The translations under genes were made by a program, and so were the position numbers. The notes under the pieces are model-generated. The model did no database searches. It was not told the origin of the DNA and saw only the letters and a program-made list of their open reading frames with translations. Shown here in pieces: positions 1 to 64,000 of a DNA stretch of 64,000 nt (position 1 is the stretch's first letter; every line of letters begins with the position of its first letter). Source of the DNA: Zobellia uliginosa (GTDB lineage: Bacteria > Bacteroidota > Bacteroidia > Flavobacteriales > Flavobacteriaceae); NCBI RefSeq assembly GCF_018860745.1, contig NZ_JAHKPY010000003.1:62001-126000 (forward strand). The letters are read 5' to 3'.

Positions 1-273
1 TTTGATTTGGATGTCAATGGAAGTGAGTCATATCTTGGTCTATAGAGCGGTACCTGGGAATGCTTTGGAGCCGGCAACAAATCTAGCCATAGGCTAGAAA
101 AAAGCAAGAAAGGCCATAGTAATTCATAGTGACACGGAACTTATTGTTACATTAAAACATTTTGATATAAAAAATCTGACTAAAAATTATAAATAAACCG
201 TATTTTAGAGCAAGTGTATTTTTTACATTTTTTAAAAATGTACTATAGTTAAAATTCGACACCTTTGATTTAA
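1..273. other. Left-edge segment without a callable gene
   Basis: The first 45 bases read as a short open tail in frame 1 that ends with a stop at 43-45. It could be the last 14 codons of an upstream gene, but it is too short to identify. The rest is AT-rich non-coding sequence. Just before the first gene, CACCTTTG at 260-267 differs by one base from the Bacteroidota -7 box (TAnnTTTG), but it lies too close to the start codon at 274 to serve an ordinary leader. Confidence 0.3.
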
Positions 274-1314
274 ATGAACAGCAGTATGAAAGACAACACT
301 TATCCAAAACTCCACAATGCCTCATGGCCAGGTATTGTTGGTAAAGGATTAGATTCACAGCCTCCTATTTCCTTTGATAAAATGCTTAAAATGACTGCGG
401 ATGCAGAAGTAAATGGCGTTAAGTTTGATGGAATAGATATTGGGCTGTTTGATCCACACGTTGATATTAATAGTTCTGATGATGACATAAAAAGATTGGC
501 CGATAAGATTGCCGGGCATAATCTAAAGATAGGAACCATGGTAGCACCTATTTGGGGAGGGCCAACTTTAGGTTCTGACGAGAACCGAAAAACTTTTGTG
601 TCAATGGTGCAACGTGCATGTCATTTCGGCAAAATATTTAGGGAACATGGGGTAAGGCAATATGGAGTCATAAGGATTGACTCCGCATCAGCACCGGAAG
701 TATGGTACAAAGACCCGATAAATAGTACCAAAATAATAGCTAAAACCTTTCGGGAAGCAAGTGATGTAGCTGCTGATTATGACGAAAAATTGGCTGCGGA
801 AGGTGAAATTTGTTGGGCGGGAATGCATAGCTGGAAAGCCATGGTAGAAACTTTGGAAGCTGTAGATAGACCTAATATTGGTTTTCAGGCAGATATGTCC
901 CACACTCTATTGTATTTATTAGGGTATAACGCTCCTGAACATCGTATTTTGCCTGAGAATTTTGATTGGTCAGATCGGAAAACTTTGGAAGCTGGACTAA
1001 AAACAGTTACAGACGTCTTAAGACCATGGACAATAGATTTTCACGTTGCCCAAAATGATGGAACGGTACACGGAACGGGATCTCATGATAAGACCGGACG
1101 CCATTGCTTGGCCACGGATCCAAACGGTAAATTAGATGTTGCGAAGGATGCAGGCTATTGGTTACGAGATGGAAATGGAGAGTTGACCAAAGTTTTTCAA
1201 CATATTTGTTGGGACGGGTGCATGTTTGACAATGATGTGATGTTGAAACAACAAACTTGGAACGATATTTTAGCAACCCTTATTGAGGTGCGTACATTAC
1301 ATGGATGGAATTAA
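274..1314 (+). CDS. Sugar phosphate isomerase/epimerase, TIM-barrel (AP endonuclease 2 family)
   Basis: This 346-residue protein has no signal peptide and should be cytosolic. It shows the xylose-isomerase-like TIM-barrel pattern: an acidic residue in GEICWAG near the middle, then QADMSH, then a His/Asp-rich stretch around [10 protein letters not shown] that could supply metal ligands. Such proteins isomerise or epimerise sugars, keto-sugars or inositols; the substrate cannot be read from sequence. It leads a run with an alpha/beta hydrolase 24 bases downstream and a second TIM-barrel protein, which suggests one operon. It is longer than the usual 270-300 residues. The start at 274 was kept; a second ATG at 286 is equally possible. 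Confidence 0.7.
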
Positions 1315-1338
1315 CTAACAGATAAAAAAAGAGAGATT

Positions 1339-2151
1339 ATGTCATTTGTTACTGTTAACGGAATACAAGTATACTACGAAACTAGAGGTCCGGTTGATGG
1401 AAAACCTCTGTTGTTAATTATGGGAATTACCGCTGCTAGTGCAGTATGGGAAAAACACGTTTCGTGTTGGGAGAAAGAATATTACTGCATACTTTTTGAT
1501 AACCGTGGAGTTGGTTTATCGGATAAACCGGAAGGACCTTATACAACGGCTCTGATGGCCGATGATAGTGCAGCATTGTTGGATGTATTGAATATACCTA
1601 ATGCAGGAGTAGTAGGTGTTTCTATGGGAGGTGCTATAGCTTTAGAAATAGCTATAAGGCATCCGGAAAAGGTTTCCGCTATGGTGGCTATGTGTCCTTG
1701 GGCAAGTTGCGATAAAAAAGGAGAAGCTATTTTTAGACATATTACACATATTAAGGCACATCTAAGACCGGAGCAGTTTGCACATTTTATGCAATTGCTC
1801 ATTTTTGACAAATCTACGTTTAATGATGATGCCGAATATGAAGAATTATTGGAAGGACAGAAAGGGGCGGCTTTAGAAGCCATTCAGCAACCTTTGCACG
1901 GATTGGAAGCTCAAGCGGAAGCATGCATCAACCATAATGTGGTAGCACAGTTGCCTGAAATTAAGTCACCTACATTAGTCATAGGGGGTAAGCAGGATAT
2001 GTTCGTTCCAGAATGGATGGTTCGCCAAGTATCAGAGGGAATTTCCAATAGTGAGCTACATTTATATGATAATGCCGGTCATGCTTTCCATTGGGAAAAA
2101 TTGGAAGATTTTAATCCAAGGGTATTGAATTGGTTAAAAACCAACTATTGA
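1339..2151 (+). CDS. Alpha/beta hydrolase
   Basis: This 270-residue cytosolic protein has the alpha/beta-hydrolase fold. The nucleophile elbow is GVSMGG with Ser95, the likely acid is Asp220 in GGKQD, and the likely base is His248 in NAGHAF. The DNRGVGLSDKP segment is the conserved loop after strand 4. Family members hydrolyse esters, lactones, C-C bonds or haloalkanes. Its place between two TIM-barrel sugar isomerases makes a lactonase or esterase acting on an oxidised sugar plausible, but that is inference. The spacing of 24 bases to the upstream gene supports co-transcription. Confidence 0.75.
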   Translation: MSFVTVNGIQVYYETRGPVDGKPLLLIMGITAASAVWEKHVSCWEKEYYCILFDNRGVGLSDKPEGPYTTALMADDSAALLDVLNIPNAGVVGVSMGGAIALEIAIRHPEKVSAMVAMCPWASCDKKGEAIFRHITHIKAHLRPEQFAHFMQLLIFDKSTFNDDAEYEELLEGQKGAALEAIQQPLHGLEAQAEACINHNVVAQLPEIKSPTLVIGGKQDMFVPEWMVRQVSEGISNSELHLYDNAGHAFHWEKLEDFNPRVLNWLKTNY

Positions 2152-2236
2152 GCCAAGCTATTTACGCGAAACGGGTGATCTGTTTCAACTGGGAAGTTAA
2201 TGACAAATCCAATCCTAATTAAAAACAAAAATAACG

Positions 2237-3049
2237 ATGTCAAAAATAAAAATTGGTTGTGAGACCTATACTTGGGCAATGTCCGGTGAAAAATATAAAA
2301 ACAAATTAGATCATATAATAGAAGTGACCTCAAAAGCAGGATTTAAAGGTATTGAGCCTGATACTGGTTTTATGAACGGGTTTACAGATCCCAAAGTTTT
2401 CAAGGAGACTTTGGATGAAAATAATATTGAATTGTCCGTCCTGTGTCATGTCGAAGATTGGAGAAATCCAAAGGAAACTGATGCGGAGAAAAGAAATGCC
2501 GATCAATGGATCGAGTTTATGAAGCATTTTCCTGAAGCAATATTATTGCTGGTGCAAATGCCAGGACAAGATCGTGAACATTTAAAGGAAAGGCAACATA
2601 ATCTATTGACCTGCGTAAATGAAATTGCCACAAGGGCCGCTGGTGAAGGAGTGATATGCTCATATCACCCTAACTCTCCCATGGGTTCTATATACAGAAC
2701 CGAGGAGGACTATAAAATTCTGTTGAACGGTCTGGATAGTAATGTAATTAAATACACTCCAGATGTGGGGCATATGGCCAAGGGTGGTATGGATCCATTA
2801 CCTATAATAAAACAGTACCGGGAGTTGGTGAACTGCGTGCATTATAAAGATATGTACGATAACGGTAAGTGGGCGGCAATGGGAGATGGCATTATCGATT
2901 TTAAAGGAATAACATCGTATTTAAAGGAAACGGATTATGAAGGTTGGATAATTGTGGAAGATGAATGTGATGCTGCAATTACAAATCCAGACGGAATAAC
3001 TATTAAAGATGGTATTTACATAGAAGAGGTTTTGAGGCCTTTGATATAA
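2237..3049 (+). CDS. Sugar phosphate isomerase/epimerase (hydroxypyruvate-isomerase-like TIM barrel)
   Basis: This protein of 270 residues has no export signal and a typical length for the AP-endonuclease-2/xylose-isomerase-like family. Candidate metal ligands are Glu in IEPDTGF, His in CSYHPNSP, Asp/His in TPDVGHMAKGG, His in VHYKDMYD and the C-terminal Glu in IVEDECD. This ordered E-H-D-H-E pattern is what the family uses for a divalent metal. It is the third gene of the left-end cluster. Directly after its stop codon, with only six bases between, comes the relic of a Gfo/Idh dehydrogenase. Confidence 0.75.
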   Translation: MSKIKIGCETYTWAMSGEKYKNKLDHIIEVTSKAGFKGIEPDTGFMNGFTDPKVFKETLDENNIELSVLCHVEDWRNPKETDAEKRNADQWIEFMKHFPEAILLLVQMPGQDREHLKERQHNLLTCVNEIATRAAGEGVICSYHPNSPMGSIYRTEEDYKILLNGLDSNVIKYTPDVGHMAKGGMDPLPIIKQYRELVNCVHYKDMYDNGKWAAMGDGIIDFKGITSYLKETDYEGWIIVEDECDAAITNPDGITIKDGIYIEEVLRPLI

Positions 3050-3055
3050 ATAGAT

Positions 3056-3214
3056 ATGAACATTTGTACACCAGTAGCGGATTTCTTGAAGAGCCTGGAA
3101 ACCGGAAAACCTTGTGAGCCTTCTTTTGAAAATGCTTTAATGACACAAAAAGTTTGCGAGGCGGTTATCAATTCGGCAAATAGCAAAAGCTGGAAAGATA
3201 CAGGCTTGGTTTAG
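3056..3214 (+). pseudogene. C-terminal relic of a Gfo/Idh/MocA oxidoreductase
   Basis: A 52-codon ORF begins six bases after the previous stop. Its protein (start MNICTPVADFLKSLETG, end SWKDTGLV) reads like the last helix and tail of Gfo/Idh/MocA dehydrogenases, where a phrase of the type 'DFxxSLxxGKP...SFEdal..qkV.eAv..Sa..gkW' is usual. The nucleotide-binding domain and most of the second domain are missing, so it cannot be a working dehydrogenase. It looks like what is left of a longer gene after an internal deletion. It could still be translated as a small protein from its own ATG. No database search was possible. Confidence 0.6.
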
Positions 3215-3243
3215 AGTTTATACTCCTATATTTTTTTACAATA

Positions 3244-3278
3244 AAAATCCCGCTAAACACAAAGTTTAGCGGGATTTT
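3244..3278. terminator. Bidirectional intrinsic terminator
   Basis: A perfect 15-bp inverted repeat (AAAATCCCGCTAAAC, 3244-3258, and its complement at 3264-3278) encloses a 5-base loop. A-rich sequence flanks one side and T-rich the other. It lies between the plus-strand cluster and the convergent fcl gene, so it can stop transcription both ways. Confidence 0.85.
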
Positions 3279-3299
3279 GATATATCTGTTTTTCAATGA

Positions 3300-4385
3300 C
3301 TATACTGATTGATACCAGCTGTACATTTTTTCAATACCTTCTTGAAGGTCTATAGAGTGTTTCCATCCTAATCCATGAAGTTTAGAGACGTCTGTCAATT
3401 TTTTCATTGTGCCATCCGGTTTGTCTGCGTTGAAATTTAAATCACCTTCAAAACCAACCATATCTTTAATAGCTTCGGCTAATTCACGAATAGAAAGGTC
3501 TTTACCGGTACCAATATTGATATGGGTATTTCTGATTTCTTTCTCTCCGGAAGAATAAGTGTCTTCAAAATTTCTACTTTTCATGATGAAAATACAGGCA
3601 TCGGCCATATCTTCAGACCATAGGAATTCGCGCATTGGTTTTCCACTGCCCCAAATCTCTACACTTATTTTGTCATCGGTCTTTTTAACACCATATTTTT
3701 CAAGAATCGTATAAATATCAGATTCACTGGATTTTCCATCAACACCTTCAATTGGACGTTCGTTCAAATCTTTTCGAACGTTATCCCAATCTTGAGCTTC
3801 TAATGCCCTGCCTAAGTGCATTTTTCTGATTAAGGCAGGCAACACGTGCGATTTCTCTAAATCAAAATTATCATTAGGGCCATAAAGGTTTGTAGGCATC
3901 ACGGAAATAAAATTTGTTCCGTATTGTAAATTATAGCTTTCGCATAATTTAATACCCGCAATCTTCGCAATCGCATAAGGCTCATTAGTATACTCTAAGG
4001 TGTCCGTAAGAAGATAATCTTCTTTCATGGGTTGCGGACACTCTTTTGGGTAAATACATGTGCTACCTAAAAACAAAAGTTTTTTTACATTGTTCACATA
4101 ACTATGGTGAACAACGTTGTTCTGAATCATAAGGTTTGCATAAATGAAATCTGCCCTGTACGTATTATTGGCCACGATACCACCCACTTTAGCCGCAGCA
4201 AGAAAAACATATTCTGGCTTTTCTTCGGCAAAGAATGAAGCAACTGCATTAGCATCAGTCAAATCCAGTTCAGAATGGGTTTTCAAGACAAAATTTGAAA
4301 ACCCATCTGCTTTTAACTTCTTTAGAATGGCGCTACCAACAAGTCCTCTATGACCTGCAATATAAATTTTTGCGTCCTTGTTCAT
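3300..4385 (-). CDS. fcl: GDP-L-fucose synthase
   Basis: This enzyme epimerises and reduces GDP-4-keto-6-deoxy-D-mannose to GDP-L-fucose, with NADPH, in the cytosol. The 361-residue protein starts with the short-chain dehydrogenase nucleotide motif GHRGLVG (11-17). Its active site has Ser108 in LGSTCIYP and the YxxxK pair Tyr137/Lys141. It is longer than the roughly 320-residue enzyme of E. coli because of an insertion near residues 200-240 ([16 protein letters not shown]...), which is common in Bacteroidota homologues. Its ATG is one base away from the gmd stop, so the two genes form one minus-strand operon that ends at the terminator at 3244-3278. Confidence 0.93.
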
Positions 4386-4386
4386 G

Positions 4387-5499
4387 CTATTCGAAGTAGT
4401 TCATGATTCTGTAGCCACCTTCTTTTAAATAGGTGTCTTTCTTCATCAATTTTAAATCGCTTTGCATCATATCTTCAACCAAGTCCTTCAAATCATATTT
4501 AGGAATCCATCCTAATTTATTATTTGCCTTACTTGGGTCACCAATAAGTAAATCTACTTCTGTTGGTCTAAAGTAACGTGGATCAACAGAAACAACTTCT
4601 GTTCCTATTTCTACTTGGTAATCAGGGTTGCTACAAGAAACTACGGTTCCTTTTTCGTCAACACCTTCACCTTTAAATTCTATTTCAATACCTGCGTGAG
4701 CAAAACTCATTTTTACAAAATCACGAACAGTGGTAGTCTTACCGGTGGCAATTACCCAATCTTCTGCCTCATCGGCCTGAAGAATCATCCACATCATCCT
4801 AACGTAATCTTTAGCATGGCCCCAGTCTCTTTTTGCATCAAGGTTACCTAAGTAAACCTTATCCTGAAGACCTAATGCAATTCTAGAAGCAGCTCTTGTT
4901 ATCTTACGAGTTACGAACGTTTCCCCACGAATAGGAGATTCATGATTAAAAAGTATACCGTTACAAGCATACATTCCGTAAGCTTCACGGTAATTTACCG
5001 TAATCCAGTACGCGTACATTTTAGCTACAGCATAAGGGCTACGAGGGTAGAACGGAGTGGTTTCCGATTGAGGTACTTCTTGTACCTTCCCGTATAGCTC
5101 AGAAGTTGAAGCTTGGTATATTCTGGTTTTTTTCTCCAAACCTAAAAGACGTACAGCATCTAGGATACGCAAAGTACCTATTCCATCTGCATTTGCAGTA
5201 TATTCTGGAGTTTCAAAAGAAACAGCAACGTGGCTCATTGCAGCCAAGTTGTATATTTCGTCTGGTTGAATTTCTTGTATAAGACGAATAAGGTTGGTAC
5301 TATCCGTCATATCACCATAATGTAAATGAAGGTTTCTACCTTCCACATGTGGGTCTTGATATAAGTGGTCAATACGGTCTGTATTAAAAAGAGAAGATCT
5401 CCTTTTTAGTCCGTGAACTTGATATCCTTTTTTTAATAAGAATTCTGCCAAGTATGCTCCATCTTGACCTGTAATTCCTGTAATCAAACATTTTTTCAT
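4387..5499 (-). CDS. gmd: GDP-mannose 4,6-dehydratase
   Basis: This enzyme dehydrates GDP-D-mannose to GDP-4-keto-6-deoxy-D-mannose, the first step of GDP-fucose synthesis. The 370-residue protein has the N-terminal [10 protein letters not shown] nucleotide motif, the active-site STSELYG segment (131-137) and Tyr156/Lys160 in SPYAVAK, followed by the family phrase [17 protein letters not shown]. The length is normal. It is the first gene of the gmd-fcl operon. In Bacteroidota the product feeds capsule, O-antigen and protein glycosylation; no glycosyltransferase is next to it here. Confidence 0.95.
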
Positions 5500-5704
5500 A
5501 ATGTTGAGTTCTAATGGTTTTTATTTATTGGCGACAAAGATGTAGAATTATATCCTTACATGGGTAACATCCGCCTCAAAATTATTTAAAAATAAGAATA
5601 TTATCGATGTATGGGGCTTAGTTTAAGAAAGCCTTACCGTGAACATACATTTTTAGTAAAAATTATAATGAATGAAATGTAAGTTTCTGATGGCTAACTT
5701 ATAA

Positions 5705-7081
5705 TTATTTAAACATTTTAGGATGTGGATGTTCCCAACCTTCTCTGTAACTGCGTTTTAATAATTTAGTGGCTTCGGGATCATCTACCACAATCATTTG
5801 TTTTTGGTCATAAATCAATGGTCTTTCAAGCTTCATTGCCATATTTGCCAGAATACAACTAGCTGTAGAAATATGAGCTTGCTGAATATTGGCTATAGGC
5901 TGGGTCTTGTTTTCTATGGCCGATAAGAAATTTATCATATGAGCGCGTGTAGCTGGTGCAGCGTGTAATTCAATATCTTTTTCGGTAAGGTCTTCAGGAT
6001 ATTTCTCCCTTTCATAAAGTACGTCGCCATGTATTTTTTTTCCATCACCATGAGGAACAAAATCATATTTTTGAACACTTCCGGATAATGTACCTTTTTC
6101 ACCATATAATTTAAATGACCAGGGGTATTCAGGGTCTGCTGGTGTTCCCCAGGATCTATGGTTCCAAATACAGTCCAACTCATCAAACTCAAAGATGGCG
6201 GTCTGGGTATCTGAAATGTTGGATTTACCATCCTTTTGAACATAAATACCGCCAGTAGAACTAATTTTATTTGGCCACCCCAGGTCCAACATCCATCTAA
6301 CGGTATCTAACATATGAACGCACATATCTCCCATAATTCCGTTTCCGTATTCCATAAATGTACGCCACCATCTTCTGTGGGGCAGACCATCATAGGGGCG
6401 CAGTGGAGCAGGGCCTGTCCACATATCATAATCGAAAAAATCCGGAACAGGTTGTACTTGCGGATTACCATTTGCACGCATATGATAGTAGCAACAAATT
6501 TCGGCATGGGATATCTTGCCCAATAGTCCTGCATCTACAATTTTATTTTTAGCCTCCACTAAATGCGGTGTGCTCTTTCGCTGTGTTCCTACTTGAATGA
6601 CTTTTCCATATTTGTTGGCTGCGGCAACCAAAGCTTCGCCTTCCACGACATCAACACTTATGGGCTTTTGAAGGTAGAGGTGTGCTCCTGATTTCAATAC
6701 GTCTATTCCTTGTAAAGCGTGCCAATGGTCTGGACTTCCTACCAAAACAATATCCAAATCCTTTTCCGCAAGCATTTTTTTATAGTTGCTATAAAGACGG
6801 GGTGTTTTTTTGGATTTTTGTCTTAAGGCTATTAAATTGCCCGCTTCAGTGAGCGAATGCTTATCTACATCACACAGGGATACCACTTCAACATCTGCTA
6901 CTTGCATAAGACGAAAAAGGTCGCTTTTGCCGTACCAACCCGTTCCTATAAGCCCTACTCTTAATACTTTATCCTTTGATGTGTAATCAAAACCATAGGC
7001 CCCAATAGAAGAGATCGCGATTAAACTAGAAGTACTTTTTATGAAGTTTCTTCTACTGAAAGAACTGTTTTTTGTATGCAT
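5705..7081 (-). CDS. Tat-exported Gfo/Idh/MocA family oxidoreductase
   Basis: The 458-residue protein begins with a twin-arginine signal (SRRNFIKS, then a hydrophobic stretch to about residue 30), so it should be exported folded with its cofactor to the periplasm. The Rossmann motif is VGLIGTGWYG near residues 43-52. The usual EKP motif appears as LQKPIS, a Gln-for-Glu variant that occurs in exported members. Family enzymes oxidise or reduce sugars and related polyols with tightly bound NAD(P); some act as glycosidases by a redox mechanism. It stands alone, divergent from the sialate O-acetylesterase gene, and the 120-base gap between them probably holds both promoters. The substrate is unknown. 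Confidence 0.85.
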   Translation of the reverse strand: MHTKNSSFSRRNFIKSTSSLIAISSIGAYGFDYTSKDKVLRVGLIGTGWYGKSDLFRLMQVADVEVVSLCDVDKHSLTEAGNLIALRQKSKKTPRLYSNYKKMLAEKDLDIVLVGSPDHWHALQGIDVLKSGAHLYLQKPISVDVVEGEALVAAANKYGKVIQVGTQRKSTPHLVEAKNKIVDAGLLGKISHAEICCYYHMRANGNPQVQPVPDFFDYDMWTGPAPLRPYDGLPHRRWWRTFMEYGNGIMGDMCVHMLDTVRWMLDLGWPNKISSTGGIYVQKDGKSNISDTQTAIFEFDELDCIWNHRSWGTPADPEYPWSFKLYGEKGTLSGSVQKYDFVPHGDGKKIHGDVLYEREKYPEDLTEKDIELHAAPATRAHMINFLSAIENKTQPIANIQQAHISTASCILANMAMKLERPLIYDQKQMIVVDDPEATKLLKRSYREGWEHPHPKMFK

Positions 7082-7201
7082 CGGTCTTTTGTTAGGTTCG
7101 CTTTCTAAAGATATTTAAATCATTACAATTAGCATCATATTATGGAGGTACTTTAATAAAATGGTATATTTAAAACTTGATCAAAATAATATTGTTTTTA
7201 T

Positions 7202-8590
7202 ATGAAATCTAGATTTTTAATTCTTTCTTTTTTATTGACTTTGACTTGTCAATCTACATGGGCAAAAATTGAACTCCCTAATATATTTTCCGATAATATG
7301 GTACTACAGCGAAACGAAAAAGTTTTGCTTTGGGGTTGGGCAAATACTGGAGAAAAAATTACTATTCATACCAGTTGGGATAACGAAGACTATGCTATTG
7401 AAACTACAATAAATGCAAAATGGGAAATTGAAATTGACACTCCTGAAGCCGGAGGACCTTATGAAATTGAATTTAAAGGGAGTGAAAATGAAATCACATT
7501 GGAAAATATTATGATCGGAGAGGTTTGGGTGGCTTCTGGACAGTCTAATATGGAGTGGAGTGCCACTTCCAATAAAGGAATTGATAACGGAGAAGAGGAA
7601 ATTAAAAATGCCAATTACCCTAACATTCGGTTTTTTACAATTGCCAGAAGAACTTCAGATAGTCCACAAGAAAATATAATAGGTTCTTGGGAAGCCTGTA
7701 CCCCTGAGACAATGAAAAAATTTAGTGCTATTGCTTACTTTTTTGCACAAAGACTACAGCGAGAACTCAATGTTCCTATTGGTCTTATAGACAATGCCTG
7801 GGGTGGTTCTCCTGCTGAGGTATGGACTGCAAAATCAGTTTTTGATGAGAATGAAGATTTAAAAATTTCCGCAGAAACTATAGAAGAAGTGCCATGGAGT
7901 CCCGTTGCTCCTTCTGTTTTATACAATGGAATGGTGCATGCGATTACCCCTTTTAAAATTGCGGGAACTATCTGGTATCAGGGGGAGTCTAATGTCAGTC
8001 GTCATGAACTTTACGGTAAGCTTTTCTCAAAAATGGTGGGTTCATGGCGAAAAGCATGGGAATATGATTTCCCGTTTTACTACGTGCAGATAGCTCCGTT
8101 TAATTACAGTGGGCCGGAGCAGGGTGTACGGATTAGAGATGTACAGAGGCGAGTAATGAAAACTATACCAAATTCTGGAATGGTAGTGGTTAGCGATATT
8201 GCCACAATCAATGATATTCACCCTACAAATAAAAAAGATGTTGGCTTGCGTTTGGCAAATTTAGCTTTAAAAGAGACCTATAATAGTTACGAAGGAGAGG
8301 TGTATGGGCCGCTTTTCAAGGAGGTGAAATTACAATGGAAAAAAATTGAAGTGGTTTTTGATCACGCTGACGGACTCACATCAAAAGATAAAAATATAAC
8401 TCATTTTGAGATTGCGGGATCAGATGGAATATATCATCCCGCGAAAGCGAAAATCAAAGGGAATACCGTTATTTTAACTTCCAAAAAAGTAAAGGCCCCA
8501 TTACATGTAAGGTTCGCATGGGATAATGTTGCAGAGCCAAATCTCTTTAATGCTGCAGGTTTACCGGCTTCAGCTTTTATAAGTGAGTAG
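7202..8590 (+). CDS. Sialate O-acetylesterase family protein (SGNH hydrolase)
   Basis: This 462-residue secreted protein has a signal peptide of about 21 residues. It removes acetyl esters from sugars; the family is named after sialic acid, but in marine Bacteroidota many members are thought to deacetylate plant or algal glycans. The nucleophile is Ser115 in the ASGQSNMEW block. NAWGGSPAEVWT and WYQGESNV form the oxyanion blocks, and Asp338/His340 (DIHPTN) complete the triad. An N-terminal beta domain precedes the catalytic domain. No sialic-acid genes are nearby, so the exact substrate is open. Confidence 0.88.
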   Translation: MKSRFLILSFLLTLTCQSTWAKIELPNIFSDNMVLQRNEKVLLWGWANTGEKITIHTSWDNEDYAIETTINAKWEIEIDTPEAGGPYEIEFKGSENEITLENIMIGEVWVASGQSNMEWSATSNKGIDNGEEEIKNANYPNIRFFTIARRTSDSPQENIIGSWEACTPETMKKFSAIAYFFAQRLQRELNVPIGLIDNAWGGSPAEVWTAKSVFDENEDLKISAETIEEVPWSPVAPSVLYNGMVHAITPFKIAGTIWYQGESNVSRHELYGKLFSKMVGSWRKAWEYDFPFYYVQIAPFNYSGPEQGVRIRDVQRRVMKTIPNSGMVVVSDIATINDIHPTNKKDVGLRLANLALKETYNSYEGEVYGPLFKEVKLQWKKIEVVFDHADGLTSKDKNITHFEIAGSDGIYHPAKAKIKGNTVILTSKKVKAPLHVRFAWDNVAEPNLFNAAGLPASAFISE

Positions 8591-8659
8591 ACGGTAAACA
8601 TTTAGTTTTTAATATAAATGTGCGGTGTTATATTAGTACCGTGCAGTAATAAGAGTATT

Positions 8660-10771
8660 ATGACCCTAAGATTTTCAAGATTGATAACCGGTTTTTCCAT
8701 GCTGGCTTTTCTTTTTATAACTTCCTGCAAAGAGCAAAAAACCAAGCAAGAAATGGAAACGCATAAATATACAAACGCTCTTGCCCAAGAGACAAGTCCT
8801 TACCTGTTGCAACATGCACATAACCCTGTAAATTGGAGGGCTTGGAGCCAAGAAGCATTGGAAGATGCTAAAAAGGAAAATAAGTTGGTATTAATAAGTA
8901 TTGGATATTCTTCTTGCCATTGGTGCCATGTTATGGAAGATGAAACGTTTGAAAACGAAGAGGTCGCGAAAGTTATGAACGAGAACTTTATTAATATTAA
9001 AGTAGATCGTGAAGAACGCCCGGATGTGGATCAAGTATATATGACCGCTTTGCAACTCATCTCAGGTAATGGAGGTTGGCCTTTAAATGTCATAACCTTG
9101 CCAAACGGGAAGCCGCTTTATGGTGGTACATATCACACCAAAGAACAGTGGACAAAAGTGTTGACCAAAATAAGCGAGCTCTATAAAAACGACCCCAAAA
9201 AGGCTGAGGAATATTCAGATATGGTAGCAGCTGGTATTGCGGAGGCTAATCTCGTGGAGCCGGCAAAAGGATTTGAATCTATAACCCAGGATGCCGTAAA
9301 GACCAGTGTTCTAAATTGGAGTCAGAATTGGGATTTGGAAGAAGGCGGAGAGAAAGGTGTTCAAAAATTTATGATTCCCGAAAATCTAATTTTTTTATTG
9401 AATTATGCAGATTTAACAAAGGATGATAAAGTAAAGAAGCATGTTAAAACTACACTTGATAAAATGGCCTTTGGGGGCATTTATGATCAAATAGGCGGTG
9501 GTTTTTATAGATACAGTACAGATGCCTTTTGGAAAGTACCGCATTTTGAGAAAATGCTTTATGATAACGCTCAAGTACTTAGTCTTTATTCCAAAGCATA
9601 CACCGTTTTTAAAGACGATGCATATAAAAATGTAGTATGGGAAACTGTCGATTTTCTAGATAGGGAAATGAAGGATGAAAATGGTGGGTACCATGCGGCT
9701 TTGGATGCGGATAGCGAAGGCGAAGAAGGTAAATTTTATGTGTGGAAAGAAGACGAACTGAAGTCGGTTTTAGGTGATGGTTTTGAACTTTTCGCTTCCT
9801 ACTACAATGTAAATAAAGAAGCGGTTTGGGAGCATGGTAATTATGTTTTACATCGAAAGATCAATGATGCTGAATTCATAAAAGAACATCAGCTGGAACA
9901 GAGCAAGTTAAATTTCATAAAGTCCGAATGGAATAAAAAGCTTCTGGAAGCCAGAGGTAAAAGGGTACGACCACGAAGTGATGACAAAATTATAACCTCT
10001 TGGAACGCTCTGTTGATTAATGGGCTAGTGGACGCCTATAAAGCCTTTGGACAGGATGAATTTTTAGAAAGGGCCAAAAGTGTATTCTCTTTCATAAAAT
10101 CCAATTCTTATCAAAACGGAAAGCTTGTACACACCTTTAAAAAAGGAAGCCAGCGTAAAGAAGGTTTTATTGAAGATTATGCGTTTATGATAGATGCTTC
10201 GCTAGAATTGTATGGGGTAACTTTAAATACAAATTATCTAAAATTTGCCAAAGAATTGAACGGTATAGTTGCGTTGGAATTTGCAGATGAAACTTCGGGC
10301 ATGTACCATTATAATAAAGGTAATAATCTAATTGCAAAAATTATTAAAACAGATGATGGCGTGCTCCCTTCTCCAAATGCGGTAATGGCTCATAACCTTT
10401 TTCAATTGGGCCATTTGGAATATAATACGGAATATATGGAAAAGTCTAAGCGCATGCTTTCTACAATGGTTTCGGCCATTACGGAAAATGCACCGAGCTA
10501 TTCCAAATGGAATGCACTTTTATTAAATAATACCTACCCATATTTTGAGATTGCAGTAGTTGGTAAAGACGCGGACATTTTGATACAGGCTTTAAACAAA
10601 ATTCAATTACCGAATGCGTTGGTAGTAGGAAGTAAAATTAAGAGTGATGCTCCTCTTTTTAAAGATCGTTATGTTGATGAGGGCACGTTTATATACGTTT
10701 GTCAGAATACCACATGTAAGCTACCTGTAAAGACAGTAAATGAAGCACTGAATCAACTAAAAAACTTTTAG
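8660..10771 (+). CDS. DUF255 thioredoxin-domain lipoprotein (YyaL/SSP411 family)
   Basis: This long protein has an N-terminal thioredoxin-like DUF255 domain followed by an (alpha/alpha)6-barrel resembling cellobiose epimerase/glucosaminidase folds. The motif [15 protein letters not shown] carries the CxxC pair Cys86/Cys89. The ATG at 8660 was chosen over one at 8618 because it gives a clean lipoprotein signal with Cys23 (FITSCKEQ); the longer form would put 14 residues in front. The total of 703 residues fits the family. The biochemical role of the family is not settled. It precedes the GMC module, but a weak hairpin at 10802-10826 separates them. Confidence 0.85.
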
Positions 10772-10801
10772 TTGCGGAAATAGTAGTAAAACCCAGTGTT
10801 A

Positions 10802-10826
10802 AAAAAGTGGTAGACAAACACTTTTT
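10802..10826 (+). terminator. Possible weak intrinsic terminator
   Basis: AAAAAGTG at 10802-10809 pairs with CACTTTTT at 10819-10826 around a 9-base loop, and further T residues follow. The stem is short and AT-rich, so some read-through from the DUF255 gene into the GMC operon is possible. Confidence 0.35.
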
Positions 10827-10862
10827 ATTTTTAAATTGTGCAAACAAACTAACAAACAACAT

Positions 10863-12581
10863 ATGCAGATTAAAGAAAACCCCGAAGAGTATGACGTGAT
10901 CATCGTTGGCTCTGGGGCAGGTGGCGGTATGGCCACCAAGCAGCTGGCGGATGCCGGATTGAAGGTGGCAGTGGTTGAGGCAGGACCATTCTTTGACCCA
11001 GCGGACCCCAAAACAATGACTCAATTAAAGAACCCTTATGATTCCCCTCGTCGTGGTGCGGGTACCACGCGTGCCTTTGGGGAGTGGGATATGTCATACG
11101 GCGATTGGAGTGTGGATGGAGAACCTTATACCGTTGAAGCGGGTACCAGTTTTAAATGGTGGCGTTCACGTATGCTTGGCGGGCGTACCAACCACTGGGG
11201 AAGGATCTCTCTCCGTTTTGGACCAAAAGATTTTAAGGGGAAGACCCGTGACGGTCATGGTGAGGATTGGCCAATAGGTTATGATGACGTAAAACCATAT
11301 TATGATAAAGTAGATAAACTAATTGGAGTTTTCGGAACTAATGAAGGTTTGGAGAACGACCCGGATGGCTTTTTTCTTCCGCCACCAAAACCAAGATTAC
11401 ACGAACTTTTTTACATAAAAGGAGCCAAGAAATCGGGGATACCTGTAATACCGGGAAGGCTTTCCATGCTTACGAAACGAATTAATAATGAACGAGGGGT
11501 TTGTTTCTATTGTGGTCAGTGTTCCCGATCATGTTCTGTATATGCGGATTTCTCCGCAGGAAGTTGTTTGATCTTCCCGGCTCAGAAAAGCGGAGGGCAA
11601 GTCAAGTTGTATGTCAATGCCATGGTACGTGAGGTTACTACCAATGCAGAAGGTAAGGCCACTGGCGTATCTTACATTAACAAAGAGGACAGAAAAGAAT
11701 ATAAATTAAAGGCAAAGGTGGTAGTATTGGCAGCTTCGGCATGTAGTTCTGCACGTATCCTTTTGAATAGTAAAAGTAAGCAGCATCCTAACGGATTGGG
11801 TAACAGTAGTGATCTAGTAGGTAAATATTTGCATGATTCAACGGGTAGTAGTGGTATGGCTTTTGTTCCGGATTTAATGGATCGTGATGTTTCTTATAAT
11901 GAAGATGGTGTAGGAGGTATGCATGTTTATAGTCCTTGGTGGGGAGATAATAAGAGTTTGGATTTCCCAAGGGGATATCACATTGAAGTTTGGGGAGGAA
12001 TGGGGCAACCCAACTACGGTTTCGGTTTTGACCAAGACAGTTTTAATAAACTGGTGGGGCAGCCTACTGGCGGGTATGGAGATAAACTGCGCGATGATGT
12101 TAAGAGATACTACGGAGCTATTATAGGTTTTGGTGGTAGAGGAGAGGGTCTTGCGGTAAAGGAAAACTACTGCGAGATAGACCCTACTACGGTAGATGAT
12201 TACGGAATACCGGTTCTAAAGTTCAATTATAAATGGTCCGATATAGAAGTGCGTCAGGCAAAACACATGCAGGATACTTTCGAGGAGATTTCGCATAATA
12301 TGGGCGGAATCTATTTGAACAAACCTGGCAAGGACAAGGACTACGGCCTTCATGCGCCAGGCGAGATTATCCATGAGGTGGGAACCACCCGAATGGGTAA
12401 CGACCCAAAGACTTCGGTAACTAACAAATTCAATCAACTCCATGATGTAGACAATGTTTTCATAGTTGATGCAGGACCTTTCGTTTCTCAAGCGGATAAG
12501 AACTGTACTTGGACCATATTGGCCTTGTCATGGAGAGCTTCGGATTACATTATTGAACAACTCAAACAACAAAATATCTAA
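10863..12581 (+). CDS. GMC-family FAD-dependent sugar dehydrogenase, catalytic subunit
   Basis: This protein of 572 residues oxidises a hydroxyl group of a sugar or polyol with FAD. The FAD motif is VIIVGSGAGGG followed by VVEAG; MLGGRTNHWGR and the C-terminal HEVGTTRMG and NCTWTILAL blocks are those of the GMC family. Cys214, Cys217, Cys220 and Cys224 lie in CFYCGQCSRSC. The x5/x3 spacing of Cys214, 220 and 224 matches the three ligands of the 3Fe-4S cluster known from bacterial FAD glucose dehydrogenase. It has no signal peptide and was started at the ATG at 10863 rather than 10836, where the protein homology begins. The small subunit, which carries a Tat signal, starts five bases after its stop, so it is probably exported piggyback. 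Confidence 0.88.
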   Translation: MQIKENPEEYDVIIVGSGAGGGMATKQLADAGLKVAVVEAGPFFDPADPKTMTQLKNPYDSPRRGAGTTRAFGEWDMSYGDWSVDGEPYTVEAGTSFKWWRSRMLGGRTNHWGRISLRFGPKDFKGKTRDGHGEDWPIGYDDVKPYYDKVDKLIGVFGTNEGLENDPDGFFLPPPKPRLHELFYIKGAKKSGIPVIPGRLSMLTKRINNERGVCFYCGQCSRSCSVYADFSAGSCLIFPAQKSGGQVKLYVNAMVREVTTNAEGKATGVSYINKEDRKEYKLKAKVVVLAASACSSARILLNSKSKQHPNGLGNSSDLVGKYLHDSTGSSGMAFVPDLMDRDVSYNEDGVGGMHVYSPWWGDNKSLDFPRGYHIEVWGGMGQPNYGFGFDQDSFNKLVGQPTGGYGDKLRDDVKRYYGAIIGFGGRGEGLAVKENYCEIDPTTVDDYGIPVLKFNYKWSDIEVRQAKHMQDTFEEISHNMGGIYLNKPGKDKDYGLHAPGEIIHEVGTTRMGNDPKTSVTNKFNQLHDVDNVFIVDAGPFVSQADKNCTWTILALSWRASDYIIEQLKQQNI

Positions 12582-12586
12582 AGGCA

Positions 12587-13306
12587 ATGGACAGAAGAAA
12601 GAGTATACAGACCATGATATTGGGGGCCGGAGCAAGTGCAATCGCTTTTCATGGATGCAAGACCGAAGGCGGAGAACCTGCAGTACCGGAAACAGCCGTT
12701 ACCACGGATACCAATTATTTTGGAAGGACGCCCAAAGAATTGGAGCGCATAGAGAAATTGAATGCGGAAGAATTGTTCAATGCGCATGAAATGGAAACTA
12801 TTGCTGTTCTGAGTACGGTAATTCTTCCTCCTAAAGAACCACATGGAGGCCCATTGGAGGCTAATGTTCCCGAATTCATAGAATTTATAGGAAAGGATAT
12901 GCCCGATATGCAGAATACATTATTGGGTGGTCTGATGTGGTTAGATCACAAGTCGAATACGGATAACGGAATAGAATTCAAAGGTGCTACTTTAGAGCAA
13001 CAGAAGCAGATTCTAGACCAGATTTGCAACCAGGATTTGGAGGTGCCATTGGATAATCAACCGCTGGAAATTCAATTTTTTGCCTTGATGCGTAATTTGG
13101 TAGTTACCGGTTACTATACCTCTAAAGTGGGCTTAGCAGATTTAGGCTACAAGGGCAATTCACCAAACGTTTGGGACGGTGTTCCTGATGATGTTCTCAA
13201 GAAACACGGAGTTGCTTATGATCCAGAGTGGATAGCAAAATGTGTAGACCAAAGTAAACGTAACGACATTGCCGAATGGGATGAGAAAGGCAATTTACTA
13301 ACATAA
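12587..13306 (+). CDS. Gluconate 2-dehydrogenase subunit 3 family protein (Tat-exported small subunit)
   Basis: The 239-residue protein begins MDRRKSIQ followed by a hydrophobic stretch and Cys23 (AFHGC), which looks like a Tat signal with a possible lipobox. The remainder resembles the small gamma-type subunit of FAD-dependent gluconate, fructose and glucose dehydrogenases: an acidic helical protein (ETIAVLSTVILPPKE near the start of the domain) that chaperones and exports the flavin subunit. Only five bases separate it from the GMC gene. The family enzymes normally work with a multiheme cytochrome c subunit; none is encoded within several kilobases here. Confidence 0.82.
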   Translation: MDRRKSIQTMILGAGASAIAFHGCKTEGGEPAVPETAVTTDTNYFGRTPKELERIEKLNAEELFNAHEMETIAVLSTVILPPKEPHGGPLEANVPEFIEFIGKDMPDMQNTLLGGLMWLDHKSNTDNGIEFKGATLEQQKQILDQICNQDLEVPLDNQPLEIQFFALMRNLVVTGYYTSKVGLADLGYKGNSPNVWDGVPDDVLKKHGVAYDPEWIAKCVDQSKRNDIAEWDEKGNLLT

Positions 13307-13355
13307 GCGAGTCTGGCTCAGAATGGCTATCGACTTTTAATTAATACATACGAAA

Positions 13356-14174
13356 ATGAAAAAAATCAATGTTTTTATCGCAGCAGCTTTTTTTACGGTA
13401 TCGCTATCGGCACAGGAAGTTGGTTTGCAACTTTACAGTTTACGTAATCAGTTTAAAACCGATGTACCAGGAACACTGGAGACCATAAAAGGTTGGGGAA
13501 TTACAAAAATTGAAGGTGGGGAAACTTACGGTTTATCCTTAGAGGATTTTAAGAATCTTCTGAAAACCAATAGTCTTGATGTGGTGAGTGTTGGAGCTAA
13601 ATTTGGTGATTTAGAAAACAACGCACAACAGGTTGTGGAAAATGCAAAAGCATATGGAGCAAAGTATGTAATGTGTGCATGGGTTCCTCATGACAACAAT
13701 AAGTGGGATTTAGAAGAGACCAAGCATGCTTCCGTAGTATTCAATAAAGCTGGCAAACTTCTAAAAGAGAACGGTATTACATTGGCGTATCACCCTCATG
13801 GATATGAATTTCGCCCGTATGAAGATGGAACTTTGTTCGACTATATGATCAAAAATGCCACGGATTACACTTTTGAATTGGATGTGTTTTGGGCACAACA
13901 CGGTGGAGCGGACCCATTGGCGTTGATGAAGAAGTACAAATCTAAATTCACTTTACTTCACTTAAAGGATATGGAAAAAGGGGTTGAAGGAAATAATACA
14001 GGTCAAGAAGACCATGAAACCAATGTGGTTTTAGGTCAGGGGCAAGTAGATATTGCCGGTATTGTTGCTGAAGCCAAAGAATTGGGTATAGAGTACATGT
14101 TTATTGAAGATGAATCTTCTAGTGTTGTAGAGCAAGTGCCTCAAAGTTTAAGTTATTTAAAGAGTTTGGAATAA
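13356..14174 (+). CDS. Exported TIM-barrel sugar isomerase/epimerase-like protein
   Basis: The protein has 272 residues and starts with a signal peptide (MKKINVFIAAAFFTVSLSAQ), so it acts in the periplasm, which is unusual for this normally cytosolic fold. Candidate metal ligands are Glu in IEGGETYG, His in AYHPHGYEF, Glu/Asp in FELDVFW, His in LLHLKDME and Glu in FIEDESS. It is the third gene of the GMC module, 49 bases after the small subunit, and the block ends at the terminator at 14201. Exported members next to GMC dehydrogenases have been linked to handling 3-keto-sugar products; that role is inferred here. Confidence 0.78.
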   Translation: MKKINVFIAAAFFTVSLSAQEVGLQLYSLRNQFKTDVPGTLETIKGWGITKIEGGETYGLSLEDFKNLLKTNSLDVVSVGAKFGDLENNAQQVVENAKAYGAKYVMCAWVPHDNNKWDLEETKHASVVFNKAGKLLKENGITLAYHPHGYEFRPYEDGTLFDYMIKNATDYTFELDVFWAQHGGADPLALMKKYKSKFTLLHLKDMEKGVEGNNTGQEDHETNVVLGQGQVDIAGIVAEAKELGIEYMFIEDESSSVVEQVPQSLSYLKSLE

Positions 14175-14200
14175 TATCTTATAGTAGTATTTCATAGAAG

Positions 14201-14236
14201 GCCCCTTACCTGAAAAGATAGGGGGCTTTGTTTTTT
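14201..14236 (+). terminator. Intrinsic terminator after the GMC module
   Basis: An 11-bp stem (14201-14211 with 14216-14226; one G-U pair and one mismatch) with a GAAA loop is followed by a T-rich tract (TTTGTTTTTT). Confidence 0.75.
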
Positions 14237-14400
14237 GAAAAAACTACAAATAATTTAAAAATCATAAAAGTTAGACTTTTTGTATTCCGGGTATTTAAGA
14301 GTGGTTTAGTTATCCATTAGTACTGAATATTACTAGAGCATTTATATAACCGATACTAAAAAATACTTACCTTATGGTCGCTTAAATCAAACAGCTACTT

Positions 14401-16257
14401 ATGTGTTCCCACAGACCAATAAAGTTTTTTGTGCTTATCAGCGCACTTGTTTTTATGCTGAGTTCGTGTGCAAAAAAAGAAAACAACAGAAATTATCTAC
14501 TTGAGGGTACCCTAAAAAAATGGCATCCAATAACCTTAACATTTGAAGGGCCGGAAGTATCGGAAACGGACTCTCTAAATCCTTTTTTAGATTATTCATT
14601 ACTTGTTAATTTTTCTAATAAAGACACCACATACAATGTTCATGGTTATTTTGCTGCAGATGGAGATGCAGCAAATTCAAGTGCAACATCGGGAAATAAA
14701 TGGCGAGTTAAATTTTCCCCTGGTAAAACGGGGAAATGGGATTTTAATGCTTATCTGATGGAAGGTGAAAACATAGCCGTTAAACAATTCACTTTACCTA
14801 AGAAAAATAAAAGTATTTGGAATGTAAATGGAAGTTTTGAAGTTGCGCCTATAGATTCTACCGCAAGCGGATTTTATAGCAACGGCTTGCTCGTTTACAA
14901 TGGCACTCATTATCTCAAGCAAAGTGAAACGGGAAAACCTTTCTTAAAAAATGGAGTTGGTAGTCCAGAGAACTTTTTGGCCTTTTCCGAATTTGATGGT
15001 ACGTATGATAATGGAGGCCCTGCAACACCAACCCTAGAGGAGGGCTTACATGAATATGCCGCCCATGTAGATGACTGGAAAGACTCAGATCCGGTTTGGG
15101 GATTTTATAATGGAAAAGGTATTATAGGTGCACTTAATTATCTATCCGGGAAAGGTATGAATAGCCTTTACTTCCTGGTCATGAACGAGAACGGAGATGG
15201 CAATGATGTCTGGCCGTGGATAGCGCACAATAAGCAAACGCGATATGATGTAAGCAAATTGGACCAATGGGAAATGGTTTTTACCCATATGGATAGGCTG
15301 GGTATGGCCATGAACGTATTTACACAAGAAACGGAAAACGATACCATACTAAACAAAGGGGAACTAGGATTGGAAAGAAAACTTTTTTATAAAGAATTAG
15401 TAGCTCGTTTTGGTCATCATTTAGGTGTAGTCTGGAATTTAGGAGAAGAAACCAACCGAAGCCCGGAACAGTTAAAGACTTATGCGGACTACATTCGTAA
15501 AATAGACCCTTATAAGCATCCAATTGCAGTTCATAATCATGTAAGGGTTACCGGAGAGCGTAGAGAAGGTAGGCCATTGGACCCCATTAAAGAAACGTTT
15601 ACTCCTATGTTGGGCTATAAAACATTTGAAATTCCCTCTTTACAGATGTATGATACCACGGAGGTACATAAAGAAGTGAAAAAATGGTTGGATTTATCCG
15701 TTAAAAAGAAGAGGCCATGGGTAGTGTATTTAGATGAAATTGGCCATTGGGATATTGGTGTTACAACGGATACGGCAACGAATAATAATCATGATATGGT
15801 TATGCGCAGCAGCCTTTGGGGCAGCTTAATGTCTGGCGCGGCGGGAACTTCCTGGTATTTTGGTGGTACAGACGTTCCAAATAATGATATTTCGGCAGAG
15901 GATTTTAGGGCTCGTGATGCGTGGTGGGATATTAGTAATAATGCCAGAAAATTTTTTGAAGACCATTTGCCGTTCGAAACAATGCAAAATCATGACGAGT
16001 TGTTGAGCAATGATAAAGCATACTGTTTTGCTACAAAAGATGAGATCTACGTAGTGTATTTGCCTAAAAATGAAACTACGGATTTGGCTATAGGGGATGG
16101 CGCTTTTACTATTGCTTTTTATGACCCCAAGGCAGGAGGAATGCTCTTTGATAAACAAAACGAAGGATGGAAAATCACCAAACCCAATAGTGTAGAATTA
16201 TCCGCATATAATGGGCAAAAAGAGAAAGATTGGGTAATTGTTATTGCAAGAAAGTAA
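14401..16257 (+). CDS. DUF5060-domain glycoside hydrolase lipoprotein
   Basis: The 618-residue lipoprotein has its lipid Cys at about residue 23 (MLSSCAKK). Residues of about 35-135 form the DUF5060 beta-sandwich (LTFEGPEVSE... KWRVKFSPGKTGKWDF). A (beta/alpha)8 catalytic domain follows, and a C-terminal beta domain (IAFYDPKAGGMLFD) resembles the putative collagen-binding domain found in GH140-like proteins. Glu349 or Glu350 in WNLGEETN and Glu446 in YLDEIGHW sit where clan-A retaining glycosidases keep acid/base and nucleophile. The substrate cannot be read from sequence; the esterase and sulfatase neighbours fit a decorated algal or plant glycan. Confidence 0.75.
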   Translation: MCSHRPIKFFVLISALVFMLSSCAKKENNRNYLLEGTLKKWHPITLTFEGPEVSETDSLNPFLDYSLLVNFSNKDTTYNVHGYFAADGDAANSSATSGNKWRVKFSPGKTGKWDFNAYLMEGENIAVKQFTLPKKNKSIWNVNGSFEVAPIDSTASGFYSNGLLVYNGTHYLKQSETGKPFLKNGVGSPENFLAFSEFDGTYDNGGPATPTLEEGLHEYAAHVDDWKDSDPVWGFYNGKGIIGALNYLSGKGMNSLYFLVMNENGDGNDVWPWIAHNKQTRYDVSKLDQWEMVFTHMDRLGMAMNVFTQETENDTILNKGELGLERKLFYKELVARFGHHLGVVWNLGEETNRSPEQLKTYADYIRKIDPYKHPIAVHNHVRVTGERREGRPLDPIKETFTPMLGYKTFEIPSLQMYDTTEVHKEVKKWLDLSVKKKRPWVVYLDEIGHWDIGVTTDTATNNNHDMVMRSSLWGSLMSGAAGTSWYFGGTDVPNNDISAEDFRARDAWWDISNNARKFFEDHLPFETMQNHDELLSNDKAYCFATKDEIYVVYLPKNETTDLAIGDGAFTIAFYDPKAGGMLFDKQNEGWKITKPNSVELSAYNGQKEKDWVIVIARK

Positions 16258-16276
16258 TAACTTGCACAAAACTTGA

Positions 16277-16301
16277 AAACCAGGTTGGTTTAATTTTTTT
16301 T
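16277..16301 (+). terminator. Intrinsic terminator after the DUF5060 gene
   Basis: A short hairpin (AAACCA, 3-base loop, TGGTTT at 16277-16291) is followed by AA and eight T residues (16294-16301). Confidence 0.55.
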
Positions 16302-16345
16302 CAGAGATAGATGTAACAATGATACACTATCGATAAACTATTTTT

Positions 16346-17068
16346 ATGAGGAAATTTTTTAGTACCATTTTCCTATTGATGCTTTTTGTTTCGTGTGGTG
16401 AAAACCCTAAGGGTAAAAATGAAATAGAACAAAAGGAAGAAGTAGCTGTTGAGCAACAAGATACCGTTATTAAAGAGAAAAAAACACCCAAAAATATTTT
16501 TCGAACATTTGAAAAATTGAAGGATACCACATTCGTTCGCTTGGCCGATTTTAGTGATGGCTTTGCATATGAGATGAGGTATGCCACCAAGAATAATTTT
16601 CTAAAAGAACAAGTCTATGAATGTGCAGAATGCTATACCCGTGTCATAACGGCAAAGGCATTGTTGAAAGCGAATGAAGATTTCAAACAGAGCGGTGTAC
16701 GAATTAAATTTTTTGACTGCTACAGACCTAATTCCGTTCAATATAAAATGTGGAAAATAGTCCCAAATCCTCAGTATGTCGCAAATCCTAAAAAAGGATC
16801 TATTCATAACAAAGGTGGCGCGGTAGACATTACTTTGGAGTCATTGGATGGAGAAGAACTAGATATGGGAACCGATTTTGATTTCTTCGGAAAACGGGCG
16901 TATCATGATAATTTTGATTTACCAAAAGAGGTGTTGGATAATAGAAAACTCTTAAAAGAAACAATGGAAAAGCATGGTTTTTGGTCTACCAGAACAGAAT
17001 GGTGGCATTATAATTTAAATGGAGCGCATAAGTACCCGATTGCTAACTTTAAGTGGGATTGTAATTAA
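16346..17068 (+). CDS. ddpX: D-alanyl-D-alanine dipeptidase, VanX/DdpX type (peptidase M15D), lipoprotein
   Basis: This zinc enzyme cleaves D-Ala-D-Ala. The 240-residue protein has a lipoprotein signal (lipid Cys17, FVSCGEN). It carries His154 and Asp161 in SIHNKGGAVD and Glu218 and His221 in EWWH, with Arg127 in DCYRPNS. This matches the SxHxxGxAxD and ExxH zinc/catalytic pattern of VanX, with nearly identical spacing. Lack of any vanH/vanA neighbours argues for peptidoglycan turnover or dipeptide scavenging in the periplasm rather than glycopeptide resistance. The next gene starts 12 bases after its stop. Confidence 0.9.
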   Translation: MRKFFSTIFLLMLFVSCGENPKGKNEIEQKEEVAVEQQDTVIKEKKTPKNIFRTFEKLKDTTFVRLADFSDGFAYEMRYATKNNFLKEQVYECAECYTRVITAKALLKANEDFKQSGVRIKFFDCYRPNSVQYKMWKIVPNPQYVANPKKGSIHNKGGAVDITLESLDGEELDMGTDFDFFGKRAYHDNFDLPKEVLDNRKLLKETMEKHGFWSTRTEWWHYNLNGAHKYPIANFKWDCN

Positions 17069-17080
17069 CGAATATTTGCC

Positions 17081-17995
17081 ATGAACAAATTCATATTCCT
17101 AACCGTATTCGCAATGAGTGTAAATGTATTTTCACAAGATACGATAATGCCGTTATGGCCAAAAGATAAGATACCTAATCATGTTGTTTCTGATGAAAAG
17201 GAAGTTCACGAGATAAAAGATATTTTAAGAATAAGTAAGGTTCAAGAGCCAACCATTGAAGTGTATTTACCTTCAAAAAAGAATGCCACAGGAGAAGCGA
17301 TTGTTATTTTTCCCGGAGGAGGATATCGCATATTGGCATATGATTGGGAAGGCACCGATATTGCAAAGTTTTTAAACAGTAAAGGTATTGCGGGCATTGT
17401 AGTTAAGTACAGGCTACCATCGGCAATTTCTCAGACTAAACAAGAAGATGTTCCTTTAATAGATGCGCAACGTGCTTTGCGAATGGTTAGGAGCAAAGCT
17501 GAGGATTTTAATATTGATCCAAATAAAATTGGGGCTATGGGTTTTTCGGCTGGCGGACATTTAGCCTCTACCTTAGGAACTCATTTTAATGAAAATGTTT
17601 ATTCACCAATTGATGAAGCGGATAATTTAAGTGCAAGGCCAGATTTCATGGTACTTTGTTATCCTGTAATTACGTTTAACGAAACATCAACTCATCAAGG
17701 TTCTCAGAACAATCTGTTGACAAAAAAACCTAAGTCGGGGGCAGTTGAACGTTTTAGCAATGAGAAACAAATAACGGCCAATACACCGCCTACCTTTTTG
17801 TTGCATGCCACTGATGATAAATCTGTTCCTGTAGAAAATAGCTTGGTTTTTTACAAAAAACTGGTAGAGAACAATGTTTCTGCAAGCCTACACATTTTTC
17901 CCAAAGGAGGCCATGGCTTTGGTTTGGGGTTAAAAGACAACTATTTGCGAACCTGGCCCGAGCTATTGTTTGGTTGGATGGAGAGTCTAGACTAG
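17081..17995 (+). CDS. Secreted alpha/beta hydrolase, acetylxylan-esterase-like
   Basis: The 304-residue secreted protein has a signal peptide of about 18-20 residues (ending NVFSQ). The oxyanion segment is FPGGGYRILAYDWEG (about 78-92) and the nucleophile Ser156 lies in GFSAGGH. HATDDKSVP and GGHGFGLG supply Asp and His. The arrangement is that of the feruloyl/acetyl-xylan esterase-like branch, which removes acyl groups from plant or algal polysaccharides. It is 12 bases behind the dipeptidase gene, so the two are likely co-transcribed despite unrelated roles. Confidence 0.8.
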   Translation: MNKFIFLTVFAMSVNVFSQDTIMPLWPKDKIPNHVVSDEKEVHEIKDILRISKVQEPTIEVYLPSKKNATGEAIVIFPGGGYRILAYDWEGTDIAKFLNSKGIAGIVVKYRLPSAISQTKQEDVPLIDAQRALRMVRSKAEDFNIDPNKIGAMGFSAGGHLASTLGTHFNENVYSPIDEADNLSARPDFMVLCYPVITFNETSTHQGSQNNLLTKKPKSGAVERFSNEKQITANTPPTFLLHATDDKSVPVENSLVFYKKLVENNVSASLHIFPKGGHGFGLGLKDNYLRTWPELLFGWMESLD

Positions 17996-18020
17996 TTGGC
18001 TCTAGTATTTTTCAAAAAAG

Positions 18021-18054
18021 ATTGCTGAATATCTACCTAACTTTTATATTTTTG
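18021..18054 (+). promoter_or_regulatory. Bacteroidota-type promoter of tRNA-Pro
   Basis: TTG at 18022-18024 (-33 box) and TATTTTTG at 18047-18054 (-7 box, consensus TAnnTTTG) are 22 bases apart. The tRNA begins 12 bases after the -7 box. This spacing and both boxes fit the vegetative promoter established for Bacteroides and Flavobacterium. Confidence 0.75.
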
Positions 18055-18065
18055 CAAACCAATTT

Positions 18066-18139
18066 CGGGATGTAGCGCAGCCCGGTAGCGCGCTCGGCTG
18101 GGGGTCGAGAGGTCGCAAGTTCGAATCTTGTCATCCCGA
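18066..18139 (+). tRNA. tRNA-Pro (anticodon GGG)
   Basis: The 74-base gene folds as a full cloverleaf. The acceptor stem CGGGATG pairs with CATCCCG, with A as discriminator. The D arm is GCGCAGCCCGGTAGCGC. The anticodon stem CTCGG/TCGAG holds the loop CTGGGGG, giving anticodon GGG, and the T loop is TTCGAAT. The 3' CCA is not encoded. It has its own promoter and terminator, and no integrase gene lies beside it. Confidence 0.95.
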
Positions 18140-18150
18140 CAAAATCTTTA

Positions 18151-18188
18151 AAAACCTCGTAAATCATATGATTTACGAGGTTTTTTTT
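18151..18188 (+). terminator. Intrinsic terminator of tRNA-Pro
   Basis: A perfect 15-bp stem (18151-18165 with 18170-18184) with an ATAT loop runs into eight T residues (18181-18188). Confidence 0.9.
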
Positions 18189-18393
18189 GTTCGTCACTAT
18201 TGTTCAACCTCTTTATTTCAGCAAGTTTAAAACGTTTTATGGAGTACTATACTTAATCTATAGCATTATGAATTCTTAGAAGAAAAAATTCAAATGCTAA
18301 AAAGAACATAAAATTTAGGAACCTGACTCAAATCAGTTCATCAACAATTAAAACAGCATAGTTTTGATTATTGAATTTCAAAAATCATAAGTT
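18189..18393. other. Intergenic region before the stress-protein gene
   Basis: No gene was seen here. TAGTTTTG at 18359-18366 fits the Bacteroidota -7 box and lies 27 bases before the downstream start codon; the matching -33 box is weak. It is a candidate promoter for the universal stress protein gene. Confidence 0.4.
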
Positions 18394-18855
18394 ATGAAAA
18401 GGGTATGTATTGCATTAGATTACAATCCATCGGCTGAGAAAGTAGGGGAAACCGGTTATGATTATGCCAAGGCCTTGGGTGCGGACGTTTTTTTGGTTCA
18501 TGTTATTGCTGACGCCTCTTACTACGCAATGGATTATTCTCCTTTTATGGGCTACAACAGTCCGTTCATTACTGGTTCTTTGAAAGTGGTAAACGCGTTA
18601 AAAGATGGTGCTTCTAGATTTTTAGAGGATTCGGCGACCCACTTGGGAGGTGAAAATATAAAGACGGCGGTTTTAACAGGTGATGCCCACACAGCAATTT
18701 TGGACTATGTGAAAGAGAACAATATTAATTTATTGGTAGTAGGTACGCATAGCCATAGTTCATTAGAAAATGGGTTGTTGGGTAATACGGCCGTTAAAAT
18801 AGTTAAGCATACTAAAATTCCATTATTGGTTGTGCCCACAAAAGGCGAAAAATAA
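18394..18855 (+). CDS. Universal stress protein, UspA family
   Basis: This 153-residue single-domain cytosolic protein has the Usp fold: an N-terminal beta strand (MKRVCIALDYNPSA) and the C-terminal ATP-binding signature around VVGTHSHSSLENGLLGNTAVKIVKHTKIPLLVVP, which matches G-x2-G-x9-G(S/T) in modified form. Such proteins are induced under starvation and stress. It is a lone gene with a candidate -7 box at 18359-18366. Confidence 0.9.
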   Translation: MKRVCIALDYNPSAEKVGETGYDYAKALGADVFLVHVIADASYYAMDYSPFMGYNSPFITGSLKVVNALKDGASRFLEDSATHLGGENIKTAVLTGDAHTAILDYVKENNINLLVVGTHSHSSLENGLLGNTAVKIVKHTKIPLLVVPTKGEK

Positions 18856-18954
18856 AGACTAAAACGCAATAAGGATTTTGTCTTCTTAGTATGCAATTAA
18901 TACTGGAGACATTTGGTTTTGAGTCTAGTGTTACAATTTTTATATAACAATGCG

Positions 18955-19326
18955 ATGATCAAAAGAAGACTAGTTTTATTTTTTTCAGTTTTACTTATAG
19001 CAGTTAGTTGTAGTAGACCTTTAACCGATACAGATAATGGGTCTACAATTGAATTAACGGAAGATGATGGTTTTCAACTTGTTTTGCAAGGCGAAGGTTT
19101 TCCCGAATATAACTGGCAAATTGTATCAGCCAACAATCACATTAAACTTTCGGAACCGATAACCGCAGAATCCAATGGGTCAATTACAGATTTTGAATTT
19201 AATTTTGAAACAGTAGGAACCGGAGAAGATAAACTTAGGTTAGCATATACGAATGGGAAGGATACCAAAAAAACATTTGAGTTGACCGTAATTGTTGGGA
19301 CTATGGGGCGTATAGAATCGTACTAG
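18955..19326 (+). CDS. Small lipoprotein with a chagasin-like (inhibitor I42) pattern
   Basis: The protein has 123 residues when started at the ATG at 18955; a TTG start at 18913 would only add 14 residues in front of the signal. The lipid Cys is about residue 19 (IAVSCSRP). The mature part is one beta domain. It has a loop EGFPEYNWQIV where chagasin-type cysteine protease inhibitors have NPTTGYxW, and a late block FNFETVGTGEDKLRLAY resembling their FxxxxxGxxxLxLxY. This suggests an exported inhibitor of papain-like proteases, but the key NPTTG residues are not kept, so the call is tentative. Confidence 0.5.
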   Translation: MIKRRLVLFFSVLLIAVSCSRPLTDTDNGSTIELTEDDGFQLVLQGEGFPEYNWQIVSANNHIKLSEPITAESNGSITDFEFNFETVGTGEDKLRLAYTNGKDTKKTFELTVIVGTMGRIESY

Positions 19327-19396
19327 TTACTTATAAAATTAGGTGTAGCCATCCTATTAATTAAAAGAGAATTATTATAAACTTAAATTATTGAAA

Positions 19397-19918
19397 ATGA
19401 AACTAATTACGATGGTACTCATGTTAAGTATAACGTTTGCGGCATCTGCCCAAACTAGGAGGGATAAAAAAATTATTAAAGATGCGGTTGAGGCGAAAAA
19501 AGAATTGGTAAAAGCAGACAATGCTATAAGTACTTTTTTTGAAAATTCAGCGGGTTATGTCATCTTTCCTAATGTTGGTGAAGGTGGTTTTGTAGTAGGG
19601 GCTGCATCTGGCAATGGAGTGCTGTATGAAAAAGGATTAGAAAAAGGAATGGTAAATCTTAAAAAAATAGATGTAGGATTTCAAGCAGGAGGTCAAGCAG
19701 TAATTGAAGTTATCTTTTTTGAGAATGAGAATGATGTGGCGGAATTTAAAGAAGATAATTTTGAATTTTCAGCTCAAATTTCTGCAGTAGCTTTAAAGTC
19801 TGGTGTAGCTGCCAATGCTAAATATAAAAATGGTGTTGCCGTTTTTACATTACCAAAATCTGGATTAATGGCAAAGGTTTCTGTAGGAGGGCAAAAATTT
19901 AAATACCATTCTTTTTAA
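19397..19918 (+). CDS. SYLF/YSC84-domain lipid-binding protein, exported
   Basis: The protein has 173 residues from the ATG at 19397 (a TTG two codons earlier was rejected). A signal peptide ends near ASAQ. The mature part reads as a SYLF (YSC84) domain: NAISTFFENSAGYVIFPNVGEGGFVVGAASGNGVLYEKG is close to the family's start, and a glycine-rich barrel-like region follows. The domain binds phospholipids, particularly phosphoinositides in eukaryotes; its bacterial role is unclear. It sits in a run of small envelope proteins. Confidence 0.8.
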   Translation: MKLITMVLMLSITFAASAQTRRDKKIIKDAVEAKKELVKADNAISTFFENSAGYVIFPNVGEGGFVVGAASGNGVLYEKGLEKGMVNLKKIDVGFQAGGQAVIEVIFFENENDVAEFKEDNFEFSAQISAVALKSGVAANAKYKNGVAVFTLPKSGLMAKVSVGGQKFKYHSF

Positions 19919-19966
19919 AAAATACGGTCTATTGATTAGTGAATTATAACTCAATTTATATAAATC

Positions 19967-20425
19967 ATGAAAGTATTTTTATTATGTATAGTGTTGTTTG
20001 TTTATGCACCAAGGGTACATGCTCAAAATCCTTATGAAATCATTGAACAAAATATGCCTTTCAACAAAATGGCAACTAGTTTCACGGCCAATATTATCGG
20101 GCAGAATGAAGCTAATGTTTACTATCAATGGCAAAAATTTATTGAGGCACATAAAGGTAAGACCTATTTGGTTTCCGCTAAGGAAGGTAATATAGAGTTT
20201 GAGAGTGAGCATGTAGAATTACCTATATTAGAAGAGAAATCTATAATGTTACACACGCGTTTTGCCCCTAATTATTCTGAAAATGGAGTTTTATTGACGC
20301 TTTGGATCGAGCTTCCTGACGGCAGCTATTACTCTTCCAAGAATCATGAAGACTCCGCCAAAAAAATAAAAGAATGGTTATTAAAGTATGACCAAAGATT
20401 AACGAATATTAAGTTTAGAGATTAA
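19967..20425 (+). CDS. Exported protein of unknown function
   Basis: The 152-residue protein has a clear signal peptide (MKVFLLCIVLFVYAPRVHAQ) and no family I recognise. The mature part is a mixed alpha/beta domain of about 130 residues with no cysteines; it begins NPYEIIEQNMPFNKMATSF. It follows the SYLF gene by 48 bases and ends before a terminator, so the two may be one transcript. Confidence 0.6.
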   Translation: MKVFLLCIVLFVYAPRVHAQNPYEIIEQNMPFNKMATSFTANIIGQNEANVYYQWQKFIEAHKGKTYLVSAKEGNIEFESEHVELPILEEKSIMLHTRFAPNYSENGVLLTLWIELPDGSYYSSKNHEDSAKKIKEWLLKYDQRLTNIKFRD

Positions 20426-20763
20426 GACAAAATTATCCCTTCTTACTCTTGATTATTATTTGTAAGTTTTGTTACAAGAACCCCAGCAAGAATATATGTC
20501 CTGTTTTCAGTATATGTTTTGCTGGGTTTTTTGTGACTACTCAATTCGGGGCAACGAACTTAGTAGTTGTACAAAGTTTAGGCGTGCAAAAGTAATATGA
20601 CTTTCAGTTATTTAAACTGTTTGGAGTTTTAAATAATTGAATCTCCCTCCAAATGAACTTTTTTGTTAAAACTATTTCTGATGAAGTTAACATTGAGCTT
20701 GTATTTTTGTTTTATTGATATAATAGTTGCGGTAATGTAATTGTTAATAGCTTAATTTACGAC
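20426..20763. other. Intergenic region before the antiporter gene
   Basis: It holds the terminator at 20482-20532 and, at 20702-20709, TATTTTTG, which fits the -7 box and lies 55 bases before the antiporter start. No good -33 box was found at the usual distance. Nothing else was seen. Confidence 0.4.
20482..20532 (+). terminator. Intrinsic terminator
   Basis: CCCAGCAA at 20482-20489 pairs with TTGCTGGG at 20519-20526, with partial pairing of TATAT segments inside the loop, and is followed by six T residues. Confidence 0.65.
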
Positions 20764-22002
20764 ATGGATTTATTTACTATAATTAGTATACTTATGGTGT
20801 TGGTGGCGATTTTCGCTTACCTAAATTTCCGGTTCTTAAAATTACAGACGACTATAGGAACCATGATTATCTCCATCGTTTTTTCCTTAATAATACTTGG
20901 GCTGTCCAAACTATTTCCCGAGCTAATAAAATTTGAAAAAGTAATTGTCGGCTCCATCGATTTTAAAAAACTGTTGATGGATGGGTTATTGAGTTTTATG
21001 CTTTTTGCAGGAGCAGTCCATGTAAACATTAATGAACTAAAATCCCAGAAATGGAAAATTGTAGCTTTTGCCAGTCTAGGTGTCTTGATTTCCACTGCGT
21101 TTGTAGGAGGTATATTTTTTTGGGTTTTGCAGCAAATAGGTATGCCTTTGCCGCTGGTACATTGTCTTTTGTTCGGTGCTCTTATATCACCCACAGACCC
21201 TATCTCTGTATTGGGGATTTTAAAGAAAGTAGGTATTAAAAAATCAATGGAAACCACCATAGTAGGGGAGAGCTTGTTTAATGATGGCGTAGGAGTTGTA
21301 ATATTCTTGACCTTATTGCAGTTTGCCAATGCCGGAAATTTGGATGGAATTGAACCGTTGGGTATCGCAGAGAATTTTTTGGTAGAAATTGGGGGAGGTC
21401 TGCTATTCGGATACGCTTTAGGACGTATTGCACATAAGGCTATTTCAAAGATTAATTCTTACGAAACAGAAGTGCTCATTACCTTAGGTATGGTAATGGG
21501 CGGTTATGCTTTGGCGGGAAAAATTGGGGTTTCAGGTCCTATCAGTATGGTGGTTGCCGGACTTTTTATTGGGAACAAAACATATCGTCAGGAGAAAAAA
21601 GAGACCACTGTAGATTATGTAGATAAATTTTGGGAGTTAATAGATATTTTGACGAACGCAGTTCTGTTTGTCCTCATAGGTTTGGAAATTGTTTTAATTC
21701 CATTTACACAACAACTAATACTGGTTGGGGTTTTAGCGGCTATTGTAGTAGTGGTGTCTCGATACTTATCTGTTAGTGCATTAATTATGCTATTAAGAAA
21801 ATGGTTGTCTTTTGATTCTAAAACATCATTATTGATGACCTGGGGCGGACTTAGAGGAGGTATTTCAATAGCTATGGCATTATCCTTGCCGGCAGATGTT
21901 TCATGGTATTATATTGTGCCCGTAACTTATTTAGTGGTAATTTGTTCTATAATTGTACAGGGCTTGACCCTAGAAAAAGTAATTGTTCGTATAACAAAGT
22001 AA
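20764..22002 (+). CDS. Na+/H+ antiporter, CPA1 (NhaP) family
   Basis: This inner-membrane cation/proton exchanger has 412 residues and about 12 hydrophobic segments. The unwound-helix motif SPTDPIS (Thr144-Asp145-Pro146) and the ion-binding GESLFNDGVGVV, with Asn173-Asp174, are the CPA1 signatures; TWGGLRGGISIAMAL near residue 365 is the third. There is no long cytosolic C-terminal domain, so it is the short form. It fits sodium extrusion in a marine organism. The peptidase gene follows after 22 bases. Confidence 0.9.
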   Translation: MDLFTIISILMVLVAIFAYLNFRFLKLQTTIGTMIISIVFSLIILGLSKLFPELIKFEKVIVGSIDFKKLLMDGLLSFMLFAGAVHVNINELKSQKWKIVAFASLGVLISTAFVGGIFFWVLQQIGMPLPLVHCLLFGALISPTDPISVLGILKKVGIKKSMETTIVGESLFNDGVGVVIFLTLLQFANAGNLDGIEPLGIAENFLVEIGGGLLFGYALGRIAHKAISKINSYETEVLITLGMVMGGYALAGKIGVSGPISMVVAGLFIGNKTYRQEKKETTVDYVDKFWELIDILTNAVLFVLIGLEIVLIPFTQQLILVGVLAAIVVVVSRYLSVSALIMLLRKWLSFDSKTSLLMTWGGLRGGISIAMALSLPADVSWYYIVPVTYLVVICSIIVQGLTLEKVIVRITK

Positions 22003-22024
22003 TCCAATCTCCTTAAAGTAAATT

Positions 22025-22801
22025 ATGTCCGCAAATTTTTTTGTTGTTCTTCCCCTTGTGCTATTAGTAGCACTACTCGTTTGGCGCATATGGTTCTACG
22101 AAAAGAAGGTTGATTTAAAGAGTTTTACTCAAAAATGGCGGGATATATTGAATAAAAAAGTATCTTTTTATGCCGATTTGTCTCCAAGGGATAAACTTCG
22201 TTTTGAGGAGGAAATATTATATTTTTTTGATGATGTCACTATTACCGGAGTGAAGATTAAAATCAGTGATACTGACCGATTATTGGTGGCGTCTAGTGCG
22301 GTTATTCCGTTGTTTGGTTTTCCGGAATTGCGCTACCGTAACATTAATGAGGTATTGCTTTACGAAGGAAGTTTTAATGAGGACAATCAGACCCAGGGTA
22401 AGGGCCGAAATATTTTAGGCAAGGTAGGGTCGGGAAATATGAATCGACTAATGATTTTGTCACTTCCCGCGCTTCATGCCGGCTTTGCAAATGAAAACTC
22501 CAAATCCAATGTTGGCATTCATGAGTTTGTTCATTTAATAGATATGGCAGATGGAGCAGTAGATGGCATTCCTGAAAGTTTTATGCAGAAACAGTATGTG
22601 GCTCCTTGGCTAAAATTAATGCACCAAGAGATTGATAATATTAGGGAAAGAGACTCAGATATCAATCCTTATGGTGCTACCAGTCAAGTAGAGTTTTTAA
22701 GTGTAGCAAGCGAGTATTTTTTCAATAAGCCAGATATTTTTCAAAGGAAGCATCCAGAACTTTATGATGTAATGAAGAAGATGTATAGGTACTCATCTTA
22801 A
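22025..22801 (+). CDS. Zinc-dependent peptidase, MtfA family (M90)
   Basis: The 258-residue protein has one N-terminal membrane segment (residues of about 5-22) and a gluzincin-type catalytic domain. His166, Glu167 and His170 form HEFVH, and Glu223 in the downstream ATSQVEFL block is the likely third zinc ligand. E. coli MtfA is an aminopeptidase that binds the repressor Mlc and so affects glucose uptake; a Mlc partner is not seen here. It may share a transcript with the antiporter. Confidence 0.85.
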   Translation: MSANFFVVLPLVLLVALLVWRIWFYEKKVDLKSFTQKWRDILNKKVSFYADLSPRDKLRFEEEILYFFDDVTITGVKIKISDTDRLLVASSAVIPLFGFPELRYRNINEVLLYEGSFNEDNQTQGKGRNILGKVGSGNMNRLMILSLPALHAGFANENSKSNVGIHEFVHLIDMADGAVDGIPESFMQKQYVAPWLKLMHQEIDNIRERDSDINPYGATSQVEFLSVASEYFFNKPDIFQRKHPELYDVMKKMYRYSS

Positions 22802-22845
22802 CTTATAAACTTTATCACCATTAGAGAGTGTAGCAGTGCTCGTAA

Positions 22846-24546
22846 TTAGGAGTCGTTACGCTTTTGCAATACGTAATTACCTATAACCAGATAATCCAGT
22901 CCTGTAGAATAGAAACACCGTAGCGCATCTTTTGGTGATTCTACAACAGGTTCTCCTTGAATATTAAAACTTGTATTTAGTACAATGGGAATTCCCGTTA
23001 TTTCCCCCAATTTTTTAATGACTTCGTGATATCTTGGATGCAGTTCTTTCCTCACGGTTTGTAACCTAGCACTACCATCAACATGTGTAATGGCAGGAAT
23101 AAGATGTTGTTTGTCCTCTAAAACATTGCAAACTTTCAGCATAAAAGGAGCCTCTACTTTCAAATCAAAAAAGTCTTTATATGATTCTACAAGCGCAGAG
23201 GGAGCAAAAGGCCTGTAGGCCTCTCTAAACTTCACTTCGGCATTAATTTTATCTTTCATTTGGGGAAAGGCCGGGTTTGCTAAAATACTTCGGCTGCCTA
23301 ATGCTCTTGGACCAATTTCCATAGGACCTTGATACCACCCTATTATATTTCCTTTAGCTAATAAATTGGCTGCTTTCTGACAAATATCATCTATATACTC
23401 AGCTTCTAGTTTAGCGCCATCAATAATTTTTTTAATTTCTTCATTGGTATAACTTGATCCTACGTAAGGATTATCGTGTACAAAGTTTCGGGCATTGCCC
23501 ATAATGCCATTGTATAAATAATAGGCGGCTCCAATGGCAGTTCCATTATCTCCTGCAGCTGGCATTACGTAGATATCCTCAAATGGACTTTCTCTGACGA
23601 TTCTTCCATTTACAACGCTGTTTAAGGATACGCCGCCCGAGAGCACTAAAAATTTAGCTTTTGTTTTTTGGTAAAGGATATCACATATTTCTAGAATACG
23701 CTCTTCCAATACTTTTTGAAAAGCTGCGGCGACGTCCTTATGGTGTTGTTCAAATTCCTCCCCATGTGCGCGTGGCCTGCCAAAAGTTTTATAGAATTTA
23801 TCAGAACATCTTTTGCCAACAATATGCTGATAATTAAAATAACTCAGGTCAATATTAATTTTTCCACTTTTATCTACGGTAACAAGTTTTCTTACTTCAC
23901 TGATAAAAGTATCCGGGTTGCCCAAAGGAGCCAATCCCATTGTTTTTCCCTCATCGTAATTAGGTCTAAAACCACAAAATTCCGTCACAGCTTCATAAAA
24001 CGAGCCCAAGGAATGCGGAAAGTAGCTCTGTTCAAAACGGATTACCGTGTTGTCTTTTCCAAAACCCAGCCAAGAGGTGGCCCATTCACCAGAGCCATCA
24101 ATACCCAAAAGAGCTGCCTCCTCGTAAGGAGATACAAAAAATGAACCCGCCACGTGAGTAAGATGGTGTTCTATGAAATGTACCTTTGGACCTTTTTCCT
24201 TTGATTTAAAATGTTGTCCGTACCAAATCCAAAAACGACGTTGTTTTGCGTAGGCATTTACAAGATAATGACCTATAAAAGGCATGAAACTACTTAGGTG
24301 CTTGAAGAGAAATACTAATTTTTGTTTCCAATTGGTAGATGGTTTTATGGAAACCGCAATATGGTCAATATCTTCATATGACATATGGGCCAACTTTAAA
24401 CAACGTTCAATGGCCATTACAGGAAAGGCTTGGGTGTGTTTATCTCTGTTTAATCGTTCTTCTTCAATAGCGGCTATTAATTTTCCGTCTTTTATTATAC
24501 AAGCCGTTGAATCATGAAAATAATAGTTAAGACCCAATATGATCAT
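22846..24546 (-). CDS. Carbamoyltransferase, NodU/CmcH/TobZ family
   Basis: The protein has 566 residues and transfers a carbamoyl group from carbamoyl phosphate, via carbamoyl-AMP, to a hydroxyl of a sugar or natural product. The N-terminal Kae1-like domain begins LGLNYYFHDSTACII and has the metal-binding His127/His128/His131 (HHLTH) followed by GIDGSGEW. The C-terminal domain begins with GWYQGPMEIGPRALGSRSILANP, the carbamoyl-phosphate signature. It is a single gene with no biosynthetic cluster beside it. In Bacteroidota such genes usually decorate surface glycans; the acceptor is unknown. Confidence 0.9.
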   Translation of the reverse strand: MIILGLNYYFHDSTACIIKDGKLIAAIEEERLNRDKHTQAFPVMAIERCLKLAHMSYEDIDHIAVSIKPSTNWKQKLVFLFKHLSSFMPFIGHYLVNAYAKQRRFWIWYGQHFKSKEKGPKVHFIEHHLTHVAGSFFVSPYEEAALLGIDGSGEWATSWLGFGKDNTVIRFEQSYFPHSLGSFYEAVTEFCGFRPNYDEGKTMGLAPLGNPDTFISEVRKLVTVDKSGKINIDLSYFNYQHIVGKRCSDKFYKTFGRPRAHGEEFEQHHKDVAAAFQKVLEERILEICDILYQKTKAKFLVLSGGVSLNSVVNGRIVRESPFEDIYVMPAAGDNGTAIGAAYYLYNGIMGNARNFVHDNPYVGSSYTNEEIKKIIDGAKLEAEYIDDICQKAANLLAKGNIIGWYQGPMEIGPRALGSRSILANPAFPQMKDKINAEVKFREAYRPFAPSALVESYKDFFDLKVEAPFMLKVCNVLEDKQHLIPAITHVDGSARLQTVRKELHPRYHEVIKKLGEITGIPIVLNTSFNIQGEPVVESPKDALRCFYSTGLDYLVIGNYVLQKRNDS

Positions 24547-24921
24547 TTGTTGTGTGGTATTGGTTGATTTAAGTTTAAAAATAAATCTTTCTTAAGAGAA
24601 ATTACATGATAAAAGTCTCTTTTTAATTGCATAGAAAGATTTTTCCCCACTTGTTTTATTTTACATTATCCAATATAAAACAGCCTATGAACTATTTATA
24701 ACGATTTCTTTTAATCTACGGAATTTAATACAATTTAAAACTGAAGAGAAACGACTACGGCATAGTACAGGACAGGTAAAACGGCTGGAGAAGTTATATT
24801 TGGTTGTGGAAGGTTATTTATTAAATAGTTTATTGGTTATATTCAGTGAACAATTAAAATGTAAGAAGCAATTACCACTTTTACGTCTTAAAGAGACAAG
24901 CGTTAAAATAAAATCTTAAAG
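24547..24921. other. Divergent intergenic region, carbamoyltransferase/sulfatase
   Basis: No gene was seen in these 375 AT-rich bases. TATATTTG at 24795-24802 fits the -7 box for the rightward sulfatase gene and would leave a leader of about 110 bases; its -33 partner is poor. Confidence 0.35.
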
Positions 24922-26667
24922 ATGAACAATTATATCGCATTCCTGCGGACTTTACTGTCCTTTAGTGTTGTTTTTATATTTATAATTGGATGCCAAACAA
25001 AAAATAAAAAAGCCGGAAAAGAAATTGCCGTTTCTTCAGAAACGCAATTGCCCGAGAGGCCTAATATCTTGTGGTTGGTTACAGAAGATATGGGTCCGTA
25101 TATACCTTCTTTTGGAGACTCAACAATTGTAACCCCTAATCTAAGCCGTTTAGCTAAAGAAGGAGTTGTATATCCTAATATGTATTCAACTTCTGGGGTT
25201 TGTGCCCCAAGTAGAGCAGCTATTACTACAGGAATGTATCCGTCTAGTATTGGAGCTAATCATATGCGGACTACATCCTATACAGTGGAGACAGGTTTGC
25301 CATCTTACGGGGCGGCTCCTCCAGCAGAGGTTCGGATGGTTAGCGAGCTACTTCGTATAAATGGATACTACTGTACTAATAATGATAAAGAAGATTATCA
25401 GTTTACACCACCCAAAACGGCATGGGATGAAAGTAGTTCTTATGCACATTGGAGAAATAGAAACGGAAACCAACCTTTCTTTTCTGTTTTCAACTTTACG
25501 GATACACATGAGTCTGGACTCTTTGAACCTTATGGGTTTAGAAACTCGGAAACGAGACATTATCATTCAGGAGATAGAAACTATGAATGGAAAAAAGGCC
25601 GCATGACGGAAGAGGAAACACCTGTTCATCTTTTAAAAGACACCAAATTTTACATTCCTCCTTATTTGCCGGACACGCCCAAGGTGCGTCGCGATATGTG
25701 GAAGATGTACAACAACATTGCTGAAATGGATAAGCAAGTTGGTGCTGTGTTAAAACAATTGGAGGAAGATGGACTTTTAGAAAGTACCATTATCTTTTTC
25801 TATGGAGATCACGGAGGGCCATTGCCAAGGGAAAAACGGTTGATATACGATTCTGGATTAAACACACCTCTAATCATTAGGTTTCCTAATAAACAGCATG
25901 CGGGAACTATAGATAACCAACTGCTAAGTTTTGTGGATTTTGCACCTACTTTACTCTCTTTAACAGGAATTGAACTGCCAAGTTATTTACAAGGCCAGGC
26001 TTTTTTAGGAGAACATAAGGTAGAAAAAGAACGCGAATATATCCATGGTGCAGCAGACCGTTTTGATGGATTTACGGATGCAATTCGAGCTGTACGCGAT
26101 GATCAATTTAAATATATTAGAAACTATAGACCTAATCAAGGTTATTATTTGCCTGTTGAATACCGGGAAAGGATTCCTACCATGCAAGAATTATTGCGAC
26201 TACGGGATGAAGGAAGTCTAGATAGTATTCAAGCCCTTTGGTTTAGAGAGCAAAAGGATGCGGAAGAATTATATGATTGTAATACCGATCCGTACGAAGT
26301 GAACAATTTGGCAAAAGACCCTATTTATAAAGGTAAGCTTGAAGAATTACGAATAGAAATGGACCGATGGCTCTATGCTATAGGAGATCAACCTAACCTA
26401 CCGGAAAGGGAGCTGATCACCAAATTATGGAGGGGAGAAGATAATCAACCAGTAGCTTTAGAACCGAAAATTACCATTGAAAATAATTTGATAAAACTTA
26501 CTTGTTCAACGGAGGGAGCTTCTTTAGGATACAAAATTATAGACAAAGAAGGAAGTATTTCTAAATTATGGGAAGTCTATGAAGAACCTTTTGAAATACT
26601 AGAAGGTAGTAAGGTTATGGCACAAGCTTATAGAATCGGGTTTGAGCCTAGTAAAGTGGTGGAGTAG
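24922..26667 (+). CDS. Sulfatase (family S1), lipoprotein
   Basis: This 581-residue enzyme removes sulfate esters from a glycan. Lipid Cys24 (IIGCQTK) places it on a membrane facing the periplasm or outside. The formylglycine site is Cys94 in CAPSRAA, so an anSME-type maturase, not present in the window, is needed. PNILWLVTEDMGPY supplies the first metal ligands and FFYGDHGG the later pair. The last 60 residues (KLTCSTEGASLGYKI...) resemble the CHB_HEX_C beta domain. No sulfatase, lyase or transporter partner is adjacent, which is unusual for such genes in polysaccharide loci. Confidence 0.9.
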   Translation: MNNYIAFLRTLLSFSVVFIFIIGCQTKNKKAGKEIAVSSETQLPERPNILWLVTEDMGPYIPSFGDSTIVTPNLSRLAKEGVVYPNMYSTSGVCAPSRAAITTGMYPSSIGANHMRTTSYTVETGLPSYGAAPPAEVRMVSELLRINGYYCTNNDKEDYQFTPPKTAWDESSSYAHWRNRNGNQPFFSVFNFTDTHESGLFEPYGFRNSETRHYHSGDRNYEWKKGRMTEEETPVHLLKDTKFYIPPYLPDTPKVRRDMWKMYNNIAEMDKQVGAVLKQLEEDGLLESTIIFFYGDHGGPLPREKRLIYDSGLNTPLIIRFPNKQHAGTIDNQLLSFVDFAPTLLSLTGIELPSYLQGQAFLGEHKVEKEREYIHGAADRFDGFTDAIRAVRDDQFKYIRNYRPNQGYYLPVEYRERIPTMQELLRLRDEGSLDSIQALWFREQKDAEELYDCNTDPYEVNNLAKDPIYKGKLEELRIEMDRWLYAIGDQPNLPERELITKLWRGEDNQPVALEPKITIENNLIKLTCSTEGASLGYKIIDKEGSISKLWEVYEEPFEILEGSKVMAQAYRIGFEPSKVVE

Positions 26668-26674
26668 GGAGAAT

Positions 26675-26973
26675 ATGGTACTGGTAATATTTAGTCCTGA
26701 ACGTATTAAGCTATCCATAACAATTTCTATCTTGCCGCTATTTTTTGTAACTAATAGTGAATCTGATTTGATAAAGCTTGAACATCAGATTCGTAATCAA
26801 GAATTTCAATTAGGGGATGTTACAGGTGTATATGCTAGAATGAAGGCCTTAAAAAATTACTGTAAATCACCTGTATTTCAATAGATGGTCAGGTTGTAAT
26901 TGAAACCGCGGCCCGCAGGATTATGGATAAGAAAAAAGGGAAAGTAAAAAAAACCATTTCATTTTATAGATAG
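26675..26973 (+). pseudogene. Possible frameshifted gene relic
   Basis: From the ATG at 26675 an open frame runs to a stop at 26882-26884 (ending CKSPVFQ). The next frame then continues, without a start codon, from 26884 to a stop at 26971-26973 as DGQVVIETAARRIMDKKKGK and ten further codons. Read across the join, the two pieces look like the C-terminal 100 residues of one protein with a frameshift near 26882. I do not recognise the family. The composition is protein-like but the call rests only on appearance. Confidence 0.3.
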
Positions 26974-26994
26974 AAATTCTATTTAATGAAATGG
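26946..26994 (-). terminator. Intrinsic terminator of the exopolyphosphatase gene
   Basis: On the minus strand, a 17-bp stem with two mismatches (26954-26970 with 26978-26994, 7-base loop) is followed by a run of eight U in the transcript (26946-26953). Confidence 0.7.
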
Positions 26995-27031
26995 GTCTTA
27001 GCTGCTTGAAATAAGGTATGTAGATTGATAT

Positions 27032-27943
27032 TTACCGGTATCCTAGGTACTCTATTTTATCTAAATTTTTGTGTGTTTTCTGTTCGTAAAGCTCATAGAT
27101 AAGTCCGTCTTTCAATCCTACTTTGGGCACAAGAATTTGATCGCTTGCCATCTCTTTTAATACCCTCAAATAAATTTCCGAAGCAGGAATAATAACATCC
27201 GCACGATCAGGATTCATTTTTAGAATAGACATGCGTTGTTCATAACTAAATTCGTTTACATAGGCCCTTAACGCTTTTAATTCGGCAAAGGATATGGCCA
27301 TGTTCGAAGCTTTATTGGCCAATCCGTAAAGTTTATTGATATTTCCTCCGGTGCCAATACCTACAATGTTTTTTGACTTATAAAAGCTAGTAGAATGTAT
27401 CCATTCTTTCATAGAAAGAAAAACTGCCGTTCGTTCTTTAGTAGACAGCTGGCGTACCGATCCTATTTTAAAGGATTTGCTTTGTAAAAGTTTCCCGTTT
27501 TCAAGTAAGTTTAGTTCGGTGCTACCGCCACCCACATCAATATGCACGTACTTTCTATCTTGCAAAGTCGGTTTTATGGCCTTATTCAGAATAGTAGCTT
27601 CCTTTTTGCCCGTAATGATATTTATCTTCATCCCAACCTCTTTCATAATATAACTACTAACTTCTTTTCCATTACTGGCCTCTCTCATGGCAGATGTAGC
27701 TACCGCATAGTAATCCTCAACCTCATATAAATCAATGAGGTGTTTAAAAGTTCTCATGAGCTTGATAAACTTCTCTTTTGTGGGTTCGGATATTTTTCCT
27801 TGAGAAAATACATCATGGCCCAAACGCAAAGGAAAACGTAATAATTGTAGGTTCTTGAAGCTAATCAAATCTGCTTCTTCATATACTTTGACTACTTGCA
27901 GTCGTATTGCGTTAGACCCAATGTCTATTGATGCTAATTTCAT
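27032..27943 (-). CDS. ppx: Exopolyphosphatase, Ppx/GppA family
   Basis: The 303-residue cytosolic protein contains only the two actin-like domains of the Ppx/GppA phosphatases. The phosphate loops are IDIGSNAIRL near the N-terminus and HIDVGGGSTEL around residues 137-147, and Glu in the TSAMREASN segment is the likely catalytic base. It removes phosphate from polyphosphate or pppGpp; the two activities cannot be separated by sequence. The short form, without the C-terminal HD domain, is common in Bacteroidota. It is a single gene. Confidence 0.9.
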   Translation of the reverse strand: MKLASIDIGSNAIRLQVVKVYEEADLISFKNLQLLRFPLRLGHDVFSQGKISEPTKEKFIKLMRTFKHLIDLYEVEDYYAVATSAMREASNGKEVSSYIMKEVGMKINIITGKKEATILNKAIKPTLQDRKYVHIDVGGGSTELNLLENGKLLQSKSFKIGSVRQLSTKERTAVFLSMKEWIHSTSFYKSKNIVGIGTGGNINKLYGLANKASNMAISFAELKALRAYVNEFSYEQRMSILKMNPDRADVIIPASEIYLRVLKEMASDQILVPKVGLKDGLIYELYEQKTHKNLDKIEYLGYR

Positions 27944-28402
27944 ATAATGATATTTTTATAATCATCCCTATTAGTGAACCTTTAGGACTAAACAGCATAC
28001 CACAGGATGGTCTCTTAACCGCACTTGATTAGATTAGACATAATTTAATAATTACAAATATGCAGAATCTAAAACATCCGTTTCTAAATTGTTATACACT
28101 TTTTTATAAGTAATCAAGATATTTATGAGTATAAAACGTGGATTAGCATTAAACTTTACTTAAAGCGCAGCAGTGGTTTTAATGTTCTTTTTTTTGGTTT
28201 AAATGCCGTAGGTAGAATAAGATTGAAATTGCTCTTGAGCAAGAACTCAGGTTCATGAAAAGGTTATTTAGGCGTTCAAATGCATGTAAGGCCACCAATA
28301 AAAGTAGAGTTTTGTTATATTCGATCAAGGAGATTATAGGTCGCTTATTCTATAATTGAAAATAGTTGATGAAGAAGACTTTTTAGTTAATAGGAGAAAC
28401 AA
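27944..28402. other. Intergenic region between ppx and the regulator gene
   Basis: These 459 bases hold the upstream region of ppx and the 3' side of the regulator gene. A possible 34-codon ORF lies at 28255-28359 (MKRLFRRSNACKA...), with no recognisable relatives or ribosome-site support. No convincing terminator or promoter was seen. Confidence 0.35.
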
Positions 28403-29878
28403 CTAGCTAAATTTGGCCGTCAGCTCAGAAACTACTTCGTCTATTACTTTATTTTTTTTGATTTTCTCTAAGATTTTTGGAGCTACCACTCGCTCCTTAC
28501 AGTCCATTATAGAACAACGTTCGCAAGTGTTGCCAACTATTTGTGTATCTATTTTTGGGTCATCAATAAAAGCCATTTTCTTTTTTAATTGCTTATTAAT
28601 AAGCAGTCCAATACTTATGCTTCTATATTGATCCTTTTTAAATGGATCTTTTGTGGCAGAGGAAAAGACCAGATAAGAGACATTATCATCAGGATATTTA
28701 GAAATTTGAATATCAAAAGAGTGGTCTTCTTTACTTTTATCTATGTCTTCTAGTACCTTTAATGAAACCCACCTCCTACAATAATGCTCATTGGTTTCGT
28801 TACTGTGAGGAGATTGTTGGTTGGGTAAATGTAATTCTTTAGTCAAGTAATAATTCTTACTTCCAACGGTATGGGTAAAACGTAAAAAGAATAGCGTCTG
28901 AATATTAAAATCTTTAGGCAAAAGGTTAGTCAAGCGCTGATAAAAAGTCTCTGGTGAGGCTGCAAAAAAGGAGAAGATCTTTATAAACGCCACCTTGTCG
29001 AAGGTGTCTTTTTTAATGAGTGTAGAAAATTCACTAACTAGGGCTGCTCTAGGCAGCAAAAGTGCGCCAGCAAAATAGGACGCGTAAAAATTATTCAAAA
29101 CTTGATCAAAATTTTCAAACTTGATCCATGGAAACGTGTATAGCCGTTGCTCAAAATCCAAATAGTTGTAGCCTATTTCTTTGGCGTAGATAAAGGAGCG
29201 TTGCGCCTCATCTATATCACTTGCCAGTAATAATGTTTTAGTTTTTGGCACAAAAACGGAACGTAGGTCGTAAAGTTCTTTGTGTTTTTTTAAATCCTTG
29301 TTATTTATAGTATAGCCGTATTCCTCAACGAGAACCTCTTCTAGTTCTTTAGATGATACCGGAGACTTCAGATCAATTTGATATGCCTTACAAAACTTAA
29401 CTACTTTCTGTTCCAAATCATCAAAATAATTGTAGTTGGATTGTTGGTAGGAGCGTAAAGAGGAAAGGTAAAAACTCTCCCTGTTAAAGTTGTAATGTTT
29501 TGCAACTTCAATTATTGTAGTTATAAAGGCATTGACCTTATCAGGCGCATTTGCTATAATATCAATTAAGTTACTCTCTTTTATCCCAAAAAGTTCCAAC
29601 GGAATTTCTTTCAAAACTTTGGATTGTAAAATTTCACCGATTGGGGCTAGGTTTTTATCCAGTTTTAAAGAAACCAAGTCATCATAAGGAATATCTAATT
29701 TTTCTGATAGTATGATAATCTTATCGGTTTTCGGGTATTTCTTGCCTTTCTCAATTTCGTTCAGATACGATTTTGAGAGTTTGGCAAGTTTTGATAGGCC
29801 AAAAAGAGATAGATTTCTTTCGGTTCGGATTTGCTTTAATTTCAATCCAAAAATCAGCTTAACGTATTCTTCTTCCAT
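28403..29878 (-). CDS. XRE-family regulator of acetate/glyoxylate genes (RamB/ScfR type)
   Basis: The protein has 491 residues. The N-terminal Cro/XRE helix-turn-helix spans about 8-66 (LSLFGLSKLAKLSKSYLNEIEKG). A long middle part resembles the ImmA/IrrE-like region, with KEIGY (233-237) at the position where peptidases have HExxH. The C-terminal DUF2083-type domain has Cys452, Cys455 and Cys460 in CERCSIMDC, the pattern of RamB-like proteins. RamB controls aceA and aceB in Corynebacterium. Here the gene faces aceB across 126 bases that contain a perfect 16-bp palindrome, so it very likely controls the glyoxylate genes and itself. The ligand is probably an acyl-CoA (inference). Confidence 0.85.
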   Translation of the reverse strand: MEEEYVKLIFGLKLKQIRTERNLSLFGLSKLAKLSKSYLNEIEKGKKYPKTDKIIILSEKLDIPYDDLVSLKLDKNLAPIGEILQSKVLKEIPLELFGIKESNLIDIIANAPDKVNAFITTIIEVAKHYNFNRESFYLSSLRSYQQSNYNYFDDLEQKVVKFCKAYQIDLKSPVSSKELEEVLVEEYGYTINNKDLKKHKELYDLRSVFVPKTKTLLLASDIDEAQRSFIYAKEIGYNYLDFEQRLYTFPWIKFENFDQVLNNFYASYFAGALLLPRAALVSEFSTLIKKDTFDKVAFIKIFSFFAASPETFYQRLTNLLPKDFNIQTLFFLRFTHTVGSKNYYLTKELHLPNQQSPHSNETNEHYCRRWVSLKVLEDIDKSKEDHSFDIQISKYPDDNVSYLVFSSATKDPFKKDQYRSISIGLLINKQLKKKMAFIDDPKIDTQIVGNTCERCSIMDCKERVVAPKILEKIKKNKVIDEVVSELTAKFS

Positions 29879-29905
29879 AGTTCGGGCACAAAGATAATCA
29901 ATTAT

Positions 29906-29917
29906 GCGAACATGTTT
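29906..29917. promoter_or_regulatory. Second, imperfect copy of the regulator site
   Basis: GCGAACATGTTT shares the GCGAAC half of the palindrome at 29940 and has the dyad AACATGTT at its centre. It lies 34 bases from the larger site, toward the regulator gene start. Confidence 0.4.
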
Positions 29918-29939
29918 AATTATGTTAAAATTTAATATT

Positions 29940-29955
29940 TAGCGAACGTTCGCTA
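29940..29955. promoter_or_regulatory. Operator candidate: perfect 16-bp palindrome before aceB
   Basis: TAGCGAACGTTCGCTA is its own complement. It is GC-richer than its AT-rich surroundings and lies between the divergent regulator and aceB. It ends 21 bases before TAATATTG (29977-29984), a near match to the -7 box, so a bound protein would cover the -33 region of aceB. Confidence 0.65.
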
Positions 29956-30004
29956 GATTATGTGAAAACTTTATTATAATATTGTTTCATAAAACAATCG
30001 AGAT

Positions 30005-31603
30005 ATGGAAAATAGAACGACAACATTTACTAAATGGCAGTTTAATACGGAAGTGGCAAATTACTATCCTAAGGTATTAACAGAAGAAGCTATGACTTTT
30101 TTAACCGTCCTCCATGAGCGTTTTAATGATGAAAGATTAGCGCTTTTGGATAGAAGAACTGCGCAACAGGCTCATTTTGACAAAGGTGAATTCCCTGAGT
30201 TTCCTTTAGAAACAAAAAGTATCAGGGAGTCTAATTGGAAGGCTGCACCAATACCGCATGATTTACAAGATAGGCGAGTAGAAATTACGGGCCCTGTAGA
30301 TCGGAAAATGGTGATTAATGCGCTTAATTCTGGTGCTAAAACCTTTATGGCAGATTTTGAGGATAGCAATTCGCCTACCTGGTCTAATTGTGTAGAGGGG
30401 CAGCAGAACTTAATTGATGCCAATAGAAAATTAATTGATTTTTACAATCGGCAAAAGGATAAGTCTTACACTTTAAATACGGAAACAGCTGTTTTATTGG
30501 TGCGCCCAAGAGGTCTCCATTTAAACGAACGTCATATTCAGATTAAGGAAGCCGAAATTTCTGCTAGTTTGTTTGATTTTGGACTTTATGTATTTCATAA
30601 TACTAAAACTATGATGGCGAATAATACTGCGCCATATTTTTATCTGCCAAAATTAGAACACTATCTAGAGGCGCGCTGGTGGAACGAGGTTTTCGAATTT
30701 GCCCAAGAGTACCTTAATGTGCCAAAGGGGACTTTTAAGACTACGGTATTAGTAGAAACCATTACGGCAAGTCATCAATTAGATGAGATTATCTATGAAC
30801 TTAAAGACCATATTGTAGGGTTGAACTGTGGCAGGTGGGATTATATATTTTCTTATATCAAAAAGTTTAGAAACCATTCTAACTTTTTGGTTCCCAATCG
30901 TGATCAAGTGACTATGACGTCTCCTTTTATGGATGCCTATTCAAAATTGGTGATTCAGCGTTGTCATAAAAGAGGTATTTTGGCAATAGGAGGTATGGCG
31001 GCTCAAATTCCTATAAAGAATAATCCGAAGGCTAATTCAGCTGCTTTAGAAAAAGTTCGGTTAGATAAAGAGCGAGAGGTCCAAAATGGACATGACGGTA
31101 CTTGGGTAGCACATCCAGATTTAGTAGAGGTGGCTATGAGCGAGTTCAATAAGCACATGCCAATCCCAAATCAATTGCATGTTAAACGCAATGATATATC
31201 TGTTACCGCTGCAGATTTGGTAGCGCTTCCTAAAGGAACGGTAACGGAAGAAGGAGTACGCAAAAACATTAATGTTGGTACCTTGTATTTAGAGGCTTGG
31301 TTACGTGGTAACGGTGCCGTTGCATTATATAATCTGATGGAGGATGCCGCTACTGCCGAAATTTCAAGAACACAAATTTGGCATTGGTTGAATAAGGAAG
31401 TCGTTCTTGAAGATGGTAGAACCTTCAATAGTGCTCTTTTTAATTCCATTTTTGATGAGGAAATAGAAAAAATACTTACCGAAGTAGGGCCAGCTAAGAT
31501 AAAAGATACGCAGTTCGAAAAAGCTTTTGATCTATTCAAAGAATTGATTTTAGCAGACGGTTTTGAGGAGTTTCTAACCATACCTGCCTATAAATATATT
31601 TAA
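30005..31603 (+). CDS. aceB: Malate synthase A
   Basis: It condenses glyoxylate with acetyl-CoA to malate in the cytosol, the second glyoxylate-shunt step. The 532-residue length is that of isoform A. It shows MADFEDSNSPTWSN (metal and substrate loop), VLLVRPRGLHLNE, and GLNCGRWDYIFSYIKKF. The C-terminal helical domain carries a likely catalytic Asp in the NLMEDAATAEISRTQ block. Its upstream region contains the palindrome at 29940-29955. The gene is followed by a structured intergenic stretch, a 39-codon ORF and aceA. Confidence 0.96.
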   Translation: MENRTTTFTKWQFNTEVANYYPKVLTEEAMTFLTVLHERFNDERLALLDRRTAQQAHFDKGEFPEFPLETKSIRESNWKAAPIPHDLQDRRVEITGPVDRKMVINALNSGAKTFMADFEDSNSPTWSNCVEGQQNLIDANRKLIDFYNRQKDKSYTLNTETAVLLVRPRGLHLNERHIQIKEAEISASLFDFGLYVFHNTKTMMANNTAPYFYLPKLEHYLEARWWNEVFEFAQEYLNVPKGTFKTTVLVETITASHQLDEIIYELKDHIVGLNCGRWDYIFSYIKKFRNHSNFLVPNRDQVTMTSPFMDAYSKLVIQRCHKRGILAIGGMAAQIPIKNNPKANSAALEKVRLDKEREVQNGHDGTWVAHPDLVEVAMSEFNKHMPIPNQLHVKRNDISVTAADLVALPKGTVTEEGVRKNINVGTLYLEAWLRGNGAVALYNLMEDAATAEISRTQIWHWLNKEVVLEDGRTFNSALFNSIFDEEIEKILTEVGPAKIKDTQFEKAFDLFKELILADGFEEFLTIPAYKYI

Positions 31604-31610
31604 AAAAAGA

Positions 31611-31643
31611 ACCCTGCAGATGCGCGAACATCGAGTACAGGGT
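31611..31643 (+). promoter_or_regulatory. Structured RNA element between aceB and aceA
   Basis: ACCCTG (31611-31616) pairs with CAGGGT (31638-31643), and inside it GATG (31619-31622) pairs with CATC (31629-31632) around CGCGAA. No T-run follows, so it is not a standard terminator. GCGAACAT at 31624-31631 repeats the half-site at 29906-29913, so it may instead, or also, be a DNA site for the regulator. Confidence 0.45.
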
Positions 31644-31678
31644 CCAATTATCAATAAATAATAATGTAAAACAAAAGT

Positions 31679-31798
31679 ATGAAAACTTTAAAAAAATCTA
31701 AAGCTTTAGTTACCCAATGGTCAATAAGCAACACGTTGCAGTACAGCGGGTCAGGAAATAGAAATGGACATTCGTCATTAATCAATCAAAACTCTTAA
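31679..31798 (+). CDS. Short ORF between aceB and aceA (39 residues)
   Basis: The ORF begins ATGAAAACTTTAAAAAAATC and ends 12 bases before the aceA ATG. The product is basic at its N-terminus (MKTLKKSKALVTQWSISN) and Ser/Asn-rich after that, without a membrane segment or cysteine. It could be a leader peptide or a small protein of the glyoxylate operon, or chance. I know of no matching family. Confidence 0.4.
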   Translation: MKTLKKSKALVTQWSISNTLQYSGSGNRNGHSSLINQNS

Positions 31799-31810
31799 AA
31801 CTAGACTATT

Positions 31811-33418
31811 ATGACAAATTATAATTCAGCTATTGACGTTGTACGTAACTTAAAGGCTAGACACGGAAATACATGGGGTGCCATAAGTCCGGAGAATACG
31901 GCTAGAATGGCTCTTCAAAACAAGTTTAAAACAGGATTGGATATTGCTAAATACACGGCATCTATCATGCGTAAAGACATGGCGGACTATGATGCTGATC
32001 CAATGAACTACACGCGATCTTTAGGTTGCTGGCATGGTTTTGTTGCACAACAAAAGATGATAGCGGTTAAGAAACACCACGGCACTACAGATAAATCATA
32101 CTTGTACCTATCTGGGTGGATGGTAGCCGCTCTACGTTCCGAATTTGGACCATTACCCGATCAGTCTATGCACGAAAAAACATCGGTTCCCAAATTGATT
32201 GAAGAGATTTATCAGTTTTTAAAGCAGGCGGATGCGGTAGAATTGAATGATCTGTACCACCGTCTCGATGCGGGTGAAGATGTACAAGATGAAATCGATA
32301 ATTTTCAAACGCACATTGTACCTATTATAGCAGATATCGATGCCGGTTTCGGAAATGAGGAAGCCACTTATTTATTGGCAAAGAAAATGATTGAAGCCGG
32401 TGCATGCGCACTGCAGATTGAAAATCAGGTGTCAGACGCTAAACAATGTGGTCACCAAGATGGTAAGGTTACCGTGCCTCACGAAGATTTTATAGCAAAA
32501 TTAAATGCGCTGCGTTATGCGTTTTTAGAGTTGGGTGTAGAAGAAGGCGTTATCGTAGCTCGTACCGATTCTGAAGGTGCCGGTTTGACTCAAAAACTAC
32601 CCGTTTCTAAAGAACAGGGAGATTTGGCGTCAAAATATATCGATTTTATAGAGGCGGAAGAAATCGCTATGGATGAGGTAAAAGAAAACGATGTATTGAT
32701 TAAGAGAAACGGTAAATTGGTTCGTCCTGTTCGTATGCCTAACGGACTATATAAATTTAAGCCTAACTCTAATATAGATAGGGTTGTTCTGGATTGTATT
32801 ACTAGTTTGCAGAACGGTGCGGATCTGCTTTGGATAGAAACTCCGACACCGCATGTGGGTCAAATTGCAAATATGGTAAACAGGGTAAAAGAGCAAATAC
32901 CAAATGCCAAGTTGGTGTATAATAACTCACCATCTTTTAACTGGACACTTAATTTTAGGCAGCAGGCATATGACTTTATGAAGGAAGCTGGGGATAATAT
33001 ATTAGGATATGATAGGGCTGATCTTATGGATATTAAATATGATGAAACGGAACTATCGCAACGTGCAGACGAAATGATTAGAACGTTTCAAGAAGATGCT
33101 GCATTAAATGCAGGTGTTTTTCATCACTTAATTACTTTACCAACATATCACACAACTGCATTACATATGAACGATCTTGTGGAAGGGTATTTTGGTGAGA
33201 TGGGCATGTTGGCCTACGTAGATAATGTTCAGCGCCAAGAAATACGAAAAGGAGTGTCTTGTGTTAAGCACCAACGTATGGCAGGTTCTGATTTGGGAGA
33301 TGATCACAAAACCTATTTTGCAGGCGACAGAGCTTTAAAGGCAGGTGGTGAAAAGAATACTAGCAATCAGTTTTCTACCAATAAAAAGGAGAAAAAGGAA
33401 GTTGTATTATCTAGATAA
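31811..33418 (+). CDS. aceA: Isocitrate lyase
   Basis: It splits isocitrate to glyoxylate and succinate. The catalytic segment is DAKQCGHQDGKV with Cys213 and His215; the usual KKCGH has Gln in the second position here. PIIADIDAGFGNEEA binds Mg2+, and NNSPSFNW is the conserved substrate loop. At 535 residues it belongs to the long form (as in Pseudomonas, about 530) rather than the 430-residue E. coli form, with the extra part around residues 225-330. It ends at a strong hairpin at 33431. Confidence 0.96.
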   Translation: MTNYNSAIDVVRNLKARHGNTWGAISPENTARMALQNKFKTGLDIAKYTASIMRKDMADYDADPMNYTRSLGCWHGFVAQQKMIAVKKHHGTTDKSYLYLSGWMVAALRSEFGPLPDQSMHEKTSVPKLIEEIYQFLKQADAVELNDLYHRLDAGEDVQDEIDNFQTHIVPIIADIDAGFGNEEATYLLAKKMIEAGACALQIENQVSDAKQCGHQDGKVTVPHEDFIAKLNALRYAFLELGVEEGVIVARTDSEGAGLTQKLPVSKEQGDLASKYIDFIEAEEIAMDEVKENDVLIKRNGKLVRPVRMPNGLYKFKPNSNIDRVVLDCITSLQNGADLLWIETPTPHVGQIANMVNRVKEQIPNAKLVYNNSPSFNWTLNFRQQAYDFMKEAGDNILGYDRADLMDIKYDETELSQRADEMIRTFQEDAALNAGVFHHLITLPTYHTTALHMNDLVEGYFGEMGMLAYVDNVQRQEIRKGVSCVKHQRMAGSDLGDDHKTYFAGDRALKAGGEKNTSNQFSTNKKEKKEVVLSR

Positions 33419-33430
33419 ATGTAAAAATGT

Positions 33431-33480
33431 TTAATGGTAAAGGTGATGTATCTGTACTTCACCTTTACCATTAATTTTAT
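33431..33480 (+). terminator. Intrinsic terminator after aceA
   Basis: A perfect 16-bp stem (33431-33446 with 33459-33474), a 12-base loop, and a T-rich tail. It separates aceB-aceA from the RraA-like gene. Confidence 0.85.
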
Positions 33481-33523
33481 TTAGATGGAATACAACATTA
33501 AATCTTAACTAAAATTTAGTCTT

Positions 33524-34000
33524 ATGTGCGTTACCGCAGACCTTTGGGATGAAAACCCTAACCTTTTTGAATGTGTAAAACCCATTTTTCAATCCTTTGG
33601 GAATAAAAAAATGTTTTTCGGAAAGATTTCTACCTTAAAGCTTTTCGAGGATAACTCTCTTGTACGCAGAAAATTGGAAACTAACGGAGACGGAAATGTA
33701 CTGGTTGTAGATGGTGGAGGTTCTTTAAATTGCGCCTTGGTCGGTGATCGACTTGCAGCATTGGCTATCAAGAATAATTGGTCTGGAATTATTGTTAACG
33801 GTTGCATTCGCGATAGTGCTCTGATAAATACTATGGAAGTTGGAATAAGGGCTTTAAACTCCAGCCCCGTTAAAAGTGTTAAACGTAATGAAGGTGAACA
33901 AGATATTCCCGTAAAGTTTGGCGAGGTTACTTTCGTTCCTAATCATTATGTTTATGTGGATTTAGATGGAATACTATTGAGTAAAGAAGCTATTTCTTAA
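33524..34000 (+). CDS. RraA-like aldolase (HMG aldolase/oxaloacetate decarboxylase fold)
   Basis: This 158-residue protein is almost the same length as E. coli RraA (161). It has the family core VVDGGGSLNCALVGDRLAAL, where Gly74-Asp75 begin the active loop, then GIIVNGCIRDS with Arg96-Asp97, the pair that in aldolase members binds pyruvate and metal. Family proteins either bind RNase E or act as 4-hydroxy-4-methyl-2-oxoglutarate aldolase and oxaloacetate decarboxylase; the intact Arg-Asp pair fits an enzyme. It lies between isocitrate lyase and a glyoxylate-type aminotransferase (33 bases downstream), so a role in C2/C3 keto-acid handling is a reasonable inference. Confidence 0.8.
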   Translation: MCVTADLWDENPNLFECVKPIFQSFGNKKMFFGKISTLKLFEDNSLVRRKLETNGDGNVLVVDGGGSLNCALVGDRLAALAIKNNWSGIIVNGCIRDSALINTMEVGIRALNSSPVKSVKRNEGEQDIPVKFGEVTFVPNHYVYVDLDGILLSKEAIS

Positions 34001-34032
34001 TTTTTTAATCCTTTATCAACGCTACTAGAGAT

Positions 34033-35223
34033 ATGAAAAACAGGAAATTATTAATGATACCGGGCCCTATAGAGTTTGAGCCGGAAGTTTTACGTGCTAT
34101 GGGTATGGCTACTACTAGTCATGTAGCTCCAAATTTTATAGAGACATTTGGAAAGAGTCTTGAAATGATGAGAGATATATGGATGGCACCAAACGGACAA
34201 CCATTTATTGTAGCGGGAACTGGCACTTTAGCGATGGATATGGCGGCAGCTAATCTTATCGAAAGAGGAGATAATGCCCTTGTGATTTCTACGGGGTATT
34301 TTGGGAAAAGGTTTAAAGATATTTTGGATAGATATGGAGCCAATACAACAATCTTAGAATCTAATGTTGGTGAAATTGTTCCAATTGATGCTATTGAAAA
34401 AGAATTGAGCTCTAAACAATTTAAAGTATTAACGATTACCCATGTAGATACCTCTACGGGAGTTTTGGTAGACCCGAAGCCTATAGCGGAATTAGCAAGG
34501 AAATACAATGTTTTATGTATTCTAGACGGAGTCTGTTCCGTTGCGGGTGAAGAAATCAAACAAGAAGAATGGGGTATTGATGTGGTCTTGACCGGTTCTC
34601 AAAAGGCAATAGGCGTACCTCCTGGGCTAGCACTTTTGGTTGCCTCCCAAAAAGCAATGGAGGTTTGGGAAAATCGAAGGACACCGGTGTCTAGCTACTA
34701 TTCTGACTGGAACAATTGGCTGCCAATTATGAGAGCCTATGAAGAAAGGCGCTCGTCTTATTTTGGGACACCTGCCGTAAATTTAATCGTAGCCTTGGAA
34801 ACCAGTTTAAAAATAATAGGTGCAGAAAAGATTGCAAACAGGGTAGAAAAAAACAAAAAATTAGCTGAAGCTTTTAGAGCGGGAATAAAAGCCCTTAACC
34901 TAGAAATTTTACCTAAAACTGAAGAGATAGCGGCCAACACTTTATCGGCAATATATTATCCAAAAGATATTGATGGGGCTGAATTACGTTCAAGAATCGC
35001 TCATTATAATATTATTGTAGCAGGCGGATTGCTTTCGGAGATAAAAGCATCCTATTTTAGAATTGGGCATATGGGTTCTGTATCTTCCAATGATTTAATA
35101 TCCGTTTTGAGTGCTCTAGAAATGGCGTTGTTGGAGTTAGGCCATTCTTTTGAATCTGGAAAAGGCCTGCAAGCTTTTCAAGATAACTTATTGGCGTCTA
35201 ACGAGAAACTCTCTACAGTTTAG
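34033..35223 (+). CDS. Class V aminotransferase, alanine-glyoxylate/serine-glyoxylate type
   Basis: The 396-residue PLP enzyme of fold type I transfers an amino group, probably to glyoxylate to give glycine. The PLP-binding Lys191 lies in TGSQKAIGVPPGLA, and LDGVCSVAGEEI supplies the PLP Asp. The start MIPGPIEFEPEVL is that of the AGT/SGT branch. The C-terminal substrate Arg lies in KASYFRIGHMG. It follows the RraA-like gene by 32 bases and both lie downstream of aceA. Using shunt-derived glyoxylate for glycine synthesis is the inferred role; phosphonate transaminases (PhnW-like) are related and cannot be fully excluded. Confidence 0.87.
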   Translation: MKNRKLLMIPGPIEFEPEVLRAMGMATTSHVAPNFIETFGKSLEMMRDIWMAPNGQPFIVAGTGTLAMDMAAANLIERGDNALVISTGYFGKRFKDILDRYGANTTILESNVGEIVPIDAIEKELSSKQFKVLTITHVDTSTGVLVDPKPIAELARKYNVLCILDGVCSVAGEEIKQEEWGIDVVLTGSQKAIGVPPGLALLVASQKAMEVWENRRTPVSSYYSDWNNWLPIMRAYEERRSSYFGTPAVNLIVALETSLKIIGAEKIANRVEKNKKLAEAFRAGIKALNLEILPKTEEIAANTLSAIYYPKDIDGAELRSRIAHYNIIVAGGLLSEIKASYFRIGHMGSVSSNDLISVLSALEMALLELGHSFESGKGLQAFQDNLLASNEKLSTV

Positions 35224-35327
35224 TTGAAGATAAAAATAAATGGAAAATTAGTTATGAAAACGATCTAAAAGGTTTTTTAAAGAAGAATATTTTAGCCCGT
35301 TCAATGTATTTAAAAATATAGTCGCAA

Positions 35328-36992
35328 CTAAACTCCAGAAATATAATCCTCAAGATTCCTGGAACGCTCTAGTCCCATTTTTTTACGAATTCTAGAACGG
35401 GAAACATGAACACTATGAGGTTCTATGTTCAGAATTCTCGCCATTTCCTTGGTGCTAAGATTTAACTTTATAAGGGCGCAGTGCTTCTGTTCAGTACTAC
35501 TGAGTTTGGGGTGGAGTTCTTTGAGTTTGTCATAAAAAGCTGAGTTTACTTGGGTAAATTGTAGATTAAATTCGTTCCAAAGGTCTTTAGACCCTTTTTT
35601 GTATTTACTGAAAAGCGATTTGTATTTAGGTGAAGCTTCCGTTTTTAGCAGCTCTAAAAGCTCATCAATAGCACTGTCTTTATCTATTAATTGAAGCGCA
35701 TAAGAAGTTAATTCCCTACTTTTTAGCTCTATTTGATTTTCGCTTCGTTCTTTTATGAGTTTGGAATTTAATTCTGCTTCTTTTTTATGGAGCATTGTCT
35801 TTTTTAATTTGAGTCGCATTTGGAATATTACGGCGACCACGAGCCCCAAAAGCACCAGTAAGAATAAGATAACCTTTAGACGGAATTGAATAATATTATT
35901 CTTTTCTATAATTAAGTTTTTCTGTCCTAACTGCTCATTTTTTTCTGAAATCGACTTTAGATAAGTGTCTTTTATTTGAAAAAGTTCACTGTTTGTTCTG
36001 TTTTTTGCCTGCAGTACACGGTTGGCGGTATTTGTAGATTCCACCAGATAATTATAAGCGCGTTTTGTTTGTCCGTTTGTAGCGTACACTTCGGATATTT
36101 TGCCAAGAACTTCTGCTTCCAAATCATTCCGAAGTCCGTGTTCACGGCTCAAGACCAAACTTTCATTGTAAAAATAGAGAGCACTATCATTTTGTTTTAA
36201 GTCCTTTTTTAAATCGCCCAAATACATAGATATATTGGGTCGGTAACTTATTTCTTTATGTAAAGTATGGGTGCGGGCAAGGTGCAAGTAGGTACTAGCT
36301 TCTTTAAATTCATTCAATTCTTGCATTATTTTTCCCTTTTCTGCATCCCAAAATGGCATTTCTACACTTTTCTCAATGTGAACCGATGGGTTTACAAAGC
36401 ATGAGTCTAAGTATTGGAGGGCTTTTTCATAATTTCCGGATTTACGTTGTCTCACCGCCATATACATATAACCGGAAATGAGGTTTTGCACGCGGGTAGA
36501 ATCCTGAAGGTATATTTTTTTCGATATTTTTAGGGCTTCCGTTAAATGTAGTACAGATTGTTCGGTCATATTAAACTCATCGTACAAACGTGCCAAAGCA
36601 ATACGGGTTTGCACTTTTTGAGTTTTGTTGGAAAAGTAATCGCCTAGATATTTTGCCTGCCAGAGATGGTCAAAGGAAGTACTGAACCTCCCTTTTTTCT
36701 TTTCAATTTCTGCCATGCCCAACAGACAATTTACTATTTTATTGGTGTCCTTTTTTCTTTCAAAAAAGGCTTTGGAACGTTCAAAAATTAGATAAGACTC
36801 ATTGGGGAATTGATTAGAACCGGCCACCGCATTGCTTATTTCACTTGTATAATAGCTTGTGCTATCTTGTATATCTTTTTTACCTGATCGTGGTTGCCCA
36901 AATGACGATGAGGAACATAGTATAAGTATAATTGATATATGTAAATAATTGTAATACAGTAGTTTATTTCTTTTAGTGATTCTGTCATTCAA
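35328..36992 (-). CDS. TPR/LuxR-type helix-turn-helix membrane regulator
   Basis: The 554-residue protein has a signal or anchor segment at its N-terminus (ending SSSSFGQ), then periplasmic tetratricopeptide repeats (about 60-330), a coiled coil, one membrane segment near 371-391, a second coiled coil, and a C-terminal helix-turn-helix near 495-554. The HTH (LSSTEQKHCALIKLNLSTKEMARIL...VHVSRSRIRKKMGL) is of the GerE/LuxR kind. The layout would pass an envelope signal to DNA without a histidine kinase. The gene faces the sulfatase-GH117 pair, with 166 bases between, so it probably controls them. Confidence 0.83.
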   Translation of the reverse strand: MNDRITKRNKLLYYNYLHISIILILCSSSSFGQPRSGKKDIQDSTSYYTSEISNAVAGSNQFPNESYLIFERSKAFFERKKDTNKIVNCLLGMAEIEKKKGRFSTSFDHLWQAKYLGDYFSNKTQKVQTRIALARLYDEFNMTEQSVLHLTEALKISKKIYLQDSTRVQNLISGYMYMAVRQRKSGNYEKALQYLDSCFVNPSVHIEKSVEMPFWDAEKGKIMQELNEFKEASTYLHLARTHTLHKEISYRPNISMYLGDLKKDLKQNDSALYFYNESLVLSREHGLRNDLEAEVLGKISEVYATNGQTKRAYNYLVESTNTANRVLQAKNRTNSELFQIKDTYLKSISEKNEQLGQKNLIIEKNNIIQFRLKVILFLLVLLGLVVAVIFQMRLKLKKTMLHKKEAELNSKLIKERSENQIELKSRELTSYALQLIDKDSAIDELLELLKTEASPKYKSLFSKYKKGSKDLWNEFNLQFTQVNSAFYDKLKELHPKLSSTEQKHCALIKLNLSTKEMARILNIEPHSVHVSRSRIRKKMGLERSRNLEDYISGV

Positions 36993-37158
36993 GATATTAA
37001 AATATAGGATGAATATAAGGCTAATGACCTAAAATTTCATGTTTGTATAATGTTTGTAAAGTGTCGTTTTGGTATTTTGTAGGTTTCAATACTTAGTTTT
37101 GAGGATGAGTGTGGTTAAAAGTCTCTCATGTAAAAATTGAGTAACTAATTATATAAAT

Positions 37159-38955
37159 ATGTTATCTAATAAAGTGTTTAAAAGTGTATTGAAAAGTATG
37201 CTTTTTATTTGGGTAGGGCTATTTGCTTTGGACGCATTTTCTCAAGAGCAAAAACCAAATGTTATTTTGATTATGACCGATGATCAAGGAATTGGCGATT
37301 TGGCATGCCATGGTAATCCATGGATTAAGACTCCTAACATAGATAAGTTCTATAAGCAAGCGGTGCGTATGACAGATTTCCATGTCAGTCCTATGTGTAC
37401 ACCAACACGTGCAGCTTTAATGACGGGAAGATATCCCATAAATAATGGAACTTGGGCTACATACAAAGGACGTGATGCTTTGGCTGAAGGCGCTCGTACC
37501 ATGGCCGATGTTTTCAAACAAAACGGTTATAAAACTGCTATGTTCGGCAAGTGGCATTTGGGAGATAATTATCCTTCACGACCTACCGATAGTGGTTTTG
37601 ATGTTGCCGTACATCATAAAGCGGGCGGTGTTGGGGAGCTATCTGATTATTGGGGAAATAGTTACAATGATGATGTATACTATGTAAACAATGAACCGAA
37701 AAAGTTTTCAGGGTATTGTACGGATGTCTGGTTTCAAGAGGCGATGCGCTTTATGGATAAGAACAAGGATGCTCCTTTCTTTTTGTATCTCCCTACAAAT
37801 GCGCCTCATAGTCCGTTTATTGTTGATGAAAAGTATGCCGCTCCCTACCAACATTTGGTAGGTAATAAAATTGTGGGAGCCGAATTTTATGGAATGATTA
37901 CCAATATTGATGAAAATTTCGGGAAGTTGGAGGCCTACCTTAAGGAGAAAAAATTAGCGGACAATACTATATTAATCTACATGACCGACAACGGTTCTGG
38001 CGGCGGTGTGAGTCCAGATGGTAAATTAGGTTTCAATAAAGGATTCAGAGGCAAAAAAGGGCAACGAACAGAAGGTGGTCACAGAGTACCATTTTTCATT
38101 CGATGGAAAGATGGAAAGATTAAAGGAGGAAAGGACCTGAACGAATTAACGGCACATGTAGATTTGATTCCAACGCTAGCCGGACTCTGTAATCTCAATA
38201 TTCCTAAAGAGATGAAATTGGATGGAATCGATTTTTCTCCCGTGTTGAAGAAAGAAGGAAAGCTTGAAGATGATAGAACCGTTTTTGTACATAACAGACA
38301 AGATTGGCGTACACCATACGATACGGATGAAATGGCCATACTTACCGAAAAATGGAGGTTAGTAAATGGTAAAGAATTGTATGATATTGTAGTTGATAAA
38401 CATCAAGATACAGATGTTGCTTCTCAAAATAAAGATGTTGTAGAAGGTCTTTTATTGAAAAACAAGATGTTTCTAGATGTGGCAAAAGCTGGTTTTGAAT
38501 ATCAAGAGTTTCCGGTGAGTATTGTGGGGAATGAGAACCAAAAAGAAATAAAATTAACCATCCAGCATGCTATTGGGGAAGACGGTGGTATTTGGAAACC
38601 GGAGCAAGTTGCAGCGGGTATGAAAAACAGAAATAATACACATGCTATTAAAGTTGAAACAGCGGGTAAGTATAAGATTTCATGTATGCGTTGGCCTAAA
38701 GAATGTTCCGGCCCTATTTTAGGAATTCCAGGAGAGAACCCTAAAAATCAGTATGAATATAAAACCATGCATCCCGAGAAAGTACGTATTCAGATAGCCA
38801 ATCAAATTAAAGAACAAACCATTATTGGTGATATTGAAAGTGCAGATTTTATAGTGAATCTACAAAAAGGAAAGACCATGTTGGTTACTGATTTTATTGA
38901 GAAAGGAGAAGCCTTTGGCGTGTATTACACTTACATTGAATATTTAGGAAACTAG
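37159..38955 (+). CDS. Sulfatase (family S1, arylsulfatase A type)
   Basis: This 598-residue secreted enzyme has a signal peptide ending near residue 29. The formylglycine site is Cys80 in CTPTRAALMTGRYP, with Thr instead of Ser, an allowed variant. LIMTDDQG supplies metal Asp residues, and FGKWHLG and MTDNGSGGG are further family blocks. A C-terminal beta domain of about 150 residues follows. The GH117 gene starts 22 bases after its stop, so desulfation and glycosidic cleavage of the same algal galactan are likely coupled. Which sulfate position it removes cannot be told by eye. Confidence 0.9.
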   Translation: MLSNKVFKSVLKSMLFIWVGLFALDAFSQEQKPNVILIMTDDQGIGDLACHGNPWIKTPNIDKFYKQAVRMTDFHVSPMCTPTRAALMTGRYPINNGTWATYKGRDALAEGARTMADVFKQNGYKTAMFGKWHLGDNYPSRPTDSGFDVAVHHKAGGVGELSDYWGNSYNDDVYYVNNEPKKFSGYCTDVWFQEAMRFMDKNKDAPFFLYLPTNAPHSPFIVDEKYAAPYQHLVGNKIVGAEFYGMITNIDENFGKLEAYLKEKKLADNTILIYMTDNGSGGGVSPDGKLGFNKGFRGKKGQRTEGGHRVPFFIRWKDGKIKGGKDLNELTAHVDLIPTLAGLCNLNIPKEMKLDGIDFSPVLKKEGKLEDDRTVFVHNRQDWRTPYDTDEMAILTEKWRLVNGKELYDIVVDKHQDTDVASQNKDVVEGLLLKNKMFLDVAKAGFEYQEFPVSIVGNENQKEIKLTIQHAIGEDGGIWKPEQVAAGMKNRNNTHAIKVETAGKYKISCMRWPKECSGPILGIPGENPKNQYEYKTMHPEKVRIQIANQIKEQTIIGDIESADFIVNLQKGKTMLVTDFIEKGEAFGVYYTYIEYLGN

Positions 38956-38977
38956 GAAAATTATAACCATAACAATT

Positions 38978-40246
38978 ATGAGAAATATAGCAACAATAGT
39001 ACTGTTACTTTTTGTGATAGGGGCGTGCAAATCGCAATCTCAAAAGGATGCAGTTTTAGAATCTAGTGAAGACCAAGGAGGTTTCCCTTTTGTTTTACCA
39101 AAGGAAAAACCAAATAGAAAGATGAGTGCAGCTATGGAACGTATCTATACGGACTATGAAGCGCCGCAACCACAGCACAATGAACTTTTTAGTCAGTTTA
39201 AATATACAGAGCTGAAGGGATTTGATTATAATGGAGGAGATGGGACAATCACTAGAAGAGATCCTTCAAAAACCATTATCCATAACGGAAAGTATTACGT
39301 ATGGTACACTTATAGAAATACTTCTACACCACCAAGGGGAGCAGATAAAAGTAGTGACACGGTGCCGTCATCAGATTGGGACCTTTCTGAAATTTGGTAT
39401 GCTACTTCTGTGGATGGGTTTACATGGGAAGAGCAAGGAGTTGCCATAAAAAGGCCAGAAAAACCTACGGTAGGCTGGCGGTCAGTAACTACAACAGATA
39501 TTTTAGAGTGGGAGGGAAAATATTATCTCTATTACCAAGGATTTATGGAGGCAAGTGGAAAAAGAGGAGACGACTGTCCTGTAGCGGTTTCTTATGCAGA
39601 ATCTCCAGAAGGTCCTTGGACGCCATATAATAAAATTGTTATTCCAAATGGTGGAGAAGGGGAGTGGGACCAATATTCCATACATGATCCGTACCCGTTA
39701 GTTCACGACGGTAAAGTTTATATTTATTATAAATCTGATTTTGGAGAAAAGCCCGATAAGGTACGTATGCAAGGGCTAGCTATTGCAGATAATCCGTTGG
39801 GCCCATTTACAAAACATCCGCTGAACCCCGTAATTACTTCTGGGCATGAAACTTCTTTATTCCCATTTCGGAAAGGAGTTGCAGCCTTGGTCTATAAAGA
39901 CGGACCAGAGCATAATACAATTCAATATGCAGAAGACTGGGTTAATTTTGAGATTGCAAGCATAACAGAATTGATGCCGTATGCGGCAGCACCTCATGTG
40001 CCGGATGCTTTTACGAATACTAAAGACGGACGCGGAATTACCTGGGGACTTGCCCATTTTATCAGTTTGGGAGGGAAGGACCAATTTCACTCCAAGCTAG
40101 TACGTTTTGACTGTGATTTAAGCTTGGACCTTGACGACCCTGAAATGAAAAATCACCGTGTAAATCATAAACCTGATGTTTATTATAGCCAAGGGCTGAG
40201 CAAGAAACAAATGCAGCGTTTAGAATCTGGAAGCTTAGAAAAGTAG
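38978..40246 (+). CDS. Glycoside hydrolase family 117, lipoprotein (3,6-anhydro-L-galactosidase type)
   Basis: The 422-residue lipoprotein (lipid Cys17, IGACKSQ) is closely of the GH117 pattern known from Zobellia AhgA, which releases 3,6-anhydro-L-galactose from neoagaro-oligosaccharides. The N-terminal SAAMER fits the SxAxxR dimer motif. The five-bladed propeller follows from GFDYNGGDGTITRRDPSK. Candidate catalytic residues are Asp95 (RRDPSK), Asp237 (HDPYP), and His290-Glu291 (GHETS), in the same order as in characterised members. Some GH117 clades are inactive on neoagarobiose, so the exact substrate (agar, porphyran or a sulfated variant) is open. It ends at a terminator at 40270. Confidence 0.92.
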   Translation: MRNIATIVLLLFVIGACKSQSQKDAVLESSEDQGGFPFVLPKEKPNRKMSAAMERIYTDYEAPQPQHNELFSQFKYTELKGFDYNGGDGTITRRDPSKTIIHNGKYYVWYTYRNTSTPPRGADKSSDTVPSSDWDLSEIWYATSVDGFTWEEQGVAIKRPEKPTVGWRSVTTTDILEWEGKYYLYYQGFMEASGKRGDDCPVAVSYAESPEGPWTPYNKIVIPNGGEGEWDQYSIHDPYPLVHDGKVYIYYKSDFGEKPDKVRMQGLAIADNPLGPFTKHPLNPVITSGHETSLFPFRKGVAALVYKDGPEHNTIQYAEDWVNFEIASITELMPYAAAPHVPDAFTNTKDGRGITWGLAHFISLGGKDQFHSKLVRFDCDLSLDLDDPEMKNHRVNHKPDVYYSQGLSKKQMQRLESGSLEK

Positions 40247-40805
40247 TTTTTTTAGAATATTGATTTGATAAAGAGCATCTTACGGTGCTCTTTTTTTATA
40301 GTATAAAATGAAAAAAGTTTTACTTGCAAGAGTAGATTTTTAATGGAGTTTAAATGGAATTAAATGACGAAAAATTCTGTAATTACCGTTCGTCTATAGG
40401 TAATTTCTTTTCAAGTGTAGATAAACGGTATTCACCGAAAAATGAAATTATTTACAAGCAAGATGAAGTAATTTTGGGATAAGGAAAAATAGTATTTGGA
40501 TTAAAAAGTTAGAATTTAATTCCTCAAAATGCGGACGATTTATGTCTGATAGGCGGTTTGAAAAGGCTATTTACTGTTCTCTTGATGATAGAATGATATT
40601 AAATGTTCCCCCCTTTTATGAAAGACAGTAAGTAACCAAGATGAAAAAATCGTTCGCATTTTTTATTTCCCTCTTCAACGGTAACGTGTTAAGTTATTAA
40701 GTTATGCACCACGGTTGCTAACAATTGTTTTGATCTACATTTTTTTAAGTCCATCCTTAATGATAAATTTGTTATTGGTTTAAATCAATAATCACAGCAA
40801 ATAAA
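40247..40805. other. 559-base intergenic region
   Basis: After the terminator at 40270-40297, no convincing gene was seen. A 42-codon ORF at 40354-40482 (MELNDEKFCNYRSSIG...) and several short open pieces downstream have a somewhat protein-like look, but they are broken by stops; the stretch may be decayed coding DNA. No repeat or terminal inverted repeat was found. Confidence 0.35.
40270..40297 (+). terminator. Intrinsic terminator after the GH117 gene
   Basis: AAAGAGCATC (40270-40279) pairs with GGTGCTCTTT (40284-40293), with one wobble and a TTAC loop; T residues continue to 40297. Confidence 0.85.
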
Positions 40806-41348
40806 ATGTCATTCTATAGTAGTTTAGCAGATTTTGGTTCTCGTTTTGTGGGTAGGCATAAGATATTTAAGCATGGTTTTAATCTTTCGCCCATGTACCG
40901 GCGTAGTACCGCTAAAATAAAAAGTGTTTCCACGGACTTGAAGAAAGTTACCGTAAAACTGCCCATTAGTTATAAAAATAAGAATTACGTAAATTCTATC
41001 TTTGGTGGAAGCCTCTTTTCTGCGGTAGATCCTATACCCATGGTTCAACTTATTAATATTCTTGGTGACGATTTTGTGGTATGGGATAAATCTGCTGAAA
41101 TCTCTTTCAAAAGACCTGCTAAAGAAGATGTTTATGCAGATTTTGAATACAGCTCGGAAGAAATTGAAATCATAAAATCAAGAGTACAACAGGAAGCTGA
41201 GATAGATATCGTTAAAACTACATTCTTAATGAATGCAGAAAGAAGTACTATTTTCTGTGAAGTAAAGAAAACCATCTACATAGCAGATAAGGAACATTAC
41301 AAACGTAAACGCGCGTTGGCAAAGGCTAAGAAAGAAGAGAAGATATAG
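40806..41348 (+). CDS. DUF4442 hotdog-fold protein
   Basis: This 180-residue cytosolic protein fits DUF4442, a hotdog-fold family related to acyl-CoA thioesterases. The segment NSIFGGSLFSAVDPIPMVQL matches the central helix region, and the end is a Lys-rich tail (KRKRALAKAKKEEK). The function of the family is not established; thioesterase activity is the usual guess. It is a single gene, with a long non-coding region before it, and converges on the GH28 gene. Confidence 0.75.
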   Translation: MSFYSSLADFGSRFVGRHKIFKHGFNLSPMYRRSTAKIKSVSTDLKKVTVKLPISYKNKNYVNSIFGGSLFSAVDPIPMVQLINILGDDFVVWDKSAEISFKRPAKEDVYADFEYSSEEIEIIKSRVQQEAEIDIVKTTFLMNAERSTIFCEVKKTIYIADKEHYKRKRALAKAKKEEKI

Positions 41349-41399
41349 TTTACTTTATAGATAGAAACTTTAAAATAATTAAGCAGTTTTTTAGCTCTA

Positions 41400-42926
41400 T
41401 TAATCTAATAGTTCAAAATGAACACTACCTTTCCAGCCTAAAGGTTCTTCAATTTGGTAATTAGTAATTGATTGCCCTTTAACAAGAGGTTTTGTGCCGT
41501 CAGCATTTTTCCAAGAAATGTCTCTAATCTGAAGATTTTTTACATCATCAACTATAATTGGGTATCTTGAATCCGTTTTATTTGTTCCAATAATCATATT
41601 ATCTATAGATATACCTTCTGCATGCCGTATAAAAAACGTATGACTAGGTAAGTTACCGTATGTAATTGCGTGAGGATATCCCTTTTCGTCTTCTTCAACA
41701 GTTGTTTTAAAATCACCTCTTTTAAGACCACCTTTTGAGAAAATTTGAATATTATTTAAAGATATGTTTTTAATTGGGAAACCTTCCAAGCCTGTAATAG
41801 AAGAACCCCATGTTCCGGCATTATGTGCTATTACGTTACTAATAGATATGTTTTTTACCTCTCCAATTTGGTTGACTACCGCGCCAGGTGTATGAGGTCT
41901 GGCTCTATTTCCAAGCCGGATGTAGATTGGGGATTCAGTACCATGTATAGTTATATTATTTACCGTAAAACCTTCTAGTATACCACCATCAACTATCATA
42001 AGTGAAATTCCTGAAACGCCTATACGTGGTGTATCCCAAATGGGCTTACCTTTTTCTTTTGAGGGCTTTATTACGCAATTACTTATGGAAACATTTTTAA
42101 AGCCGCCCGTGGTTTCGGTACCAGCTTTTATGGCATTACAAAAACTACTGACTACGCAATTTGTAATAGCAATATCTTCGCAAGCAGCTGCCCCTGTACT
42201 CTTTAAAACAATACCGTCATCATCAGAATCAATAATACTATTAGAGAGAACAACTCGGCGGCATCCGTCAATATCGATACCATCATTATTTCGACTTCCA
42301 TGACTGTATACGTAAATGTTAGAGATAAATAAGTCTTCACAATCAAGATAATGTTGATTCCAAATGGATGCATTGAGCATCCGTAGACCGTCTATTTTAA
42401 TATTCTTGCAGGAAATTAAAAGTATATTTCTAGGTCTACCGTCAACATCACCTGCATAAGGGTTGGGCATAGGAGTATGAAGCGCGCCTTGTCCGTCAAT
42501 AGTTCCGTTGCCCGTTATAGCTATATTTTCTTGGCTTTCGGCATAAATGAGTGCATTGAATCCGCCAAGTTGGTCTTTATGCGATCGATATTTTGGCATG
42601 GGTTGTAAAGGGAAATCGGTAACGTCAATACTTGAAAGTAAAACGGAGTTATGTTCAAAATGTAGTTCAACATTACTTTTTAAAATAATCGTGCCCGATT
42701 TGAAAATTCCAGAAGGTATAATCACTTTTCCTCCTCCATTTGCAACGCATGCATCAATTGCTTTTTGTATAAACTCAGTATTTAAAACTTTACCGTCACC
42801 AATCGCACCGTAGTCGGTAATATTGAAATTACCATTTTGGTGTTTACAATCTAATTTTATGGAATAAAGAATGTAACCAACAAAAACCAATAGTAAAACA
42901 AATAGACTAACCCGTATTATTTTCAT
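41400..42926 (-). CDS. Glycoside hydrolase family 28 (polygalacturonase-like)
   Basis: The 508-residue protein has an uncleaved-looking signal anchor (residues 5-22). The start of the beta-helix, FNITDYGAIGDG, is typical of GH28. Of the catalytic blocks, NNDGIDID (213-220, Asp215) and DSDDDGI (233-239, Asp236/Asp237) are present. The usual GHG histidine block is replaced by FCNAIKAGTET (262-272), a variant I associate with a divergent Bacteroidota branch. The enzyme probably hydrolyses a uronic-acid or related linkage, but plain pectin is not proven. It is divergent from the Nramp-like operon. Confidence 0.85.
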   Translation of the reverse strand: MKIIRVSLFVLLLVFVGYILYSIKLDCKHQNGNFNITDYGAIGDGKVLNTEFIQKAIDACVANGGGKVIIPSGIFKSGTIILKSNVELHFEHNSVLLSSIDVTDFPLQPMPKYRSHKDQLGGFNALIYAESQENIAITGNGTIDGQGALHTPMPNPYAGDVDGRPRNILLISCKNIKIDGLRMLNASIWNQHYLDCEDLFISNIYVYSHGSRNNDGIDIDGCRRVVLSNSIIDSDDDGIVLKSTGAAACEDIAITNCVVSSFCNAIKAGTETTGGFKNVSISNCVIKPSKEKGKPIWDTPRIGVSGISLMIVDGGILEGFTVNNITIHGTESPIYIRLGNRARPHTPGAVVNQIGEVKNISISNVIAHNAGTWGSSITGLEGFPIKNISLNNIQIFSKGGLKRGDFKTTVEEDEKGYPHAITYGNLPSHTFFIRHAEGISIDNMIIGTNKTDSRYPIIVDDVKNLQIRDISWKNADGTKPLVKGQSITNYQIEEPLGWKGSVHFELLD

Positions 42927-43134
42927 TCTTTTATATAATCATCAAAGTTTATATATATTTCAATATGCTTTTGTTTTATATTCCGAGCCAAAGGTTATTG
43001 AACGGAAAATTGCAATGTTTTTTTGTTAATTGCAAATAAATGGTTGTTCAGTTTTTAATCTTATTTTTAGGTGTCGGGATAAATTACCCAATCCCATAAA
43101 CTAATAATCGGAATTATTTAGTCAGTCTCATTTG
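42927..43134. other. Divergent promoter region, GH28/Nramp-like operon
   Basis: This AT-rich 208-base region lies between two divergent genes and must hold both promoters. No clear box pair was identified. Confidence 0.3.
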
Positions 43135-44343
43135 ATGAAGGATAAAAAAAAAAAGGGTATACTTGGTCTAATAGGTCCGGGCTTTATTACTGCAGCTTTA
43201 GTTTTGGGACCAGGTAGTTTAGCAATAGGTTCTAAAATTGGGGCTAACTATGAATTTAGGTTACTTTGGGTAGTGCCTATTTGTATTCTTTTTATGGCGG
43301 CTTTCACCATAGTTTCTACTCGAATAGGGTTAAGCTCAAAACAAACACTTATTGAACTGATACGTGAAAAATATGGTAATACAATTTGTATTGTTATTGG
43401 CGTAGGTCTTTTTATAGTAGCAGCTTCTTTTCAGGCAGGTAACTCAATAGGCGCTGGTATGGTGTTTGGTGAAATGTTTAATGTATCGCCTGTGCCATGG
43501 ATAATTGCATTTTCCGTTATTGCTATTATTTTACTGTTTTTTAAATCTTTTTTTAAGATTCTAGAGAAAATTATGATTGGCATGGTTGTTTTAATGCTGG
43601 TTTCATTTGTACTAACCCTAATAATTTCAAAGCCTAATATTTCACTTTTAATACAGCAATTTGATTTTGAATTACCAAGTGGCTCGGAATTTTTAGCTCT
43701 GGCTTTAGTGGCTTCCAGTTTTTCAATTGCAGGAGCATTCTATCAGTCGTATCTCGTCCAAGAAAAAGGATGGGATAAGAGTGATTCTAAATCACATGAA
43801 AGAGAAAGTTTATCCGGCGTATTTATTCTGGGAATAATAACGGCAACAGTTATGTTAGTGGCTGCTTCAGTACTTTATCCGCAGGGAATTCAGGTTAATT
43901 CTGCTGCCGAAATGGGTAAGGCATTAGAACCTGTATTCGGTAGTTATGCCACGGTAATATTTATGTTCGGTTTGTTTGCAGCTTCTTTTTCTTCCTTAAT
44001 CGGGAACGCAACTTTGGGCGGTGTTTTATTATCCGATGCTCTAAATATTGGCAGAAAGTTAGAATCCCAAAAAGTACGGTATGTGATAATGTCAGTCATA
44101 TTGATCGGTGCAGCTGTTGCTATAATTTTTGGGAATTTACCCATACAGCTTATAATTATGGCTCAAGGTTTTACTATCATAGTTGTTCCTGTAATAGGGT
44201 TTATGATTTTTATGATTGCGCGGGATAGAGCGGCTAAACACCTTTTTAAATTAAGTACAACATTGAATGTTATTATGATTTTAGGATTGGCAATGCTAGT
44301 GCTTTTAGCAGGGGCGAATACCTATAATATATTTATTAAATAA
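43135..44343 (+). CDS. Nramp-fold membrane transporter lacking the metal-site motifs
   Basis: The 402-residue protein has about 11 membrane segments and the general Nramp pattern: GLIGPGFITAALVLGPGSLAIGSKIGANY is clearly helix 1. However, the metal-binding DPGN is GPGS here (residues 25-28), and the helix-6 (A/M)PH site is replaced in SSFSIAGAFYQSYL (194-207). Canonical Mn2+/Fe2+ transport is therefore unlikely. The ATG at 43135 was preferred over the TTG at 43132. It heads an operon of sugar-acid type enzymes, so an organic substrate may be imported (inference). Confidence 0.82.
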   Translation: MKDKKKKGILGLIGPGFITAALVLGPGSLAIGSKIGANYEFRLLWVVPICILFMAAFTIVSTRIGLSSKQTLIELIREKYGNTICIVIGVGLFIVAASFQAGNSIGAGMVFGEMFNVSPVPWIIAFSVIAIILLFFKSFFKILEKIMIGMVVLMLVSFVLTLIISKPNISLLIQQFDFELPSGSEFLALALVASSFSIAGAFYQSYLVQEKGWDKSDSKSHERESLSGVFILGIITATVMLVAASVLYPQGIQVNSAAEMGKALEPVFGSYATVIFMFGLFAASFSSLIGNATLGGVLLSDALNIGRKLESQKVRYVIMSVILIGAAVAIIFGNLPIQLIIMAQGFTIIVVPVIGFMIFMIARDRAAKHLFKLSTTLNVIMILGLAMLVLLAGANTYNIFIK

Positions 44344-44354
44344 ACTAGAAATCT

Positions 44355-45374
44355 ATGATAGCTACAATAGCCGAATTAGAGGAACAACTCTCTAAACCTT
44401 CCAAACGATTAATAGAAGATATCAGTAAAATTGAAGGAGACATAATGATTTTAGGTTTGGGGGGAAAGATGGGGCCTACCTTGGCAAAGCTTGCTAAAAG
44501 AGCAATTGATGCTGCAGGAAGCACTAAAAAAGTAATTGGCGCTTCTCGCTTTTCAAATCAAAATCTATTTCAAGAATTGACAGATTTTGGTATTGAATGC
44601 ATCAAGGTAGATTTATTGGATGATGAAGCCTTGATGAAGCTCCCAAAGGTTAAAAACGTTATTTATATGGCGGGTAATAAATTTGGTACATCTGGTAATG
44701 AGCATTTTACATGGGCAATGAACGCTTACCTTCCTGGTAGAGTTTCGGAAAGATATAAGGAATCAAAAATAGTTGTTTTTTCTACCGGTAATATATATCC
44801 GTTTGTGCCTATTGACAGTGGAGGAGCTAAAGAAGAAGTGAAACCTTCACCAATTGGTGAATATGCCCAATCTTGTTTAGGTCGTGAACGTGTTTTTGAA
44901 CATTTTTCCGTTAAAAACGGAACAGAAATGCTATTGTATCGGTTAAATTATGCACTTGATCTTAGGTACGGGGTTTTGTTAGAAGTTGCAAAGGCGGTGA
45001 TTGAACAAAAAACAATAAATTTAAGTATGGGATTTGCCAATGTTATTTGGCAAGGCGATGCCAATGAGTATGCTATACGTTCCCTTTTACATTGTGAATC
45101 ACCGGCTAGAAAATTAAACGTGACTGGCCCGGAAACCATATCCATACAATGGTTGGCAGAAGAATTTGGTAAATTACTCAAGATAGAACCCATTTTTGAA
45201 AATAAGCCTGCAGAGACAGCATTGCTAAATAATTCAAACGGGGCTTATAGTTTATTTGGAAAACCTAGGACCTCACTGCAAGACATGATAAAGTGGACAG
45301 CTAATTGGGTCAAAATTGGAGGGGAACAACTAGGTAAACCTACGCATTTCCAAGAACGAAAAGGAGATTTTTAA
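44355..45374 (+). CDS. NAD(P)-binding epimerase/dehydratase-like protein with altered active site
   Basis: The 339-residue protein has an extended-SDR Rossmann start (MILGLGGKMGPTLAK, about 31-45) and the STGNIYPF active-site Ser/Thr segment. At the YxxxK position it reads EYAQSC (Tyr170, Cys174), so the usual Lys is missing and standard SDR catalysis is doubtful. It starts 11 bases after the transporter stop and is followed by the DHDPS-like gene after 22 bases, so it belongs to the same operon. The substrate is unknown. Confidence 0.75.
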   Translation: MIATIAELEEQLSKPSKRLIEDISKIEGDIMILGLGGKMGPTLAKLAKRAIDAAGSTKKVIGASRFSNQNLFQELTDFGIECIKVDLLDDEALMKLPKVKNVIYMAGNKFGTSGNEHFTWAMNAYLPGRVSERYKESKIVVFSTGNIYPFVPIDSGGAKEEVKPSPIGEYAQSCLGRERVFEHFSVKNGTEMLLYRLNYALDLRYGVLLEVAKAVIEQKTINLSMGFANVIWQGDANEYAIRSLLHCESPARKLNVTGPETISIQWLAEEFGKLLKIEPIFENKPAETALLNNSNGAYSLFGKPRTSLQDMIKWTANWVKIGGEQLGKPTHFQERKGDF

Positions 45375-45396
45375 ATCAAATTAGTACAAAGTTAAT

Positions 45397-46464
45397 ATGA
45401 ATACTTTAGACCCCGTATTAAAAAAATTGTTGCATCAAGGTACTGTAATTCCTGCTCATCCCTTGGCATTGACAGAAGGTCGTGAGCTAGACGAGAAACG
45501 TCAACGATTGTTAACAAGATATTATATGGCTTCAGGTGCAGGAGGTATTGCAATTGGGGTACATACAACACAGTTCCAAATACGAGACCCAAAAATCAAT
45601 CTATATAAAAAGGTATTACAACTGGCGATAGAGGAAATTGAAATAGCCAATTTAGACAGACCATTTATAAAAGTAGCCGGTGTTAGCGGGAATACGGAAC
45701 AAGCCGTAACCGAAGCTAAAATCTGTGCAGAATTAGGTTATGATATTGTTTTGGTAAGTACAAATGGCTTAGGAGATTGGTCAGAAGAGGCACTATTGGA
45801 ACGAGCAGCTAAAATTGCCCAAGTTATACCGGTATTTGGATTTTATCTGCAACCAGCTGTAGGAGGACGAGTTTTGAGTTATAATTTTTGGAAAGCTTTT
45901 GCTGAAATCAAGAATGTAGAAGCTATAAAAATGGCACCGTTTAATAGGTATCAAACTTTAGAAGTGGTACGTGCCGTTTGCGCTTCATCACGTTGTGATG
46001 AAATTGTATTATACACGGGTAATGATGACAATATAGTAGCTGACCTTTTAACGACTTATAATGTGACTATTGAAGGCAAAGTCATCAAAAAAGATATTGT
46101 AGGGGGATTACTGGGGCATTGGGCCGTTTGGACTAATAAAGCTGTTACGCTTTTGGAGGAAATTCATAAAGTAAAACAATCCGGCGGAACGATATCTAAA
46201 GAATTAATGTCATTGAATATTGCAGTAACGGACACTAATGCAGCATTTTTTGATGCGACCAATAATTTTGAAGGGTGTATAGCAGGTCTTCATGAAGTAT
46301 TGAGAAGACAAGGTCTTCTAAAAGGAATTTGGTGTTTAGATGAAGCAGAAAAATTATCTACAGGTCAGAATGAAGAGATAAGTAGAGTTTATAATGATTA
46401 TCCGCATTTAAATGATGATGATTTTGTTAGAGATAATATAGAAAATTGGTTGAAAGGCCTTTAA
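45397..46464 (+). CDS. Dihydrodipicolinate synthase-family aldolase/dehydratase
   Basis: The 355-residue class I lyase of the DapA fold has its Schiff-base Lys178 in AIKMAPFNR and Tyr150 in GFYLQPAVGG, and a C-terminal extension of about 60 residues beyond the usual 290-300. Family members condense pyruvate with an aldehyde, cleave 2-keto-3-deoxy sugar acids, or dehydrate keto-deoxy sugar acids. In this operon, beside Gfo/Idh and SDR-like genes, a catabolic role on a sugar acid is more likely than lysine synthesis. Confidence 0.8.
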   Translation: MNTLDPVLKKLLHQGTVIPAHPLALTEGRELDEKRQRLLTRYYMASGAGGIAIGVHTTQFQIRDPKINLYKKVLQLAIEEIEIANLDRPFIKVAGVSGNTEQAVTEAKICAELGYDIVLVSTNGLGDWSEEALLERAAKIAQVIPVFGFYLQPAVGGRVLSYNFWKAFAEIKNVEAIKMAPFNRYQTLEVVRAVCASSRCDEIVLYTGNDDNIVADLLTTYNVTIEGKVIKKDIVGGLLGHWAVWTNKAVTLLEEIHKVKQSGGTISKELMSLNIAVTDTNAAFFDATNNFEGCIAGLHEVLRRQGLLKGIWCLDEAEKLSTGQNEEISRVYNDYPHLNDDDFVRDNIENWLKGL

Positions 46465-46523
46465 GTAAGAAAGCAGTTTCAAACAATAATTTAATATTTT
46501 TAGAATAGTAAATAAGGAAGCAT

Positions 46524-47822
46524 ATGAAAACTAATCCACGGAGAAAATTTTTAAAACAAACTTCTAAAACAGTAGCAGCCGGTATGGTGTTTAGTCATCT
46601 TCCCGTTTTTTCAAATGTTAATGTCTTGGGGCAGCAAAAAATAAAATTGGGTTTAGTGGGTTGTGGAGGTCGTGGTACTGGGGCAATATTTCAAGCTTTA
46701 ACGGCGTCAAAATCTGTAGAATTAGTAGCAATGGGGGACGTTTTTCAACATGAGTTGGATAATAGTTTTGAAAGAGTTTCTATAGATTTTCCCGAACAAG
46801 TCAATGTACCGCGAGAACGTAAATTTTTGGGATTAGAAGCGTACAAAAATGTTATTGATGAGTGTGATGCGGTAATTTTGGCTACACCACCTGGTTTTAG
46901 ACCTGATCATTTTGAATATGCCATAGCATCTGGCAAACATGTTTTTCTAGAAAAACCATTAGCTGTTGATGGTCCTGGATATAGAAAAGTGATAGAAACC
47001 GGAAAATTGGCAACGGAGAAGAAGTTAAACGTTGTAGTTGGGTTACAATTCCGTTATGAAATTGCACTAAATAAATTGGTGGAAAAAATTCATGCAGGTG
47101 ATATTGGAGACGTTCTTTCTATGAATGTTTATTATAACGTTGGTATGGCTACCGTACATCCACGAAAACCAGGTCAAACAGAATTGGAATATCAAATTAG
47201 TAATTGGCATTATTTTAATTGGTTATGGGGCGGTCAACTTGCCGGTCAGGCCATTCACCAAATTGATGTAGTTAATTGGATTAAAAAAGATTACCCCATT
47301 AAAGCAAGTGGAATGGGAGGTAGGGCAATGCTTAAAGGGCCGGACCATGGAGAGATATTTGACCATCATTATGTAGAATATGAGTATGCCGATGGTACAA
47401 AACTACATGTACAGTGTAGACAAATGGATAATTGTGCCAATAGACTGGGCTTTAATATTCAGGGTTCTAAAGGTAAGGCAGATGAACGTTTTCAGATGGT
47501 TGATTTAGAAGGAAATTCGCTTTGGAGATATAGAGACAAAGATGATCCATCATCTTCACAGATTGAACAGGATGAATTTATAGGAGCAATTTTAGGAAAC
47601 AAACCCTATGTGAACAATACTAAGTACGGAGCAGAAAGTTCAATGACGACTATCATGGGTAGAATGGCAATTGAATCTGGTAAAATTATTGATTTGGAAA
47701 AGGCGAAAGGGTCTAATTTAAGTATAGTGCCTTCCGAATTATCTTGGGATATGAAAATGCCTAATGCACCATTAGAAGATGGTAATTATGCGATTCCAAA
47801 GCCGGGAATTCCTGTATTGTAA
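46524..47822 (+). CDS. Tat-exported Gfo/Idh/MocA family oxidoreductase
   Basis: The 432-residue protein begins with a Tat-like signal (PRRKFLKQTS, hydrophobic part to about residue 35). The nucleotide motif is LGLVGCGGRGTG, and the catalytic EKP block is VFLEKPLAVDG. Later GLQFRYE and HQIDVVNW fit the second domain, with the His in the position of the usual catalytic His. It is exported, unlike the three genes before it, so oxidation or glycoside cleavage may start in the periplasm before uptake. The lipoprotein gene follows after 16 bases. Confidence 0.85.
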   Translation: MKTNPRRKFLKQTSKTVAAGMVFSHLPVFSNVNVLGQQKIKLGLVGCGGRGTGAIFQALTASKSVELVAMGDVFQHELDNSFERVSIDFPEQVNVPRERKFLGLEAYKNVIDECDAVILATPPGFRPDHFEYAIASGKHVFLEKPLAVDGPGYRKVIETGKLATEKKLNVVVGLQFRYEIALNKLVEKIHAGDIGDVLSMNVYYNVGMATVHPRKPGQTELEYQISNWHYFNWLWGGQLAGQAIHQIDVVNWIKKDYPIKASGMGGRAMLKGPDHGEIFDHHYVEYEYADGTKLHVQCRQMDNCANRLGFNIQGSKGKADERFQMVDLEGNSLWRYRDKDDPSSSQIEQDEFIGAILGNKPYVNNTKYGAESSMTTIMGRMAIESGKIIDLEKAKGSNLSIVPSELSWDMKMPNAPLEDGNYAIPKPGIPVL

Positions 47823-47838
47823 ATGAATTAATCTGAGC

Positions 47839-49023
47839 ATGAAAAATTTAATTAATTGCGTTGTCTTTGTTTTATTGATTTCAGGTTGTTCTACGTCGGA
47901 GAAGATGCCTGTTGTTATTGTTTCTGAAACTGTGGGCTTAGACCGTCCTTTAGAATATGTAAACCCAACGATTAGTTTGGATAGTGAATTGCTGGAGAAT
48001 GAGATGTTAGTAGCTATTGACCCAGAAGATGGAACTGCTATACCGGTTGATGATACAGCATTTGTTAAAAATGAAAATCGGTTTGAATATTCTATAATTT
48101 TTCCGATTACGCTTACGGCAAATCAAACCAAAAAAATCAATATCAGTATTCAAGAAAAGAGTAAGATTGGATTACCTATTCAGCAAATGCTCTCCGAAGA
48201 TAATCTAGCTGTAGAGAACAAATATTACAAAGCTACTTTTAGCACGGAAGATGATAAACGCGGCGGACAAGTAAAGGGAATAGAGTTGAAAAACTTTAAA
48301 AATCAGCTGCTGAAAAGAAGCCATATTGCAATGCATTGGGCTCCCAATTTTTCTAAAAGTAATTCAGAGTTTTATTTTAATTTAGAAGATTTACGACCGG
48401 ATTCCAAAAATCACATAGAAGTAGAAAAGTACCGTGTAGTCAAGGAACGTTCAGGTAGTACGGATAGCGTGCCCGAGATTCTAATTGAAGGACGTTACGA
48501 GTTTTATGATAATCTGCCTTATTTTTTGTTTGAGTCTATTATTTCGGTTCAAAAAAAGGTGGAACTAAATCTCTTGCGTAATGATGAAATGACTATGGAT
48601 AGTCTTTTTACCCATCTTGCGTATGCTAAAAAAGATGGTACCATTAAACGGTTAAATTTATACTCCGATGAACTAGATTTTTTAGAAGAATGTCATATTA
48701 CTGATGATGCAGCTTGGTTGGCTTTTTATAATTTAGAAAAAGGTTATGGTTTTGGTTCAATACGTCTTCAGTACGATAATGCAAATACAAAAGGCGAGCC
48801 CTCACCAACGCACAATCCATACACCAAGATTACCAAATCTTCAAATAATGGTAGATATTGGAACAGAGTTTTATCCGATACTATTCAGACCTTTCCGGTT
48901 GGAAGCCGCTACTACGAGAAAAACGCGTATCTAATTTTTTCGGTAGATATAGAAAATCCTGACAAGGAAATTAAGAATTATGCGAAGCGCTTAAAGCATC
49001 CATTATCGATAAAACTAGATTAG
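47839..49023 (+). CDS. Lipoprotein of unknown function in the Nramp-like operon
   Basis: The 394-residue protein has a lipoprotein signal (lipid Cys17, ISGCSTS). I do not recognise the family. It looks all-beta: an N-terminal Ig-like segment of about 100 residues (VVIVSETVGLDRPLEYV...), then a larger beta-rich domain with aromatic and charged patches (MHWAPNFSKS, FYFNLEDLRPDS, GYGFGSIRL, NNGRYWNRVL). The NxRYWNR segment could be part of a sugar-binding or lyase site, but that is a guess. It ends the operon just before the convergent sulfatase gene. Confidence 0.65.
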   Translation: MKNLINCVVFVLLISGCSTSEKMPVVIVSETVGLDRPLEYVNPTISLDSELLENEMLVAIDPEDGTAIPVDDTAFVKNENRFEYSIIFPITLTANQTKKINISIQEKSKIGLPIQQMLSEDNLAVENKYYKATFSTEDDKRGGQVKGIELKNFKNQLLKRSHIAMHWAPNFSKSNSEFYFNLEDLRPDSKNHIEVEKYRVVKERSGSTDSVPEILIEGRYEFYDNLPYFLFESIISVQKKVELNLLRNDEMTMDSLFTHLAYAKKDGTIKRLNLYSDELDFLEECHITDDAAWLAFYNLEKGYGFGSIRLQYDNANTKGEPSPTHNPYTKITKSSNNGRYWNRVLSDTIQTFPVGSRYYEKNAYLIFSVDIENPDKEIKNYAKRLKHPLSIKLD

Positions 49024-49082
49024 AATTTAGTTGTAATCAAGGTGAGATTTTTCAATAATTTTTAAATAACATAAGCGGTATA

Positions 49083-50741
49083 TCATAGTCTTACATAATC
49101 TTTTGGGGCCATATTTCCTTTCCATCCTTTGTTGAATTGGAGCAATAATTCTTTTACAAGTTCAGGATTGTCTTTTGCAATATTTATAGTTTCTGCAGGG
49201 TCTTTAGCATGATCGTAAAGCTCAATAAAAACGGGTTCTGCATTTTTATCAGTATAGTCTTTCCAAACAATAAACCGATAATTTTTGGTACGCATAGAAT
49301 AACCCATTAGTCGGTTTTCAAATAAATCACGGTCCCATTTTTCGCCCTGTTGTTTCTTTATCCGCGTTTCAACTTCTTCTATTAAAGGTCCAAAAGAAGT
49401 TTCGCGCATTCCTTTTGACAATGGATTTGCAGCCCATTCCCTAAGCGCAGGAGTAGGAAATTGAGAAAAGACCGCTGTTTTCCATTCCTGTTCGGGATTA
49501 GATAGTAGGGGAGTAAAGCTCTGACCCTCCAAAGTAGCCGGTTTGGATATACCTGCCAATTCGCACAGTGTTGGATACATATCTACTAATTCAACCAAAG
49601 CATCGGTAGATTTACCTCTGTTTTCTTTTGCCATGTTTGGAGTCCAAATAATTAAAGGAACTCGGGTAGCTATTTCATAATTGGTAGCTTTTCCCCAAAT
49701 ACCCATATCGCCTAAATGCCACCCGTGGTCACTCCACAAAATAACAATGGTATTATCTCTTATTCCAGCATCATCAAGAGCATTCAACATTCTACCTATT
49801 TGGGCATCAACATAACTTACACAGGCCAGATAAGCATGTTTTAGTTTTATAGCTTGTTCAGGGCTTATATCTCCTTGTTTGGGAATATCCGCTCTGGCTC
49901 GTAATTCAAAGGATGCATGTAGTCCCATAGTGGCGCCATCTTTTGGAGCTTGTTCATGCTCAGCAAGTTTAATATCCGATTCACTGTACAGGTCCCAATA
50001 CTTTTTGGGTGCAATCCAATCTAGGTGTGGTTTTTTCATTCCCATACCCAAGAAAAAAGGTTTGTCAGGATTTTTCTGCAACATATCTTTCATGGTAGCG
50101 ATGGCCATGTCTGTATTGAAACCGTCTTCGTAAGCATTGTCCGGAAAATCGGCAAATTCATAGGCAGGACCTTTTCCAAGTCCATTTCTCAGCGCATTTT
50201 CTCCGTATTTAGCTATCATAGCAGCGCTATTTTCCTTTTGCATTTTAATATTTTCCGGTAATTTAAAACCGAATTTTACATCCTTTTTACCCAGCTGAAC
50301 AGGAGTTCTACTCCAAGAAAGTTCTGGGTCATTATATTTCCCATGGTAAATTTTACCCGTGTATACGGACTCATAGCCATTGGCTTTAAAGTGCTGTGGT
50401 AGTGTTGCTATATCGGGATTTTTATCTCTGAAATAGGTGAAGTTTTCAATTACTTGAATAGTTTCAGGTCTAGCGCCAGTCATTAGACTAGCTCTAGAAG
50501 GGCTACAAATGGCTTGTTGGCAATAAGCATTGTTAAAGCGTAAACCGTCATTCGCTAAAGCATCAATGTTTGGTGTAATCGCAATATCAGAACCGTACAC
50601 ACCTAACTCAGGCCTTAAATCGTCTATGGCTAAAAACAAGATATTGGGTTGCTTGGCTTTTTCTTCTACAACGGCTTTGGGTTCGTTCTTACAGCTGGCA
50701 AGTATTCCAAAAATGATAAGAGCGAAAATTCGAAGATTCAT
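49083..50741 (-). CDS. Sulfatase, iduronate-2-sulfatase-like (family S1), lipoprotein
   Basis: The 552-residue lipoprotein (lipid Cys17, LASCKNE) has its formylglycine Cys79 in CSPSRASLMTGARP. The start FLAIDDLRPELGVYG and the block SDHGWHLGDMGIWGK are those of iduronate-2-sulfatase-like enzymes. In marine bacteria this group acts on several sulfated uronic-acid or galactan oligomers, for example in ulvan or porphyran use, so human-type dermatan sulfate is not implied. It faces an HTCS gene (50974) and converges on the unknown lipoprotein. Confidence 0.9.
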   Translation of the reverse strand: MNLRIFALIIFGILASCKNEPKAVVEEKAKQPNILFLAIDDLRPELGVYGSDIAITPNIDALANDGLRFNNAYCQQAICSPSRASLMTGARPETIQVIENFTYFRDKNPDIATLPQHFKANGYESVYTGKIYHGKYNDPELSWSRTPVQLGKKDVKFGFKLPENIKMQKENSAAMIAKYGENALRNGLGKGPAYEFADFPDNAYEDGFNTDMAIATMKDMLQKNPDKPFFLGMGMKKPHLDWIAPKKYWDLYSESDIKLAEHEQAPKDGATMGLHASFELRARADIPKQGDISPEQAIKLKHAYLACVSYVDAQIGRMLNALDDAGIRDNTIVILWSDHGWHLGDMGIWGKATNYEIATRVPLIIWTPNMAKENRGKSTDALVELVDMYPTLCELAGISKPATLEGQSFTPLLSNPEQEWKTAVFSQFPTPALREWAANPLSKGMRETSFGPLIEEVETRIKKQQGEKWDRDLFENRLMGYSMRTKNYRFIVWKDYTDKNAEPVFIELYDHAKDPAETINIAKDNPELVKELLLQFNKGWKGNMAPKDYVRL

Positions 50742-50973
50742 ATTTTTATATTTGATGACTAATTGATGGTAAATACATCTAGTTTACAAAATAACCTTAA
50801 AATTCGGATTTTAAGTTTCTTGATTTTATCATGCGTCGGCACTATTTTAACTCTAACCATATTGTTGTGGTAGTGGATAGCTATATCATTTTTGGCTAGG
50901 CCCGTTAAAATTAAGTGTAAATAATACATCAAAAATAATTTATCGTTTAATAGAATTATTCTATATTCAAAAC
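50742..50973. other. Divergent region, sulfatase/HTCS
   Basis: These 232 bases separate two divergent genes and no gene was seen. They should contain the promoters of both; no unambiguous boxes were found. Confidence 0.3.
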
Positions 50974-53900
50974 ATGGGTAAAGTTTCTTGCTTATATTTC
51001 TATGTCGTGACGATTTTAGCTTTGGGCTTTTCGGTCGTGATTCATGCTCAAGAGAATACTAATGATTTTGAAATCACCCATTTTCAATTACCAATAGAGA
51101 CCAGCACATCTCATATTCTGGAAGATCGCTATGGCTTTATTTGGATAGCTTCTACTAACGGTTTATGGCGTTTTGATGGGGGTAATTTTAAGAATTATAG
51201 TAAAAATGAGAATGAACAGACCAGTATAACAGATAATCATGTTTCATATCTCTATGAGGACAGCATGGGCACGTTATGGATTGGAACCTACGGCGGAGGG
51301 CTTCTTAAATATGACCGTGAATATGACCGCTTTCAACGATTTATTCATGATGATAACAATCCGGAAAGTCTTAGCTTTAATGAGGTACGGGTTATTTATG
51401 AAACATCAGACCACTCCTTCTATATAGGAACGGATGGCGGTGGACTCAACCTAATGGATAGAGAAACCGGTACTTTCAAAAGGTATCAGCATAAGGCGAA
51501 AGATGTTAGCAGTATCAGTCATAACAATGTACTGGATATTGAGGAAGATGATGATGGCCGACTTTTTATTGGAACTTGGATCGGTTTAAATATTTTTGAT
51601 TCTGATACTGGTAGTTTTACCCGTCTTTCTCAAAATACACCTAATGCTTCTCATTCGTATCCACTATTGGAATTTTATGAAGAACTCCTGATATCAAATA
51701 CCAAGTTATATACTTTAGATAAAGTGAACCGGTTTCATGACCTTGATTTTATTTTTAAAAATGCTAGCCATATAGAACCGGATTATGAGGATAATTGCTG
51801 GTTCGTAAAAAATGATGAAATAATAATAGTTGGGCGTGATTTTAAAGTAAAAAAGCACATCTCATTAAACGAGAGATTTACGGATAGGTCATTTTTTTTA
51901 AGTGATATTTTTCATAACCCTTCAAAAGAAGACTCTTGGGTATTGGACCATGGGGGTCATTTTTTTCATATTAAGAAATCCCCTAAAATATTTCGTCATT
52001 TTGTAGACAATAGAGGAGGTAGCCAAATTCTCAATACTACTACTAATTATTGGGTTTTGCGGAAGGGTACTGTAAAAATTTATTCAAAAAAGGATTTGAG
52101 TTTTGTAAACGAACTTACAGGATTCGTTAATAGAACTTATATGAGTTCCTATGGTAAGGAAATGGTGTGGGTGGCGGATACAAATACGATTAAACAATTT
52201 ACCCAAGCCGGTGAACTGGTAAATATTATTCCACGAAAACGTGCAGAACTTTTTGGACTTTTAGAAACAAGTGAAGGCCTTATCTGGACCGGAGAAGTTT
52301 TGGGAGCACGGATTTATAATCCTAAAACAGGGGTAACCGTTTATTTTGACTGTGACCCGAACGACCCTAATGGTATTGGTTACTTTCATAGGGCTAACGA
52401 ACTTTTTGAAGACTATAAAAATCAAATTTGGCTTGGAACCAATGGTGACGGGGTCAAGCGATATGTTCCTGAGAAGAATATATTTGTGCATTACAGGCAT
52501 GAAATCGGTAACACGGCTACAGTGAACAACAATTTCATAAATGTAATTTTTGAGGATGCAGACAGGACCCTTTGGGTAGGTACCAATTCGGGACTTTGCA
52601 GTTATGATGTTGACAAAGACGCTTTTATTCAATATGATAATAGCCTGTTGAAGGATAGAATTATCAATAGAATTGAGCAAGATGCCGAGGGGAATTTGTG
52701 GTTAGGTACAAGTAACGGACTGATAAAACTTGATGTTAAGAATGATGTAGTCCGTATTTTGAATGAACAAGATGGCCTCATATCTCAAAAAATAGGTATC
52801 TCAAGTTTGGTTACAGATGAAGGCCATATGGTATTTGGTACCAATAAGGGTTTAATGACTTTTAACCCAAAAGAGGTTGTGCCAAGCACCAAGACACCAT
52901 CGGTCTATATTTCAAAATTATGGGTGAATAATGAATTGGTTTCACCCAATAGTAGTTACATAAAAAAGAGTATTGAAGTAGAAGACCATTTACAGCTGTC
53001 TTACAAAGATCAAAAGATAGAACTCGGTTTTCAAGCTATTCAGTATGAGAATGCGCAGCGTTGTCAGTACGCCTATAAACTAGAAGGTTTTGAAGAGGAT
53101 TGGACCATTGCTAACGGTACAAGGGCCACGTATACCAACCTGCCTTCAGGGAATTATAAATTTTTGCTAAAGGTATCCAACGAGGACGGTATTTGGACGG
53201 ACAAATTGAAAAGTATAAGTATTGGCGTAACGCCTCCATTTTGGGAACGCTCATGGGTACAAATTCTTGCGGCCCTATTCGTTTTATCAATTGCATTTTG
53301 GGGTTTTAGGTTTTTCTTGTTGCGGGAAAGAACCAAAAATATGTTTGAAATCGAGAAACAACGGGTGTATCAATTTGAAGAATTGGCCCAGATGAAACTT
53401 CGGTTTTTTACCAATATATCGCATGAATTGAGAACTCCTTTAACACTAATCACTTCTCCGCTAGATAAATTTATTAGGAAAGGGGTAAGACCGGATACTA
53501 AGGTTTTACAGATGATGCATAGGAACAGTAATCGTCTGTTGGAGCTGATAAATCAGATTTTGGATTTTAGAAAACTTGAAGGGAACCAGCAATTAAGAAT
53601 TAAACCACATGATGAACTTTTGGTCTGTACCAATATGAGTACGGCCTATGAATATTGGGCAAAAGAGAAAAACATAAACTTTACTTGTGAAACATCCGAG
53701 ACGGATTGTACGTTGTATTTTGATGAGGATATCATTAAGAAGATTGTCTCTAATTTGGTATCTAATGCATTCAAGTTTACATCAAGAAATGGAAAAATAA
53801 GCCTAAAAGCCACTTATGATATTCTTGAAATTGATAAGGATGAAAAAGTTAAAAAAGGAAATCTTCTGATAGAAGTAATAGATAATGGTTTGGGCATCCC

Positions 53901-54888
53901 AAAAAAATATCAAAAGAAAGTTTTTGAGCGGTTTTATCAGATGGATGAAACCCCAAATAAGGGCTATAGTAGTGGTATTGGACTTTCCTTAACATCGGAA
54001 TTGGTAAAATTGCATAAAGGTGATATACACTTAGAAAGTGAAGAAGGGAATGGTTCACATTTTATGATTACACTCCCGATAGGGTATGCTATTTATGAAA
54101 CAAATATAGAGGAAACGCCAGCTCCATCCGCTGAAAGTATATCTGGAGAAACGGTTGTTTTAATAATTGAAGACAATGAAGATATTCGAAATTATTTGAC
54201 ATCAGAGCTATCTGATGATTATGTTATTCTACAAGCAGATAATGGTAAGGATGGTTTTCATCTGGCGTTGGAACATGTTCCTGATATTGTTATTAGTGAT
54301 ATAATGATGCCTATGTTTGATGGAATTCAGGTGGCCAACCAATTAAAGGCAAATGAACTTACGGCTCATATTCCATTAATGTTCCTAACTGCAAAAACCG
54401 GATTGGAAAATAAATTGAAAGGTCTGGAAACAGGTGCCGAGGATTATATTGAGAAGCCTTTTAATGTTTCGGAAATTAAGATGAAAATCCAAAACCGATT
54501 AGAAAGCAGACATCGACTTATCAAAAAATATCAGAAAGAAGAATTGTTTGAAGAACCGGTAATTACGGTAGACCAATATCTGATAAAAGTTAATGAAGTG
54601 ATTGATAATAATCTTGATAACGCAGATTTTTCAATCGATTTTTTATGTGATGAATTGGCCATAGGACGTTCGCAACTGTACCGTAAAATCCAGGCACTAA
54701 CCGGTAAGACGATCATAGAGTATATCAACACCTATAAACTATCTAAAGCTATGCCCATGTTGCAAGAAGGGCGTTTAAGTATAAAAGAGATTGCGTTTAG
54801 CGTGGGGTATAATGACAATAGGTATTTCAGCCGGATCTTCAAAAAGGAATTCGGACACCCACCGTCATACTATGTGCCTAATAAATAG
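50974..54888 (+). CDS. Hybrid two-component system (HTCS) regulator
   Basis: The 1304-residue protein senses a glycan fragment in the periplasm and switches on genes directly. It has a signal peptide (to about 26), Reg_prop beta-propeller repeats such as GFIWIASTNGLWRFDG and GTLWIGTYGGGLLKYD (about 45-650), a Y_Y_Y domain, a membrane segment (about 760-782), a HisKA domain with the phosphorylated His near 815 (FFTNISHELRTPLTL), an HATPase domain, a receiver domain with Asp near 1109 (DIVISDIMMPMFDG), and an AraC-type HTH at the C-terminus. No part is missing. Likely targets are the divergent sulfatase and the operon beyond it. Confidence 0.95.
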   Translation: MGKVSCLYFYVVTILALGFSVVIHAQENTNDFEITHFQLPIETSTSHILEDRYGFIWIASTNGLWRFDGGNFKNYSKNENEQTSITDNHVSYLYEDSMGTLWIGTYGGGLLKYDREYDRFQRFIHDDNNPESLSFNEVRVIYETSDHSFYIGTDGGGLNLMDRETGTFKRYQHKAKDVSSISHNNVLDIEEDDDGRLFIGTWIGLNIFDSDTGSFTRLSQNTPNASHSYPLLEFYEELLISNTKLYTLDKVNRFHDLDFIFKNASHIEPDYEDNCWFVKNDEIIIVGRDFKVKKHISLNERFTDRSFFLSDIFHNPSKEDSWVLDHGGHFFHIKKSPKIFRHFVDNRGGSQILNTTTNYWVLRKGTVKIYSKKDLSFVNELTGFVNRTYMSSYGKEMVWVADTNTIKQFTQAGELVNIIPRKRAELFGLLETSEGLIWTGEVLGARIYNPKTGVTVYFDCDPNDPNGIGYFHRANELFEDYKNQIWLGTNGDGVKRYVPEKNIFVHYRHEIGNTATVNNNFINVIFEDADRTLWVGTNSGLCSYDVDKDAFIQYDNSLLKDRIINRIEQDAEGNLWLGTSNGLIKLDVKNDVVRILNEQDGLISQKIGISSLVTDEGHMVFGTNKGLMTFNPKEVVPSTKTPSVYISKLWVNNELVSPNSSYIKKSIEVEDHLQLSYKDQKIELGFQAIQYENAQRCQYAYKLEGFEEDWTIANGTRATYTNLPSGNYKFLLKVSNEDGIWTDKLKSISIGVTPPFWERSWVQILAALFVLSIAFWGFRFFLLRERTKNMFEIEKQRVYQFEELAQMKLRFFTNISHELRTPLTLITSPLDKFIRKGVRPDTKVLQMMHRNSNRLLELINQILDFRKLEGNQQLRIKPHDELLVCTNMSTAYEYWAKEKNINFTCETSETDCTLYFDEDIIKKIVSNLVSNAFKFTSRNGKISLKATYDILEIDKDEKVKKGNLLIEVIDNGLGIPKKYQKKVFERFYQMDETPNKGYSSGIGLSLTSELVKLHKGDIHLESEEGNGSHFMITLPIGYAIYETNIEETPAPSAESISGETVVLIIEDNEDIRNYLTSELSDDYVILQADNGKDGFHLALEHVPDIVISDIMMPMFDGIQVANQLKANELTAHIPLMFLTAKTGLENKLKGLETGAEDYIEKPFNVSEIKMKIQNRLESRHRLIKKYQKEELFEEPVITVDQYLIKVNEVIDNNLDNADFSIDFLCDELAIGRSQLYRKIQALTGKTIIEYINTYKLSKAMPMLQEGRLSIKEIAFSVGYNDNRYFSRIFKKEFGHPPSYYVPNK

Positions 54889-55006
54889 GTTAAATGTATG
54901 TAATAGACAAAAATTACACCTCTTTGTATAATTCGTCTACACTATAAAATACTTAGTTAGGTATTTTTGAAAAGCACAAATTCTGCTGCAACTTAAATAT
55001 ACTTTA

Positions 55007-56062
55007 ATGATGAACTCTAGACGAAATTTCATAAAACAATCCGCTTTTGCCGGTGCCGCATTGACTGTTCCTTCTTACAGTTTTGGAATCATAAATAAAC
55101 CGAAATTATCTGAGCGAATAATTGGGCATGGTGATTTTAAATATCGTGTACATAAGGAGTGGGGTAATCTTAATCCTGCGACTACGCCCATAAAAAATTG
55201 TCATGAGATGGTAATGGATTCCAAAGGCAGATTGATTATGGTTACGGACGAAGTCAAAAATAATATCATTGTGTATGATAAATCCGGTAAGCTGTTAAAG
55301 ACTTGGACGCACGATTTAAAATCTGGCCATGGTCTAACGCTTTTTAAGGAAGGCGAAGAAGATATGCTTTTCATTACCGATAATGACGGGCCTATTCTAA
55401 AAACCACTGTAGATGGTAGAGTGCTTATGCGGCTCCCAGACCCAAGAGACACGGGCGTTTATCAAAAAGACCAGAAATATAGACCTACAGAAACAGCTGT
55501 AGCGCCCAACGGAGATATTTATGTAGCTGACGGGTATGGTTCTGATTTTATTCTGCAATATAGCAAAGACGGAGAATTTATTAGAAAATTTGGAGGTCAT
55601 GGACTTGAGGACCATTTGTTTTCAACCGCGCATGGTGTGACTATAGATGATAGAGATCCCAATAATATAACCTTGTTATGTACGTCTAGAAAGCATAATT
55701 CATTTAAGCGTTACACCTTGGACGGGAAGTATTTATCCACTATTTTTCTGCCGGGAGCTTTTGTTTGTAGACCTGTCATAGATGATGAAAATCTATATTC
55801 TGGAGTTTGTTGGTCCAGATTAAAATATTTAGAGCAAACTCCAAATTCCGGTTTTGTAACTATTTTGGATGCGGATAATAAAGTGCTTTCCAACCCGGGA
55901 GGTACGGCACCGGTTTATGAAAATGGTCAATTACAGCTCATGGTTCAGGACATACCGCTTTTTAATCATTGTCATGATGTGTGTATTGATGAAGATAAGA
56001 ATATCTATGTCTGCCAATGGAACGCCAACAAAACATACCCTATAAAACTTGAAAGAGTATAA
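55007..56062 (+). CDS. Tat-exported six-bladed beta-propeller protein (NHL-repeat type)
   Basis: The 351-residue protein begins MMNSRRNFIKQSAFAGAA, a clear Tat signal. The rest consists of propeller blades with phrases like MVMDSKGRLIMVTDEVKNNIIVYDKSG and AVAPNGDIYVADGYGSD, which fit NHL/SMP-30-like repeats. HGLTLF, HGVTIDD and HDVCIDED place one His in each of three blades, as in metal-binding members such as peptidyl-alpha-hydroxyglycine lyase. A lyase or lactonase role is possible but not shown. It lies downstream of the HTCS and converges on the LacI gene. Confidence 0.75.
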   Translation: MMNSRRNFIKQSAFAGAALTVPSYSFGIINKPKLSERIIGHGDFKYRVHKEWGNLNPATTPIKNCHEMVMDSKGRLIMVTDEVKNNIIVYDKSGKLLKTWTHDLKSGHGLTLFKEGEEDMLFITDNDGPILKTTVDGRVLMRLPDPRDTGVYQKDQKYRPTETAVAPNGDIYVADGYGSDFILQYSKDGEFIRKFGGHGLEDHLFSTAHGVTIDDRDPNNITLLCTSRKHNSFKRYTLDGKYLSTIFLPGAFVCRPVIDDENLYSGVCWSRLKYLEQTPNSGFVTILDADNKVLSNPGGTAPVYENGQLQLMVQDIPLFNHCHDVCIDEDKNIYVCQWNANKTYPIKLERV

Positions 56063-56079
56063 TGATAACAAACTTTGTT

Positions 56080-57108
56080 TTAGGTTGATAGTAGTTTCGT
56101 AGATTCTCTTTCAATCATGGTTGTTTTAATAACCTCGGTTTTAAAAGTCTTTTCACTGCCGTTTTGCTCTATTCTTTCAACAAGTTGTTTGGCTGCTCTT
56201 TCTCCCATATAGTAACCGTGCTGGCTTATAGAGGTTAAGCTTGGTCTGACATATTTAGGAAGAATTCCGTTGGTAAAACAAATTATGGAGAGCTCCTCGG
56301 GAATTTTAATTCCTAAAGAATTTGCCGTTAATAAGGAGGTGACACCGGCTTCTTCTTCCAAGCCTAAAATTGCATCTACCTTTCCGCTAGAAAGCAATTT
56401 TTTGATTTCAACTTCCATGAGTGACTTTTCTAGCTTTTCAAAAATTAAGCTTTGTTCCAAGTCAATACCATGGTTTTTAAGACACTGACTGTATCCATTT
56501 ATTCTAAGTCGAGAAATTTCAAGATCACCCAATAAAGAAACTACGGCTATACGTTTACATCCAGATTTTATAAGATGTTCGGTAGCATTATAGGCTGTTT
56601 TTGTATCGTCTATGGTTACTTTATCGCATTGTAATTTTGTGGATACGCGGTCAAACATCACTACAGGTATGCCTATATTAAAAAAGGGCTCAAAATGTTC
56701 AATTTTATCTAATCGACCCGTCTCCTCGGCAAGAGATACTAATAGTCCGGATATGGCCCCTTTACGCAGCATTTGGGTTATAGCAACTTCCTTTTTATAG
56801 GATTCATTGGAGATACAGGCTATCATATTGTAGCCGTTGTCATTCAATATTTTTTCAACACCACTAATGACTTGGGCAAAGAAATAATTAAGAATATTTG
56901 GAATAATAACACCTACGGATAGCGAAGGTTCCTTTCTAAGGTTTATAGCATTTAGATTAGGTCTGTATTTGTGCTCTTTAGCATAAGCAACGATTTTCTC
57001 CTTGGTACGGCGGCTAATTTCATGGCTGTCGTTTAGAGCCTTGGATACGGTAGATTTGGATACCTTAAAATGCTTGGCAATATCGTCTAAACTAAGTTTT
57101 CGCTTCAT
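56080..57108 (-). CDS. LacI-family transcriptional regulator
   Basis: The 342-residue protein has the LacI HTH at its start (LDDIAKHFKVSKSTVSKALND), the hinge helix region RPNLNAINLRK, and a periplasmic-binding-protein-like effector domain (VGVIIPNILNYFFAQVISG onward). It is divergent from xylBA over 334 bases, so control of xylose use by a sugar or sugar phosphate is the likely role. Known xylose regulators in other Bacteroidota are of the Nudix type, so the LacI control here would differ. Confidence 0.9.
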   Translation of the reverse strand: MKRKLSLDDIAKHFKVSKSTVSKALNDSHEISRRTKEKIVAYAKEHKYRPNLNAINLRKEPSLSVGVIIPNILNYFFAQVISGVEKILNDNGYNMIACISNESYKKEVAITQMLRKGAISGLLVSLAEETGRLDKIEHFEPFFNIGIPVVMFDRVSTKLQCDKVTIDDTKTAYNATEHLIKSGCKRIAVVSLLGDLEISRLRINGYSQCLKNHGIDLEQSLIFEKLEKSLMEVEIKKLLSSGKVDAILGLEEEAGVTSLLTANSLGIKIPEELSIICFTNGILPKYVRPSLTSISQHGYYMGERAAKQLVERIEQNGSEKTFKTEVIKTTMIERESTKLLST

Positions 57109-57442
57109 AACCGTTTCAAGATACTAAATATCATCAAATAGTTCTTTACCTCTTTTTTCTACCTTCTTGATCGCTAAAATAGCATTTTGGAACTAAGCTT
57201 TTTACGAAACCCATTTCGAAAAACACATAAAATTATAAATATCTGATTTTAAACAGGTTGTAGTTGTTAAATTTTGAATTTAAAAATGTTACTATTTCGT
57301 ATTTTAGTTGAGAATGTAATTATCTATAGTTTGTTTTAAGTTATAGTTTAAATTTGACAAAAGGGCTTGGTTTTGAACTGAATAGGACCTGTTCTAAAGA
57401 GATTCGTTCTAACAATTAAAGCACTTACAAACATCAAGAAAT
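57109..57442. other. LacI/xylBA divergent control region
   Basis: It contains CGAAACCCATTTCG (57205-57218), a 5-bp inverted repeat with a 4-base spacer, a candidate LacI-type operator. A perfect 7-bp AT-only inverted repeat lies at 57267-57283. For xylB, TAAATTTG (57349-57356) fits the -7 box with TTTG at 57330-57333 only 15 bases before it, shorter than usual. No gene was seen. Confidence 0.45.
57205..57218. promoter_or_regulatory. Candidate LacI-type operator
   Basis: CGAAA-CCCA-TTTCG is an inverted repeat flanked by T- and A-runs that extend the pairing imperfectly (TTTTA / AAAAA). LacI sites often centre on CG within longer dyads; this one does not, so the assignment is uncertain. Confidence 0.35.
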
Positions 57443-58927
57443 ATGTATAGTATAGGATATGATATAGGGAGTTCATCTATTAAAGCGGCCTTGGTTGAGG
57501 TAAGTACAGGTAGACCTGTTGCCGTAGTGAGTGAACCCAAAAAAGAAATGGATATTCTTGCCATTAATAATGGTTGGGCAGAACAGGACCCTGATACTTG
57601 GTGGAAGCATGTTTGTACCGCTACTAAAACCTTGTTGTCTGAGAACAATATTAAGCCGGAAGAAGTTACTGGAGTAGGTATATCTTACCAAATGCACGGT
57701 TTGGTAGTTGTGGATAAAGACCTTAAACCATTGCGCGATTCCATAATTTGGTGCGATAGTAGAGCGGTTGAAATTGGCCAAAAGGCATTTGATGCACTGG
57801 GCAATGACCGTTGCAGTGAGAACTTATTGAACTCGCCTTCTAACTTTACCGCCTCTAAATTAAAATGGGTAAAAGATAACGAGCCTGAGGTTTTTGAACG
57901 TATCCATAAGTTCATGCTTCCTGGCGATTATATAGCTTCAAGATTAAGCGGTATTGCAAATACAACCTTATCGGGACTATCGGAAGGTATCTTTTGGGAT
58001 TTTAAGACGAATAGCCTGGCCACATGGTTGCTGGATTATTACGGGTTGAACGAATCTCACGTGCCAGAAATAGTAGATACCTTTTCTGTACAAAGTAAAG
58101 TTTCGGAACAAGGCGCAAAAGAATCAGGTTTAAATGTGGGAACTCCTATTTTATATAGAGCGGGAGACCAGCCCAATAATGCCTTGTCTTTGAATGTTTT
58201 CAACCCAGGAGAAGTTGCGGCTACAGGAGGTACATCTGGAGTAATTTATGCGGTAACCGATAATCTTTCAGTAAAGGAAAGCTCACGAGTCAACAACTTT
58301 GCACACGTAAATTATAACCAGGATAATCGTTTTGTAGGGAAGCTACTTTGTATAAATGGTGCTGGTATTCAGTACCGTTGGATGTTAAATAACTTGGACG
58401 TTGCTTCGTATGATGAGATGAACGAATTAGCCAATTCGGTCCCTCAAGGTTCCGATGGCGTTAAAATATTACCTTTTGGAAACGGTGCCGAGCGTATGCT
58501 GAACAATGTGGATTTAGGTACCAATATCTTTGGTATCAACTTAAACAATCATACCAAAGCACATTTGTGTAGAGCGTCGTTGGAAGGGATAGCTTTTTCA
58601 TTTGTTTACGGAATGGAAATCCTACGGTCGGACGGAATTACCGCTACTAAAATACGGGCGGGTAACGATAACCTCTTCCGTTCGAAAATTTTCTCAAATA
58701 CTATAGCGACCCTTATTGATAGGGAAATTGAAATATACAATACCACAGGTGCCATTGGAGCGGCAAGGGCCTGTATTTTAAGCAATGGTGATTTTACCGG
58801 TTTCGGTGATCAGATTATGGACAATGATTATGTGATGAGCTATAAGCCATCCGAAGAAAAAGAAGCATTGCAAACTGCATATGCGGCATGGAAAAAAGAA
58901 TTGGAACACGTATTAAAAAACAAATAA
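57443..58927 (+). CDS. xylB: Xylulokinase
   Basis: It phosphorylates D-xylulose to xylulose 5-phosphate with ATP. The 494-residue protein is a FGGY-family kinase with normal length. It starts with the phosphate-loop strand [46 protein letters not shown] contains the substrate-binding region, and [13 protein letters not shown] contains the catalytic Asp near residue 238. [10 protein letters not shown] is the adenosine-binding site. Its stop lies just one base before the xylA ATG, a tight operon. Confidence 0.93.
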
Positions 58928-58928
58928 T

Positions 58929-60254
58929 ATGGCATTTTTAGGAGACAAAGAGTATTTTAAAGGAATTGGCGACATTAAGTTTGAAGGGAAAGAATCAGAT
59001 AACCCTTTAGCGTTTAAATATTACAATCCGGACCAGGTTGTTGCAGGTAAAACTATGAGGGAGCATTTTAAATTTGCTATCGCATACTGGCATACGTTCT
59101 GCGGACAAGGTTCTGACCCGTTTGGTCCAGGTACGCAGAGTTTTCCTTGGGATGCATCTTCAGATGCTGTTCAAGCGGCAAAGGATAAAGCGGATGCAGC
59201 CTTTGAATTTATTAGTAAAATAGGTTTTGATTATTTCTGTTTCCATGATTTTGATTTGATTCAAGAAGCTTCAACTTTCGCTGAATCAGAAAAAAGATTG
59301 GCAACCATTACCGAGTATATCAAAGAAAAGAAATCGGCTTCCGGTATTAAATTATTATGGGGTACCGCCAACTGTTTTTCTAACCCAAGATATATGAACG
59401 GTGCAGCTACGAATCCTGATTTTGACGTGGTTGCCAGAGCTGGCGGGCAAGTAAAATTGGCCTTGGACGCAACTATTGCTTTAGATGGTGAAAATTATGT
59501 TTTTTGGGGTGGTCGTGAAGGATATATGTCTCTTTTGAACACCAATATGGGTCGTGAGCTAGACCATATGGCGCAGTTCTTAACTATGGCCAGAGATTAT
59601 GCTCGTAAGCAAGGTTTTAAAGGTAATTTCTTTATTGAGCCAAAACCAATGGAGCCAACTAAGCACCAGTATGATTTTGACTCGGCTACGGCAATTGGAT
59701 TTTTAAGGGAGTACGGTCTAGACAAAGATTTTAAAATTAACATAGAGGTGAACCATGCTACTTTGGCTCAGCATACTTTCCAGCATGAAATGGAAGTTGC
59801 AGCTAAAGCAGGAATGTTAGGTAGTTTAGATGCTAACCGTGGTGATTACCAAAACGGTTGGGATACCGATCAGTTCCCGAATAACATTCAAGAGACTACA
59901 GAGGCTATGCTGGTCTTTTTACAAGCTGGCGGTCTACAAGGCGGTGGTGTAAATTTTGATGCCAAAATCAGAAGAAATTCAACTGACCTAGAAGATATCT
60001 TCTTAGCGCACATTGGGGGTGCGGATACCTTTGCCAGAGCGTTGATTACTGCAGATAAGATAATGACTTCTTCAGATTACACCAAGCTACGTGAAAACCG
60101 TTACAATTCTTTTGATTCTGGTAAGGGGCAGGAATTTGAATCTGGTAAATTAAGTCTTGAAAACTTATATGATTTAGCCACTAAGAACGGTGAGTTGGAA
60201 CTTAGAAGCGGTAAACAAGAATTGTTCGAAAATATAATTAACCAATATATTTAG
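58929..60254 (+). CDS. xylA: Xylose isomerase
   Basis: It converts D-xylose to D-xylulose in the cytosol. The 441-residue class II enzyme has the catalytic His106 in FHDFDL, the metal site Glu237 and Lys239 in [23 protein letters not shown] (192-200), and the metal loop [18 protein letters not shown] near residue 300. It is co-transcribed with xylB and ends at the strong terminator at 60296. No xylose transporter is next to it within the window. Confidence 0.97.
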
Positions 60255-60295
60255 GTTAGAATAGTACTTAAGTAAATTAGTCGTTTATTGAAGTC

Positions 60296-60350
60296 TAAGC
60301 TTTGTTGCCGGTGGTAAAACTACCGGCAATTTAGTTTAAGCTTATTTTTT
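60296..60350 (+). terminator. Two-layer intrinsic terminator after xylA
   Basis: The inner stem 60305-60315/60319-60329 (11 bp, one wobble, AAA loop) sits within an outer stem TAAGCTT (60296-60302)/AAGCTTA (60338-60344), which runs directly into six T residues. This should be a strong stop between xylBA and the second HTCS. Confidence 0.85.
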
Positions 60351-60489
60351 GTTTTGTACACTTGATGAAAGTAATTACCTATTTGCATGAATTGAACAAT
60401 TGACCTATCTTCCAACGGCCTCAAAAATCAATTGCTTTCTATCGTAGAAAAAAATAAGTCTAAATACACCTGATTAAGTGGTGTTATAT

Positions 60490-63400
60490 ATGAAGTGGAT
60501 AAAGATATTTTTGATTTCTATGTTTTGTGTGTTTTCTACACAAGGTTTTCTACATGCCCAAAATTCAAAACCTGAATACACTTTCGTAAACATTGAGCAG
60601 AACAATACGCAGAGAGCAGTTTCTACTATAATTCAAGATAGCATGGGGCTCATTTGGATGGGTACCAATGGAGTAGGGTTAAAGAAGTATAATGGTATTG
60701 ATATAACTACTTACACACAGGATGTTAACGATTCAAAATCGTTAAGTAATTCAATAATATTCACTTCCTACGTTGATAGTTCAAATAGATTGTGGGTGGG
60801 TACAGAAACAGGTTTGGATTTATATGATAGAGACCTTGATATTTTCATTGCAGTGCAGTTGCAGAATAAAACCGTATTGCAGAGAGGTGTTTTAATTAAT
60901 GCCATACAAGAAGGTATAAACGGAGAGCTTTTAGTAGGTTCTTACTATAATGGAGTATTTAGGGTTAATCCAAAAACCTTACAAAGTGAATCTATTCCTT
61001 TTCAATCTACACTATCAAAATCAGATATTCAAGTAACAAATATATTAAAAAGTGTTTCTGGTAAAATATTTGTAGCCACTAATCACGGTCTGTTTGAGTA
61101 TGATGGTGTAAGGATTATACCCTCTCAGATTTTAAACGATCATGATAAAAAAAATATTGACCTAGACATTAGTATCCTAACAATGTTTCAAGATAAAGAA
61201 GGTGCCGTTTGGTTGGGCACTTTTTCTGATGGTTTAATTAAGATAAAACAGCAATCTTCTGGCGAGTATGAAATAAATAATTATTCTATCTCCGAACAGC
61301 GGATTTTATCAATAGCCCAAGCAAGCGATGGAAACATCCTATGTGGTACAGAAAATGATGGGCTTTACGTTTTAGATACTGATGGAACTTTAATAAAGAA
61401 CTATCGCTATGATAAGTCGGATATTCATAGTATAAAATCAAATTCCATATGGTCTGTTTATGTAGATAAACAGGAACGTATTTGGATTGGGTACTACAAT
61501 AAAGGAGTTGGTGTGCATGATAGGTTGTATAATAAATTCAATGATAATATAAACCTATATCAAATTAACAATGCCCTTATTTTAACATCGGTAACAGCTA
61601 TTGTGAGTGATAAAAAAGACAGATTATGGTTTGGTTTAGACGGAGGAGGCGTTGATGTATATGACGCTAAAAAGAAAAAAATCATTCATTTAAAAGATGA
61701 CCAAAACCCTATAGCAAAGAATCTTGATGCGGCGGCGGTTACAGCAATGTTCTTTGATAGTCAAAACAATCTATGGGTAGGTACGTGGGATTCTGGTATT
61801 TATTTTCTTCAAGAAAATACATCAGAATTTATAAACTATACATCATCAAACACAAATGGAGGGTTGACCAATAACCGTATAATGACGTTTGATGAAGATA
61901 AAAATGGAATAATTTGGATTGGTTCATATGAAGAGGGGATACATTCCTATGAGCCTAAAACTAAAAAATTCACTGCTCATAACGCTCAAATTTTTAATGA
62001 TAGAATTCCTAGCCAGGGAGAAGTTCGTAAGGTTTTAGTAGATAGTAATGACTTTCTTTGGATAGGTACAACGGGAGGTCTGTATAAAATCCCTACAAAT
62101 TTTTCTGCAGGGGAGAAGGTAGTTTCTTTAGTAGAATGTATGTACGCAACTAATCGTCAAAATTTAATCGTAGATAGGGTTGTATCATTATTTGAGGATA
62201 GCCGCAATATGATATGGATAGGCACAACTGGTGGTGGCCTCTGTCAATACAATCCTCAAGAGGATTCATTTACTTGGTATAGCCAAAAAGAAGGTCTAGG
62301 CCAAGAGAATATTGCTTCAATTCAGGAAGACGATAAAGGCGATATTTGGTTAAGCGGAAACAATGGTATTTCTAGACTGAATGTGGGAGAAAGTGAGTTT
62401 AAGAATTTTGATGTACATGACGGCTTGTTCGCTAATGATTTTAATTATAACTCTGCATACAAAGATGAATCTGGCACTTTATATTTTGGTAGTTACGAGG
62501 GCGTAAATTCTATAGATCCCGAAAACTTGAATTTCAACCAAAACATGCCACAAGTTTACTTTACGGACTTTAAACTTTTTAATAAGTCGGTCGTTCCAAA
62601 CGTGAAAGATTCTCCTTTAAGCAAGGTAATTGGGCGTACGGAAAAGATTACGCTAAAGCATAATCAATCTGTTTTTAGTATAGACTATGCGGGAATTAAC
62701 TTTACGAGACCCCAGAAGAATCAATATGCTTATTTTCTACAAGGTTTTGATAACCGTTGGAATTATGTTGGGGAAACTAGAAGCGCTACCTACACGAATC
62801 TACCTGTGGGCGATTATGTTTTTAAGGTAAAAGCAGCTAATAATGACGGTTTTTGGAGCGAGACTCCAAAAACACTACGATTAACAATTTTAGCACCTTG
62901 GTGGAGTACAAATACTGCCATTACACTATATATATTGGCAGCTTTTCTTATCTCATACTTTTTGGCCAAGTTTGCAAATCAGCGAGTTCAGGAAAAAAGA
63001 ATGGTTCAATTTGAACGCGAAAAGCGGTTACAGGAAGAAGTTTTGAACGATAGAAAAATTCAATTTTTCACTAATATCTCCCATGAATTTAGGACTCCGC
63101 TTACGCTTATCTTAAATCCGTTAGAAGATATTATTAGAGATCCAGGAACTAGTTTTTCTCAAAAAATGAAAGAAAAGTTGGGGATTATCCACAAGAACAC
63201 CAGCAGACTAAAACGGTTAATAGATGAGTTAATGGATTTTAGAAAGCTAGATATTAATAAGCTTAACGTAAAGGTGTCAGAATTAGAGGCGGTTTCATTT
63301 GTAAATGAAATCACAGGACATTTTGAAGAGGAAGCAATCTTAAAGGATATTCATTTTTTAATAGAATCAGAAGAAACTGCAATTACACTTTGGAGCGACC

Positions 63401-64000
63401 CTTCCATGTTGGAAAAAGTTATATTTAACATTCTTTCAAATGCCTTTAAAATTACACCCGATAGAGGAATCATAACGGTTTCCATTTTTAGATGTGCTAA
63501 TGAAATTATATTTCCTCTGATAAATGAAACGGAATCTTTTCAAGCCTTGGAAATAAGTATTGAGGATACTGGTACCGGTATTGGAAAAAAAGATTTAGAA
63601 AAAGTTTTTGAACGCTTTTACCAAGTAGAAAAGATGAATAGCCAGTACTATGGGGGTACGGGTATTGGCTTGGAAGTGGTAAAAAGTTTTCTGGATCTTT
63701 TAAAAGGAAAAATAATTGTTGAGAGTGAAGAGGGGTTAGGTACCAAGTTTAGAATATTTTTACCGCTTGGTAATGCCCACTTTATGCCTGGTGAGCTGTT
63801 CTTAAAACCGTCGGTTGGAATCAATGAGGTATATTCCGTTGAGGCAGGTGAAGATATCGTAAATCAATTTTCGGAGAATGGAGCAGTAACGACCCTACTA
63901 ATAGTAGAAGATAACGCAGAATTAAGGGCATATTTAAAAAGTGAATTAATAGGAAATTACAAGGTTGTAGAAGCAGTAAATGGTAATGAAGCATTAAAAG
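60490..64000 (+). CDS. Hybrid two-component system (HTCS) regulator, cut by the window end
   Basis: From the ATG at 60490 the frame stays open for 1170 codons to the end of the window. It has a signal peptide (ending FLHAQ), Reg_prop beta-propeller blades (GLIWMGTNGVGLKKYNG is the first), a Y_Y_Y domain (about 717-800), a membrane segment (about 810-832), a HisKA domain with His near 866 (FFTNISHEFRTPLTL), an HATPase domain with the GTGIGLEVV block, and the first part of a receiver domain from about 1135 (LLIVEDNAELRAYL). The phosphoacceptor Asp and any AraC HTH lie beyond the edge. It stands directly after xylBA and could sense a xylan or related oligosaccharide. Confidence 0.93.
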   Translation, partial: MKWIKIFLISMFCVFSTQGFLHAQNSKPEYTFVNIEQNNTQRAVSTIIQDSMGLIWMGTNGVGLKKYNGIDITTYTQDVNDSKSLSNSIIFTSYVDSSNRLWVGTETGLDLYDRDLDIFIAVQLQNKTVLQRGVLINAIQEGINGELLVGSYYNGVFRVNPKTLQSESIPFQSTLSKSDIQVTNILKSVSGKIFVATNHGLFEYDGVRIIPSQILNDHDKKNIDLDISILTMFQDKEGAVWLGTFSDGLIKIKQQSSGEYEINNYSISEQRILSIAQASDGNILCGTENDGLYVLDTDGTLIKNYRYDKSDIHSIKSNSIWSVYVDKQERIWIGYYNKGVGVHDRLYNKFNDNINLYQINNALILTSVTAIVSDKKDRLWFGLDGGGVDVYDAKKKKIIHLKDDQNPIAKNLDAAAVTAMFFDSQNNLWVGTWDSGIYFLQENTSEFINYTSSNTNGGLTNNRIMTFDEDKNGIIWIGSYEEGIHSYEPKTKKFTAHNAQIFNDRIPSQGEVRKVLVDSNDFLWIGTTGGLYKIPTNFSAGEKVVSLVECMYATNRQNLIVDRVVSLFEDSRNMIWIGTTGGGLCQYNPQEDSFTWYSQKEGLGQENIASIQEDDKGDIWLSGNNGISRLNVGESEFKNFDVHDGLFANDFNYNSAYKDESGTLYFGSYEGVNSIDPENLNFNQNMPQVYFTDFKLFNKSVVPNVKDSPLSKVIGRTEKITLKHNQSVFSIDYAGINFTRPQKNQYAYFLQGFDNRWNYVGETRSATYTNLPVGDYVFKVKAANNDGFWSETPKTLRLTILAPWWSTNTAITLYILAAFLISYFLAKFANQRVQEKRMVQFEREKRLQEEVLNDRKIQFFTNISHEFRTPLTLILNPLEDIIRDPGTSFSQKMKEKLGIIHKNTSRLKRLIDELMDFRKLDINKLNVKVSELEAVSFVNEITGHFEEEAILKDIHFLIESEETAITLWSDPSMLEKVIFNILSNAFKITPDRGIITVSIFRCANEIIFPLINETESFQALEISIEDTGTGIGKKDLEKVFERFYQVEKMNSQYYGGTGIGLEVVKSFLDLLKGKIIVESEEGLGTKFRIFLPLGNAHFMPGELFLKPSVGINEVYSVEAGEDIVNQFSENGAVTTLLIVEDNAELRAYLKSELIGNYKVVEAVNGNEALK

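What the first reader, a model, noticed from the sequence alone, without database searches (positions are those of the whole stretch)
43135..49023. Operon of an Nramp-fold transporter without a metal site, an SDR without its Lys, a DHDPS-type lyase and a Tat-exported dehydrogenase
The helix-1 DPGN is GPGS, and the helix-6 (A/M)PH region is replaced. The epimerase-like protein has YAQSC in place of YxxxK. The DHDPS protein keeps its Schiff-base Lys178. Metal uptake and normal SDR chemistry are thus unlikely, and the company is that of sugar-acid catabolism. The set may be an undescribed uptake and degradation route in which an Nramp-fold protein carries an organic acid or sugar derivative.
Basis: partly seen in the sequence, partly recalled or inferred. 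Interest (0 to 1): 0.75.

Follow-up and report, generated by a model that had tools for sequence, protein, structure and literature searches.

The report
Nramp-fold transporter in a lyase cassette
A protein shaped like a metal-ion transporter, but without the metal-binding residues, is linked in two bacterial phyla to enzymes that appear to break down small organic acids, so this little-known branch of a metal-transporter family probably imports food molecules instead of metals.

Summary
The Nramp-family protein has GPGS for DPGN and S-I-A for M-P-H, the SDR-fold protein has Cys for the catalytic Lys, and the DHDPS-family protein keeps Lys178. These are family traits: no Lys in 81 of 81 SDRs, K178 in 75 of 75 DHDPS. 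The conserved core is three genes, Nramp-SDR-DHDPS, not five. DHDPS directly follows SDR in 74 of 80 loci and Nramp directly precedes it in 22, in Bacteroidota and Bacillota. Nine genomes of a 299-genome family sample have the SDR; all 9 carry the Nramp in the cluster. Starting from the Nramp, 10 members of its clade turned up in 793 genomes; 9 lie near a DHDPS-family gene. The block is a ~7.6 kb insertion absent from a congener. Best reading: an importer of an organic acid, perhaps a (N-acyl-amino) sugar acid, feeding a Schiff-base lyase; the substrate is not shown. A relative, PxpT, is published as a likely 5-oxoproline importer, so the idea has precedent, but nearly all Nramp-related groups are uncharacterised (PMC12873925).

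The parts
43135..44343 (+). Nramp-related transporter, 402 aa from ATG 43135; helix-1 GPGS (residues 25-28), helix-6 SFSIAG (195-200; S197-I198-A199 at the MPH positions)
44355..45374 (+). extended-SDR-fold protein, 339 aa, NAD-type glycine loop GLGGKMG, Y170 kept, catalytic Lys replaced by C174
45397..46464 (+). DHDPS/NAL-superfamily lyase or aldolase, 355 aa, K178, Y150 and a VHTT motif
46524..47822 (+). Gfo/Idh/MocA oxidoreductase with twin-arginine N-terminus (by eye); accessory, in 11 of 80 related loci
47839..49023 (+). putative lipoprotein (by eye) of unknown family; model is a mutarotase-like beta-supersandwich as in GH38 and PL26; in 6 of 80 related loci
41400..42926 (-). GH28 protein, divergent from the operon and part of the same inserted block
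41396..49004 (.). inserted block (GH28 plus the five genes): collinear in Zobellia barbeyronii (L021) on the other side of the DUF4442 gene, absent from congener G236

Best explanation
The cassette is a portable uptake-and-cleavage unit. The Nramp-related protein imports a small organic acid across the inner membrane. In the cytoplasm the SDR-fold protein, which has an NAD-type glycine loop but lacks the usual Lys, converts it by a step that does not need the classical Tyr-Lys pair (isomerisation, dehydration or decarboxylation). The DHDPS-type enzyme then forms a Schiff base with a 2-keto acid through Lys178 and cleaves it, probably to pyruvate plus an aldehyde. In Bacteroidota an exported Gfo/Idh dehydrogenase, a lipoprotein with a carbohydrate-type beta-sandwich and nearby glycosidases and sulfatases would supply the acid; in Bacillota a small Gfo-type protein often accompanies the pair. 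The most specific substrate guess is a sugar acid, possibly a 2-(acylamino)-2-deoxy sugar acid: an M20 amidohydrolase and, in some lineages, an L-serine-dehydratase-type enzyme join the cassette, and deacylation, dehydrative deamination and aldol cleavage would chain together. Shown: motifs, folds, conservation, linkage, insertion. Inferred: every reaction, the direction of transport, the substrate.
For: Metal-site residues (Asp, Asn, Met) are absent in the window clade. SDR-DHDPS pair in 74 of 80 loci (of the other 6, L020, L038 and L082 are cut by contig ends, L056, L057 and L068 lack it). Nramp directly upstream in 22 of 80, in two phyla at 49-54% identity between them. Nramp in the cluster of 9 of 9 SDR genomes in the family sample. 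With the Nramp as bait, 9 of 10 clade members lie near a DHDPS gene: 5 of window type, 4 of other DHDPS types; leaving out the two search centres, 7 of 8. Other importers occupy related loci: a CUT1-type ABC pair in 45 of 80, all labelled Bacillota, and an ArsB/CitM-type carrier in L087 and L096. M20 amidohydrolase in 16 of 80. Separate Bacillota operons have enolase-superfamily, DHDPS, Nramp, regulator, serine dehydratase and M20 genes together (L183, L202). Another Nramp clade adjoins pxp genes (L103, L137, L142, L144, L146), for which 5-oxoproline uptake is published (PMC13274462). Removing the helix-1 Asp abolished metal transport in BfraNramp (PMC12873925, passage).
Against: No transport, growth or enzyme data exist. 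YcsG, a relative without the canonical motif according to PMC12873925, was reported as a Mn2+ importer (PMC10448178). The window cluster has neither M20 nor serine dehydratase; the genome's M20 orthologue lies elsewhere. 57 of 64 Bacillota loci have no Nramp directly upstream. ABC pair and Nramp co-occur in 3 loci (L064, L088, L089), so replacement of one by the other is not clean, and in Bacteroidota it is confounded with lineage. One clade member (L136/L180) has no DHDPS in 18 kb; its genome carries the SDR-DHDPS pair on another contig without an Nramp in the 14 kb read. Three of eight GPGT-type rows show no pxp gene in the stretch read (L098, L104, L143).
Confidence: 0.6

Rival explanations
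1. The Nramp-related protein carries a neutral sugar or amino sugar rather than an acid; the same branch would then be a general carbohydrate carrier of marine Bacteroidota.
For: GTGS-clade homologues lie beside NagA-like (Amidohydro_1) and NagB-like (Glucosamine_iso) genes (L121, L125, L126 by Pfam for the genes tested; L171-L173 by tblastn), next to a phosphomannose-isomerase-type gene (L120, L176; weakly L174) and a GH10 gene (L175).
Against: That is another clade. The window clade goes with DHDPS-type lyases, whose known substrates are 2-keto acids (established knowledge), and the published organic substrate in the family is an acid.
Confidence: 0.18
2. The protein still imports a divalent metal (Mn2+ or Mg2+) needed by the pathway enzymes, and is co-transcribed for that reason.
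For: YcsG reported as a Mn2+ importer (PMC10448178); NRMTs with altered sites carry Mg2+ and Mn2+, and binding-site mutants of EcoDMT kept Mn2+ transport (PMC8806188, passages).
Against: No Asp, Asn or Met at the site in the window clade; NRMTs keep the helix-1 Asp (DxxG, PMC8806188). In related loci a sugar-type ABC pair or an ArsB/CitM carrier appears where the Nramp is absent. DHDPS enzymes use no metal (recalled).
Confidence: 0.13
3. The Nramp-related protein exports a product or toxic intermediate (for example an aldehyde acid) instead of importing the substrate.
For: Direction cannot be read from sequence; three of seven Bacillota Nramp loci also hold an ABC pair.
Against: Four of seven Bacillota Nramp loci show no ABC pair of this family in the 13-17 kb read, and a relative in a pxp operon is needed for growth on 5-oxoproline (PMC13274462).
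Confidence: 0.07

Closest known systems
PxpT / YcsG / PxpG, Nramp-family protein of pxp operons, tied to 5-oxoproline uptake (PMC13274462; passages read)
   Same: Nramp family, no canonical metal motif in the pxp-linked relatives seen here (GPGT/VVPYN, or GPGF in L128), beside a catabolic operon for an organic acid
   Different: Separate clade in the tree, partners are pxp genes rather than SDR and DHDPS; Mn2+ versus 5-oxoproline is disputed for YcsG (PMC10448178)
EleNRMT, Nramp-related magnesium transporter (PDB 7qia; PMC8806188, passages; the link of 7qia to this paper is recalled)
   Same: Closest solved structure by sequence (phmmer E 4.4e-27), altered binding site
   Different: Keeps the helix-1 Asp (DxxG-TxxA/T), which is Gly in the window protein
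Nramp-related G-motif groups (PMC12873925; passages of a preprint)
   Same: Lack of DPGN and MPH; the paper calls the groups other than those of EleNRMT and MntG entirely uncharacterised
   Different: To which of these groups the window clade belongs was not tested (their alignment was not available)
Oxidative chitin (Ong) pathway for GlcNAc1A (PMC9537276, PMC12017989; passages)
   Same: Same logic as the guess made here: importer of an N-acetylated sugar acid, deacylase, deaminase to a 2-keto-3-deoxy acid
   Different: OngIT is a sodium-solute symporter, OngB a D-aminoacylase-type amidohydrolase, OngC PLP-dependent, then KDG kinase; none of these belongs to the cassette
DHDPS / N-acetylneuraminate lyase / KDG aldolase superfamily
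   Same: Family by Pfam, Schiff-base Lys, Tyr and a Thr-Thr motif (T58 invariant, position 57 T or S)
   Different: GTTGE (recalled) is VHTTQ here; no close solved relative (best 3a5f, E 2e-5)

Membership tests
Nramp family (Pfam PF01566) | profile match over the curated cut-off | tested here: met
   221.1 bits against 29.8
canonical Nramp metal transporter | helix-1 DPGN | tested here: not met
   GPGS in alignment to solved MntH chains; GPGS invariant in the 20 sequences aligned; more distant clade members show GPSK (L135) and GPAS (L145)
canonical Nramp metal transporter | helix-6 MPH | tested here: not met
   S-I-A; positive control L102 shows DPGN and MPHN
canonical Nramp metal transporter | transport of Mn2+/Fe2+ | not testable with these tools
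   needs proteoliposomes or cells
NRMT (Nramp-related Mg2+ transporter) | DxxG-TxxA/T binding motif (PMC8806188) | tested here: not met
   no Asp at helix 1
PxpT / pxp-linked Nramp | linkage to pxpABC and the GPGT/VVPYN motifs seen in such relatives | tested here: not met
   other motif, separate clade and other neighbours
extended SDR | fold and NAD-binding glycine motif | tested here: met
extended SDR (classical chemistry) | YxxxK catalytic pair | tested here: not met
   Y170 in 81 of 81, K in 0 of 81 (C 67, S 7, T 4, V 2, A 1)
DHDPS superfamily | Schiff-base Lys, catalytic Tyr, Pfam match | tested here: met
   K178 and Y150 in 75 of 75; 25.1 bits against 22.1; Schiff-base formation itself not testable
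Gfo/Idh/MocA | N- and C-domain profile matches | tested here: met
   PF01408 and PF22725 over cut-offs; NCBIfam inositol and glycoside 3-dehydrogenase matches are far below their cut-offs
Ong (oxidised chitin) pathway | SSS importer, D-aminoacylase-type OngB and PLP OngC in one cluster | tested here: not met
   none among the five operon genes; the rest of the genome was not searched for them

The most novel reading that the evidence does not exclude
Nramp-related proteins with a Gly-rich helix-1 motif are not metal transporters but a broad class of importers for organic nutrients. One clade (GPGS) carries sugar-acid or N-acyl-amino-acid-like anions for DHDPS-type lyases, another (GTGS) carries unsaturated uronate and amino sugars in marine Bacteroidota, including the unidentified importer of flavobacterial alginate loci, and a third (GPGT) carries 5-oxoproline.
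Probability: 0.45. Interest if true: 0.82.

Novelty: new variant of a known kind. Interest (0 to 1): 0.64.

Why it matters
A 2026 preprint calls the Nramp-related groups other than those of EleNRMT and MntG entirely uncharacterised (PMC12873925, passage). Gene linkage now gives one such clade a testable job, the uptake of an organic acid for a Schiff-base lyase; the label divalent metal transporter, which NCBIfam's Nramp_1 model would give the window protein (90.7 bits against a cut-off of 50), would then be wrong. The SDR family with a missing Lys in every sequence aligned but otherwise strict conservation points to unstudied chemistry. A related clade sits in alginate loci of Flavobacteriaceae, where one paper says the importer of the alginate monomer in its strain has not been identified (PMC5334617, passage).

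Tried and rejected
Pfam and NCBIfam gave nothing for the SDR protein, and phmmer against the PDB only chance-level hits (E 0.25 or worse). Profile search of the fifth protein against the PDB gave nothing. The promoter and terminator scan found about what the shuffles give (28 against 24.8, sd 4.9; 4 against 4.0). I looked for a paper on the terfestatin enzyme TerB, the best structural match of the SDR; the two papers listed do not name TerB. I considered sialic-acid-like substrates (ROK-family gene by Pfam, RpiR-like regulator by eye, beside SDR-DHDPS in L042 and L044) and set them aside because only these two loci show them. GH20 genes (c15), NagA-like genes (c17, Amidohydro_1 by Pfam) and GH1-like genes (c19, by eye) stand near SDR-DHDPS in 12, 10 and 9 of 80 loci; heparinase II/III-type lyases in six (c36 in L045, L057, L068, L089 and c84 in L077, L080; L068, L077 and L080 Pfam-tested, the others placed by clustering). 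No single glycan fits all loci. No viral, phage, plasmid or E. coli collection was searched.
Full report

WHAT TRAVELS TOGETHER. A scan of the collection of 84,980 species genomes with the SDR protein gave 212 relatives, of which the best 80 were kept and read. DHDPS follows SDR directly in 74 of 80. Of the other six, L020, L038 and L082 are cut by a contig end and L056, L057 and L068 lack it. The Nramp gene lies directly upstream of SDR in 22 of 80: 14 of the 15 loci labelled Bacteroidota (the fifteenth, L037, starts inside the SDR gene), L029 (labelled Anaerotignum, but its protein groups with Arenibacter in the tree, so probably a misbinned contig), and 7 of the 64 other loci, all labelled Bacillota or a class of it. 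Window-type Gfo is in 11 of 80 and the fifth gene in 6 of 80. The core is thus Nramp-SDR-DHDPS, and within it SDR-DHDPS. In the seven Bacillota Nramp loci a GGDEF-like plus winged-helix regulator is present in 7 and a small Gfo-type protein in 6; over all loci these two are in 46 and 41 of 80. 45 of 80 loci, none of them Bacteroidota, carry a CUT1-type ABC permease pair instead of, or in three cases (L064, L088, L089) besides, the Nramp; L087 and L096 have an ArsB/CitM-type carrier. This looks like exchange of importers, but lineage confounds it.

LINKAGE WITHOUT THE SDR BAIT, AND IN A GENOME SAMPLE. In 299 genomes of the window's family, 10 matched the SDR protein. One (G142, 26% over 137 residues) is another SDR. 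The remaining 9 of 9 carry a GPGS-type Nramp in the same cluster. With the Nramp protein as bait in 395 Bacteroidota and 398 Bacillota genomes (these searches scored at most four candidates in a genome, so the counts are lower bounds), 15 matches at E 1e-40 or better were found. Five are GPGT-type, four of them with pxp genes (L137, L142, L144, L146) and one without in the stretch read (L143). Ten belong to the window's clade: eight with GPGS, L135 with GPSK and L145 with GPAS. Two of these ten are the search centres themselves (the window and G302). Five have SDR and window-type DHDPS beside them (window, L133, L134, L135, L138). Four have another DHDPS-family gene within about 1.5 kb (L139/L181, L140/L183, L141/L202, L145/L182). 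One, L136/L180, has none in 18 kb, though its genome holds the SDR-DHDPS pair on another contig. The ten genomes hold 43 DHDPS genes detected at 1e-5 in about 42.7 Mb, one per Mb, so about 1% would be expected within 5 kb by chance. That search missed the window-type DHDPS gene of four of the genomes (G000, G459, G463, G597), and the rows are related, so the figure is a rough guide. The clade of 32 rows (33 with L145) is supported at 98/94 (99/97) in a 60-row tree; the tree program warns that long rows (L128, L102, L145, L136 and others) are placed uncertainly.

PARTNERS THAT HINT AT CHEMISTRY. An M20 amidohydrolase gene is in 16 of 80 loci, in 15 as one cluster. M20 genes of a different subtype are in L177, L178 and L179. 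L-serine-dehydratase alpha and beta genes follow SDR-DHDPS in 5 of 80 (L036, L039, L043, L070, L091). Two Bacillota operons with a different GPGS Nramp and a different DHDPS carry the same kinds of partner: enolase superfamily, DHDPS, a dihydroorotate-dehydrogenase-like protein (my reading by eye; no Pfam match), Nramp, a regulator 28-29% identical to the one above, serine dehydratase and M20 (L183, L202). A 2-(acylamino)-2-deoxy sugar acid would explain these partners: deacylation, dehydrative deamination, cleavage of the 2-keto-3-deoxy acid. This is inference. The logic resembles the Ong pathway for oxidised chitin (PMC9537276, passages), but no Ong protein family is in the cassette. The window itself has neither M20 nor serine dehydratase. 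Its genome has an M20 75% identical to that of L062 at another place, within a locus that is collinear with the Ulvibacterium cluster L018: eight of the L018 genes have their match there, Nramp, SDR, DHDPS and Gfo have theirs in the window instead, and one MFS gene has none in the stretches compared. That the set moved as a unit is my inference; separate acquisition is not excluded.

MOBILITY. In congener G236 the flanking genes are contiguous: window 39068-41336 and 49112-50855 match stretches 91 bp apart. In Z. barbeyronii the block 41396-49004 is collinear at 87.2% identity, but lies before the DUF4442 gene and not after it. The two congeners sampled (G001, G236) lack the SDR gene and have only 33-34% GH28 relatives over most of the length. 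Portibacter lacus (L022), of another family, has the Nramp and the SDR at 91% protein identity, above the 80-82% of Ulvibacterium. Lateral transfer is the simplest reading.

WIDER NRAMP PICTURE. None of the four Nramp-family proteins over the cut-off in this genome has DPGN: GPGT, GPGS, GTGS, GTSH; a fifth match is below the cut-off. The GTGS protein sits in the genome's alginate-type locus, among a PL6-like lyase, an MFS carrier, a DehR-like SDR, KDG kinase and KDPG aldolase (names by eye). In 199 genomes of the family, 33 have a match to it at 1e-30 (40 matches), and 30 loci were read. Twenty-two of the 30 have a KDG kinase, PFK-like or KDPG aldolase gene or a PL6-, PL7- or PL17-type lyase gene beside it (the PL7- and PL17-type query genes are alginate lyases by Pfam, and the KDPG aldolase next to the homologue L114 is one by Pfam; the other names are by eye), one only a DehR-like SDR (L167), three NagA- and NagB-like genes, two a phosphomannose-isomerase-like gene, one a GH10 and one nothing recognised (L157). 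An Alteromonas paper draws such a gene in its alginolytic systems as a metal-ion transporter (PMC6431674, a figure legend; whether it is of this clade was not tested). A Flavobacterium paper says the alginate-monomer transporters of its strain are not identified (PMC5334617, passage).

WHAT IS KNOWN. Loss of DPGN and MPH in Nramp-related proteins is described, and these groups are called entirely uncharacterised apart from those of EleNRMT and MntG/YcsG (PMC12873925, passages of a preprint). C. glutamicum needs its YcsG relative PxpT to grow on 5-oxoproline (PMC13274462, passages), whereas YcsG of B. subtilis was reported as a Mn2+ importer (PMC10448178, passages). No paper on the Nramp-SDR-DHDPS cassette was among those listed by the searches; each lists only its best rows, and subscription journals are mostly not held.

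CONCLUSION.

Noticed in passing
L099 8991-10265 (own genome contig C1): A second Nramp-family protein without a metal motif (GTGS) lies inside an alginate-type locus; homologues recur beside alginate or KDG-pathway genes (22 of 30 loci read) and next to NagA/NagB-like or phosphomannose-isomerase-like genes in Flavobacteriaceae.
   Followed up: partly
L103, L137, L142, L144, L146; L098 8788-9981: GPGT/VVPYN-type Nramp proteins adjoin pxp (5-oxoprolinase) genes in five of eight rows; the own genome's strongest Nramp match (L098) is of this type but has no pxp gene in the 18 kb read.
   Followed up: partly
window 41396-49004: Insertion of about 7.6 kb at two different intergenic points one gene apart in two Zobellia-type genomes and absent in a third; no boundary repeats were worked out.
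   Followed up: partly
L186 (own genome C8:966000-982000): Locus collinear with the Ulvibacterium cluster but lacking Nramp, SDR, DHDPS, Gfo and an MFS gene; it keeps a formylglycine-enzyme-like gene, a YceI-like gene and the M20 gene (names by eye).
   Followed up: partly
window 30005-35223: Malate synthase, isocitrate lyase, an RraA-like aldolase and a class V aminotransferase stand in a row, a glyoxylate-centred set.
   Followed up: no
window 40513-40669: Intergenic stretch similar (72%) to a second stretch of the G236 region; possibly a shared regulatory sequence.
   Followed up: no
L029: Contig labelled Anaerotignum MAG carries a flavobacterial-type cassette grouping with Arenibacter; probably misbinned.
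   Followed up: no
L072 10212-11537 and relatives: A GGDEF-like plus winged-helix regulator family (46 of 80 loci) accompanies SDR-DHDPS and, at 28-29% identity, the distant GPGS-Nramp operons L183 and L202.
   Followed up: partly
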